The translations under genes and the position numbers were made by a program. A DNA stretch of 38,603 bases, from IMG/VR virus record IMGVR_UViG_3300027996_000077, positions 1 to 38,603 of that record. One strand, 5' to 3'. This stretch comes from a virus. Every line of letters starts with the position of its first letter. Positions within the stretch are counted from its first letter, which is position 1. Below, one piece after another: positions 1 to 38,603 of the stretch. Under the pieces are notes generated by a model. The model saw only the letters and a program-made list of their open reading frames with translations, was not told the DNA's origin and ran no database searches.

Positions 1-55
1 CTTTTTCTTGTCTTTTTCTTGTCTTTTTCTTGTCTTTTTCTTGTCTTTTTCTTGT
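1..55. repeat. Tandem repeat, 5 perfect copies of an 11-bp unit
   Basis: Five exact copies of CTTTTTCTTGT (+ strand) run from the first base of the window to 55. On the minus strand the unit is ACAAGAAAAAG and begins immediately after a start codon. The array may continue past the left edge, so the copy number is a minimum. Confidence 0.95.
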
Positions 56-58
56 CAT
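1..58 (-). CDS. Partial gene with repeat-encoded basic N-terminus
   Basis: An ATG on the minus strand at 58-56 is preceded by AGGAG at 66-70 with a 7-base gap, and the frame is open to the window edge. The visible start reads M, then TRKRQEKDKKK, then TRKRQEK. It is encoded from the fourth base onward by an 11-bp tandem repeat, which in protein gives an 11-residue period of Lys, Arg, Glu and Asp. The rest of the gene lies to the left, so no function can be given. Because 11 is not a multiple of 3, gain or loss of one unit would shift the downstream frame. It follows the small gene that ends at 77 by only 18 bases and is probably in the same operon. Confidence 0.6.
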   Translation of the reverse strand, partial: MTRKRQEKDKKKTRKRQEK

Positions 59-76
59 CGTACGTCTCCTAAAAAG

Positions 77-316
77 TTAACTCATAATATTACTTTTAAA
101 TTCTTCGCTTAACATTCTTGCTTCTAGCCGGTTGTAGCCCGCAAAGATCCCTTTTAGTTTGCAAGTGTCAATTTCAGCTACGACCGTGCCATCATCAAGC
201 GTAAGATCTTCTTGCAACTTACCGATGGCTTCCATAATCTCGGTCACCATCAACATCAACTCCGCCCCAAGCTTCTCCTGCCCAAGGGTTTCACGAGTTC
301 TTAAGTCTTTTTTCAT
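77..316 (-). CDS. Hypothetical phage protein, 79 aa
   Basis: The product is a small acidic, helix-rich protein beginning MKKDLRTRETLGQEK, with no recognised domain. Its start at 316 overlaps the stop of the upstream gene as ATGA, so translation is probably coupled. A GGGG run 7 bases before the ATG can serve as ribosome site. It lies between a conserved phage hypothetical (313-618) and the repeat-encoded gene at the left edge, all on the minus strand, and is probably part of an early operon. No membrane segment or signal peptide is visible. Function unknown. Confidence 0.65.
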   Translation of the reverse strand: MKKDLRTRETLGQEKLGAELMLMVTEIMEAIGKLQEDLTLDDGTVVAEIDTCKLKGIFAGYNRLEARMLSEEFKSNIMS

Positions 317-618
317 AATGTTTCCCCAACTAAATCAACTGCCTTTTGATGGCCGATTAGTGCTTCTTCTTTTGAAGAATAACGATCTTGCCAACCTACT
401 AATTTTTTATTATTAAAAATCATCGTCTCCCACAACACTGGCTCGGAACCACCAAAACTATGGTCAAGACCTAAGAAAACAGTGGAGATATGAGTGCCAC
501 CAATCAAATCATTTTTAACACATCGATTATCTAAGTTTTCAAACCACTCAGCCCACTTTAGAATATCTGGCTCTAAAACAGGGCCTCCTTTTTCATTTAA
601 AATGTATTTTTTAGGCAT
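313..618 (-). CDS. Conserved phage hypothetical protein, 101 aa
   Basis: The open frame extends upstream to 1032, but the real start is the ATG at 618: GAGG lies 6 bases before it, and the longer frame would run antisense through the primase gene. The protein begins MPKKYILNEKGGPVLEPD and contains STVFLGLDHSF and VLWETMIF, with YSSKEEALIGHQKAV near the end. This pattern (a short N-terminal strand, a W-rich helix, STVFLGLDH, LWETM, a YSxxEEALxGH helix) is familiar to me from conserved phage and prophage proteins of unknown function. Its stop overlaps the next start as ATGA. It is the first gene of the leftward unit that starts in the divergent region. Confidence 0.8.
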   Translation of the reverse strand: MPKKYILNEKGGPVLEPDILKWAEWFENLDNRCVKNDLIGGTHISTVFLGLDHSFGGSEPVLWETMIFNNKKLVGWQDRYSSKEEALIGHQKAVDLVGETL

Positions 619-677
619 GATTTTCCTCAATTTGATTGCACTAGGATTGCGCAAGCATAGGGTAGAGAAAAAATTAA

Positions 678-705
678 TGCAAGAGAAATTACTCTTCCTC
701 TTGCA
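678..705 (-). other. Leader hairpin upstream of the leftward unit
   Basis: TGCAAGAG (678-685) and CTCTTGCA (698-705) are perfect inverted 8-base arms around a 12-base loop. A competing arm CTCTT at 692-696 can pair with AAGAG instead. The element lies about 60 bases before the ATG at 618, inside the likely 5' leader of that transcript. It has no T-run, so it does not look like a terminator. Confidence 0.45.
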
Positions 706-727
706 CAAACAATGAATCACAATTTTC

Positions 728-746
728 AATACACAAAATCGGAAAT
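728..746 (-). promoter_or_regulatory. Shared upstream motif, copy 1
   Basis: Read on the minus strand the core is TTCCGATTTTGTGTATT. It is nearly identical to the copy at 10063-10081 (TTCCGATTTGTGTATT) and resembles 7424-7447. All three stand upstream of minus-strand genes. No good TTGACA box sits 16-18 bases before the TATT element, so this may be a phage-specific promoter or activator site rather than an ordinary sigma70 promoter. Confidence 0.4.
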
Positions 747-750
747 GTAC

Positions 751-778
751 TTGACTGAGGTTAGCATAATTGTACAAT
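751..778 (+). promoter_or_regulatory. Candidate sigma70 promoter for primase-helicase, with operator-like palindrome
   Basis: TTGACT (751-756) and TACAAT (773-778) are separated by 16 bases, facing the primase gene. The -10 box lies inside a perfect 12-base palindrome, AATTGTACAATT (768-779). CTTGAC (750-755) and GTCAAG (787-792) form outer inverted arms. A regulator binding the palindrome would block the promoter directly. A second possible -35, TTGACC, is at 778-783. Confidence 0.5.
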
Positions 779-835
779 TGACCCTCGTCAAGAAAACATT
801 TAAGACTTAAATAGTAACACAGAACCGGAGAACCC

Positions 836-1735
836 ATGGATCCAATCACAACGATATCAACGCATCCACTAGTGCCAAACATGACTGAAGTAAAAAGCTC
901 CGACAAGCCAGCAGCCATGTATGCCAAAGGCTTCGAGATGCTACCGACACGGTGGTCAATCATTCCGCAGTACATCTGTAAATATGTATGGTCACCCTCC
1001 ACATATAGCGGTGGCCACAGGAAACAATCCAATCATATTAGCACCCATGTCATCGGACTTGACTTCGATGACCCCACATATAGCGTCATTGACGCCAAAA
1101 GAAAGTGGAGAGATAATATACATATAATCGGTCTGACAAAATCCCATCAAACGGAGAAACGTGGCGTGACCTGTGATAGGTTCCGGGTTTTATTACTCGC
1201 TGAAAATATTATGACGGACATCTACACCGTCAAAACCACACTTGCGGCAGCAGCAGCCGGAACACCAGCAGACTCGGCCTGCTTCGACGCGGCCAGGTTC
1301 TTCTGGCCATGTCAAGAAATTGTAAGCTGTATAACTAGCGGTAAGAAAATCAAGGTTGAACAACCAGTTGCGCAGGCCACATACAATAACACAGCAGACC
1401 ACAAACGCAAAGCATTCGAAGAAACCGGAGAATACCCCGATGATATCACTTGGTTTCTAACAGAAGGCACGCTCTTTAGCCCAAGAGATGCACTCTATAA
1501 TAATAGATCACGTAACTGTTCCACATATGAGACGGCTTGTTACCTCTGGGAAATCGGCGAAGCAGAACAGCTCATCACCGACCTACTCATGGCAGCACCC
1601 CTTGATTATGATGACGACTTTAATGGAGACGTAGTATGGAAGATCATCCAAAGAACGAAGGAAAAGATTCAAGCGAAAGCACCGAAGAACCCAAGAAGCG
1701 AAGCGAAAATCTTACACTTAAATACGAAAAAATAG
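836..1735 (+). CDS. Archaeo-eukaryotic-type primase (AEP/PrimPol-like), 299 aa
   Basis: Probably the primer-synthesising subunit for phage DNA replication. The AEP catalytic pattern is visible: GLDFDDP at about residues 74-80 gives the metal-binding DxD pair; TKSHQ at 101-105 fits the SxH motif; DRFRVLLL at 114-121 fits the strand with the third motif; DAARFFWPC at 151-159 matches the D-x-x-R-x-(F/Y)-x-P stretch common in replicative primases of phages and plasmids. The start has CGGAG 5 bases upstream of the ATG. The last 100 bases overlap the SF3 helicase in the -1 frame, and the frame ends AAA AAA TAG. In many phages these two activities form one polypeptide, so this is either a true split or a frameshift-linked pair. 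Confidence 0.75.
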   Translation: MDPITTISTHPLVPNMTEVKSSDKPAAMYAKGFEMLPTRWSIIPQYICKYVWSPSTYSGGHRKQSNHISTHVIGLDFDDPTYSVIDAKRKWRDNIHIIGLTKSHQTEKRGVTCDRFRVLLLAENIMTDIYTVKTTLAAAAAGTPADSACFDAARFFWPCQEIVSCITSGKKIKVEQPVAQATYNNTADHKRKAFEETGEYPDDITWFLTEGTLFSPRDALYNNRSRNCSTYETACYLWEIGEAEQLITDLLMAAPLDYDDDFNGDVVWKIIQRTKEKIQAKAPKNPRSEAKILHLNTKK

Positions 1736-2961
1736 CCCGTGCAATCAGAGGCCAAACAAACGCCCCGGCGTGGCCACTGTTCAGACCAAAAATGCACCTG
1801 CTCGCATCCGAAGGGGGCACCACTGAGATCCTCGTCGAAGACGATATGACCCGAGTCGTCACCTACGTAGATTCCCTCAAATACGTCGAAGGGAAAGTCG
1901 CCAAATACTGCTGGGGAGAACTCAGAACCGCTGATAATAAAACCAAGTTCAACCCACACCAAGTCGCCCAGGCCGCACGCCAGTGGGAGCTGACCACATA
2001 CCCCCTGCGGGAGCCACCCAAAATGGTACGCTACCACTCCGACGAAGGACTATGCTTTCACCGACTGAACTTTGACCCGCGTCCCATGGCCACTCCCATC
2101 TTCGATGAAATACTCAGCAGGTGCAGTGAGCCCGCAGCGCTCATGGCCTTCATAGGATCCATCATGGATGATAACTCAGATACAGAACAATACCTCTGGA
2201 TGTACGGAGCCGGACTCAACGGTAAAGGATCTATCATAGATTTCCTCAAACGCCTGATGGGACCAGCCTACGCCTCCGAAGAACCAGAAAATATCATGGA
2301 CAAAAATCAACGCTTCTGGACCTGGGGACTAAGAGGCAAACGCCTCATAGCCTTCGCCGAATGTGCCAAAGACTCCGTCGTCTCATGCCCACGCTTTAAA
2401 TCCCTGACCGGAGGTGACGCCATCAGAGTCGAAGCCAAACGTGGTGCCATCACCAGCGAAACCATGAAACTGAAAATCATAATCGGTTCAAATGAACCAC
2501 CAAACATCTCCTCGATCAAAGCAGATACCCGACGAGCCATCTTCATCACCTTCGGGGATGTGCCCCCAGGAACCACCAGAGACCCCAGATATAGGGATAA
2601 ACTATGGGCGGAAGCACCAGGGATAGTGTTCAACTGTACTAATACCTATAAGAAAATGTGCCCCGACGGTGGCGAGATCCCATGCGACCAAGAAGCCGTC
2701 AGGAAACTGGCCATGAGAAATGAAGAAAAATGGGAAGATATCCTGGATGCCTGCTTCACCATCGATCATGATCGCACGGGAGGATGTGATGCCTGGAAAT
2801 TCGCTGACTCGCTCAAAAAAATAGCAGGCTGCCACGCCAACTGGGAAATAAGAAAATTTAAAGATTGGCTCGAAAGAACCCACGGGATCCAAAGAACCAC
2901 CAACCACCCCCGCATGTACCCAGGGCTCCATGAACGTGAAGGAGGCGAGAACCTCGTGTAA
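1636..2961 (+). CDS. SF3 / D5-like replicative helicase, 441 aa
   Basis: An SF3 AAA+ helicase that would unwind phage DNA next to the primase. Motifs in order: Walker A GAGLNGKGS at residues 191-199; Walker B RLIAFAE at 236-242, ending in the catalytic acid; motif C KIIIGSNEPP at 280-289 with the sensor Asn; and an arginine pair at 299-300 as candidate arginine finger. The residues before about 160 resemble the D5 N-terminal region. The ATG at 1636 has GGAG 7 bases upstream and lies 100 bases inside the primase gene; a stop at 1621-1623 prevents an earlier start. The first 33 codons are out of frame with the primase and rich in Glu, Lys and Ser, so this stretch may be a linker or not part of the main product if frameshifting occurs. 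Confidence 0.85.
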   Translation: MEDHPKNEGKDSSESTEEPKKRSENLTLKYEKIARAIRGQTNAPAWPLFRPKMHLLASEGGTTEILVEDDMTRVVTYVDSLKYVEGKVAKYCWGELRTADNKTKFNPHQVAQAARQWELTTYPLREPPKMVRYHSDEGLCFHRLNFDPRPMATPIFDEILSRCSEPAALMAFIGSIMDDNSDTEQYLWMYGAGLNGKGSIIDFLKRLMGPAYASEEPENIMDKNQRFWTWGLRGKRLIAFAECAKDSVVSCPRFKSLTGGDAIRVEAKRGAITSETMKLKIIIGSNEPPNISSIKADTRRAIFITFGDVPPGTTRDPRYRDKLWAEAPGIVFNCTNTYKKMCPDGGEIPCDQEAVRKLAMRNEEKWEDILDACFTIDHDRTGGCDAWKFADSLKKIAGCHANWEIRKFKDWLERTHGIQRTTNHPRMYPGLHEREGGENLV

Positions 2962-3120
2962 CCATGGACACACATTGAAACACATCGGAACACAATGCAG
3001 AATTGGCATGCTGTTTCCGAAAAAAGATAATGATTACGCTTGGTAAAAAACCTATAACACCATACCCACTACGAATATATATGTTATGTATATCTTTGTA
3101 AAAGAGAGTATAAGAGAACG

Positions 3121-3192
3121 ATGAGAAAAAGGGAGAAATGCAATAGTTGTTATATAGGATACCCTGTTTGTGGTGTGTGTGGTGTTTATTGA
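3121..3192 (+). CDS. Possible 23-aa double-CxxC microprotein
   Basis: A very short frame reads MRKREKCNSCYIGYPVCGVC and three more residues, giving a CxxC-x8-CxxC spacing like a miniature zinc knuckle. It lies 160 bases after the helicase stop on the same strand. The ribosome site is weak (AAGAG, 4 bases before the ATG). Several other CxxC microproteins occur nearby, which makes it worth recording, but chance cannot be excluded. Confidence 0.2.
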   Translation: MRKREKCNSCYIGYPVCGVCGVY

Positions 3193-3230
3193 AAGATTTC
3201 AATTGGTTAGTCTTTTTTCCCTGGTGTTTT

Positions 3231-3250
3231 GTGGTGTGTTTGAACACCAC
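3231..3250. other. Inverted repeat between convergent genes
   Basis: GTGGTGT (3231-3237) and ACACCAC (3244-3250) form a 7-bp stem with a 6-base loop, directly before the end of the minus-strand gene at 3255. No T-run follows on either strand, so it is at best a weak terminator. The rest of 2962-3254 is AT-rich, with repeated GTGGTGTTT-like words and only the possible microprotein at 3121. Confidence 0.3.
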
Positions 3251-3254
3251 GGAC

Positions 3255-3482
3255 CTACTTTTGCTCATTTTTTAGACAGTTCAAACCGAGCGATTCTACC
3301 AGTGCTCGAATTTTAGACAGTTCAATTGGGTCGTGCTTATTTTTGCAGCAGCCCTCACAACATTCACATGTTCGGCAGCCGATATGGAATTCGATCCCGC
3401 AACTTTTGCATACTTCGCAGAAGAAGGTGGTCTCATCATATGTATGATCCTGTGGACTCTTATATCTCATTTGGCTCCTCAT
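3255..3482 (-). CDS. Cys-rich zinc-finger-like small protein, 75 aa
   Basis: The C-terminal half contains CEVCKSCGIEF followed by GCRTCECCEGCCKN, at least three CxxC-type pairs that could bind two zinc ions. The start is set at 3482, where AAGGAG lies 6 bases upstream. Alternatives are ATG 3485 and ATG 3470, the latter also with an AGGAG; the long frame from 3581 would overlap the upstream gene by over 120 bases. With the chosen start the overlap is 23 bases. It is the last gene of the minus-strand early operon and faces the helicase gene tail to tail. Function unknown; a nucleic-acid or protein-binding zinc module is the simplest reading. Confidence 0.6.
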   Translation of the reverse strand: MRSQMRYKSPQDHTYDETTFFCEVCKSCGIEFHIGCRTCECCEGCCKNKHDPIELSKIRALVESLGLNCLKNEQK

Positions 3483-3765
3483 CATTATCTCCTTCAGGTT
3501 GTTTGGTGGTATTTTGATATGGTCTATAATTCCAGAGCGGGCAGATTTTAGATGAGCATCCCCGTATCTCTTCAACAACATTGGTGTATCCGAAGCAATG
3601 TTGGCAATGAGCTTTAATTGCTCCCGCTGGCGCAGCTTTTCCGGTCAGGGTTCTTTGGTATAGACCACGACAATTTGATGGTACATTCTTCTTGGCATAT
3701 TCCTTCCCTGCTTTTTTTCGTGCTTCCGGCATTTTCTGAGCTGATTTTTCACTTCTGGTGGCCAT
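3460..3765 (-). CDS. Conserved phage zinc-binding-like protein, 101 aa
   Basis: The product begins MATRSEKSAQKMPEARKKAG with a basic N-terminus and carries AIKAHCQHCFGY, then VVEEIRGCSSKICPLW and YRPY. The arrangement HCxxCxGY, VxxxxxCxxxxCPLWxYR is one I recognise from many phage hypotheticals, with four Cys positioned for one zinc. The ATG at 3765 has GGGAG 8 bases upstream; a GTG two codons earlier is too close to that site. The first gene after the 3844-3873 promoter and its 5' hairpin, so it may be transcribed on its own as well as from upstream. The acidic tail GDNDEEPNEI overlaps the next start. Confidence 0.7.
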   Translation of the reverse strand: MATRSEKSAQKMPEARKKAGKEYAKKNVPSNCRGLYQRTLTGKAAPAGAIKAHCQHCFGYTNVVEEIRGCSSKICPLWNYRPYQNTTKQPEGDNDEEPNEI

Positions 3766-3798
3766 TTTCACGTCTCCCTTTATATATGATTGAATTGG

Positions 3799-3836
3799 GG
3801 TACTGGGAGACCTGTTTTAGGCCATTACCCAGTACC
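3799..3836 (-). other. 5'-end hairpin of the 3765 transcript
   Basis: GGTACTGGG (3799-3807) and CCCAGTACC (3828-3836) are perfect 9-base inverted arms. The 20-base loop holds an inner CCT/AGG pair. Relative to the promoter at 3844-3873 the transcript would begin at about 3837, so the hairpin would be at its extreme 5' end, as in leaders that stabilise mRNA. A 45-codon frame crossing it (3749-3886) is probably not a gene. Confidence 0.5.
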
Positions 3837-3843
3837 GGGTTGC

Positions 3844-3873
3844 TTATTAATTGAACATCTGGCCACCTGTCAA
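3844..3873 (-). promoter_or_regulatory. Candidate sigma70 promoter, minus strand
   Basis: A perfect TTGACA (3868-3873, minus strand) is followed after 18 bases by TAATAA (3844-3849). It lies just after the stop of the lipoprotein gene and before the zinc-binding-like gene at 3765. The -10 matches only three of six consensus positions, but the perfect -35 and the position before a 5' hairpin support it. Confidence 0.4.
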
Positions 3874-3887
3874 GTCGATTCTTCATA

Positions 3888-4253
3888 TTATATGGGCTCC
3901 TCGGACGGTTCTGGGGACGATTCAGCTTCCGGTTCATAATCAGTAAATGGTTCTTCGTCTTCGGCTTCGCAGAATTCTCCGAGCGGTACCCAGTGGCCGT
4001 CGTGGCATTCAAGGACCATCCACTCGGCCTTAAGATATATGATCGTCCCTTGTCTCTGGGTGTTACATGCTGGAATCTTTACATAATCTGCTTCAGGTTC
4101 AGTGTCGAGGTACTCCATATCATAGACTTCTGTTGGATCTGAGGAGTGCCTCGGATATTCTTCCTCCTCTTCAGCGGACCCGCAGGATAGTAATAATGTA
4201 CTGATGACTGCTAGTACAAATGTACCTGTTAATTTTTTCTTACGGTTTCTCAT
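3888..4253 (-). CDS. Phage-encoded lipoprotein, 121 aa
   Basis: The ATG at 4253 has AAGGAG with a 7-base spacer; a longer frame to 4313 lacks a good site. The N-terminus is a typical lipoprotein signal: basic MRNRKKKL, a hydrophobic stretch TFVLAVISTLLL, then LLSC-G, a lipobox with the lipid-accepting Cys near residue 24. The mature part is very acidic, with EEEEE just after the Cys and a Glu/Pro-rich end (EPEAESSPEPSEEPI). Two later Cys may pair. It probably sits on the membrane of the infected cell. Small early phage lipoproteins can block adsorption or DNA entry by other phages (superinfection exclusion); that role is inference. Confidence 0.75.
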   Translation of the reverse strand: MRNRKKKLTGTFVLAVISTLLLSCGSAEEEEEYPRHSSDPTEVYDMEYLDTEPEADYVKIPACNTQRQGTIIYLKAEWMVLECHDGHWVPLGEFCEAEDEEPFTDYEPEAESSPEPSEEPI

Positions 4254-4281
4254 TTTGCGTCTCCTTACTTGTTGGTTTAAG

Positions 4282-4506
4282 TTAATCATTATAAATAATG
4301 TCCTCGTCTCCATACGTATGGAAGAAATGCCGATAGTACCTATAAAGTTCCGCCAGGTTCATTCCGAGTCTGTCTTTTAGAGCGTTGTCTACGGCCCACT
4401 GTTCTTCGGTCATCCAAAGGGTGGTCCTTTTGACTGCTCCAGTTCCGCCTACTGGCGGTCTTCCTACTGGTCTTTTAGGTGGTCTGTCTATTGTTGAGCG
4501 GCTCAT
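4282..4506 (-). CDS. AT-hook plus ribbon-helix-helix DNA-binding protein, 74 aa
   Basis: Residues 12-18 read RPVGRPP, close to the AT-hook core GRP that enters the minor groove. Residues 27-63 (RTTLWMTEEQW, then a helix ending in LGMNLAELYRYYRHFF) fit a ribbon-helix-helix fold: a short strand followed by two helices. It is likely a DNA-binding regulator, perhaps of the early genes. The start at 4506 has AAGGAG 7 bases upstream and overlaps the stop of the previous gene as ATGA. Its own operator is not identified; the palindromes at 768-779, 7762-7782 and 10493-10555 are candidates. Confidence 0.65.
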   Translation of the reverse strand: MSRSTIDRPPKRPVGRPPVGGTGAVKRTTLWMTEEQWAVDNALKDRLGMNLAELYRYYRHFFHTYGDEDIIYND

Positions 4507-4712
4507 TTTATTTCTCCTTCCAGTTTTTGTTGCAGTTTTTTATCTATTGGTCCGTAATACCATTGTGAGTTTTCTGCGACGATGTATGCTTTTCTTCCTA
4601 TTTTTACAGTGTGTATAGCAGGTTCAATATCTGTATTGTATGGCCAATAAATGTATACCTCTGAATTTTTGTTGTATTTTTCCAGTTGTTTAATTAGGTC
4701 TTTGATCTTCAT
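4503..4712 (-). CDS. Hypothetical early protein, 69 aa
   Basis: The start at 4712 follows GGAGG with a 6-base spacer. The longer frame to 4787 would overlay the zinc-ribbon gene and lacks a good site. The protein begins MKIKDLIKQLEKYNKNSEVY, a short amphipathic helix, then strands including IHTVKIGRKAYIV. This layout (DLIxxLxxY then xVYI) resembles a widespread small phage family of unknown function. Its start overlaps the end of the zinc-ribbon gene by 23 bases, and its stop overlaps the next start as ATGA. Confidence 0.65.
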   Translation of the reverse strand: MKIKDLIKQLEKYNKNSEVYIYWPYNTDIEPAIHTVKIGRKAYIVAENSQWYYGPIDKKLQQKLEGEIK

Positions 4713-4809
4713 TTTGTACCTCCTTTTCTTCTTCTTCATGTTTTCCACATTCCATGCACCTTTTAGACACATCCGGAAATTTTTCACCGCAGTGTTTACA
4801 TTTTTTCAT
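4690..4809 (-). CDS. Zinc-ribbon microprotein, 39 aa
   Basis: The frame reads MKKCKHCGEKFPDVSKRCME then CGKHEEEEKE and an acidic tail. The spacing CxxCG-x9-CxxCG is a classic one-zinc ribbon. GGAG lies 7 bases before the ATG at 4809, the same arrangement used by its neighbours, and the ATG overlaps the previous stop as ATGA, so both translation signals support a real gene. The last 23 bases overlap the next gene and contain that gene's ribosome site. Such miniature ribbons usually mediate contacts with nucleic acid or with a host enzyme such as RNA polymerase; which applies here is unknown. Confidence 0.7.
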   Translation of the reverse strand: MKKCKHCGEKFPDVSKRCMECGKHEEEEKEVQNEDQRPN

Positions 4810-5084
4810 TTTGTGTCTCCTCTTAATAATACGTTTAAGCTTTCATAGTTTCTTATTCGGCTATAGTCATGATAAACGGTTTTCATTTTAGGTTTTGTTC
4901 CATATTTATTTTCGTATGCATTTATAAAAATTCCTGCGTCTATGTCTTCTTCAAGATAGACGGTCTGTCCTTTTTGATAGCTACATGATGATAGATAGTG
5001 GAGTACTTGCAGTGAAATTAATTCTTTTCTTTTTACTGCTACCCAACCATGCCCTGGATCTGAATAAAATCTATAAGTTTTCAT
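4806..5084 (-). CDS. Conserved phage hypothetical protein, 92 aa
   Basis: Begins MKTYRFYSDPGHGWVAVKRK and later reads SSCSYQKGQTVYLEEDIDAG and YSRIRNYESL. The order FYSDPGHGW, a Leu-rich helix, SYQ-G-YLEED-DA, then SRIRxYES is a recurring phage and plasmid family of unknown function that I recognise. The start has GAGGAG 8 bases upstream. Its stop overlaps the zinc-ribbon start (ATGA). The family occurs in many phage early regions, but no activity is known to me. Confidence 0.75.
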   Translation of the reverse strand: MKTYRFYSDPGHGWVAVKRKELISLQVLHYLSSCSYQKGQTVYLEEDIDAGIFINAYENKYGTKPKMKTVYHDYSRIRNYESLNVLLRGDTK

Positions 5085-5089
5085 TTTGT

Positions 5090-5335
5090 TTACTCCTCAT
5101 AATATGGGTTATTTTCAAGCGCGTTTTGCATTGCTTCTTTTTCTGTATCGAACGGTCCGAATGGGTCATTATTTTTGATGGTATAGAACCATGCTGTTCC
5201 AAAATCCACGTCTTTAGCATCTTCAGGGACATCATCATGACTCAAGTATATTTCATCATCTGCGTATTTTTTCCCGTCTGTTCTGGTGGCTACGATCCAA
5301 TAATCTGATTTAAAAATTTCAATATTGTCTTTCAT
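5090..5335 (-). CDS. Hypothetical early protein, 81 aa
   Basis: A small acidic protein beginning MKDNIEIFKSDYWIVATRTD, with FGTAWFYTIKNNDPFGPFDT in the second half and a Glu/Asn-rich helix at the end. The FGPF-x-T-x-x-EAxxxAxE ending resembles short SPOR-like or phage accessory proteins, but I do not recognise a family. AAGGAG lies 8 bases before the ATG. The start overlaps the previous stop as ATGA, and the next gene begins 6 bases after the stop. Confidence 0.6.
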   Translation of the reverse strand: MKDNIEIFKSDYWIVATRTDGKKYADDEIYLSHDDVPEDAKDVDFGTAWFYTIKNNDPFGPFDTEKEAMQNALENNPYYEE

Positions 5336-5529
5336 TTTGTTGGCTCCTTATTTTGGAGGATTAAATCTTTTATATTAAAATATCCTTCATAGTCTAAATC
5401 AGGAACAGACACATACCATGACGGTGAGCTTGAGCAACAATAGGTGTTAATGCAATCGGTAAATCCTATGACTTTTTTATCTTCTTCATGCCACCATTTA
5501 GGCATAATTACTTTAATTTTGTTTTTCAT
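5332..5529 (-). CDS. Hypothetical early protein, 65 aa
   Basis: The ATG at 5529 has AAGGAG with a 6-base spacer and is preferred over the ATG at 5559, which has none and would overlap the Gp88-family gene. The sequence starts MKNKIKVIMPKWWHEEDKKV and includes a CxxxxCC cluster in the middle (CINTYCCSSS). No domain is recognised. Its stop overlaps the following start as ATGA, and it starts 11 bases after the stop of the Gp88-family gene. Confidence 0.6.
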   Translation of the reverse strand: MKNKIKVIMPKWWHEEDKKVIGFTDCINTYCCSSSPSWYVSVPDLDYEGYFNIKDLILQNKEPTK

Positions 5530-5539
5530 TTCATGCTCC

Positions 5540-6100
5540 TTAATGTTGTTTAAGTGCAATATATTTGTAGCCGTTCACGGCCATGAGTTCATTGTCATTT
5601 GTGATCTTCCATTTTCTTGACGGTACTTTTTCTCCGGGTTTAATTATCATTGCTTGCGGCTTGCTATCATCAATAAGCTTGTCGTGTTCTCCGCCATGGG
5701 ATTGGATCCTATTAGTATTTTTCAACCGGTCAAATTGTGTCCAGTTCAGATGAAGAGCTTTGGTGTAACAATAAAATTTTATGCCCGGCAATGCTTGCGC
5801 TATCATAGTCCATTTGTCAAGATACGCTTGACTATAAAAATCACTAGTATCGTGAATTCGGATGATTTTAATTGATCTTCTGCGCCTTATTTCCTTAATC
5901 ATTTCAGCAACAAACCATTTTTCCATTGACATTTCAAAAAGTTTTTGCCACCTATTTTTGCACCTTTTTTCGAACACTTTATAGAACCCATTTTCGCCAT
6001 AGCATGGACATTTACATCCAACACAATTTTTTCGTGGCTCAAGACCAAAGGCGTGAATTCCGAATTTTTTCATCTTGTCATTTTGCGTAAATATATTCAT
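5540..6100 (-). CDS. Gp88-family phage protein, 186 aa
   Basis: Resembles the 'gene product 88' family known from mycobacteriophages and many other phages, whose biochemical role is not established. Visible features: a Cys cluster NCVGCKCPCYGENG (Cys 26, 29, 31, 33) that could hold a metal or iron-sulphur centre; a basic helix near residues 68-76; RIHDTSDFYSQAYLDKW at 81-97; and FYCYTKAL at 109-116. The block H-D-[ST]-x-D-F-x-[SD]-x-x-Y-L-x-x-W then FYxYTK is the family signature as I know it. AAGGAG lies 6 bases upstream of the ATG at 6100. The length is near the usual 180-250 residues. Confidence 0.75.
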   Translation of the reverse strand: MNIFTQNDKMKKFGIHAFGLEPRKNCVGCKCPCYGENGFYKVFEKRCKNRWQKLFEMSMEKWFVAEMIKEIRRRRSIKIIRIHDTSDFYSQAYLDKWTMIAQALPGIKFYCYTKALHLNWTQFDRLKNTNRIQSHGGEHDKLIDDSKPQAMIIKPGEKVPSRKWKITNDNELMAVNGYKYIALKQH

Positions 6101-6119
6101 GTCGGTCTCCTTTTTGTTG

Positions 6120-6149
6120 GTCTCTTCCGTGAGACGGGTTTATATTTAG
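6120..6149 (-). repeat. Intercistronic hairpin plus shared 3' tail, copy 1
   Basis: On the minus strand the gene ending at 6146 has its stop inside CTAAATATAAACC, followed by a GTCTC/GAGAC hairpin (arms 6131-6135 and 6120-6124, 6-base loop). The 13-base word GGTTTATATTTAG (+ strand, 6137-6149) recurs at 6580-6592 with a hairpin of the same geometry but a different stem sequence. Confidence 0.45.
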
Positions 6150-6451
6150 TCGCATTTTTTAACTTCAAGTTTTTTGTACTCGTTTCTGTACTGATATTTT
6201 GAGACAAATTCGACTCCCATTTCTTTTTGAAGCATGGCCTTATCAAATAATGTTGAGTACCCGTCTTTTTGTACGATCACATAGTCTCCTGCAATGATTG
6301 TTTCCGTGTCTTTTTGCTCCATTAATATTGTGAAAAATTCCTTGAGTTCTTTCTCCTGTTTTTTCAGCTTATTCATTTTTTGTCTGATCATATTCAGTCT
6401 TCCGGCCTTGCTAATGACGTTTTGTTTTGTGGTTTTATGTTGCTTGCTCAT
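6146..6451 (-). CDS. Coiled-coil phage protein, 101 aa
   Basis: The ATG at 6451 is chosen because GGGG lies 7 bases upstream; the ATG at 6457 is too close to that site. It begins MSKQHKTTKQNVISKAGRLN, followed by a long Lys/Glu coiled-coil helix (about residues 20-50) and a small strand-rich end with IIAGDYVIVQKDGYSTLFDK and YRNEYKKLEV. The order helix, 'I-x-x-GDY-x-V', 'FDKxxLxxE', 'Y-x-KxxxYRxLxV' is like the small proteins often found beside YqaJ-type phage exonucleases. No such nuclease is in this window, so the link to recombination is only a resemblance. Confidence 0.65.
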   Translation of the reverse strand: MSKQHKTTKQNVISKAGRLNMIRQKMNKLKKQEKELKEFFTILMEQKDTETIIAGDYVIVQKDGYSTLFDKAMLQKEMGVEFVSKYQYRNEYKKLEVKKCD

Positions 6452-6462
6452 GTTCATTCCCC

Positions 6463-6543
6463 TTAAAGGTTGATGGTTCTATAGTTGTTAAAAATCTCCA
6501 GCATTAACATTGTTGCTCCGATTATGATTGCAAAAGTGATCAT
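6463..6543 (-). CDS. One-helix membrane peptide, 26 aa
   Basis: The frame reads MITFAIIIGATMLMLEIFNN followed by YRTINL. Residues 2-17 form one hydrophobic segment, enough to cross a membrane, and the end is polar. AAGGA lies 7 bases before the ATG. The stop is 11 bases before the next ATG, and that gene's ribosome site starts right after it. Position, ribosome site and composition fit a real small membrane protein. Phage peptides of this kind often modulate host membrane enzymes or block other phages; the target here is unknown. Confidence 0.55.
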   Translation of the reverse strand: MITFAIIIGATMLMLEIFNNYRTINL

Positions 6544-6563
6544 TGTGAGTTCCTTTCCTCTAT

Positions 6564-6592
6564 GAGCCATCCTTGGCTCGGTTTATATTTAG
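6564..6592 (-). repeat. Intercistronic hairpin plus shared 3' tail, copy 2
   Basis: After the stop at 6589 the minus strand reads TAAATATAAACC, then a GAGCC/GGCTC hairpin (arms 6575-6579 and 6564-6568, 6-base loop). Compared with copy 1 at 6120-6149, the 13-base word is identical while the stem bases differ in a pairing-preserving way. Confidence 0.45.
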
Positions 6593-7200
6593 GTCGCCAG
6601 ATGAATCATAAAACGGCGTTGAATCGTCCCTAATGGATTGACATTTTTTCCATAATACAGATCGGTGACGATCCTTAATAATTCGGTTCGGTCATCAGTT
6701 AAGTATGCATCTTCGATGCCACAATATGAGCACTGCTCGGAGTACATATCTTCGATGAACCGCTTCAGATATTTTTCATTGACGGTGCTCATGAATTTTG
6801 ATCCGACTGTTTTGGTAATGTTCTCAACGAAGTCATCATAATACTGTTCGAGGTCTTCTTTCTGTTGATCTGCCTCACGTTGGTAATAATCATCGTCGTC
6901 CAATACTGGATAATCAGTCAGCGCTTCAGCAATATCATCGAGCTTTTTAAGTTGATCGATTGCAGATTCATGAACAAGGATCTGCTCAAACCATCCACAA
7001 GCCCAATGTCCAAAACGATGAACCTCGACCGTTCCATCTTGTTCCCCACCGAGCATAAATAATGAGGTGGCGAAGTTCGATTGAGTTAAGATGTCCGAGT
7101 CCCTGCCTTGTGATGGGCCGATGTACCATTCTGATAAGTCTGGTCCCATATAGTTGTCGCTTCGTTCCCATTTATTTATGTGGTTGTATTTCTTCTTCAT
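6589..7200 (-). CDS. Conserved phage hypothetical protein, 203 aa
   Basis: The N-terminal third reads SEWYIGPSQGRDSDILTQSN and VEVHRFGHWACGWFEQILVH, then a helix ending in LTDYPVLDDDDY. The order 'Y-x-x-x-GQxRDSD-x-LxxSNF', 'HWAxGWxExIxVH' and 'ALxDYPVLDxxDY' is a widespread phage family of unknown function. A CSYCGIEDAY segment near residue 158 might add a metal site. The ATG at 7200 is preceded by AAGGAGG with a 5-base gap. The stop is embedded in the hairpin-tail repeat at 6564-6592. The distribution of the family in early phage operons suggests a host-interaction role, but this is unproven. Confidence 0.75.
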   Translation of the reverse strand: MKKKYNHINKWERSDNYMGPDLSEWYIGPSQGRDSDILTQSNFATSLFMLGGEQDGTVEVHRFGHWACGWFEQILVHESAIDQLKKLDDIAEALTDYPVLDDDDYYQREADQQKEDLEQYYDDFVENITKTVGSKFMSTVNEKYLKRFIEDMYSEQCSYCGIEDAYLTDDRTELLRIVTDLYYGKNVNPLGTIQRRFMIHLAT

Positions 7201-7210
7201 GATCGCCTCC

Positions 7211-7372
7211 TTATTTAATGATTGCGTCCAATATCCTACACATATCGATCATTGATATGGTGTTGCCTAGTTCATTGTCTTTCACCCACTGGATGATCAT
7301 TTGTTGTGGATTGATTCCAGCGTATTTGGTTTTGATGTTGGCTGCCGTGTTAATGATTGTTGTTTGGCTCAT
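7211..7372 (-). CDS. Hypothetical small early protein, 53 aa
   Basis: The frame starts MSQTTIINTAANIKTKYAGI and ends MIDMCRILDAIIK. It looks like two short helices around NPQQMIIQWV. AAGGAG lies 7 bases before the ATG at 7372. Its stop directly precedes the AAGGAGG of the next gene. It is the first gene of the long minus-strand early operon (7372 down to 3255) and therefore the first translated product after the regulatory region. No family recognised. Confidence 0.6.
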   Translation of the reverse strand: MSQTTIINTAANIKTKYAGINPQQMIIQWVKDNELGNTISMIDMCRILDAIIK

Positions 7373-7423
7373 GTGTTAACTCCTTGCGATCATTACTTAA
7401 TCAGTTGCCGAGTTGTTGCGGCA

Positions 7424-7465
7424 GATACAAAAACTATCGGGAAAAATTTGGAAAACTTTAGAAAA
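7424..7465 (-). promoter_or_regulatory. Shared upstream motif, copy 3 (diverged)
   Basis: On the minus strand TTTTCTAAAGTTTTCC (7465-7450) and then TTTCCCGATAGTTTTTGTAT match, in the same order and spacing, the two blocks found at 10101-10063. It lies about 50 bases upstream of the gene starting at 7372, where the early operon promoter is expected. Confidence 0.4.
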
Positions 7466-7761
7466 AACTTTTTTTATTTTACAAGTCAGTGAAAACAAAG
7501 GCGAATTAGGGCAAAAAAATTACCTTATGTTTGATTGAACATAGCGGTTTTCATTGCAATGATCAGTTTCGCTACTGCAATCACTTACCGTAATGATCAG
7601 TCTGGCTAATGGATACGATCAAACTTGCTTCATTTATGTATGGGCTCAATCATGTGCAATTTGCATAAGAAGGCGTTCATTATACATTGGATACATGGGC
7701 TCCAGGTATCATGATTGCGGGGATTAATAATAAGTGGAAACTGAGGTGCTCATTTACTGTT

Positions 7762-7782
7762 GTGATATCATCATGATATCAC
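7762..7782. promoter_or_regulatory. Perfect 10-bp-arm palindrome, operator-like
   Basis: GTGATATCAT (7762-7771) and ATGATATCAC (7773-7782) are exact inverted arms around one base. This size and symmetry suit a dimeric repressor. No gene starts immediately beside it, so it may act at a distance or mark a replication protein site. Confidence 0.45.
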
Positions 7783-7883
7783 CATGCAAGCATGTTCATT
7801 ATACAGTAGTATGCTGAACAACCATATATGGTGTGTGGATCTACTGCGCAGGCGTGAACATGGAGCCATGGTTCATTTATATA

Positions 7884-7897
7884 GGGGGGTGCCCCCC
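7884..7897 (-). terminator. G6/C6 hairpin, possible weak terminator
   Basis: GGGGGG-TG-CCCCCC can form a five-pair GC stem with a four-base loop. On the minus strand it follows the gene ending at 7976 and is followed by TATATAAAT, not a true T-run. A second possible stem before ATTTTTC lies at about 7935-7965. Termination here is possible but not secure. Confidence 0.3.
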
Positions 7898-7975
7898 GTC
7901 TGTTCTGGAAATATATATAACTTATTTCGTCTCGAAAAATCCCGGCTCCAAATTTCCGCCCGGCCTCTGATTTCA

Positions 7976-8218
7976 CTACGATAGCATGGCGCTATCATCA
8001 AGAAACTTCCAAATTTGTTTCTCAGCTCTTAGCAGAATCGCGCGGCCTGTAGACTCCATGGATGCGAAGGCGCTTTTACCATCCAAACTTATTCCGTGCA
8101 CATGAAAGTTCACACCGAACACATTGACGGCATCGAATGGATTATCGAAGTTTCTTCGGAACAGCTCACGGAGTGTGTAGTGGTCTTTGAACTCTGAGAT
8201 GTTTACGTGTTCGTACAT
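7976..8218 (-). CDS. Hypothetical protein, 80 aa
   Basis: Begins MYEHVNISEFKDHYTLREL and includes VFGVNFHVHGISLDGKSAFA, with a helix at the end. No family recognised. The ribosome site is poor (AGAG, 9 bases before the ATG). The ATG lies in a 15-base stretch identical to the start region of the gene at 11608 (both read AAACACCACATGTAC on the minus strand), which supports this start and hints at shared translational or operator control. It is the last gene before the large non-coding region. Confidence 0.55.
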   Translation of the reverse strand: MYEHVNISEFKDHYTLRELFRRNFDNPFDAVNVFGVNFHVHGISLDGKSAFASMESTGRAILLRAEKQIWKFLDDSAMLS

Positions 8219-8262
8219 GTGGTGTTTGCTCTGGGTTCAGTTGTTATTAGTCTAGTGAACAC

Positions 8263-8967
8263 CTAATTTCTGCAAATTTTACACTCTGACTTTCTGTGTC
8301 TGCGTTTCTTAGGTGTATATCCATTCTTAAATTTATCCCTTAAACTTAATAAATCAGCAGGTTGGGTGTCCCTTTGGGGCGATCGAAATGTATGGCCTAT
8401 GTCGGTTTCCCAGTCAACGCCTTGCTGATAATATTCCGGCCAATCAACCCAAAGCCGATACCATTCATAAAGGGTTTGATAAAAACAAACAGCACAGTCC
8501 GTTCTTGCGGGTGGCGAAAAACCCCTTAATTTACAATAATCGATAACGTCATTTATTTTCCATCCTTCATCTCTTAACGGGTATGCGTAATCCGCAAAAT
8601 CACCGTACAAACCAACTCGGCTGGTTTCATCTGCCCTAAGACCAACGGCAAGTATTTTGCGTTCGCCGTGCTTTAGAAATTTAATACAAGGCTCTATTTT
8701 GATCTGAATAGTACACCAGCGCATCCGCCAATTTGGCAAACAATTATGCTCTTCGATCAATTCGGCCAAGGTCGGTGCTTTTAGATTAATCAACTCCGCT
8801 CCGGTATACTCGACAATCCGGTCAATATGTTTACGGACTGGCGGTAGTTCGTTTCCGGTGGCGGTATGTAATAATTTGAACGGTTTACCGAGTTCATGCA
8901 ATCGCAAAGCCATTGCCGTTGAATCTTTACCACCTGAAAACGCTACTATCATCCGTTCAATATCCAT
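8263..8967 (-). CDS. PP-loop ATPase, PAPS reductase/DndC-like, 234 aa
   Basis: The N-terminus reads MIVAFSGGKDSTAMALRLHE; SGGKDST at residues 11-17 is the PP-loop that binds ATP in adenine nucleotide alpha hydrolases. RWCTIQIK (83-90) and a helix-strand order typical of the PAPS reductase family follow. Cys occur at 76, 85, 158, 161 (DCAVC), 229 and 232 (ECKIC), enough for a metal or Fe-S site. Family members reduce activated sulphate or load sulphur onto nucleic acids (DndC, in phosphorothioation). In phages the substrate is often unknown. No dnd partner genes are visible, so base or backbone modification is a guess. Its start overlaps the upstream gene by 11 bases. Confidence 0.75.
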   Translation of the reverse strand: MDIERMIVAFSGGKDSTAMALRLHELGKPFKLLHTATGNELPPVRKHIDRIVEYTGAELINLKAPTLAELIEEHNCLPNWRMRWCTIQIKIEPCIKFLKHGERKILAVGLRADETSRVGLYGDFADYAYPLRDEGWKINDVIDYCKLRGFSPPARTDCAVCFYQTLYEWYRLWVDWPEYYQQGVDWETDIGHTFRSPQRDTQPADLLSLRDKFKNGYTPKKRRHRKSECKICRN

Positions 8968-9418
8968 TGGTATTCTGAACAGCCCTTAATTTTCTTTCCA
9001 ATTCCCAGTATTCAACTGGATTCTTGGCGCATGTATTCAGCAGCGACTCGTTGAATAAATCTCCTCCCGTGAAAACAAAACATCTTTTTAGTTTGTCAAT
9101 TGTGCTGTACCCATGACGGACGGCCTTAATTTCCTTGTAAATAGGGTGTTCGCCGTTCCACCATTGCCCACTTGCTTTAATAACACTCCCGTCTAACATC
9201 GGGATATCAAATTTTCGACCGGCAAAAGCTTGGGAATATTTATCAGGTCTGCCGTAATAATAGCAGCTGTAAAATCCGCTATCTTCAGCGAGCAATAAGT
9301 TGCCTTTTTTCACGTATTTAAAATCTGGCAGCCTGTTCAGAACAACGAAACGCTGCCCACTTTTTTCGTTAATTACATGCTTTATTACTCTTATTTTTTT
9401 ACCAAAAGGCCAAAACAC
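8957..9418 (-). CDS. Conserved phage hypothetical protein, 153 aa
   Basis: Starts with GTG at 9418, with GGAGG 7 bases upstream. The N-terminal MFWPFGKKIRVIKHVI is hydrophobic then basic but too short for a clear membrane anchor. The centre reads YSQAFAGRKFDIPMLDGSVI then KASGQWWNG, a block (AGRxFxxPxxDG-x-x-x-x-GQWW) seen in phage hypotheticals. The end has a helix, NPVEYWELERKLRA. It overlaps the PP-loop gene by 11 bases, so the two are translated together and may act together, but no activity can be assigned. Confidence 0.65.
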   Translation of the reverse strand: MFWPFGKKIRVIKHVINEKSGQRFVVLNRLPDFKYVKKGNLLLAEDSGFYSCYYYGRPDKYSQAFAGRKFDIPMLDGSVIKASGQWWNGEHPIYKEIKAVRHGYSTIDKLKRCFVFTGGDLFNESLLNTCAKNPVEYWELERKLRAVQNTNGY

Positions 9419-9447
9419 TATAAATCCTCCGTATTAAAAACCTTAGT

Positions 9448-9828
9448 TTATTGAACTTCTAAGCCAAAAGCACAGCAACCGAATCGGATGTCTTTATCAA
9501 AATCATTTGGGTCGTGGTCATCCCATACGCCGTTTATATCTTTAACCTTAGTACCTTTAGGCAATGCCAAAGCAATATGCAAAGGGACCAACAATAGATC
9601 ATTGCCTTCATCCCACGAAGAACACCCAAGAGTTTTTAGCTGTTCACGGCTGGCTTTTGTTAAATCGACATCTTTGAGCATATCGACTATCTTGCCCATT
9701 ATTTTGTTGTTTTCTTTACGGGAAAACTCGTCATTCCAAGACTTGTCGTAAACCTTTGTGCAAAAAATATAAGAAACACCTCTATTCATTCCTTGCAAAA
9801 TTTTATCAAATTCATCTTGCGGTATCAT
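9448..9828 (-). CDS. Hypothetical protein, 126 aa
   Basis: The ATG at 9828 has AAAGG 8-9 bases upstream; a GTG three codons earlier would sit on the ribosome site. The product begins MIPQDEFDKILQGMNRGVSY. It later contains LLLVPLHIALALPKGTKV, followed by an acidic DDHDPNDFDKDIRFGCCAFG. The end resembles short phage proteins with a 'P-x-x-x-x-LPxGTxV-x-x-x-x-G' loop. No family is assigned. It lies between the 57-aa membrane protein and the 153-aa gene on the same strand. Confidence 0.6.
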   Translation of the reverse strand: MIPQDEFDKILQGMNRGVSYIFCTKVYDKSWNDEFSRKENNKIMGKIVDMLKDVDLTKASREQLKTLGCSSWDEGNDLLLVPLHIALALPKGTKVKDINGVWDDHDPNDFDKDIRFGCCAFGLEVQ

Positions 9829-9843
9829 TTTGTTCACCTTTCA

Positions 9844-10017
9844 TTAGATTCTGGAACATCGCATAACAAATTCCTGACCTTTGTATTCGCATTTGTAATA
9901 CATCGCTGATTTTTCTTTTATGATATTATTTGCATGGCGATAACCAATAAAAAAACCTATCGCCGCTGCTATAAGAACCATAGTAATCAACCAAATATCG
10001 TCCAGCTTGTGTATCAT
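9844..10017 (-). CDS. Single-pass membrane protein, 57 aa
   Basis: The frame begins MIHKLDDIWLITMVLIAAAI and continues GFFIGYRHANNIIKEKS; residues 8-25 form one transmembrane helix. The C-terminal part has two Cys (YYKCEYKGQEFVMRCSRI) and may face the periplasm. AAGGA lies 6 bases before the ATG at 10017. It is the first gene after the shared motif at 10063-10101. The arrangement of anchor plus short Cys-containing tail is common among small phage membrane proteins, but I do not recognise the family. Confidence 0.65.
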   Translation of the reverse strand: MIHKLDDIWLITMVLIAAAIGFFIGYRHANNIIKEKSAMYYKCEYKGQEFVMRCSRI

Positions 10018-10062
10018 CGTAATTCCTTAATCATTAGATTTTTGAATATTATGCATACGGAT

Positions 10063-10101
10063 AATACACAAATCGGAATATCAAGGAAAAACTTTAGAAA
10101 A
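10063..10101 (-). promoter_or_regulatory. Shared upstream motif, copy 2
   Basis: On the minus strand this has TTTTCTAAAGTTTTTCC (10101-10085), then TTCCGATTTGTGTATTAT (about 10078-10061), about 45 bases upstream of the ATG at 10017. The second block matches 728-746 and both blocks match 7424-7465. TATTAT could act as a -10, but no TTGACA-like box stands 16-18 bases before it. Confidence 0.45.
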
Positions 10102-10140
10102 TCGTATAAACCACCAGATATATAGCCTTATTCAGTACAA

Positions 10141-10251
10141 TTAAAATTTTCTATTTTGAACGTGGAGGGTAGACGGTTTGACCCGCCCACTGTATACAAT
10201 GCCTGACTGCTCCGAGTTACGTGCGCACCCTTCTGCACCAGATACCCCCAT
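10141..10251 (-). CDS. Possible 36-aa ORF over a structured segment
   Basis: A short frame reads MGVSGAEGCARNSEQSGIVY followed by 16 more residues, with AAGG 8 bases before the ATG. The same DNA forms a strong hairpin (10162-10190, GTGG and GGGT arms with one bulge). An end-to-end 7-bp pairing, GGGGGTA with TACCCTC, also exists. The segment is more GC-rich than its surroundings. It could be a small gene, a structured RNA, or the terminator of the unit ending at 10267. The coding call is weak. Confidence 0.2.
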   Translation of the reverse strand: MGVSGAEGCARNSEQSGIVYSGRVKPSTLHVQNRKF

Positions 10252-10266
10252 AAATTAAACCTTGGT

Positions 10267-10443
10267 TTATCGAACGCGCCTTTCCTTGAGATAGTACTTG
10301 TTTAATATTCCCTCTGCTATCGGGACATACTTACTCCAACCGATTGGCGCATTATCGTTATCGATTTCTGACATAAAGAACGCCAGCTCCCATTCTGGCC
10401 TAGTTTCTATTTCTTTCTCTACATATGTTGGGTCAGACACCAT
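10267..10443 (-). CDS. Conserved small phage protein, 58 aa
   Basis: The frame begins MVSDPTYVEKEIETRPEWEL and continues AFFMSEIDNDNAPIGWSKY, ending in a basic helix. The order 'RPEWxLAFxxSExxNDNAPIGWSxYxxxA' is a well-repeated phage small protein of unknown function. AAGGAG lies 6 bases before the ATG at 10443. The tandem operators at 10493-10555 lie directly upstream, so this is the probable target of that repression, or it belongs to the end of the regulatory cassette transcript. Confidence 0.7.
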   Translation of the reverse strand: MVSDPTYVEKEIETRPEWELAFFMSEIDNDNAPIGWSKYVPIAEGILNKYYLKERRVR

Positions 10444-10492
10444 ATATAACTCCTTAATCAGTTCAGGAAATTTTAGTTTCTTTGAACGTCAT

Positions 10493-10514
10493 TTTATACC
10501 TCATCGGGTATAAA
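10493..10514. promoter_or_regulatory. Operator A of a tandem pair
   Basis: TTTATACC-TCATC-GGGTATAAA is an inverted repeat of about 8 paired positions, differing from operator B at one symmetric position. It lies 50 bases upstream of the ATG at 10443. Confidence 0.6.
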
Positions 10515-10533
10515 CCCCCTTGTTTCATAGCGT

Positions 10534-10555
10534 TTTATACCCGTTCGGGTATAAA
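10534..10555. promoter_or_regulatory. Operator B of a tandem pair
   Basis: TTTATACCC-GTTC-GGGTATAAA is a perfect 9-base inverted repeat. Its centre is 41 bases from the centre of operator A, close to four helical turns, so two dimers would sit on the same face of the DNA. The site lies just past the stop of the membrane protein gene at 10562. The binding protein is not identified; the two helix-turn-helix products encoded just to the right are the nearest candidates. Confidence 0.65.
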
Positions 10556-10561
10556 TCTTGT

Positions 10562-10789
10562 TCACTGAACATTCATCAACGAGTAGACCAGTGCCATGAC
10601 ACTCATCATCACGGACACAGCGGAGACACACAGTGCAGCCAGTGAGAGCGGGTTACCTTTGATGAGTGGTGGTGGTGGCCCCATGGGTCCAATGACTTTA
10701 TAGATTCTGGTACCTCCGACTTCGCCTATGTCTGTTATCACGCTTCCTACTGGTAGTATTATTTTTTCATCGTTAAGATCAAGTATCAT
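10562..10789 (-). CDS. C-terminal-anchored small membrane protein, 75 aa
   Basis: The ATG at 10789 has GAGG 6 bases upstream and overlaps the preceding gene by 11 bases; the longer frame to 10891 lies inside that gene. The N-terminal part MILDLNDEKIILPVGSVIT is strand-like, followed by GPMGPPPPLIKG and then a hydrophobic segment (PLSLAALCVSAVSVMMSVMA, about 20-24 residues) to the end. The proline stretch would act as a spacer between a small cytosolic head and the membrane helix. No family recognised. Confidence 0.6.
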   Translation of the reverse strand: MILDLNDEKIILPVGSVITDIGEVGGTRIYKVIGPMGPPPPLIKGNPLSLAALCVSAVSVMMSVMALVYSLMNVQ

Positions 10790-11141
10790 CTTTGACCTCA
10801 CATTTGCGCAGTGCTTTACGGATGGTAGCTTTTGACATGGATGTGATCTGTGAGATTTCTTGAACTGACAGTCCTCGTTTTTTAAATTCACGGATGCGGT
10901 GGTCTGTATCGGAGTCAGTTGGCACTGCTGGTTTTGTCATATTGCCACGGGCTTCGAGGCCGTCTAGTACGTTTGGTATATGTTCTGTATGTTTGGAGAT
11001 GTGTTGGATGATGCATGCGCAGCACATAGTGGTTGCCAGTGGTTCATCGATCATGTCACGGATTTCGTGAGTTGACTGTCGGTCTCCGCACCTCTCACAT
11101 ATGGGTAGGTAGTCGCGGTCATTGGGCAGTGTGATTTCCAT
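10779..11141 (-). CDS. Zinc-ribbon plus helix-turn-helix regulator, 120 aa
   Basis: The start is the ATG at 11141, with GGAG 6 bases upstream and right after the previous stop; the longer frame uses TTG and overlaps the Fis-like gene by 89 bases. Residues 15-18 (CERC) and 40-43 (CCAC) could bind one zinc. A flexible middle then leads to RIREFKKRGLSVQEISQITS and MSKATIRKALRK (82-113), a textbook helix-turn-helix of the resolvase/ParB-like kind, where the second helix reads DNA. It is likely a phage transcription regulator that may act on the operators at 10493-10555. Confidence 0.7.
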   Translation of the reverse strand: MEITLPNDRDYLPICERCGDRQSTHEIRDMIDEPLATTMCCACIIQHISKHTEHIPNVLDGLEARGNMTKPAVPTDSDTDHRIREFKKRGLSVQEISQITSMSKATIRKALRKCEVKDDT

Positions 11142-11142
11142 G

Positions 11143-11352
11143 TTAGACTCCGGTATTTGTGGTTTGTCTATTTCGTCCAAGGTCTCTAAGATTCCATTGA
11201 TCCAGTTTTCGGTGGAGCGTTCTGATGGCAATGCCTAGCACCTTTGCTGTTTGTGTGAGGTTATATTCGCAGTGGTTAAGAGTGGCAAGTATGAATATGC
11301 GTTCGCATGATTCAAGGTTAATTCCTAGTTTTATGGTGATATCAGATTTCAT
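11143..11352 (-). CDS. Fis/HTH_8-type DNA-binding protein, 69 aa
   Basis: Residues 17-55 read as the Fis-type DNA-binding end of NtrC-family activators: CERIFILATLNHCEYNLTQT and AKVLGIAIRTLHRKLDQW. The 'ALxxxxxNxxxAAxxLGIxRRTLxRKLxxW' pattern is clear. There is no sigma54-activating AAA+ domain; the protein is only the DNA-binding part, which makes it like a stand-alone Fis. It probably binds and bends DNA as a dimer and could serve early/late gene control or replication. The start overlaps the upstream gene by 11 bases; no strong ribosome site, so coupling is likely. Confidence 0.75.
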   Translation of the reverse strand: MKSDITIKLGINLESCERIFILATLNHCEYNLTQTAKVLGIAIRTLHRKLDQWNLRDLGRNRQTTNTGV

Positions 11353-11608
11353 TTAAAATATTTCTTCTTTCATCGTCAGAGATAAAACAGCCATCTGCTT
11401 TTCTTGCGTCATCCATGGAGTGGAAGCCATACTGTAACATTTTAAAAATAGCGTTTGGTTTCTCGGTTACAATTTCTGGCCCTTCATTTTTCATATATAT
11501 TGTGGTGAGCTTTTCGTTTTCACAATCTGTTTCAAAAGAGGTGACGTAGTCAAAGTTGATGTAGATTTTTTTATTGGTCTGTGGCTCTGTCAGCTGCATG
11601 AAGTACAT
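11342..11608 (-). CDS. Hypothetical protein with FlbD-like N-terminus, 88 aa
   Basis: First gene of the regulatory cassette. It begins MYFMQLTEPQTNKKIYINFD and continues YVTSFETDCENEKLTTIYMK, a strand-turn-strand pattern ('I-x-L-x-x-x-x-x-x-x-x-I-N-x-x-x-I') like the small FlbD family and like several phage proteins. The C-terminal part is helical and charged. GGAA lies 7 bases before the ATG at 11608; a second ATG at 11599 lacks a site. The start region shares 15 identical bases with that of the gene at 8218. It is translated from an mRNA whose leader can fold (11629-11717). Confidence 0.6.
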   Translation of the reverse strand: MYFMQLTEPQTNKKIYINFDYVTSFETDCENEKLTTIYMKNEGPEIVTEKPNAIFKMLQYGFHSMDDARKADGCFISDDERRNILNEI

Positions 11609-11628
11609 GTGGTGTTTCCTTTTTTGAT

Positions 11629-11717
11629 AAGAGGCAACTTCAGACGGGGGGGGTTGAATAAATAATAGCAGTCATCCATTCCACCTTGTACCCGGTCTTT
11701 TAGTGAAGCTGCCTCTT
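11629..11717 (-). ncRNA. Structured 5' leader of the regulatory cassette
   Basis: On the minus strand AAGAGGCAGCTTC (11717-11705) can pair with GAAGTTGCCTCTT (11641-11629): 13 pairs, one of them G-U, so the match is complete as RNA but imperfect as DNA. Inside, GACCGGG and CCCCGTC can extend the fold with one mismatch. The loop is 63 bases and includes a C8 run. The closing arm ends only about 5 bases before the AAGGAA ribosome site, and the predicted transcription start is about 12 bases before the opening arm. It could control translation or sense a ligand, but it matches no known class that I recognise. Confidence 0.45.
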
Positions 11718-11735
11718 TGGTAGTCTACTTGGATA

Positions 11736-11764
11736 GTGATAGCACAGGTATGCAGAAATGACAA
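11736..11764 (-). promoter_or_regulatory. Extended -10 sigma70 promoter for the regulatory cassette
   Basis: On the minus strand TTGTCA (11764-11759), a 17-base spacer ending TGC, then TATCAC (11741-11736). The TG one base before the -10 makes an extended -10. It points to the gene starting at 11608, with a leader of about 120 bases, and lies directly after a terminator hairpin. Confidence 0.6.
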
Positions 11765-11784
11765 GGGGGGCTCGAAAACCCCCC
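11765..11784 (-). terminator. GC hairpin terminator of the 12907-11839 unit
   Basis: On the minus strand GGGGGG-TTTTCGAG-CCCCCC is followed by TTGTCATTTC. The six GC pairs and loop suit an intrinsic terminator, though the tail is only partly T-rich. It follows the gene ending at 11839 by about 55 bases and abuts the -35 box of the next promoter, so one unit ends where the next begins. Apart from a GC-rich patch, nothing else is seen in 11785-11838. Confidence 0.55.
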
Positions 11785-11838
11785 TCTAGCTTGCACCTTA
11801 TCGCCCCTCCCCAGGGTTAATAAAATGGTGCTGCGTTT

Positions 11839-12486
11839 CTATTTTAGATCACTGGGCACATCGGCGACGTCGTCAAGTTTTGGTTTTGGCATATCGCGAG
11901 ATGGTTCTAGAACTTGAGCATAATCCGAATCAACGTCTGGTCTGAGTTCGCCGAGTTTCTCGTATGCGGGTGCGGTCAGTCCTAGGTCTTCTCCGGTACC
12001 TGTGCCGATCCACCGGGCCAAGCAGTCATCGGTTACGACGAACATTTGGCGGATGTCTTCGGCGTCTTCCAGAGCAACGTAGCCCTGAGAGTTTGCAGAG
12101 TCGAGTGACAGCATGACGCGGCTTGTGTTAAAGATTTCTGTGACTACGCGTTTCATCTTTACGTTTCTGATACGCTGAATTTCTCTGCCGGTAGGCATAA
12201 CGATGGTGTATGCGTACTCGTGGCTTCCCGTGGGGAAATCATTGTGAGCCATTCCGAATTCAAATTCATCTTTTACAATTTTCCATTGTGCAAGAAGTTT
12301 TCTTGAATCGGACGGCAGGTTTTTTGAGCTGGTGTTATTGCTATCACACTCAAGTGCGAACAGCAGCAACCGGGAAACTTGCTCAAGTGATGTGTGCAAC
12401 CGGTAGTTACGGATCCGGTAGTCAACGACTTCGATTTGTCTTCCGCCTATAATTTCGGGATCGACTTTCTTTAGCTCTGTAATCAT
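11839..12486 (-). CDS. Hypothetical phage protein, 215 aa
   Basis: Begins MITELKKVDPEIIGGRQIEV and includes a helical block RLHTSLEQVSRLLLFALECD, strands around YAYTIVMPTGREIQRIRNVK, and an acidic Pro-rich end (DMPKPKLDDVADVPSDLK). No catalytic motif is recognised. AGGAG lies 6 bases before the ATG, which overlaps the previous stop as ATGA. It is the third gene of a minus-strand unit with two small membrane or basic proteins, opposite the packaging genes. The unit has its own strong promoter and terminator, so its products probably work together. Confidence 0.65.
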   Translation of the reverse strand: MITELKKVDPEIIGGRQIEVVDYRIRNYRLHTSLEQVSRLLLFALECDSNNTSSKNLPSDSRKLLAQWKIVKDEFEFGMAHNDFPTGSHEYAYTIVMPTGREIQRIRNVKMKRVVTEIFNTSRVMLSLDSANSQGYVALEDAEDIRQMFVVTDDCLARWIGTGTGEDLGLTAPAYEKLGELRPDVDSDYAQVLEPSRDMPKPKLDDVADVPSDLK

Positions 12487-12680
12487 TCTTTACTCCTTTT
12501 ACGTTTTCTGAAAAATCCTAGCAGTCCGCCGCTACGGTTCCAGCGGTCTCTTCTGAAATCAAACCAGGCTTTGCGGCGTTCGGTTTTAGCTTGCTCTATT
12601 CTAGGTCCATTGATCCATTTAAACAAGCGCACAAGTAGAAAAAGGATCACGATTGCAATGGCAGCGTAGACGTAAATCAT
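12483..12680 (-). CDS. N-terminally anchored basic membrane protein, 65 aa
   Basis: The ATG at 12680 has AAAGG 7 bases upstream and overlaps the preceding stop as ATGA; the longer frame from 12773 lies inside the upstream gene. MIYVYAAIAIVILFLLVRLF is one transmembrane helix, and the remaining 45 residues are highly basic with aromatic residues (RRKAWFDFRRDRWNR and FFRKRKRSK). This end would lie against the inner face of the membrane or nucleic acid. It resembles no family I recognise; the layout would suit tethering of DNA or a protein partner to the membrane. Confidence 0.6.
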   Translation of the reverse strand: MIYVYAAIAIVILFLLVRLFKWINGPRIEQAKTERRKAWFDFRRDRWNRSGGLLGFFRKRKRSKE

Positions 12681-12907
12681 TTTGGTGCCTTTGCCAGTGC
12701 AAGCCTGGCGGCCTTGAGTTCGTATGATAGCGCAATCATTTTGCGGTAGATTTTTTTGGCGAGTCTTTTCCACATAAGTCTTGGGAATAACACACCAAAG
12801 AATCTTTTCTCTAACAGTAGAGATGGTCCATCACTTACGGAAATAATGTACTTCCGTAGTGGTAGCACTTTCATGTCAGTCCTTCGCACATTCCATTTAA
12901 TGGCCAT
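12677..12907 (-). CDS. Basic hypothetical protein, 76 aa
   Basis: Begins MAIKWNVRRTDMKVLPLRKY and ends YELKAARLALAKAPK. It is rich in Lys and Arg, with an aromatic segment FFGVLFPRLMWKRLAKKIYR that could form an amphipathic helix. AGGAGG lies 8 bases before the ATG. First gene of the unit driven by the 12942-12971 promoter. Its stop overlaps the next start as ATGA. No family recognised; a membrane-surface or nucleic-acid-binding role is possible from composition only. Confidence 0.6.
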   Translation of the reverse strand: MAIKWNVRRTDMKVLPLRKYIISVSDGPSLLLEKRFFGVLFPRLMWKRLAKKIYRKMIALSYELKAARLALAKAPK

Positions 12908-12941
12908 AAATAAGTCCTCCTATTGTGTCTTATAAGTATTT

Positions 12942-12971
12942 ATTATAGCATGATGGAAGAGCCTTTGTTAA
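12942..12971 (-). promoter_or_regulatory. Strong sigma70 promoter, extended -10
   Basis: On the minus strand TTAACA (12971-12966), an 18-base spacer ending TGC, then a perfect TATAAT (12947-12942). It drives 12907-11839. Its -35 box ends one base before the start codon of the rightward gene at 12973, so transcription from here runs away from the packaging operon and polymerase binding could interfere with it. Confidence 0.65.
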
Positions 12972-12972
12972 T

Positions 12973-13764
12973 ATGCGGAAATCTAAAAACTATCATCCTA
13001 GACCAAGGAAGGGGTTTGCATTGAGTTTACCAGTAGAAGAGTTGGTGTATCCCGCATACGTCATCGAGTCTCCCGCAAGCATTACACAATCAATGTACGT
13101 CGTCATGCCTAGAAGATTTAAGAATGCATTTAATGATATGCCTATTGGGCACAGTGCTTTGACTGCCTCACAGCTTGAAATTGAAACCAAGCCAAATGAT
13201 TATGCGTGGCTTATGCGTATAAGGCTTTGGAGTTTGGTTGAAGAGACTATAAAGAAGGGTGTGGCTTTAGCGATTAACAAGAATAGAGAGTATACTAATC
13301 CAAGCAGTGTTGAGATACCGTTTAGGCAGTACATTGGTACGGCTTTAAATGAGAGGTCTGTCACGAGGGCATTTAAAAATGTTGACGGTGTTCTCTCTTG
13401 GATCCTGTGTCCATTGTCATCAAAGTCATTTCAGGATCAAAGACTTTTAAGTTTAGCTGGTGATAGGCTCAAAGAAATTTTAAGCATCAGGGCTATTGAT
13501 AGGGAAGGGAACTTGTGTGTGGACAATAAAACACTCAGTCTTATTGCACGCACGTCTAAGATTGTTCAGGACCGGGTGCTTGGCAAACCAATGGTTCGTC
13601 AAGAGAGCAAGCATCTTCACGCGCACAAGCAGCTTCCCTCTGAGGAAGCACCAAGGAAGTTAACGGCTGGCGAGATGGACGAGCAGATTAAGAAACTCGA
13701 AGCCAAGGCGAAAGGATTGCCTGTAAAAACTCATGTCATCGACGCAGAAGAAGACGACAGTTAA
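12973..13764 (+). CDS. Probable small terminase subunit, 263 aa
   Basis: Assigned mainly by position directly before the large terminase, with which it overlaps by 32 bases. It begins MRKSKNYHPRPRKGFALSLP, has a mixed helical body, and ends in a charged coiled-coil-like tail (KLTAGEMDEQIKKLEAKAKG) of the kind that forms terminase oligomers or contacts the large subunit. No clear helix-turn-helix is visible, so the call is inferential. The ATG at 12973 lacks a good ribosome site. A TTG at 13021 follows AAGGAAGGGG by 6 bases and would remove 16 residues, a serious alternative start. Confidence 0.6.
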   Translation: MRKSKNYHPRPRKGFALSLPVEELVYPAYVIESPASITQSMYVVMPRRFKNAFNDMPIGHSALTASQLEIETKPNDYAWLMRIRLWSLVEETIKKGVALAINKNREYTNPSSVEIPFRQYIGTALNERSVTRAFKNVDGVLSWILCPLSSKSFQDQRLLSLAGDRLKEILSIRAIDREGNLCVDNKTLSLIARTSKIVQDRVLGKPMVRQESKHLHAHKQLPSEEAPRKLTAGEMDEQIKKLEAKAKGLPVKTHVIDAEEDDS

Positions 13765-15307
13765 AAAGAAGAGAGGTCGCCCGAAGAAAACAGATCAAAC
13801 TGTTTCCGAGAAGCGAGCTTATCTAAAAGCCTTAAAAGAACGAGAGAAGCTTAGGGTTGGTCTGCCGCATCTTTACGGTTGGCCGTGGTACCCATGGGCC
13901 AAAGAGTTCTTTCAGTCAACGAACAATTTAAATTTCTTGGTGGCTGCTAACCAGTGTAGCAAATCGAGCACTATGATTAGAAAGGTCATCCACTGGGCCA
14001 CGGAGAAAGATATCTGGCCGAAGCTTTGGCCCACGGTTCCGAAGCAATTTTGGTATTTTTACCCGACGTTTGATGTGTCAACGGCTGAGTGGCGTGAAAA
14101 GTGGGTTAAGGAGTTCATGCCTGCTGGTGATTACAAGGATGATCCCAAGTATGGTTGGAAGGCTTTTTTTCAGACTAATAAGAAAATCTCCCATGTTGAG
14201 TTCAACAGTGGCGTCACGCTTTATTTTAAGAGTTATGATCAGCAGATGAGTGCTCTGCAAACTTCAAGTGTCTATGCGGTGTTTGCTGATGAGGAGATGC
14301 CTGAGCATTTATATCATGAGCTGAACGCTCGCATCATGGCCCCGACGATCCGTGGCTACATGCATCAGGTATTTACGGCAACATTGGGTTTAGAGATATG
14401 GCGACGGGTGATGGAAGAAGTCGGTGAGCATGAACTTTTTCCTCAGGCTGCAAAGTGGCACGTTACACTTTATGACTGTCTAAAGTATGAAGACGGCTCG
14501 GTGACGCCGTGGACCGAGGATTATATTGAAGAGAGAAAAGCTCTTTGTAAAAACCAGGCTGAGATTGACCGAAGGATCATGGGGCGCTTTGTCCTTGATA
14601 CTGATCGCAAATATTCTGCTTTTAATCGGGGATCCAATTTAGCTACGGGCCACAAGCTTCCTAGAAATTGGCTAACATATGCGGGGGTTGATTGTGGTAG
14701 CGGTGGCAAAGCTCATCCGGCTGCAATCGTTTTTGTTTCCGTGAATCCGCAGTTTACTAAAGGCAGAGTATTTCTTGGTTGGCGTGGTGACGAAGAAGAT
14801 ACTTCATCGGCTGATATCCTTGATATGTTTCAAACATTAAAGGGAAAACAGAAACTTGTAGCTCAGTATTATGATCACCAAAGTCGTGATTTTTATATAA
14901 TTGCAAGCAGACGTGGTGAACCTTTTTCCCCGGCAAACAAGAGCCAGGAGTTCGGGGTGGGTTTATTGAATTCACTATTTAAAAATGATATGCTAAAAGT
15001 ATACGAGTCCGTCGAATTAATGAAACTTGTCATAGAGCTTGAATCCGTTAGGTCATCCACACCTAAGTCAAACGCTAAGGACGATTTCATTGACGCACTG
15101 AGATTCGCAGTAGCGCTTATTCCATGGGACTTTTCCGTTGTTGATTCTTCTGGCAAGACCAGCCAATCAAAGAAGAAAAAGATGGATCCGCGAGAAGCTT
15201 ATTATTTAGGGCTTGATCGTCCAAAGAATGATGGCCTTGATCTTCTCGCAGCTGAATTTGACGAAGCTAATTTGCTTCAGGATGACTGGTTAGAAGAGGT
15301 TTTTTAA
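13733..15307 (+). CDS. terL: Large terminase subunit (TerL), 524 aa
   Basis: The DNA-packaging motor and nuclease. N-terminal ATPase: Walker A-like AANQCSKSST at residues 71-80, where the usual Gly-Lys-Ser is Ser-Lys-Ser; Walker B YAVFADEE at 181-188 with the catalytic Glu; motif region TATLGLE near 215. C-terminal RNase H-like nuclease: Asp 320 in AGVDCGSGG, Asp 381 in YYDHQSRDF, and the Asp cluster AKDDFIDALRF at 448-458. Residues 11-20 (KKKRGRPKKT) look like an AT-hook, an unusual extra DNA-binding element for TerL. Length is typical. It overlaps the small subunit candidate by 32 bases and is followed by portal-region genes, as in most tailed phages. Confidence 0.9.
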   Translation: MSSTQKKTTVKKKRGRPKKTDQTVSEKRAYLKALKEREKLRVGLPHLYGWPWYPWAKEFFQSTNNLNFLVAANQCSKSSTMIRKVIHWATEKDIWPKLWPTVPKQFWYFYPTFDVSTAEWREKWVKEFMPAGDYKDDPKYGWKAFFQTNKKISHVEFNSGVTLYFKSYDQQMSALQTSSVYAVFADEEMPEHLYHELNARIMAPTIRGYMHQVFTATLGLEIWRRVMEEVGEHELFPQAAKWHVTLYDCLKYEDGSVTPWTEDYIEERKALCKNQAEIDRRIMGRFVLDTDRKYSAFNRGSNLATGHKLPRNWLTYAGVDCGSGGKAHPAAIVFVSVNPQFTKGRVFLGWRGDEEDTSSADILDMFQTLKGKQKLVAQYYDHQSRDFYIIASRRGEPFSPANKSQEFGVGLLNSLFKNDMLKVYESVELMKLVIELESVRSSTPKSNAKDDFIDALRFAVALIPWDFSVVDSSGKTSQSKKKKMDPREAYYLGLDRPKNDGLDLLAAEFDEANLLQDDWLEEVF

Positions 15308-15310
15308 CTC

Positions 15311-15607
15311 TTGGAAGAATCTGAATTAAAGCCGAAGGAAGTTGTGGCGATATTGCAAGCATGCAAGGACTTGGGAATTGCACGGCTTACTTATCGTGGT
15401 CTTGACGTGGTGTTCGATAAAAGCGAAGAGTCAGCTAGTCCTATAGGCGGCGTTACCTACCCAGATACTTTCAATCAAGATGCAGAAGAAGTTTCAAGAC
15501 TGGCCGTCGTTGACGGCGCAGATCAAAATTACCTCGATGATGACCTATCATTAATTGAAGACCCGGTTAGCTTTGAACAAAAGCAATTAGGAATTGGTGA
15601 AGACTAA
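15311..15607 (+). CDS. Small hypothetical protein between TerL and portal, 98 aa
   Basis: The start is TTG at 15311; no ATG exists in the frame and an internal GTG is too late. A GAGG lies about 11 bases upstream within the TerL end. It begins MEESELKPKEVVAILQACKD (first residue read as Met), then an IARLTYRGLDVVF strand, then a long acidic tail. Short proteins with this helix-strand-acidic-tail layout often lie between terminase and portal in podovirus-like genomes; their role is unknown to me. Confidence 0.6.
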   Translation: MEESELKPKEVVAILQACKDLGIARLTYRGLDVVFDKSEESASPIGGVTYPDTFNQDAEEVSRLAVVDGADQNYLDDDLSLIEDPVSFEQKQLGIGED

Positions 15608-15627
15608 TCTCATGGGCGGGGTACCGG

Positions 15628-17700
15628 ATGGATATAGGTCAACTAAACGATTATTATCGCCAGGGTGAAACTGTTGATACTGAGTTGTTTGCTGAGCAGC
15701 GTTCAAATTTGCTGCTTGTCTCTGGAAGGCATTATGCAAACATAAACCGGCGATTTAAAAACAATCTTAGAAGAACAGAGAACATTACTCGTGAGCAGAA
15801 GATTAGGCTTACGAAAAACCATATACAAAGAATTTCAAAAGCTTACGTAAATTCATTTCTATCACGGGCTCCTGGAGTCTGTGTTATGCCCAACAACGAA
15901 TCCGAGATTCAGGACCAGAAGGCAGCTGAACTTAACGGATCGGTTTGGGAATACGTTAAAAAAGCTCACAACATGAAGCACAAGATCCAGAGGTTCATCC
16001 GGGATTTTGTGGATGTGGGCGAGGTTTGGTGTGTGGCCAAGTGGGATACTGATTTAGGCAGACCCGTTCCCGGCCAACAGATCATGGATCCTGAAACTGG
16101 TGAAGTCATCCAGACTACCGAGCAATCAGGGGACATGTATTATGATCGCATCCTGGGTATGAATATGATCCGGGATCCTGACGGTCAGGAATTTGAGCTG
16201 TGTCGGTGGTTTTGCAGCAGGAAAATGCATGATACCAATGAGTTAAAGCGTAAGTTCAAAGATGATCCCGACAAACTTCAGATGATCCACGAGACCAAAG
16301 ACAAGACTTATATGGTTTTCGATAGTCAGCTGGGTTCTTACTTAGAATCCAAAAATATGTCTATGCTGAGAGAATTTTATTTCCGTCCAAACTCTGAAAT
16401 TCCTAATGGTTACTTTTACATAACCACTGAAGAAGGCATCCTTTATGAGGGTGAGTTGCCCTCCGATGAAGAGGGAGTCCTCTTTCCGGTCCTCCACGCA
16501 GGCTTTGATGAACTGGCGACGAGACCGAGGTCCATAAGTATCATTAGACAACTTCGCCCATATCAGGCTGAGCTGAACCGGGCCGCCTCGAAAGTTGCCG
16601 AGCATCAGATCACTCTTGGCGATGATAAGATCATTCTTAATAACGGATCTTCAATCACCGCAGGTGGTACGGCTCATGGGATTAAGGCTGTTAAAGTCAC
16701 GGGTGGTGAAATCAAGGTTCTTCCTGGTCGCAGCGGCGAGCAGTATCTTGGTTACATGCAGCAACAGATTACTGAAATGTACCAAACTGCAAACGTGCCT
16801 GAGCAGGTTGCTGATAAGCAGCAGGCCCAGCAAGATGTCTACGCGCTTCTTCATCAAAGCATGTCTCAGAAAAAAGAGTTCATGATCTATTCTGGGAAGA
16901 TTGAAAAGTTCCTCGTAGATCTTTGTAGTCTTACTTTGCGCTATATGAAACTTTACGCTCATCCTCAAATGATCGTTCCTATGATTGGCAAAAAAGAAGC
17001 CATCAATATGGATGAGTTTAAAAACTCTGAGCCTATCAGCTATCAAATTAAATTAGAGCCTCAGAACGAAGACATTGAAACCAAGATGGGCAAGCAACTT
17101 ACCATGGCTCATATCATGCAGTATGCATCTGGATCCATGGACAAGGAAGATATCGGCAAGCTCATCCGGGCGATGCCTTATGCAAATGACGAAGAGCTTC
17201 TTAGCGATCTTACCTTAGATTTTGATAATGCCAAAAACGACATGCTAGCGTTAGATCGTGGTAAACCAGTCGAAGCACAGCCAAACGACAACCATTCTTA
17301 TATGTTAAAAAAGTTTGTTAATCGTACAAAGCAATCAGACTTTGAAACACTTAATCCTGAAATACAGCAAATGTATTTTATGAGAATACAGCAACACGAA
17401 CAGTTTCAAGCACAGCAGATACAGGCACAGCAGATGGCTGCTAGTGGTTTTATTCCCAGCGGTGGTCATCTTGTGGCTGTTGAGTTTTATGTTCAGAGTC
17501 CTAAGGATCCTACAAAAACACGTAGGGCCAGGATTCCTTACGAATCTTTGGACTGGCTTGTATCAAAGCTAGAACAACAGGGTTCGAATCAAGAGATCTT
17601 GCGCTCGCTAGATCCTAGCGTAGTTCAAGATATGGTCCAGCAGGGTATGTTGGCCCCTCCCCAAGGTGGGGAGAATGTAGTTAATATGCCGCCAAGGTAA
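15628..17700 (+). CDS. Portal (head-tail connector) protein, 690 aa
   Basis: The ring at the capsid vertex through which DNA enters and leaves. Identity rests on position (TerL, small protein, portal, scaffold, capsid), size close to P22-type portals (about 725), and sequence character. The N-terminal helix is followed by IRLTKNHIQRISKAYVNSFL, which fits the portal wing start. A mid-region segment QQITEMYQTANVPEQVADKQ leads to QSMSQKKEFMIYSGKIEKF, the usual long crown/stem helices, and the C-terminus is Gln-rich (QAQQIQAQQMA). GGGG lies 6 bases before the ATG. Confidence 0.85.
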   Translation: MDIGQLNDYYRQGETVDTELFAEQRSNLLLVSGRHYANINRRFKNNLRRTENITREQKIRLTKNHIQRISKAYVNSFLSRAPGVCVMPNNESEIQDQKAAELNGSVWEYVKKAHNMKHKIQRFIRDFVDVGEVWCVAKWDTDLGRPVPGQQIMDPETGEVIQTTEQSGDMYYDRILGMNMIRDPDGQEFELCRWFCSRKMHDTNELKRKFKDDPDKLQMIHETKDKTYMVFDSQLGSYLESKNMSMLREFYFRPNSEIPNGYFYITTEEGILYEGELPSDEEGVLFPVLHAGFDELATRPRSISIIRQLRPYQAELNRAASKVAEHQITLGDDKIILNNGSSITAGGTAHGIKAVKVTGGEIKVLPGRSGEQYLGYMQQQITEMYQTANVPEQVADKQQAQQDVYALLHQSMSQKKEFMIYSGKIEKFLVDLCSLTLRYMKLYAHPQMIVPMIGKKEAINMDEFKNSEPISYQIKLEPQNEDIETKMGKQLTMAHIMQYASGSMDKEDIGKLIRAMPYANDEELLSDLTLDFDNAKNDMLALDRGKPVEAQPNDNHSYMLKKFVNRTKQSDFETLNPEIQQMYFMRIQQHEQFQAQQIQAQQMAASGFIPSGGHLVAVEFYVQSPKDPTKTRRARIPYESLDWLVSKLEQQGSNQEILRSLDPSVVQDMVQQGMLAPPQGGENVVNMPPR

Positions 17701-17735
17701 ATGGCGGTTAAGTCAGACCAGACAGGAGAAAGATC

Positions 17736-18734
17736 ATGCCAGAAGAAATGACCGACCAAGTTAGTGAAGAGGTTCAGGACGAGGTTTATGTTGAGCCAGA
17801 AACGGACGACATACCTGTAGTTGCCGCTGAAGAGCCAGCTAAAGAGGAAGAGGCAAAGGCATATCAGGCAGATTTCAGCTACAAAGTTTATGATGATGTA
17901 AAAGAGATTCCAGAATTCTATCGCTCATTGATTACTGATAAGGAGTCAGAGGAGCAGGTAAGGACGTTGTTCTGTAAGGCTGATGGTATTGAGCCGATGA
18001 AGGCTAAATACGAGAAGTCTAAAACAGACCGTGACACGTTCAAGACTGAACGCGACCAGTACAAAACTCAACACGGTGATGTACACGGCAAACTTCAGGA
18101 ACTTGAATACTACCGCCAGAATGATCTTGGAGCTTTTTTCAAGCATGCGAACCTTTCGAATGATGAAGTTTTTGGTTGGGTTGAAAGACAAATAGACCTT
18201 GAAAAAAATCCCGAGCAGAAGCGTGGCTACGAAAGTCAGACACAAAGAACTCAGGACAACTGGCAGCAAACACAAACGACTCAAGCAAATCAACAAAGAG
18301 CAATGGATATGTTTGAGCATCAACACAACCTGGCCGTCAAGAATACAATGATGCAGCCACAGGTTAGTGATTTTGTTACCAAGGTTGATGGAATTTTTGG
18401 AGAGGGTACTTTTCTCGGTGAAGTAGACGCTCACGGAGATAAAGTTTGGAACACGGAAAAAAGGTATATCTATCCTGACGAAGCCGTAAAGGTGGTTCAG
18501 GCGAGATACAACAATTTATTTGAACAAATGAGCAACTATAATTCTGGTAACGGTTCAGCTGGTGCTGGCAGTCATGGGACTTTACCGTCTCAAGCTGCTC
18601 CGGCGACTCAAGCGAAGGCTCCACCGCCGCCACCTCCGCCTAATTTAGGCTCAGGTAGTGGAAGGTCGCCAACGTTTAAGTCACCGTCGAGTACCAAAGA
18701 ACTTAGAGATCTTGCTCAGAAGATGGGAGACTAA
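17736..18734 (+). CDS. Scaffolding protein, 332 aa
   Basis: Expected to guide capsid assembly and leave before DNA fills the head. Typical features: a very acidic N-terminus (DQVSEEVQDEVYVEPETDD), a coiled-coil centre near residues 88-130 (KYEKSKTDRDTFKTERDQY), Gln/Thr-rich linkers near 165-190, and a disordered Pro/Gly-rich segment (KAPPPPPPPNLGSGSG) before a basic helical tail (STKELRDLAQKMGD), which would be the capsid-binding end. AGGAG lies 7 bases before the ATG. It stops 2 bases before the capsid gene, so the two are made together in quantity. Confidence 0.8.
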   Translation: MPEEMTDQVSEEVQDEVYVEPETDDIPVVAAEEPAKEEEAKAYQADFSYKVYDDVKEIPEFYRSLITDKESEEQVRTLFCKADGIEPMKAKYEKSKTDRDTFKTERDQYKTQHGDVHGKLQELEYYRQNDLGAFFKHANLSNDEVFGWVERQIDLEKNPEQKRGYESQTQRTQDNWQQTQTTQANQQRAMDMFEHQHNLAVKNTMMQPQVSDFVTKVDGIFGEGTFLGEVDAHGDKVWNTEKRYIYPDEAVKVVQARYNNLFEQMSNYNSGNGSAGAGSHGTLPSQAAPATQAKAPPPPPPPNLGSGSGRSPTFKSPSSTKELRDLAQKMGD

Positions 18735-18736
18735 TC

Positions 18737-19996
18737 ATGGCAACAACCAGGACATTTAATGCGATGCTTAACCAGTATCTTCCGAACAAATTGCTTCGGG
18801 AAGAACTGATTGAGAAGAACTATATTTTAAAAACATGTCGTAAAGACAATAACTGGAAGGGTGGCTCGTTAATAGTACCTTTCCGTGGCGCTGAAAGTAG
18901 CTCAGTGGCCTTTGGGGCGTTAACTGGAAGCACAGATATTGCTGAATCGGAACTCGTCCGAGGCTCTATCTCTACGCAGCCTGAACTTTGGGGCTCGCTG
19001 ATCTTTAATCAACGTGACCTTCAGGAACATGATGGAAAAATTCCTGAGTCTACTTTTCTCAGAATTCTTCCTGATGAAATCGACTACTTCATGAAATATC
19101 TGAACGAAGTCGTTTCCATCCAACTAGGAACTGGTCCTCATTTCGCAACAGCCACCGGTTACGGTACGGCTGGTGACGCATCTGATGGTCAGTACATTGT
19201 TGATCATCCTGAAAGAATGTACCTTGGTCAAAAAACATCGCTTGATGATGACAACTCAGCGGCAACTGATGCTTATGTCATAGCTATTGACATGAACACC
19301 AAGATCGTTGAATTTTCTGCAACTCGCGGTGGCGCAGCAGCAAACCTGTCAGCGTATACGGTCGCTCAAAATGCAAAATTCTATCATCCCGGCGCACAAG
19401 CTGCCCCGATGACTTCCATGAGAAGCGTTTTCTTGAGTCTTGCTAACGGCGGCTCAGCTAACGTGCATGGCGTTGCAAAAACAGCGTATCCATTTTTGCA
19501 AGCAATCAACGTATCAGGCGCAACCATTACTTCCACGAACGTCATTGAAAAAATCTTTGACTCATACACGGAAGTTTGTAAGCTTGGTAAAGGCACGGCC
19601 AATAAAGTTCTTATGAGCTACAAACATCTTGGATCAGTCCTTAAGAGCCTTCAGGTTTCTAAAGGTGGCTTCCAGGTTGTTAAAGAGCCTGTAGGAAAAA
19701 CCCAACAGTTTGGTTGGAGCGAGATCGTTCTTGCTTCTGTTAAAAGTGGAATGGCACTTACTCTCGTCGGTATCCAAGAGATGGACGATGACATCATGCC
19801 TTTTGTTAACTTTGACACATTAGTGTTCAGGTCCAATGGTTTCTTCCGCAAGCGTAAGGCACCGGATGGCAAAGAATATTTCGAAATCCGCAACACCAGT
19901 GGCTATCAATACATATGTGATGTATGCCTTTTTGGTGATATGGAATATTCAAAACCTGGTGAGAACGCTATCATCCACAGTATTCCTAATTACTAA
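18737..19996 (+). CDS. Major capsid protein, 419 aa
   Basis: The shell subunit, probably with the HK97 fold shared by all tailed phages. It begins MATTRTFNAMLNQYLPNKLL, with an early helix, then GGSLIVPFRGAESSSVAFGA (the E-loop/beta-hairpin type segment), and a helical spine around FLRILPDEIDYFMKYLNEVV. The C-terminal domain includes DIMPFVNFDTLVFRSNGFF. There is no obvious cleavage signal or protease gene nearby, which fits scaffold-driven assembly. GGGAG lies 7 bases before the ATG. It is followed by two hairpins (20013-20048) that may stabilise the abundant message. Confidence 0.85.
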   Translation: MATTRTFNAMLNQYLPNKLLREELIEKNYILKTCRKDNNWKGGSLIVPFRGAESSSVAFGALTGSTDIAESELVRGSISTQPELWGSLIFNQRDLQEHDGKIPESTFLRILPDEIDYFMKYLNEVVSIQLGTGPHFATATGYGTAGDASDGQYIVDHPERMYLGQKTSLDDDNSAATDAYVIAIDMNTKIVEFSATRGGAAANLSAYTVAQNAKFYHPGAQAAPMTSMRSVFLSLANGGSANVHGVAKTAYPFLQAINVSGATITSTNVIEKIFDSYTEVCKLGKGTANKVLMSYKHLGSVLKSLQVSKGGFQVVKEPVGKTQQFGWSEIVLASVKSGMALTLVGIQEMDDDIMPFVNFDTLVFRSNGFFRKRKAPDGKEYFEIRNTSGYQYICDVCLFGDMEYSKPGENAIIHSIPNY

Positions 19997-20012
19997 TTTG
20001 TTTTCACGGGAA

Positions 20013-20048
20013 GCCGGGCGCAAATCCCGGCATCCCTCTTCGAAGGGA
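20013..20048 (+). other. Two hairpins after the capsid gene
   Basis: GCCGGG (20013-20018) pairs with CCCGGC (20026-20031), and TCCCT (20033-20037) with AGGGA (20044-20048). No T-run follows, so they are not intrinsic terminators; they probably stabilise or delimit the capsid mRNA ahead of the next ribosome site at about 20049. Confidence 0.5.
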
Positions 20049-20061
20049 AAGGTAAAAAAAT

Positions 20062-20622
20062 ATGGCTAACATGACAGCTGCACAAAAGTTTTTACTAAAC
20101 AGAATGAATACGACAGCATGGACCACCCAGATGGGCGATCTTATCGAAGACATCGAAGATGACATCGCTGTTCTTGAGGCAGAGAATTTAGTTGCTACCG
20201 GAACAATTACAACTGGCGAAATCCTAGCTCTTAACGCTACTCCGAAGACATTGATCGCTGCTCCTGGCGCAAGCAAGGCGATAGTGGTTGATGAAGTTCA
20301 GTTATTTCTTGATTACAATTCTGCAACTTATGCTGCAGACGCTGGTGAAGATTTAACTTTTCAGTATGCTACAAGCGACACGGTAGTTGCGGCCATTGAT
20401 AATGACGCAGTTACGTTTCTTACAGCTGGTGCTGATGCTCATTGGCTTGGCAAACCCCAAGCTTTATATGACGTACAAGCAGCCGGAAGTGGAGACGGTG
20501 TTCTTTTAAGTGGTTTTGATAATGAAGCCATTGAAGTTACTATCGCAACAGGCGAAGTAATCACTGGTGACAGCCCCATTAAATGGAGCATTAAATACCA
20601 CGTTGTAGATTATTTGACATAA
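20062..20622 (+). CDS. Head decoration or fibre protein candidate, 186 aa
   Basis: Starts MANMTAAQKFLLNRMNTTAW with a helical N-terminus containing acidic DLIEDIEDDIAVLEAE, which looks like a trimeric coiled coil, and continues as a strand-rich domain (VDEVQLFLDYNSATYAADAG). This helix-then-beta layout, placed straight after the capsid gene and before a strong terminator, fits a capsid decoration or head fibre protein. AAAGG lies 8 bases or so before the ATG. No specific family is recognised. Confidence 0.6.
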   Translation: MANMTAAQKFLLNRMNTTAWTTQMGDLIEDIEDDIAVLEAENLVATGTITTGEILALNATPKTLIAAPGASKAIVVDEVQLFLDYNSATYAADAGEDLTFQYATSDTVVAAIDNDAVTFLTAGADAHWLGKPQALYDVQAAGSGDGVLLSGFDNEAIEVTIATGEVITGDSPIKWSIKYHVVDYLT

Positions 20623-20628
20623 TCAAAC

Positions 20629-20651
20629 TGGGGGTTTCGGCCCCCATTTTT
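20629..20651 (+). terminator. Intrinsic terminator after the head genes
   Basis: TGGGGG-TTTCGG-CCCCCA followed by TTTTTA: six stem pairs, a six-base loop and a T-run, in the direction of the head genes. It probably lowers expression of downstream tail and fibre genes relative to capsid. It lies only 7 bases after the stop at 20622. Confidence 0.8.
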
Positions 20652-20665
20652 AAAGGACTTAGGTT

Positions 20666-21130
20666 ATGAGTTATGTAACGACTCCTATTAAAACTGTGAC
20701 CGCTACACCAACTATCAGTGCTGGTGCTTATGCCGCAGCTGATCGTGTTGGCACGGTTCAAACTCTTGCAGTTGGCGGAGAGCTTGTCACGCTTAGAACT
20801 GTGACATGTCTTGATAAGGGTGATCAGGCGGCTGAGCTTAAGGTACATTTTTTCTCTTCGCTTCCGACGATAGCAAGTGCTGATAATGCAAAGCTTGATA
20901 TCACGGATGCAGAAGCTGAAAAGTATGTGGGCACCGTCGTTGTAGGTAATACTGCCTATGACATGGACGCCACTAACAATCAGAGCGCTTCTGAGACTGG
21001 TCTGTCGCTGGATATAGATACCACTGACGGCAACGTCTATGCGATTGTTCAGGCGGTAGGCACGCCAACTTATGGCTCAACCAGTGCATTGGTGTTTAAG
21101 TATGCGTTCACAGTTAACCATGCGGTTTAA
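20666..21130 (+). CDS. Strand-rich virion protein candidate, 154 aa
   Basis: Begins MSYVTTPIKTVTATPTISAG and is almost entirely predicted strand, with acidic turns (LDITDAEAEKYVGTVVVGN) and a conserved-looking end FKYAFTVNHAV. Its composition is like the beta-sandwich decoration or head-completion proteins of phages. GGA and AGG elements precede the ATG within 10 bases. It is the first gene after the terminator at 20629-20651. No family recognised. Confidence 0.6.
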   Translation: MSYVTTPIKTVTATPTISAGAYAAADRVGTVQTLAVGGELVTLRTVTCLDKGDQAAELKVHFFSSLPTIASADNAKLDITDAEAEKYVGTVVVGNTAYDMDATNNQSASETGLSLDIDTTDGNVYAIVQAVGTPTYGSTSALVFKYAFTVNHAV

Positions 21131-21133
21131 TTT

Positions 21134-21520
21134 ATGGCTCTTTTTACCATAGAAACTGACGGTACCGTCCGGGACATAGTTGAGGATCCTCAGACGATGG
21201 CATCCGATTACACGTCCGATACCATCGATTTTACTTATTGCATGATCGGATCCGTTCAGATCACTTGGACCGGAAACTCTGCAAGCAACGGCGAGATCTA
21301 TCTTGAGTCATCTCTGTATGACGACGATGACTGGTTTGATGAAATCATTGGCTCAGCCGTAACCCTGAGTGCCAGTGGCACGGGGCGTGGAAAGAAAAAG
21401 ACGGTTCTATGGTCCCATGAGTCTATGGGTTTTAGGTTTGTCAGGGTACAATATCTTAAGGGTTCAAACACGACTGGAACTTTTACGATTAAGGCCGCTG
21501 GTAAATCTGCGAGGTGGTAA
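21134..21520 (+). CDS. Strand-rich virion protein candidate, 128 aa
   Basis: Begins MALFTIETDGTVRDIVEDPQ and has alternating strands with WTGNSASNGEIYLESSLYDD and FRFVRVQYLKGSNTTGTFTI. The 'xxxGFRFVRVQYxKGSNTTGTxxI' ending resembles jelly-roll domains of phage fibre and decoration proteins. It starts 3 bases after the previous stop, and its own stop overlaps the next start as TAATG. Function is inferred from position and composition. Confidence 0.6.
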   Translation: MALFTIETDGTVRDIVEDPQTMASDYTSDTIDFTYCMIGSVQITWTGNSASNGEIYLESSLYDDDDWFDEIIGSAVTLSASGTGRGKKKTVLWSHESMGFRFVRVQYLKGSNTTGTFTIKAAGKSARW

Positions 21521-21615
21521 TGAGGGAACGAAATATTACCAATAAGGGGCCGCTTATCAACAAGAAGCCACGGCGTTGGTACCATAAAGCTTGGAGATTT
21601 TTCTACCGATGGTAA
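21520..21615 (+). CDS. Basic 31-aa microprotein in the virion operon
   Basis: The frame begins MRERNITNKGPLINKKPRRW and ends YHKAWRFFYRW. About a third of the residues are Arg or Lys, with Trp/Tyr/Phe clustered at the end, suggesting binding to nucleic acid or a membrane surface. The ATG overlaps the previous stop as TAATG with GAGG just upstream, and its stop overlaps the next ATG as ATGGTAA, so translation would be coupled on both sides. That placement argues for a real gene. It could be packaged or could only couple translation. Confidence 0.5.
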   Translation: MRERNITNKGPLINKKPRRWYHKAWRFFYRW

Positions 21616-21965
21616 ACATAATACATCTTCCTGCAAATTCTCCAGTTGAAGTTACCAATGACTCTGGCACCTGGGCTCGTGGCAATACGGTCTTTGCTAA
21701 GAACACGGCTATGAATGCAGCTACTGCTACGAAGATAGATTTTCCTGAGCTGACTGGAAACGTACTTATTCGTCACATAACTGATGACATTATTGTTTGG
21801 ATTGGCGAGGACGAAGATATAACTGCTGGGGCAACGAACGTGTTTCCCCTAGAAAAAGGTGATGCTCTTATTGTGCAGATGTATAAGGGTAACGGCAATA
21901 ATCTATACGGCATAGCATCGAGCGGCACGCCAGCTGTTTATGCTGCGGGAGTAGCTAACGGATGA
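21609..21965 (+). CDS. Hypothetical virion-region protein, 118 aa
   Basis: The ATG at 21609 is preferred because it overlaps the microprotein stop; a TTG at 21591 is possible. Begins MVNIIHLPANSPVEVTNDSG, with strands around VLIRHITDDIIVWIGEDEDI and VFPLEKGDALIVQMYKGNG, and a Gly/Ala-rich end. The pattern 'NVLIRHxTDDIIVWIGxxxxI-x-x-G-x-x-x-x-x-LEKGD' looks like small phage head or tail beta proteins. The stop overlaps the next start by 4 bases. Confidence 0.6.
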   Translation: MVNIIHLPANSPVEVTNDSGTWARGNTVFAKNTAMNAATATKIDFPELTGNVLIRHITDDIIVWIGEDEDITAGATNVFPLEKGDALIVQMYKGNGNNLYGIASSGTPAVYAAGVANG

Positions 21966-23791
21966 GTTCATCTTGGACAATACCTTATACGACTGACACA
22001 AACTATACATTTGATTCAGCTAAGATTGAAGTAAGCTCAGGCACCGCGAAGTTAATATTCATTGATTATGTCGCGCAGACTTTCAACCAAGCTTTTGCAG
22101 CTGACACGGGTTTTACTTATGACAGCGCAAAGGCTGAGTTTACTGGTGGTTTAGTACAACAAATAGATCAACGCCCAACTGACGCAACGTTTGGTGCTAA
22201 ATTAGACACAACTGGTACTGCAAACTGGGGTGATGGAACTTTAACGCCACATGCATTTAATGGTTCTATTGTTGGTGGTTGGGCTGAACTACCGCTCAAT
22301 AATAGACTAAGGTATAACAATAGCGGTAACATGGACTCGCTTGATACCGGAACTATAGTTTTCCGGTTAAGAACCGATTATACTGGCACGCCGTCTTCAA
22401 ACCAGAGATACATTGAAATTTGCTCGGCTGTTATAAAAAATAGGATAACTATTAGGCATCTTTCGGTTGGTGGTACGTTACTTGTAGAGTTTTACGACCA
22501 GAACTCACTTCAACAAATAGCCACGTCAATAGGGTGGAGCCCCACGACTGGTAATGAATATGAGATTTTAATATCGTGGGATCTACGTGGTGTTTCTGAT
22601 TTTACCAATGTCTATATAAACAAAACAAGAAACGCTACGCTATCGACAACCGGCCTTCCGTGTGTTCGTGACTCAGATGTTTCCAATCAACAAACACAAG
22701 TTTATGCAGGAGGAGCCGGAAACATAGGTCTCGCGGTAAAAGACTGGCAGTATTTTTCTACGGTGCAGGAGAACGGTGCGAGTTACGTGACTGACTACAC
22801 CGCCACTGCTATTCCAGAGGCTGACTATCTTTCCTCTACGGTTGAGCTGCCACAGTTCAGCTACCCTGGTGTTGGTGTGGTTCAGTCTTTTGATACCTTT
22901 ACAACCACAGATGCAAACGCCCCTCAGTACGTGATGAATGATTTATACTGGACAGGTTCTGCGTGGGCATCGAGTGACGGTTCCTGGGCTCAGTCAAACA
23001 CAGAAGCAGACGTTAGTACAAACATCTTGGCCTTGCCTGCATCTGATACGCTTAATGTTGACGTGTTGTTTAATCAAAACAACGGTACGCAGATGAACTG
23101 CGATAATCTAACGACGACTTATACTGGTCAGATTTATCCAACTGATGATCCAACGATACTGACAAATTCAGTAGTGGATGCTTCTGAGTTTTTGACTTTT
23201 GTTAATACGGTTATTGAAACTGGCAGCGATCTTATAAAACATGTCATCCAGGTTGACGGCCAGGACAAATGGAACAACGCCGGTACGGTTGAAAACTCAA
23301 ACGGAACCTATGCCGAGTCTAATACGGCGGCTGAGATTACGGCTGAAATAGCTGACTTCGTTACCGCACGATCGCTGGTTAAGATTAAATCTTTTCTCCA
23401 CAGCGATGATGGCTCCACGTATCCAGAGCTTGATCTGATTACGATTACCTTTGATGCGAGTTTGCCGGATCCCACGCTGCCTACGAAGGTAGACGTGAAC
23501 GGATTCATCTATGACATCAACGGCCCGGTGGCTAGTCTTGTCATCCAAGCCAGACCCTATCAAGCTGGGTACAGTTCTTATGTTTCTGGCTCTGGCGTGT
23601 TTCATTACTATAAATATGACACTGTAGCCACGACAGATTCTGACGGGTACTTCAGCGGTTATGTTTACATGCAGCCTACGGGTAAATATTTAGAGTTTAA
23701 GGTTGGCTCTCAGAGTTATTATACAGAGCTTCCTGATCAAGCGAGTGTAGATTTTTCAACGTTAACTTTAACTTTAGTAGAGTATGACTAA
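21962..23791 (+). CDS. Large fibre-like protein with LamG-type domain, 609 aa
   Basis: Probably a virion surface protein that contacts sugars or other receptors. N-terminal strand repeats (YTFDSAKIEVSSGTAKLIF and YDSAKAEFTGGLVQQI) lead to a concanavalin/LamG-like sandwich at about residues 95-280, seen in WAELPLNNRLRYNNSGNMDS, GTIVFRLRTDY, and FTNVYINKTRNATLS. Two similar modules follow around 320-500, each with 'W(N/T)...GSWAQSNTEADVST' or 'NGTYAESNTAAEITAEI', an internal repeat. The C-terminal domain has a carboxypeptidase-like 'VDVNGFIYDINGPVASLVIQ' fold with DSDGYFSGYV. The start overlaps the previous stop by 4 bases. Confidence 0.7.
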   Translation: MSSSWTIPYTTDTNYTFDSAKIEVSSGTAKLIFIDYVAQTFNQAFAADTGFTYDSAKAEFTGGLVQQIDQRPTDATFGAKLDTTGTANWGDGTLTPHAFNGSIVGGWAELPLNNRLRYNNSGNMDSLDTGTIVFRLRTDYTGTPSSNQRYIEICSAVIKNRITIRHLSVGGTLLVEFYDQNSLQQIATSIGWSPTTGNEYEILISWDLRGVSDFTNVYINKTRNATLSTTGLPCVRDSDVSNQQTQVYAGGAGNIGLAVKDWQYFSTVQENGASYVTDYTATAIPEADYLSSTVELPQFSYPGVGVVQSFDTFTTTDANAPQYVMNDLYWTGSAWASSDGSWAQSNTEADVSTNILALPASDTLNVDVLFNQNNGTQMNCDNLTTTYTGQIYPTDDPTILTNSVVDASEFLTFVNTVIETGSDLIKHVIQVDGQDKWNNAGTVENSNGTYAESNTAAEITAEIADFVTARSLVKIKSFLHSDDGSTYPELDLITITFDASLPDPTLPTKVDVNGFIYDINGPVASLVIQARPYQAGYSSYVSGSGVFHYYKYDTVATTDSDGYFSGYVYMQPTGKYLEFKVGSQSYYTELPDQASVDFSTLTLTLVEYD

Positions 23792-23871
23792 TGACAGGTT
23801 TTAGTGGTGATAGAGAAGTTTATAAGAGAGATGGGTATTTTTGTCAACAACATATAAGTGTGGCACTATGA
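23791..23871 (+). CDS. Possible 26-aa coupling microprotein
   Basis: The frame begins MTGFSGDREVYKRDGYFCQQ and ends HISVAL. Its ATG overlaps the previous stop as TAATG and its stop overlaps the next ATG as ATGA. The next gene has no good ribosome site, so translation of this short frame would deliver ribosomes to it. Whether the peptide itself has a function is open. Confidence 0.4.
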   Translation: MTGFSGDREVYKRDGYFCQQHISVAL

Positions 23872-24086
23872 AAAATAGAATTATTCTAGCAAAGTTTGAA
23901 AACCTTATGGCTGCCATAAAAGAAATTCAGCGTCTTAGTGATATCGCTGAGCTTAAGGATTTTTTTAAGAAGTTTGATAAGCTTGTTGAAAAGTTTTTAG
24001 ATACCAAGCCTCTGATTAAAGAGTTTCGTAAGAAAGTAAAACCGGTTAAAAAGGCCAAGAAAGTAAAGAAAGCGAAAGGGAAATAA
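23868..24086 (+). CDS. Small protein with histone-like Lys-rich tail, 72 aa
   Basis: The ATG at 23868 starts MKNRIILAKFENLMAAIKEI; a TTG nine codons earlier is less likely. The body is two amphipathic helices (IQRLSDIAELKDFFKKFDKL, VEKFLDTKPLIKEFRKK) and the end is KPVKKAKKVKKAKGK, like histone H1 tails. It may bind DNA or a negatively charged virion surface. It sits between fibre genes in the structural operon, so the protein may be packaged; this is inference. Confidence 0.6.
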   Translation: MKNRIILAKFENLMAAIKEIQRLSDIAELKDFFKKFDKLVEKFLDTKPLIKEFRKKVKPVKKAKKVKKAKGK

Positions 24087-24087
24087 T

Positions 24088-24723
24088 ATGACATACATCT
24101 TCGGACCTCTAGATGTAGCCAATCTTGAGAACGTGTCAGCTGATCCCGCGACGTTCAATTCTCCTGGGCGTGCGATTTGGAACACTACGTCTCAGAAGGC
24201 TAAGGTTTATGACGGCGGCCAGTGGAAAGACTTAGGTGGGGCCGGAGGTGGGGCTGGCGCAAACTGGTCTGATCAAACTGGAGATGGGCCAGTTGAAGAC
24301 TTCGCTGACACGGGCGAGAAGACATGGCTTTATGAATCTGGCCTCACACAAAACTTGGTTTTGTTTCTTAAAGTCCCGGCGGCTTATGCTCCCGGCACAC
24401 AGATTAATTGCCTTATAGGTCTTTATTCACCTTCGGCTGCTAATACGATTCTATTAGAATCAACAACATATTTGATTCAGAAAGATACGGACGCAGTAAC
24501 TTCGACCACAAACTCTCATGCGTCCACGAATTCAGCTCTGACCAATACTGTAGCTGATCAGTTTCGAGAAGCCACTTTAGATCTCAGCGACGCAGCTGGA
24601 GAAGTAAACTCCGTAGCGATAGCCGCTGGCGACCTACTAAGAATAGTTTTAGTCCGAGGAACAGACACAGACACCGCAGACATTCGGTTCATTCCATCTG
24701 CGACTGAGCCAACATTTACTTAG
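24088..24723 (+). CDS. Fibre or tail-spike component candidate, 211 aa
   Basis: Begins MTYIFGPLDVANLENVSADP, then RAIWNTTSQKAKVYDGGQWK: a short repeat like the 'G-x-x-W-x-x-x-x-x-x-x-K-V-Y-x-G-x-x-W' motif common at the start of phage fibre proteins, followed by a Gly/Ala linker and a beta-sandwich (LTQNLVLFLKVPAAYAPGTQ and LLRIVLVRGTDTDTADIRFI). It starts 1 base after the preceding gene. It may trimerise and carry a receptor-facing domain. No closer family is recognised. Confidence 0.6.
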   Translation: MTYIFGPLDVANLENVSADPATFNSPGRAIWNTTSQKAKVYDGGQWKDLGGAGGGAGANWSDQTGDGPVEDFADTGEKTWLYESGLTQNLVLFLKVPAAYAPGTQINCLIGLYSPSAANTILLESTTYLIQKDTDAVTSTTNSHASTNSALTNTVADQFREATLDLSDAAGEVNSVAIAAGDLLRIVLVRGTDTDTADIRFIPSATEPTFT

Positions 24724-24733
24724 GGAGCCCGTC

Positions 24734-26839
24734 ATGAAGAGAATTCTATTTGTAACCTTACTTGCTATTTGCGGGCTTCTCATAGGTGCGCAGAAGCAAA
24801 CAGACCAGTCTCAATTACCAAAGTACAACACTCTTAAAAACCCTGGAGCTGAGAACGGCCTGTCTCAGATGGCCATCTCTAGCTCGACTCTAACTAAAGA
24901 GACCACTAATCCTTTGTTTGGTAAGACATCGTTCAAGCTTGACACGGATGCAGACGGGGACTACGCCGAGACTTTACCGGTAGATATCGCGGAAGGTTTG
25001 TGGGGAGCTGATTGCGAAATCAGTATGGTCTACCGAACTGAGGCAGGTTTCACCGGGGCAGGTTACAGTCTTATAGCTATGGATGATAGCAGCAATCCTC
25101 TTGTCTCCGTGGATCTTGTACCTGCAACGACGCAGCAATCAATCTTTGCAGCGTTTACATGTCCGAGTTCTGGTGGTTTGAAATTTCGTTTAGAGTCAAA
25201 TACGGTCAATGGAAAGTACGTCATCTACGACCAGCTTTGGCTTGGCAGCAACCTGCATACGTTTGAGTATAGTGAATCTGAGTTTATTGGGACTGGTATT
25301 TGGCGGCAGGATACAGGATGCTCATGGTTAGGAAACGTAGCAACAACATGGTCGTATTGGGGTGTTGATAATGATTGTTTAGATACGACTTTCACCGGAA
25401 AAGTTTCAATTCCTGCAACAAATATTCCCGGTTTCAGGGTTGAGGGCGGTTTGGAACCTGGCAATTATATGATTTCTGTTAACGGAACCATAATGTCAGA
25501 TACAGGAACTTGTGATTTCCGCGTTACAGATGGCACTAACACTAGTGGTTTTACTAAAGGCGTTGACAGTGGACCAAATACTTATTCAACAGGTATGTTG
25601 GCTCATTTTCAATACACTGAAGCGCAGGGTGATACGACGTTTCAACTTCAATATTATAAAGAATCTGGCGCGTCTTGTTATGTACATAATAACAACACCG
25701 CAGTTTTAAACGGCCTTGAGTTTAAAATGTGGAGGTTGCCATTGGCCTCCCAGAAAGCAGTCACGCTGGATACGCAGGGTTGGCAAGTGCTCGGCAGCAT
25801 TTACGGTTCTCCGGTTCCAAGCTTGGGTTCCACTGATGTTGCGACTTACACCGGGGTTATATCAACTGGCTTAAATTTGGATCTAGATTCGAATAGCTAT
25901 CCTGCTGAAATAGCTTGCGATGGCACAACGGAATCAAGCGGAACAACTTGCACTGGCGGTACCACAACCGAGTCTGTTGGTGTTTCATTTGATATTCCTA
26001 GGGCTGGCTCTTATGTTGCCACGTTTACTTTTGGTTGGCACACAAGAATACAAAGCGGCGCCGAAAATAAAGCAACTTTTCAGTTAGTCGAAACGCCAAA
26101 CAACGCACAAACAATAAGCCAGGAAGGGCGCAGCAGAATACAAGGATCTATTTATGATAGTGACGCTAATACAACAATGACAAATCCATTTACTTTGGAA
26201 GGATACTTTTATTTTGCTTCAGCAGGTAAGAAAACTATACGGTTGTTTTTTGAACAACAAGTTACAGGAACGGTAACGTATTCAGATGTAAATACTGATA
26301 GGCTAGCAACCGAGGGCCAGCGTGATGTTAGTTTTTATATCAGACCCGCAACCAATGAATTCCCGCAGGCGGTTGTGTTGCCGGATGTTGTATCGTATGT
26401 AATGTTAGACACAGGCAGTGCTCATGGCGATGGGACACATACAAAAATAAGAGATTTTGAAAATGTTACAGAATCGGCAGGAAATTGCATCGATGAAAAT
26501 GTAACAAGCGGTGACTCAGATACAGATGGCGTTGAGCTAACGGTTTTATGTGCTGGTACTTATCAGATAACTTATGTTGATTCAAATGCAACAGGATCAA
26601 CAGCAGTAATCATGGGTATTACAGTAAATCAACCACCGTCTTATAACATAAATGTGAGCAGCATAACGCCACCTACAAAAATAGGTTATAGTTCAGTTTT
26701 ACCTACAGCAGATGGATATCATCATACTTGTTCAGCAACGGCTCACCTGTCAGTTGGCGATATAATAAGGTTTGGGACTAATGGCTCAGCTGATAGTGCA
26801 ACTTTTAATGAGTTTGTCAGAATGGTAAGGGTTCACTAA
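24734..26839 (+). CDS. Exported beta-rich protein in the virion operon, 701 aa
   Basis: The N-terminus MKRILFVTLLAICGLLIGAQ is a typical Sec signal peptide: two basic residues, a hydrophobic core and a likely signal peptidase I site around residues 19-21 (IGA-QK). It is not a good lipobox. The mature protein has strand-rich, Gly/Thr/Ser-rich modules: YNTLKNPGAENGLSQ (a carbohydrate-binding-module-like start), paired-Cys segments, and the C-terminal block from about 560 to 701 resembling C1q/TNF-like trimer domains (YVMLDTGSAHGDGTHTKIRD, TYQITYVDSNATGSTAVIM, HLSVGDIIRFGTNG). Export is unusual for a gene in a capsid/tail operon. It could be a host-surface factor or a spike that matures outside the cytoplasm. 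GGAG lies 6 bases before the ATG. Confidence 0.65.
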   Translation: MKRILFVTLLAICGLLIGAQKQTDQSQLPKYNTLKNPGAENGLSQMAISSSTLTKETTNPLFGKTSFKLDTDADGDYAETLPVDIAEGLWGADCEISMVYRTEAGFTGAGYSLIAMDDSSNPLVSVDLVPATTQQSIFAAFTCPSSGGLKFRLESNTVNGKYVIYDQLWLGSNLHTFEYSESEFIGTGIWRQDTGCSWLGNVATTWSYWGVDNDCLDTTFTGKVSIPATNIPGFRVEGGLEPGNYMISVNGTIMSDTGTCDFRVTDGTNTSGFTKGVDSGPNTYSTGMLAHFQYTEAQGDTTFQLQYYKESGASCYVHNNNTAVLNGLEFKMWRLPLASQKAVTLDTQGWQVLGSIYGSPVPSLGSTDVATYTGVISTGLNLDLDSNSYPAEIACDGTTESSGTTCTGGTTTESVGVSFDIPRAGSYVATFTFGWHTRIQSGAENKATFQLVETPNNAQTISQEGRSRIQGSIYDSDANTTMTNPFTLEGYFYFASAGKKTIRLFFEQQVTGTVTYSDVNTDRLATEGQRDVSFYIRPATNEFPQAVVLPDVVSYVMLDTGSAHGDGTHTKIRDFENVTESAGNCIDENVTSGDSDTDGVELTVLCAGTYQITYVDSNATGSTAVIMGITVNQPPSYNINVSSITPPTKIGYSSVLPTADGYHHTCSATAHLSVGDIIRFGTNGSADSATFNEFVRMVRVH

Positions 26840-27690
26840 TGAAACTAATCCTAATCATTTTTCTTTTATGCGCGGCGTGCGGCGAGCAGCATGAAGAAGC
26901 TGAGTTCATGGGTTCCATGGAGCATGCTCTTGCGATTCAGGGAAGCTACATCACTCAGGTGGGCCGTGGCTATCAGCTAACGACTCCGGGCGATGCGTTG
27001 ACGTTTGTATCCATGGCGGCCACGTCAACTTGCGCAAAGTTTCTATACCGTCATGAGTACAGCTACGACGAAGAATTAAACCTTACACATAACACCGGGC
27101 AGTGGAACCGGTACGTGGAGCCTGTTTATGAAGACGGAAGGTCAAGATCGGGAATCAGTTTTGAAGGCGAGACTGGAGCGTTACGGTATCTCTTTAAGTG
27201 CGGAACAAAGAAAGCTGTTGCTAGACACAAACAATTTCTTGAAGACAACGATTACGTTGCGGGAGCCGGACCAACCAAATACACGAACGTCTCATTGCTT
27301 CGAGGACTTGTATCTAAACTATCCAAGAGTAGTCATACACAATTTCGCGGCAAGCTAGGTGGCAGTTGGTGGACGAACATTTTAAAATCTTATAAGGCAG
27401 CGGTCATAGCGAACTACATAGAACTCTACGGGCGGGTAAGTGGTTACATCGAGGATTGGCATTATGACTTCATGGAAGAAATCGTAGCTGCCAATCCCAC
27501 CAACCCACTGTACCACGCAATCTACCACAAATACGGGGATGGTGACCAGTCGGAAGCAATCCGAATTCTCTCTGATGAAGACACGTTTCCGTTCGGTAGG
27601 CTGCCGGAAAATCACCAGGAGCGCTGGGGATGGGGAGATGCCCCGTCAGCAATACTATACATATTTACAGTAGACGTAATAAAGGAGTAA
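26839..27690 (+). CDS. Lipoprotein encoded in the virion operon, 283 aa
   Basis: Begins MKLILIIFLLCAACGEQHEE: a short basic start, hydrophobic core and lipobox (CAAC) with the lipid-accepting Cys at residue 14. It should be exported and anchored to the host membrane. The mature part is about 270 residues, mixed alpha/beta, with TSTCAKFLYRHEYSYDEELN and a Trp-rich end (HQERWGWGDAPSAILYIFTV). No enzymatic motif is recognised. The start overlaps the previous stop as TAATG, so it is co-produced with the exported 701-aa protein. Together they suggest a phage-made cell-surface function during late infection, or virion parts that pass through the envelope. Confidence 0.65.
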   Translation: MKLILIIFLLCAACGEQHEEAEFMGSMEHALAIQGSYITQVGRGYQLTTPGDALTFVSMAATSTCAKFLYRHEYSYDEELNLTHNTGQWNRYVEPVYEDGRSRSGISFEGETGALRYLFKCGTKKAVARHKQFLEDNDYVAGAGPTKYTNVSLLRGLVSKLSKSSHTQFRGKLGGSWWTNILKSYKAAVIANYIELYGRVSGYIEDWHYDFMEEIVAANPTNPLYHAIYHKYGDGDQSEAIRILSDEDTFPFGRLPENHQERWGWGDAPSAILYIFTVDVIKE

Positions 27691-27693
27691 CCA

Positions 27694-28080
27694 GTGGCAA
27701 CAACACTAACACACGGCTTAGACCGGCCTGACGACGGTGACAGGGGGTCCACATTCTGGGACGATTTGGCTGCGGCGATCACGAGAATAGACGACCACCG
27801 CCATGATGGCTCAGATTCTTATGCCATCCGCCCCTATGATTTAGACAAACAAATCGTAGCCGTACCAGACTCGGGATGGTCAGCCGATGGTGACGTGTAT
27901 AAGTACACGGTAACGATGACTGCCGGTTACACCTGGGAAGATACTAACCTGAGGTTCTTCATGAGCGGCGGTGTGTATGACCGTGAGGAATTTTTCCCCA
28001 AGATAGTAAGAGTCACTGATAGTACGTTTGATCTATACCTACCGGTAAACAACCAAGCTGTTAACGTTTTGCATTCATAG
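27694..28080 (+). CDS. Tail-region protein with HRHDGSDS motif, 128 aa
   Basis: Uses GTG at 27694 with AAGGAG 6 bases upstream. The start MATTLTHGLDRPDDGDRGST and then TRIDDHRHDGSDSYAI form a motif ('I-x-x-H-x-HDGxDS') found at the head of phage tail-fibre-associated proteins, often with metal-binding His. The rest is a small beta domain (GDVYKYTVTMTAGYTWEDTN, DREEFFPKIVRVTDSTFDLY). Its location before the nozzle-like gene suggests a tail appendage component. Confidence 0.65.
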   Translation: MATTLTHGLDRPDDGDRGSTFWDDLAAAITRIDDHRHDGSDSYAIRPYDLDKQIVAVPDSGWSADGDVYKYTVTMTAGYTWEDTNLRFFMSGGVYDREEFFPKIVRVTDSTFDLYLPVNNQAVNVLHS

Positions 28081-28089
28081 GAGCAGGTC

Positions 28090-30330
28090 GTGGCACAACT
28101 ACGAATAGATGACTTTTCGGGCGGAAAGACCGACAACTACGTCAACGGACCGGTCAATGCTGCTCAAATAGTAGATAACGTCCTGATCGATCGCAACCGT
28201 AAGTGGTACGTTCGTAACGGTAGTGAAATCGACGACATCGATTACTACCAGATCCCAGCCGGAGAGCACCGGATCTCAAACCTTTATGAACTGAAAGACC
28301 AGCTTTTTAAATTTAACGCTAAGAACATTTATTTCATCGACGGTGGTTGGAACACGCTGACCGGCCCCGTCGATAACAATACGGCCTTTGGCGCAGGAAA
28401 CGCAAACTCACACCAGTGCCTGGCCGAGTGGAACTCACACTTGTTCATGACTATAGATGAGCACTCTAGCCCAAGGAAAATGTTTTACGATGGTTCAGAC
28501 TGGCAAGTGCGAACATCGGGACTTACAGGAATTGGTTCTGATCCTACTATCACGCCTGATGCAAACGACGGAAAATCTTACGTCTACTCATTTAACCGCA
28601 AATATACATATACCGTTGGAAGTGTCACATTTGTTGATCGAGGGCCAACCCGTTATGTTCAAGTCACCGGAGCCGCTGACTTCAGCGGAGTGGGCCACTA
28701 TAATCAGGTTTCCTCTATTCCGGTGCTCGCGAATGGAGCCACGCAGTGCTGGGATACTGCAGCGGTTAAGGTAGAAGTCTACCGAACGACAGACGGAGGG
28801 ACTACGTTTTATTACGCCGGGGAGGTAACCAATGGCACTACGACATTCGAAGATGACGTTACAGACGCTTCTTTGGTGGGCAACGCTTTGTTATATACTA
28901 CTGGGGGTGTGTACGACAATGATCCTCCTCCTCAAGCCAAGTATATTGCTGTAGCCAACGACATCGCCTGGTACGCCAACGTCAAAGAAGGCTCAGAGGA
29001 AATTGAAAACCGCATATACCAATCAAAACAATATGACCTTGACTCTGTTCCAGGTTCTTTCTTTATAGATATGGACGAAGATATCTCTGCCATCAACTCG
29101 GTGGGGATCTACCCCATCGTTTTCAGTGAGCGAAAGGCATACCGTCTAGAGGGCTTCGTCGATGAAACAGGTCGCGGCTTTACCAAGAAACGTGAAATCT
29201 CAGATACTGTTGGATGCGTCTCCAATGATTCGGTGATCAAAGTAGTAGGCGGCCTTTTCTTCTGCTCTCTAGACGGCTTTTACTTCACCGATGGCTTCCG
29301 GGTTCAAAAGCTCTCGCGTCAGCTTAATGATACCTACAAAACTTTCGTCGAGTCAGACACGCAGAAAAAAAGAATCTTCGGAACCTTAGACATTAACTCC
29401 GAGCGTTGTTACTGGTCCGTACAGTCTAGCGACAGCAGTACTGATAACGACACTGTTTACGTTCTGGATCCATACTGGGGGCTCAAGCACGAGTCTTGTT
29501 TCACAACGCTTAGCGGAGGGGCGAACTTCGCTCCTTCGTCGCTTCTGTTTGTAGGTGGTGACCTATACCGGGGAGATGACCGTGGCTATACGTTCTCTCA
29601 CGGGACCACAAACTATAATGACCCAGTGATCAACACGCTTACCGCCCCTTCGACGTGGTACGCCACGGCCGTGATCTATGATTACACGTCTACGGCGTTT
29701 GGCTTTGGCACTGAGGTTAATCGCAAGTGGGTCACAAGCATTGTGCCATCGTTTCACAATATCACAAACCTATCGCTGTCAATTCAAAGCTCTAACGATG
29801 ACTCACAAAACTTCACTCCGCTGAAAGAAATACGCTTTCGAAACAACATAGTGTGGGGTGATGAAGAGACCATATGGGGCGATGAGTCGGTCATATGGAA
29901 CTTCAATGAGATGGCTATTCGTATGAGGCGCTTTCCGGCTGGTAGCCTACGCTGCACGTATAAGCAGGTAAAGTTCACCAACGCGCTTACGAACATTACA
30001 TCTTCAGATGATTATGAAGACGCAGTCTGTGACGGAGGGACCAACACGGCTACGATTACAAATTTTGATTGGTCAACCACCAATAGAGGGCAGTTTTTTA
30101 CAACGGACGAGGATGCTTACAGTGAGCTATTTGAAATAATAGCCCGCACGGATAAGGTACTTACAGTAGAAGATGCCCATGACCGCTTTCCAACCGGACC
30201 AAGAAAGTGGATAATAAAGGGATACAGGAAAGATGAGCGGATCAAGCTCGAGGCATATACAATTCAGTATGAAGTCTTCGGAGAATCACATCCAAGATTT
30301 ACAACCTCGGAGCTAGGCGGCAATGCCTGA
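28090..30330 (+). CDS. Tail nozzle / stabilisation-like protein, 746 aa
   Basis: Starts with GTG at 28090, with AGGAG 6 bases upstream. A long beta-rich, propeller-like protein: DFSGGKTDNYVNGPVNAAQI at the start, repeated 'Y/F-W-x-S/D' and 'GD-x-Y' blades, KVEVYRTTDGGTTFYYAGEV near the middle, and REISDTVGCVSNDSVIKVVG in the second half. The 'G-x-x-SN-x-S/D' blade after a KREIS strand is typical of podovirus tail hub proteins (T7 gp12-like or P22 gp10-like). It would form the lower tail tube sealing the DNA channel. Its stop overlaps the next start by 8 bases. Confidence 0.75.
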   Translation: MAQLRIDDFSGGKTDNYVNGPVNAAQIVDNVLIDRNRKWYVRNGSEIDDIDYYQIPAGEHRISNLYELKDQLFKFNAKNIYFIDGGWNTLTGPVDNNTAFGAGNANSHQCLAEWNSHLFMTIDEHSSPRKMFYDGSDWQVRTSGLTGIGSDPTITPDANDGKSYVYSFNRKYTYTVGSVTFVDRGPTRYVQVTGAADFSGVGHYNQVSSIPVLANGATQCWDTAAVKVEVYRTTDGGTTFYYAGEVTNGTTTFEDDVTDASLVGNALLYTTGGVYDNDPPPQAKYIAVANDIAWYANVKEGSEEIENRIYQSKQYDLDSVPGSFFIDMDEDISAINSVGIYPIVFSERKAYRLEGFVDETGRGFTKKREISDTVGCVSNDSVIKVVGGLFFCSLDGFYFTDGFRVQKLSRQLNDTYKTFVESDTQKKRIFGTLDINSERCYWSVQSSDSSTDNDTVYVLDPYWGLKHESCFTTLSGGANFAPSSLLFVGGDLYRGDDRGYTFSHGTTNYNDPVINTLTAPSTWYATAVIYDYTSTAFGFGTEVNRKWVTSIVPSFHNITNLSLSIQSSNDDSQNFTPLKEIRFRNNIVWGDEETIWGDESVIWNFNEMAIRMRRFPAGSLRCTYKQVKFTNALTNITSSDDYEDAVCDGGTNTATITNFDWSTTNRGQFFTTDEDAYSELFEIIARTDKVLTVEDAHDRFPTGPRKWIIKGYRKDERIKLEAYTIQYEVFGESHPRFTTSELGGNA

Positions 30331-30652
30331 CCAATATGAAATCAATGTCCACGGTGTCGAGGATCCTATAGCCCAGGAGAACTGGCTTAAAACCCGTGAG
30401 CGTATGGAAGAAGACATCTTCCAAAAATTCATCGGACGCCACTACGAGATAGAGTTCAGCCAGGCAGAGACCAACTTTAAATTTCCCCACGGTCTACGGG
30501 CGATGCCACTTGACGTTATTCAAACATCACTGACCGGAGCCGGTACGCTTACGTGGAACTACACACTGTTTGATAACACGTACCTTGACATTACTACGAG
30601 CGGAGCTTGTGTGGTTCGTGCCTACATAGGTACCTATAAGGAGTCAACATGA
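30323..30652 (+). CDS. Small tail-region protein, 109 aa
   Basis: Begins MPDQYEINVHGVEDPIAQEN, with a helix KTRERMEEDIFQKFIG, then YEIEFSQAETNFKFPHGLRA and a strand pair with WNYTLFDNTYLDI. The 'FPHGLxxMPxDVIxTSLxGxG-x-x-x-W' segment is a motif of small podovirus proteins between nozzle and adaptor genes, associated with fibres or the tail tip. It overlaps the nozzle gene by 8 bases and the adaptor gene by 4. Exact role is unknown. Confidence 0.65.
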   Translation: MPDQYEINVHGVEDPIAQENWLKTRERMEEDIFQKFIGRHYEIEFSQAETNFKFPHGLRAMPLDVIQTSLTGAGTLTWNYTLFDNTYLDITTSGACVVRAYIGTYKEST

Positions 30653-31326
30653 AAGCATGGACGTATGCGGAGATACTGGAGAAAGTTCAAAACGATCTTG
30701 ACATGCAAGACGAAATCTTCATCACAGATGCAGAGTGGCTGGGCTACGTTAACGAAGCCATCGATGACTGTGAGGCAGACATCCACCAGCTGAACGAGGA
30801 ATATTTCAAAACTTCAGCCCAGGTACCCATGGTTCAGGGTACGGCACGTTACGCAATGCCCGATGATATTTACGCAAATAAGATAAAGCTCGTGTTCTAC
30901 GACGAGGGCTATAATAACTCCGACACGTACAAAGTATGGCAGATGAAAGACAAGAACAAGGCTGACGTGGAAGACAACGATGACTACGAATTTGACGTAG
31001 AGAATTCATCGACAAACGGCATAGAGTTTGTTCTTTATCCTGCCGCTAGGGTGACCAGTTCTACTTACATGACCGTGTGGTATATCCGTAATGCCAACAG
31101 AATTGCGCTGAGCACAGATACTTTAGATATTCCTGAATTTGCAAATTTCATCATGCAGCATATGAAGATGAGATGCATGGAAAAAGAAACGCATCCGATG
31201 CTTGGTAAAGCTGTGCAGGATCTTGAAGCGCAAAGAATGAAAATGCGCGAGACGCTAAGCCAAATGATTCCGGACCACGAAGAAACGATCGAGCCGGATC
31301 TAACCTTTTATGAGGAGATGAGCTAA
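30649..31326 (+). CDS. Head-tail adaptor protein (gp4/gp11-like), 225 aa
   Basis: Begins MKAWTYAEILEKVQNDLDMQ, then FITDAEWLGYVNEAIDDCEA. The N-terminal helix pair with 'F-x-x-x-E-x-x-x-x-x-N-x-A-x-x-x-x-x-x-I' followed by YAMPDDIYANKIKLVFYDEG is typical of podovirus adaptors (T7 gp11-like, P22 gp4-like), where 'YxLPxDxxxxxxV' is a family hallmark. The C-terminal helices include MKMRCMEKETHPMLGKAVQD. It would bind the portal ring and receive the nozzle. Overlaps at both ends indicate tight coupling. Confidence 0.75.
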   Translation: MKAWTYAEILEKVQNDLDMQDEIFITDAEWLGYVNEAIDDCEADIHQLNEEYFKTSAQVPMVQGTARYAMPDDIYANKIKLVFYDEGYNNSDTYKVWQMKDKNKADVEDNDDYEFDVENSSTNGIEFVLYPAARVTSSTYMTVWYIRNANRIALSTDTLDIPEFANFIMQHMKMRCMEKETHPMLGKAVQDLEAQRMKMRETLSQMIPDHEETIEPDLTFYEEMS

Positions 31327-32300
31327 TGGGAGGATTTAGAAATCCATTAAAAGATGTTTCTGTGGAAAAAATGAAGGATGCAGGTACCCAGTTTAGTCGT
31401 CTCTTCAGCGAAGGTGGCGAGATAGATCCAAGAAATGAACAGTTAATTGCTGAACAAGAAGAAAAAATTAGAAGCCTGATAAATAAACGACCTAAATGGG
31501 CGAGTTATGAAGTCGGAAAGTTTGGGGGCACAGACGTTCTCGGTGGTCTGGATCCCAGGATGGCAAAAGCCAGAGACATCGCCCAGCGTGCTGAGATTGG
31601 AACCGGCGCTCAGTACGGTATGGCCGAGCAAGACGTAGGCCGTCTGGCCGGACGAGCTTGGGGCCAAGGACCATCAGCATCTGCGCAGGCAATGTTAGAA
31701 CAACAGCGACTCGGTGAATTATCAGGACGCGAGCGGTTTCAGGAAGGCATGGCCGGGCAACTGGCCCAGCAACGTGCCGGACTCGCCGCTCGTGGTGGTC
31801 TCTCCGGAGGAGCCGGGGAACGCCTCGCCCGCTCCAGCGGTCGTGAGCAAATGATGGGTATGCAACAGATGGGACGTGAGGGCCGCGCAGCACGCCTCGG
31901 TATCACAGCCCAAGACGAAGCCCAGCGCATGGCACTTCAGCAACAAATGCCTGGCATGAGAATGGGTCTTGAGCAATATCAAACCGGCCTTAGCGAACGT
32001 GAAGCAGTACGCGAAGCCGAACGTCAACAAATAAATCAACAGCTAGCCATGCAGAAGGCCGGACTCTGGGGTCAAACTGGTCTTCAGCAACGCGGCCAGG
32101 ATGCAAACATTTGGCAAGCCACACAACAAATGCAGCAACAAGAACAAAACTTAGCACAACAAGCAGAGCAGTCAGGTTGGCAGGGTATGATGCAGGCAGA
32201 AGGCGCACTTCAGTCATCTGCTGCAACGCAGCGTGCTGGCGGGAAACAAGGCGGAATGTTCGCACCAATCAACCCAGGGAACTGGTTTAAACAAAGTTAA
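31326..32300 (+). CDS. Gln/Gly/Ala-rich internal virion protein candidate, 324 aa
   Basis: Begins MGGFRNPLKDVSVEKMKDAG. The body is helical, low in complexity and rich in Gln, Gly, Ala, Arg and Met, for example LAQQRAGLAARGGLSGGAGE and QQMQQQEQNLAQQAEQSGWQ. Proteins with this composition between adaptor and large internal protein genes are typically stored in the head and ejected with DNA. TAATG start after the adaptor with GAGGAG upstream. The charged, long-helix character would suit assembly into a trans-envelope conduit. No enzyme domain recognised. Confidence 0.6.
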   Translation: MGGFRNPLKDVSVEKMKDAGTQFSRLFSEGGEIDPRNEQLIAEQEEKIRSLINKRPKWASYEVGKFGGTDVLGGLDPRMAKARDIAQRAEIGTGAQYGMAEQDVGRLAGRAWGQGPSASAQAMLEQQRLGELSGRERFQEGMAGQLAQQRAGLAARGGLSGGAGERLARSSGREQMMGMQQMGREGRAARLGITAQDEAQRMALQQQMPGMRMGLEQYQTGLSEREAVREAERQQINQQLAMQKAGLWGQTGLQQRGQDANIWQATQQMQQQEQNLAQQAEQSGWQGMMQAEGALQSSAATQRAGGKQGGMFAPINPGNWFKQS

Positions 32301-32311
32301 GGAGTAATACA

Positions 32312-32704
32312 ATGGCGATACCCCCTCAAGCAATGATGGCTTTAATGGGTGGCAAAGGCGGCGGCGGCGGTGGCATGCCTAATCCAATGATGATGGCAGG
32401 TGGCGCATTAGCCGGTGCAATCATGGGCAAGGAACGCGGCAAAGCATGGCGGCAGCAAAAAGACGTAATCGCAGCTCATCAAGCATGGTCACCGTATACA
32501 CGTATACCACTACAACACTTACAGCAAGAACCACTACAGATGGAATCAATCATGCGTGGTGTAGCCATGGGTGCAGCGATGGGTAAAGGCAAGAGTCCTT
32601 GGGGTAAAGGCGGCGGCGGCGGTACTAGTGCTCAAGGAAACCAGTATGCAACCACTGATGAAACCGGGAATCCATATGCTTTAAATATGGCTGCAATGAA
32701 ATAA
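32312..32704 (+). CDS. Gly/Met-rich internal virion protein candidate, 130 aa
   Basis: Begins MAIPPQAMMALMGGKGGGGG and has a hydrophobic Gly-zipper-like stretch (MMMAGGALAGAIMGKERG) that could insert in a membrane, and a second one (MRGVAMGAAMGKGKS). A Gly run also occurs in the middle. GGAG lies 8 bases before the ATG. Composition and position between two larger internal-type proteins suggest an ejected, membrane-active protein involved in DNA delivery; this is inference only. Confidence 0.6.
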   Translation: MAIPPQAMMALMGGKGGGGGGMPNPMMMAGGALAGAIMGKERGKAWRQQKDVIAAHQAWSPYTRIPLQHLQQEPLQMESIMRGVAMGAAMGKGKSPWGKGGGGGTSAQGNQYATTDETGNPYALNMAAMK

Positions 32705-32716
32705 AAGGAGTTTAAG

Positions 32717-33565
32717 ATGCCTTTAGCATATCCTAACTACAGGCCAGATGACGTTGAACAATTAAGCCTTCAAGAAAAGCTAAGGGCCAGACAAGCTCCT
32801 CCACTGGTAGAGCCAGGAACAGGGCCGGTTGCACCTGAGCTTTTAGAGCAACAAAAATATGACATCATGCAAATGGGCGGCACTGGTGCTGTAGAGGGTA
32901 GTGTTGAGCCACCAAGCGTGGAAGAAGAAACTGAAAAAACCATGGATGACTTCATGTGGAAAGAAGACATCTCTGATGAACTGGCGGACCTTGATCGCAG
33001 AAAACAAAAGCTTGATAACCTTGGTGATAGTATCAAGCAATGGCGTCAGTCTCAAGGAGGTGTAAATATCAAACCATTTCTTCAGTGGGTAGATGCAGAA
33101 ACAGGATCGAACTTTGCTCGTGGTCACAAGGATCCAGCCTCACAAGAAGAGCTTGACGATCAAGCAGCCAAGCATCTTAAAGGTGTTGAACGCGAAAAGA
33201 CAAACATCGATAAGCTTAAAACAAAGCTATACAACTTCAAGCAACAGCGTCTGGCTTTCTCTAAAAAAGAAGGACTCAAAGAATTTGGCAGGGGCGAACG
33301 AGCTACTGCAAAAAAAGGACAAACAGAAGCCTCTTACCGTGCCAATAGAAAACAAGCTATAGCAGAAGCAGAAGATTTCGTTGATAACAATGACGCCTTA
33401 TTTCAAAAGTATATTGATGCCAAATACACAGAAGATGAACAAGAGAACATGGATGTTTTTCTTTTGAAAAAAGAATTTGCAACAGATCTTCTTACAAATC
33501 AATACAATACTAAAGGAGAACAAGCTGCCACCGATAGTCTAAAAGACATTGTTGGATCTTATTAA
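32717..33565 (+). CDS. Helical internal virion protein candidate, 282 aa
   Basis: Begins MPLAYPNYRPDDVEQLSLQE. Highly charged and helical, with a coiled-coil region around EELADLDRRKQKLDNLGDSI-like sequence and KGVEREKTNIDKLKTKLYNF. The acidic first third (VEGSVEPPSVEEETEKTMDD) is probably disordered. No catalytic motif is seen. GGAG lies 8 bases upstream of the ATG. It precedes the 1205-aa protein by 15 bases, so it probably shares the head-internal or ejection role. Confidence 0.6.
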   Translation: MPLAYPNYRPDDVEQLSLQEKLRARQAPPLVEPGTGPVAPELLEQQKYDIMQMGGTGAVEGSVEPPSVEEETEKTMDDFMWKEDISDELADLDRRKQKLDNLGDSIKQWRQSQGGVNIKPFLQWVDAETGSNFARGHKDPASQEELDDQAAKHLKGVEREKTNIDKLKTKLYNFKQQRLAFSKKEGLKEFGRGERATAKKGQTEASYRANRKQAIAEAEDFVDNNDALFQKYIDAKYTEDEQENMDVFLLKKEFATDLLTNQYNTKGEQAATDSLKDIVGSY

Positions 33566-33580
33566 CAAATGGGATAAAAA

Positions 33581-36500
33581 ATGCCTGAGAATATCCTTGA
33601 TAAATATAGACGCAAGAAAACAACAGACACAGCTAGCGAGGGTATCCTCGATAAATATAGGCGTCCGCAAAAAACTACGCAAGATGAAACAAATATCCTT
33701 AATAAATATAGGCAAAAGAAACCACAAACAGACTTCTCCCATGACGAAGCCACGGTGGCTCGCGTCAAGGAGCAGATGGGGCCAAAGAGCTTTATCAAAA
33801 AAGAAGATCGCTACATCCCCGAAGAAGGCATGATCCAACACCTGGGCGGCGTACTTGATTTCATCGATAACATCAAACGATCCTTTGTCATCGGAGTATC
33901 CGGAAAGATCGACCAACCACAGGGAGACTTTTCACGAGGCATCCAGTACGCAAAGGAAGCCTGGGATAAACGCCGCTACACTAGCCTCTCAGACTTTGCT
34001 GATACTGTTATGATGAAAAAATCTCTCGGCAAAGACGACAACCAATTTGACTTTGGTGATGTATTTGATTTTGTAAGGCAGGCCATACCAACTCCTCAAA
34101 ATATAACGAGAGAAGTCGGAGCCATGCCTCGCCGGTTCGGCGTAGACCAAGACGGTGAGATTACTTTCGGAGATCCCTTTGACGTTGCCAGAGACATGGT
34201 CGTTGACGCAGCTACGAGTCCGCTGACCTATCTATCCGGTGGTCTCTCAGCTGTTGCAAAAGGCGGTTTCTTGGCAAGTAAACTGCCTGGGCTCCATAAG
34301 ATCCTTACAGCAGGCAAGTATGAAAAGATCATGGAGAAGGCTGTCAAGGAAGGACCGAAACTCGTAGCAGCCAGCCCAGCCACGGCTAAAAAATATGCCA
34401 TGCTTAAGACCGGGGTCAAAGCAGCAACCAGTGACGAGGCTATTAAAACTCTGGATAAAGCCAAGGATCTATCCAAACTCGCCGAAGGCATGGGAGACGT
34501 AGCCAAAGCCGCCCAGACTTTCCGGCTTGGCTCTGGCGCAGCCATCGGTGGTGTCGGTGGCGTGGCCGCAGCTCCGCCTGAATCCTCGCTCGCCGAGAAA
34601 GCTCTATGGGGACTTGGTGGTGCCGTGCTTGGTATGGGTGCTCGTGCCGGTGCGCCCAAGGCTCATGCTCTGGGTCAGAAAGCCATGACTAAACTTACTG
34701 ATGATTACATGGAAGCTACCCGTGGGGTCAAAGGATTTACAAAGCTTCACGAAGGCATCGGCGAAGCATTCGAAAACTTAGGCAAAGCAGCTAACTGGCT
34801 TGCACAAAGAAAGTTCCATGCACTAGCGGGGCTGACCGATGGCCAAGCTATCCATACTACAGGGCTGATGCGACGGTACCGAAACAGGTTCCTGGAGCTG
34901 AGGGAACCAAGGATCAAGAAGCTTGATAAGTGGCGAGTCGATAACAGCCTTCTACCAAAAGAATACAAAGAAGAGCTAAGCATACTGAACAGCCTAAAGA
35001 AAAAAGGCGATATCGACGACGTAGAATTCGCACGAAAAAAAGCTGTGATGGATAATGCCAAAAAAGAAATAGATGACAAATACTTTCAGCAAAGAAACTT
35101 AATCGATAATGAGATCACCGAGCAAATGGACCGCTACGTAGCAGCTGACCTAGCAGGAGAAGCTGGTAAAGTTATTCATGCCGTTAGAAAATGGGAAGGC
35201 TTCAACCAAGTAGCTGGTAAACGCATGAGCGATGCCATGAAGAAGAACCCGAAAGATCGTGGGTTCCTTGGGATCAAGTGGCACGTTGAAAACTTCGCAG
35301 ATAAAAAAGAATACAAACGCTTCGAAGACATCCTTGATTCCGATAAAGTCATCAGAGCTAAAGGTAAAAAGTATCACGGTGCGGCTTATGATCTAGCGCC
35401 TAAACCTTCGTTTACTCGTCAGGCATGGGAGAAGGCTACAGGCACAGAGTTAGAGGGAGCGCTCAAACGTGTTCGCCAGGGAGAAGACCTAGCACAGATG
35501 GCTTACGCCGAGAAAGCTGCGGCCATGCTACTAAAGCCAGCCGATCGAGAAATGATTAGAGCCCATAAGCTTATCTCAGAGATGGACGTTACAAGCGGGC
35601 TTTTTAAAAAGACTCCAGTTATGAAATGGGTCTTTAGCCAACCATCAATTAAAACCGGAGAGTTCGTTCTTAAAAAATGGGACAACCTTCTACAATTTTT
35701 CAAGACCAACGCTCTTTATGCAAGTACCAGCTGGCTTAAGAACAACTACTGGGACAACCTTACAAAAGCATATGTTCAAAACGGGCTTGGCTCCGTGGTA
35801 GGCACGGCATCGCTTAGGATGGGACCAGCTGTCAGAAAAGCAGGACTGGTTGCTGCCAAGAAAGCTGGCGTAGAAAAGATCGCTGGTCGCCGGGTCAACG
35901 ACATGCTTACCAAATATCAAAAGACCTTAGAGCGAGACATGTGGCAAATGTATCGTGGCAAGCTTCCTGACCGCGAGCTTCAACCACTCATGGAAGAAGC
36001 GCTGACATACGGCATCATTGATAAGCCGCTGTTTACCACCATGTTAGATGATACGGCTAAAGGGTTTATCTTTAATGATAAAATGAAACTTGGAAAAGAT
36101 AAATTCTTCCTAAAGCAAATGCTCGACGGTTACACGGATACACTCGGTCGCACCGTGGGTGCCGTGGGATCATACTTTGAAGGTACTGCGCGGCTTAACA
36201 CATACGTTAGAACGCGAGACATGCTGATGAAAACAGCTGTAGGTACATCACCTGAAACAGCTAGAAAGATCGCAGCCCAAGTAACCAAGGATACATTCTT
36301 TGATTACGCCAAGATGCTTCATCCCTTCGAGAAAGCTGTGATGCGCAGGATCGTGCCGTTCTGGGGGTTCCACTCACGCAACATGCGCTACTGGGCAGAC
36401 GCCATACTTGATCCTGAACGTGTAAGCCGCGTTAGAAACGCAGTCAAACTCATGGAGCAAATCGGAGATCCACTGACTGAAGAACAAAAACAAATGACCT

Positions 36501-37198
36501 CTGATTACTTGCTTCGAAACGGAGCAAGGTTTGTTAAAAAAGTCAAAGGTGGTACTCGCTACTCTATGCTTCCTACAATGTCAATGTATGACGCTGCCCT
36601 TGGCGTACCGCTATCAATGGAAGCTGCCGGTGAATACTTGGAGAAGGTAGCACCACATATTAAACTTCCGTTTGAAATCTTTATGGACAAAGATCTCTTC
36701 ACGAAGACGCCACTTCGCCCATCAGCAGCAGGTAGAAAGTTCCTGTTTAGCCGTGGGTTCAAACACTTTGCTCTTCGTAAGATGATCGGACGCATGGGAC
36801 TGGATCCTGACGGTACGCTAGCTAGGATCCTTGCCGTCAACGGCGTAGAGATAACAAAGAGTGGTCACCCAGTAGCCAAGGATGACATGCAGGTCATACT
36901 CGATAAAGTTTACTCTACAGTATTTCCCATACCCATCGTTGATCAGGTGGCCGGAGCCATTGGTAAGACTATCTATGACCGTGAGACTGCACTTGAAGTT
37001 ATGTTAAACATGGTCACACCAATGAAACAAACTGAGATGAGCGATAAGTTTGGTCGCCAGGTTAGAAAAGAAAAACTCTACCCCAATATAAGAGAGCTAA
37101 AGCAGAAACGAAAGCGTCAGAAAGAACTAAGAAACGAAGAACGCCGCGAACGACGAGGGGAGCGTTACCGAGAAAGACGAAAGCGTCAAGGCTATTAG
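33581..37198 (+). CDS. Very large internal virion / ejection protein, 1205 aa
   Basis: The largest product in the window. The N-terminus has three 17-residue repeats, each beginning ILDKYR or ILNKYR, then a basic and helical body. Gly-rich hydrophobic segments lie at about residues 312-355 (GSGAAIGGVGGVAAA and ALWGLGGAVLGMGARAGA) and could enter membranes. A second half rich in Lys, Arg and aromatic helices follows (for example VMRRIVPFWGFHSRNMRYWA near 925). The end is extremely basic (REKLYPNIRELKQKRKRQKE). This size and composition fit the large internal proteins of podoviruses (T7 gp16- or P22-ejection-like); no lytic transglycosylase motif was recognised. Its stop overlaps that of the endolysin on the other strand. 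Confidence 0.7.
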   Translation: MPENILDKYRRKKTTDTASEGILDKYRRPQKTTQDETNILNKYRQKKPQTDFSHDEATVARVKEQMGPKSFIKKEDRYIPEEGMIQHLGGVLDFIDNIKRSFVIGVSGKIDQPQGDFSRGIQYAKEAWDKRRYTSLSDFADTVMMKKSLGKDDNQFDFGDVFDFVRQAIPTPQNITREVGAMPRRFGVDQDGEITFGDPFDVARDMVVDAATSPLTYLSGGLSAVAKGGFLASKLPGLHKILTAGKYEKIMEKAVKEGPKLVAASPATAKKYAMLKTGVKAATSDEAIKTLDKAKDLSKLAEGMGDVAKAAQTFRLGSGAAIGGVGGVAAAPPESSLAEKALWGLGGAVLGMGARAGAPKAHALGQKAMTKLTDDYMEATRGVKGFTKLHEGIGEAFENLGKAANWLAQRKFHALAGLTDGQAIHTTGLMRRYRNRFLELREPRIKKLDKWRVDNSLLPKEYKEELSILNSLKKKGDIDDVEFARKKAVMDNAKKEIDDKYFQQRNLIDNEITEQMDRYVAADLAGEAGKVIHAVRKWEGFNQVAGKRMSDAMKKNPKDRGFLGIKWHVENFADKKEYKRFEDILDSDKVIRAKGKKYHGAAYDLAPKPSFTRQAWEKATGTELEGALKRVRQGEDLAQMAYAEKAAAMLLKPADREMIRAHKLISEMDVTSGLFKKTPVMKWVFSQPSIKTGEFVLKKWDNLLQFFKTNALYASTSWLKNNYWDNLTKAYVQNGLGSVVGTASLRMGPAVRKAGLVAAKKAGVEKIAGRRVNDMLTKYQKTLERDMWQMYRGKLPDRELQPLMEEALTYGIIDKPLFTTMLDDTAKGFIFNDKMKLGKDKFFLKQMLDGYTDTLGRTVGAVGSYFEGTARLNTYVRTRDMLMKTAVGTSPETARKIAAQVTKDTFFDYAKMLHPFEKAVMRRIVPFWGFHSRNMRYWADAILDPERVSRVRNAVKLMEQIGDPLTEEQKQMTSDYLLRNGARFVKKVKGGTRYSMLPTMSMYDAALGVPLSMEAAGEYLEKVAPHIKLPFEIFMDKDLFTKTPLRPSAAGRKFLFSRGFKHFALRKMIGRMGLDPDGTLARILAVNGVEITKSGHPVAKDDMQVILDKVYSTVFPIPIVDQVAGAIGKTIYDRETALEVMLNMVTPMKQTEMSDKFGRQVRKEKLYPNIRELKQKRKRQKELRNEERRERRGERYRERRKRQGY
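33591..33743 (+). repeat. Three in-frame 51-bp coding repeats
   Basis: Copies start at 33591, 33642 and 33693, exactly 51 bases apart, and encode 17 residues each with conserved (I)LDKYR or ILNKYR heads and variable tails. The DNA head word ATATCCTTGATAAATATA is well kept in all three. The repeat may bind several copies of a partner or vary in number between relatives. Confidence 0.8.
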
Positions 37199-37644
37199 CT
37201 CGACGGCTTCGACATAAAATCCATGATAGGTCTATAAAAACCCACAACGTCGCTACGATAGTGCCACGGTCTGACGCGGATGAAAGCATTCTGAAGCGCA
37301 GCTATTTCTTCATCAGTGGTCCCACGGCCACCCCCAGAAGCTTCAACGATCTTATCGTCACCCAGAAAGATAGCAACGTGGCTGACTTTCTCGGAGCCCT
37401 TGCCGTAAAAGACAAGATCTAAAAACTGTGGCTCAAGCTTACCTACGACTTGCTGATGCTTGAAAAGATTGTACAGACCCTGTGAGCTGAAGTCAGTGCG
37501 GTGCGGTATAGCGCCTGCTGCCTGCAAGATTTCAACAGCGAATCCTGAACAGTCAAAGCCACGGATCGGATCATCACCAGCCCATATGTATGGGGTACCA
37601 AGAAAACTCATAATGTACGAATACAAGATACCGTGGCTCAACAT
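37195..37644 (-). CDS. NlpC/P60-family endolysin, 149 aa
   Basis: Probably cuts cell-wall peptide for lysis. The NlpC/P60 fold is visible: PYIWAGDDPIRGFDCSGF puts the catalytic Cys at residue 32, VSHVAIFLGDDKIVEASGGG puts the catalytic His at 89, and IVEA holds the usual following polar position. Length fits a single-domain enzyme with no wall-binding part and no signal peptide, so it needs a holin to cross the membrane. AAGGAG lies 6 bases before the ATG. Its stop codon overlaps the stop of the 1205-aa gene on the opposite strand by two bases, so the two operons converge without a spacer. Confidence 0.85.
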   Translation of the reverse strand: MLSHGILYSYIMSFLGTPYIWAGDDPIRGFDCSGFAVEILQAAGAIPHRTDFSSQGLYNLFKHQQVVGKLEPQFLDLVFYGKGSEKVSHVAIFLGDDKIVEASGGGRGTTDEEIAALQNAFIRVRPWHYRSDVVGFYRPIMDFMSKPSS

Positions 37645-37654
37645 GTCTTACTCC

Positions 37655-37837
37655 TTAGTCTACGCCCAAAGCTTTGGCTACGATCTCAACGACTGCGTCG
37701 TCAAGAGAGTTATCAGATTTCTTAGCCAGCTCTCTGAGATAGTCAACGAACATTTTCATGGCTTCTTTAACCATGTCATCTGTTACAACCTGTGTAATAA
37801 GATACGATAAAATTTTAACAACCCATGCGTTACCCAT
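37655..37837 (-). CDS. Small lysis-region protein, 60 aa
   Basis: Begins MGNAWVVKILSYLITQVVTD and continues DMVKEAMKMFVDYLRELAKK, ending VVEIVAKALGVD. Mostly amphipathic helix with no membrane-spanning segment. GGGAG lies 7 bases before the ATG. It sits between holin-like and endolysin genes, an arrangement seen in many phages with small helical lysis-cassette proteins. It may regulate the holin, but no family is certain. Confidence 0.6.
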   Translation of the reverse strand: MGNAWVVKILSYLITQVVTDDMVKEAMKMFVDYLRELAKKSDNSLDDAVVEIVAKALGVD

Positions 37838-37865
37838 AATAAAACTCCCTGTAAAATGTTATGAA

Positions 37866-38075
37866 TTATGCTTGTTCCAAAACCGAGAGTCTACGTCCGT
37901 GAGCTTCGACTTTGGTGTGAGCTTTAACGCAATCTTCGTGGTCATCCTCAACTTTCTTTTTAAATTCTTTAAAGTCTTTTTTGAGATCATGAAGATATAG
38001 CCAAAGTATAAGTAAAATCGGTGAGACAGAACCTGCGCCAGTAAGAAGTGATTCTATGATCCGTAAGTCTTCCAA
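37866..38075 (-). CDS. Holin-like membrane protein, 69 aa
   Basis: The start is TTG at 38075, with GAGG 9 bases upstream; no ATG is available. One membrane segment lies at about residues 18-29 (SPILLILWLYLH), preceded by LLTGAGSV, and the rest is a charged coiled coil (DLKKDFKEFKKKVEDDHEDC, VEAHGRRLSVLEQA). The 'TM then DH-x-x-C-x-x-x-x-x-x-x-x-H-x-R' layout is typical of small phage holin-like or lysis-accessory proteins upstream of an endolysin. A spanin or anti-holin role is possible. Confidence 0.55.
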   Translation of the reverse strand: MEDLRIIESLLTGAGSVSPILLILWLYLHDLKKDFKEFKKKVEDDHEDCVKAHTKVEAHGRRLSVLEQA

Positions 38076-38107
38076 ACTAAAATACCTCTAGTACTATTTT
38101 ACCACAG

Positions 38108-38407
38108 TCAGGCTTGCTGTGCCATTAGCTGCAATCGTTTGAAAACTTCCGGCCAGTTCTCCGGACTCACCACCCATGCGGTGCCCCATGCACCTTGTAT
38201 CTGGGATATAATATATTCTTGAAGCGGATCTGCTTTGGCCTTCTTATCTCGCTTCAGTTCAAGTGCAATAAAAAGTCCACGAATACAACAAATAAAATCA
38301 GGGATGCCACGAACAGAAACTTCTTGTGTTTTAAAAAACCAGCAATAGGGCAAAGTGTTAAGCTCCTTTCGGACCTTGTTCTTGAACTTTGTCTCCGGCT
38401 GCTGCAT
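38108..38407 (-). CDS. VRR-NUC domain nuclease, 99 aa
   Basis: A stand-alone PD-(D/E)xK nuclease of the VRR-NUC family, thought to cut branched or nicked DNA in phage replication or recombination. Motifs: GIPDFICCIRGLFIALELK gives Asp 37, Glu 50 and Lys 52, and DPLQEYIISQIQG gives Gln 63, in the family order. Length is typical of the minimal single-domain type. The ATG at 38407 lies inside the polymerase gene, 50 bases before that gene's stop, so the two overlap and are translated together. No strong ribosome site is visible other than purine-rich bases before the ATG. Confidence 0.8.
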   Translation of the reverse strand: MQQPETKFKNKVRKELNTLPYCWFFKTQEVSVRGIPDFICCIRGLFIALELKRDKKAKADPLQEYIISQIQGAWGTAWVVSPENWPEVFKRLQLMAQQA

Positions 38408-38603
38408 CCCACGGCTTCCCGTCCGCCCAACTCTTGCGGCTGAAGTTAACGCCTACCGTTAGCTTCATGAGTTCACTGGGCCAAACGCTTTCCATGATAT
38501 CTTTAATCATGGCTACTACGTGATACTCGTCATTGTGTACTTCGACGATTATCTCATCGTGAACGGAAAGTAAAAGCCTTGATTTGTATTGATCAAGTAA
38601 ATC
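38358..38603 (-). CDS. Family A DNA polymerase, C-terminal end (partial)
   Basis: The frame enters from the right edge and ends at 38358, giving 81 residues. It contains LLSVHDEIIVEV, the motif C core (VHDE) of family A polymerases, whose Asp is a catalytic metal ligand, followed by the final helices (YHVVAMIKDIMESVWPSELM) and a C-terminal strand TVGVNFSRKSWADG. This is the palm end of a replicative DNA polymerase like that of T7. The rest of the gene lies outside the window. It overlaps the VRR-NUC start by 50 bases. Confidence 0.85.
   Translation of the reverse strand, partial: DLLDQYKSRLLLSVHDEIIVEVHNDEYHVVAMIKDIMESVWPSELMKLTVGVNFSRKSWADGKPWDAAAGDKVQEQGPKGA

Follow-up and report, generated by a model that had tools for sequence, protein, structure and literature searches.

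Two probably exported proteins in a virion operon

What would two apparently exported proteins, one of them a lipoprotein, do when they are encoded inside the virion operon of a phage? The question is raised by two adjacent genes at 24734 and 26839 of the window, by which we mean the whole stretch of DNA that was analysed, an entire IMG/VR virus record that is 38,603 bases long and classed as linear. The virion operon is the + strand half of the window. Its 13733 gene gave a weak terminase match, which was confirmed by relatives at ~50% identity. The genes at 15628, 17736, and 18737 are named portal, scaffold, and major capsid by inference from position and relatives, because none of the three had a significant family match in the window. 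Fibre-like genes start at 21962, 24088, and 24734. The features used below are as follows:

24088..24723, + strand: 211-aa signal-less short fibre-like protein, directly upstream of the 701-aa gene
24734..24790, + strand: Sec/SPI-type signal peptide of the 701-aa protein (aa 1-19), also in homologues
24734..26839, + strand: 701-aa exported fibre/adhesin-like protein
26839..26880, + strand: lipoprotein signal peptide with lipobox LCAAC, Cys14 as the predicted lipidated residue, and Gly at +2
26839..27690, + strand: 283-aa lipoprotein, a diverged copy from a newly found family of phage lipoproteins
27694..28080, + strand: 128-aa conserved late protein, found after the lipoprotein in the window and in several relatives
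28090..30330, + strand: nozzle/stabilization-like virion protein (PHROG 511, E=5e-15)
30649: adaptor (SU10_adaptor, E=2e-13)
37195-38075, − strand: NlpC/P60 and holin-like genes

The nozzle/stabilization-like gene marks the operon as one for virion proteins; it also closes, as a conserved right-hand boundary, the slot that lies between it and the fibre genes. The signal-less protein of 24088 has an N-terminal domain common to many fibre genes of relatives and a C-terminal domain common to two genes of locus L123. The lysis cassette (37195-38407) lies on the − strand, opposite the virion operon. It encodes an NlpC/P60 protein, a 60-aa protein with a counterpart in L119, and, as labelled by eye, a holin-like protein with one TM segment and a VRR-NUC-like ORF. 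The − strand also carries a phosphoadenosine phosphosulfate reductase-like auxiliary gene at 8263-8967 (PHROG 424, E=7e-38).

The 701-aa ORF starts with the Sec/SPI-type signal MKRILFVTLLAICGLLIGA, which is followed by QKQTDQ and preceded by an SD-like AGGGAG; the protein is probably cut between IGA and QK. The 283-aa ORF starts with the lipoprotein signal MKLILIIFLLCAAC, which is followed by GEQ and preceded by AAGGG, and its start codon overlaps the stop of the 701-aa gene (TAATG). These features agree exactly, down to the coordinates, with the sequence-only reading, which had described a Sec signal, a lipobox on the next protein, and an overlapping stop and start. The lipobox LCAAC is near-consensus, the Cys at −3 breaking the strict PROSITE lipobox pattern, and its Cys aligns to a column that is Cys in 19/19 family members.

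N-termini were scored by a simple rule of our own (net positive n-region and 10-residue hydrophobic core) and not by SignalP. Among the late + strand genes of the window, only 24734 and 26839 scored convincingly. The same strict rule flagged 13/17 lipoprotein homologues, with the lipobox cysteine still present in the failing ones, and 3/4 homologues of the 701-aa protein. For 13 further late genes, it flagged 0/342 homologues from related contigs (a figure summed over these genes). Because only two late genes of the window score, and because 0/342 stands against 13/17, the export-type N-termini are not due to chance.

The lipoprotein belongs to an unnamed phage family

As a lone query, the 283-aa protein gave no matches. 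A same-slot relative in L104 matched it with E=2e-19, and a three-sequence alignment then brought in 18 viral loci; with L128 added, the alignment (A4) held 19 full-length members of 283-367 aa. A profile held out from the window copy and from the signal region found the window protein at E=3e-28. On sequence grounds, the 283-aa protein is a member of an unnamed family of predicted phage lipoproteins. It had no named or characterised relative in Pfam, PHROGs, phage records, or plasmids, and a second viral scan returned no further members. The uncharacterised protein A0A6J5PFQ2 of an uncultured Caudovirales phage belongs to the same family and fold (54% identity, TM 0.88).

The 19 rows of the alignment share 11 invariant columns, the lipobox Cys among them. 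Two pairs of further cysteines are kept or lost together: Cys 47/85 are both present in 15 members and both absent in 4, and Cys 250/267 are both present in 17 and both absent in 2, with no mixed case for either pair. This is as would be expected of disulphides formed outside the cytoplasm. The window copy (~270 aa mature) is divergent, having lost both Cys pairs and the QRD motif and carrying D98 to E and H176 to A. With these conserved pairs and the motif gone, the function of the window copy may be diverging.

For member L117, AF2 gave a confident model (pLDDT 87.5, pTM 0.87), a compact, mostly helical domain. Foldseek gave no PDB match at E<=0.001 for it, and a PDB profile search of the lipoprotein gave non-significant matches only. 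The best overall superpositions, on AprG and a GH76 mannanase (TM ~0.4, E>1), point faintly to an alpha/alpha barrel but were too weak to build on.

A scan of bacterial genomes with one pattern found a single locus, L128 (JANQNH010000015.1), and did not find the family in Bdellovibrio or other bacterial chromosomes; absence from these genomes is a weak negative because a single pattern was scanned. L128 has capsid, fibre, and nozzle-like genes besides the lipoprotein and is binned in a MAG labelled Candidatus Nanoarchaeia. This placement is probably a binning error, because the contig is phage-like and carries the lipoprotein.

The 701-aa protein resembles an exported fibre

Behind the signal peptide, the 701-aa protein consists of a jelly-roll-like repeat (~aa 34-171), a TNF/C1q-like domain (aa 179-307), and beta-rich C-terminal modules. 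The repeat is common to L122-L124, L126, and L132, and the signal peptide is kept in 4/5 homologues (L122, L123, L124, L132). Family searches of Pfam, PHROGs, phage records, and plasmids returned no named relative. The AF2 model is all-beta and of low confidence (pLDDT 42), and because it was poor, it was left out of the structure search.

Residues 179-307 match PDB 8OKW (E=4.5e-5) with a shared Cys. The entry covers residues 691-843 of Bd2734, a MAT (mosaic adhesive trimer) fibre that Bdellovibrio bacteriovorus exports and displays on its surface, and these residues form its TNF-like tip. Fibres of the MAT type resemble phage fibres, are exported, and carry S74 or TNF-like tips; deletion of Bd2734 slightly slows predation by this bacterium. 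The match comes from a single-sequence search, as it was missed by a profile built from five fibre homologues. The window protein shares a signal peptide and the TNF-like tip match with the MAT fibres, but it is phage-encoded, its match is internal rather than C-terminal, and its gene is paired with a lipoprotein gene. Moreover, MAT fibres have a conserved ~130-aa beta-rich domain right after the signal, whereas no such separate domain is evident in the 701-aa protein, where the jelly-roll-like repeat follows directly. A beta-rich stretch, possibly of this kind, is present in the L122, L124, and L132 fibres.

Cysteines per residue were higher in signal-bearing large ORFs (n=10) than in signal-less fibre-like genes adjoining the lipoprotein (n=14; Mann-Whitney p=0.0015, an optimistic value because the sequences come from related phages). 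The difference is consistent with folding of the signal-bearing fibres outside the cytoplasm. Together with conservation and the paired cysteines, it makes the predicted export of both proteins well supported.

The lipoprotein gene is linked to fibre genes

The gene directly upstream of the lipoprotein gene is fibre-like in 16 of the 19 loci, a label given, partly by eye, to long, repetitive, beta-type sequences or short tip-like proteins and backed by the 24088 domain in few. Many of these pairs overlap or touch; one or two short genes intervene in L122, L124, and L126. The lipoprotein gene occurs in podo- and myovirus-like contigs, and L122, L124, and L132 have, by our own reading, baseplate-J- or gpI-like genes. 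Homologues of the 701-aa protein lie near the lipoprotein in L122, L123, L124, and L126. As these four are phage types other than that of the window, the pair is common to distant phages. In L132, a signal-bearing 577-aa homologue of the window fibre is followed, within 5737-8217, by a different exported Cys-rich protein of 239 aa, which replaces the lipoprotein.

The fibre-lipoprotein link persists where lysis genes are elsewhere, as in the window, and L104/L116, L110, L112, L113, and L127 have no lysis genes between the lipoprotein and nozzle genes. The lipoprotein gene can also adjoin lysis genes (L119, L117, L124). Its stable genomic link is the fibre gene. Many family members have no signal-bearing fibre upstream, so the lipoprotein and the exported fibre need not act together.

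Signal peptides on other virion-operon genes of relatives

The gene family encoded right after the major capsid gene has members with a cleavable-looking signal in L013 (16679-17221), L022 (11308-11892), L028 (9763-10347, 10364-10915), L035 (16262-16867), L040 (11046-11612, 11637-12182), L064 (16187-16732), and L070 (11356-11964). The L036 member (10013-10474) is without a signal peptide and matches that of L035 with E=5e-37, the signal being an N-terminal extension. The post-capsid gene of the window (20062-20622), only a putative member of this family, has none. Since the post-capsid family comes in both forms, these phages may export virion-operon proteins as a general habit. The premise of the sequence-only reading that structural genes rarely carry export signals holds poorly in this clade, whose post-capsid gene often bears one. 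A further case is L071 (13713-14858), where a signal peptide precedes a normal fibre N-domain and a C-terminal domain that matches tail-fibre PHROGs. This C-terminal domain has the look of an S74 chaperone/protease, so that the phage protein is laid out in a MAT-like manner.

A proposed late surface-masking pair

Our preferred reading, to which we assign a probability of roughly 0.45, is that the two genes encode a late, exported pair for receptor masking or surface remodelling, Llp-like in its working. We favour it because T5 Llp and other exclusion lipoproteins have their genes beside one for a receptor-binding protein. T5 llp is adjacent to and downstream of the gene for the receptor-binding protein pb5 (PMC9586334), and exclusion lipoproteins encoded beside the receptor-binding protein gene are known (PMC9586334; PMC11990801). 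The fibres that adjoin the window lipoprotein and its relatives are putative receptor-binding proteins, and the separate signal-less short fibre of the window (24088-24723) also speaks for masking.

Both genes would be expressed late, probably as one transcript, and their products would be exported from the infected cell's cytoplasm. The 283-aa protein would receive a lipid anchor and, as the inspected members have no Asp at +2, would probably be taken to the outer membrane; the 701-aa protein would be a secreted fibre-like lectin whose TNF/C1q-type modules are stabilised by disulphides. The pair may then occupy or hide the receptor used by the phage itself, or glycans nearby on the surface, which would keep progeny from re-adsorbing to the dying cell or to its debris and would shut out other phages. 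The mode of action would be like that of T5 Llp, but with an unrelated, much larger lipoprotein and, in some genomes, a secreted adhesin. T5 Llp and T1 Cor are likewise phage lipoproteins with a lipobox Cys. The window protein is, however, several times larger, predicted to be all-helical, and without sequence similarity to them; neither their small size nor a sequence relation to them was found in the family, whose members measure 283-367 aa and gave no match in PHROGs, Pfam, or phage records. Early expression of T5 Llp is indicated by the title of a reference in PMC11990801, whereas the window gene lies in a late operon. The sequence-only reading had proposed late decoration of the host surface with exclusion or biofilm effects. 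Given that the lipoprotein gene comes after fibre genes and that the 701-aa protein is similar to an adhesin exported by a predator, a host-surface role in exclusion is its most likely part, and we do not retain biofilm.

The strongest rival is that the exported fibre folds with disulphides in the periplasm and joins virions as the envelope breaks. Until then, the lipoprotein would serve as its chaperone in the periplasm or hold it at the membrane. The sequence-only reading had likewise suggested spike parts that are added during exit. This rival draws on genes outside 24734-27690, since further virion-operon proteins of the clade also bear signal peptides: those of the post-capsid family, with its signal-less L036 version, and that of L071. 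A signal-less short fibre is nevertheless encoded next door, and the lipoprotein also stands beside signal-less fibres, for which a periplasmic helper would be needless. We know of no tailed phage shown to attach exported fibres to virions at exit, which also counts against this explanation, and we regard it as unlikely.

The resemblance of residues 179-307 to the tip of Bd2734 would also fit a phage of a predatory or surface-attaching bacterium that exports a MAT-like adhesin and thereby changes attachment or predation of its host. This is a single, internal domain match, however, and the one-pattern scan, although weak as a negative, did not place the lipoprotein family in Bdellovibrio, so such a role for the genes appears rather improbable.

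It is improbable that the lipoprotein is a part of the lysis module, i.e., an o-spanin-like outer-membrane lysis protein. Like Rz1, it is a late phage lipoprotein predicted in the outer membrane; in several relatives, the fibre-nozzle slot also holds endolysin, holin-like, and small lipoprotein genes, and in L119 an NlpC/P60-like gene directly follows it. Against this, 9.5 kb separates the lipoprotein gene, which remains beside the fibre gene, from the window lysis genes on the other strand, and the protein has the predicted fold of a compact helical domain and not of a short extended spanin. No partner inner-membrane spanin was found nested in or adjacent to it, its neighbours being the fibre-like gene and 27694. 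Several loci of the family, including L122, L123, and L124, have a separate small lipoprotein beside the endolysin. Small lipoproteins of this kind (73-99 aa) lie near or beside endolysin genes in L093 (5632-5931), L096 (13337-13558), L100 (12902-13261), L101 (3253-3495), L122 (7210-7470), L123 (7381-7605), and L124 (7233-7481); several end in a C-terminal (F/Y)(I/V/M)C motif, and they are possibly an undescribed spanin-like family.

Finally, the hydrophobic N-termini could be virion or scaffold features of ordinary structural proteins, in line with the place of both genes in the virion operon and with signal prediction by simple rules. This is very improbable given the absence of such N-termini from the 342 other late homologues, the invariant lipobox Cys, the paired cysteines, and the Cys-rich signal-bearing fibres.

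Meaning for phage biology

Through its tie to fibre genes, this previously undescribed family of phage lipoproteins opens receptor blocking or surface remodelling to a direct test in phages that metagenomes alone have revealed. The signal-bearing fibre connects phage fibres with the exported MAT adhesins of predatory bacteria. It is a doubtful prospect that a tailed-phage lineage routes some fibre and decoration proteins via Sec, with periplasmic disulphide folding, a dedicated membrane lipoprotein that handles or anchors them, and action at the host surface or joining of the virion only at lysis. If this were true, the MAT adhesins of Bdellovibrio would have phage counterparts that already carry signal peptides. 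The recurrent signal peptides on virion-operon proteins of this clade call into question whether everything encoded in such an operon is assembled in the cytoplasm.
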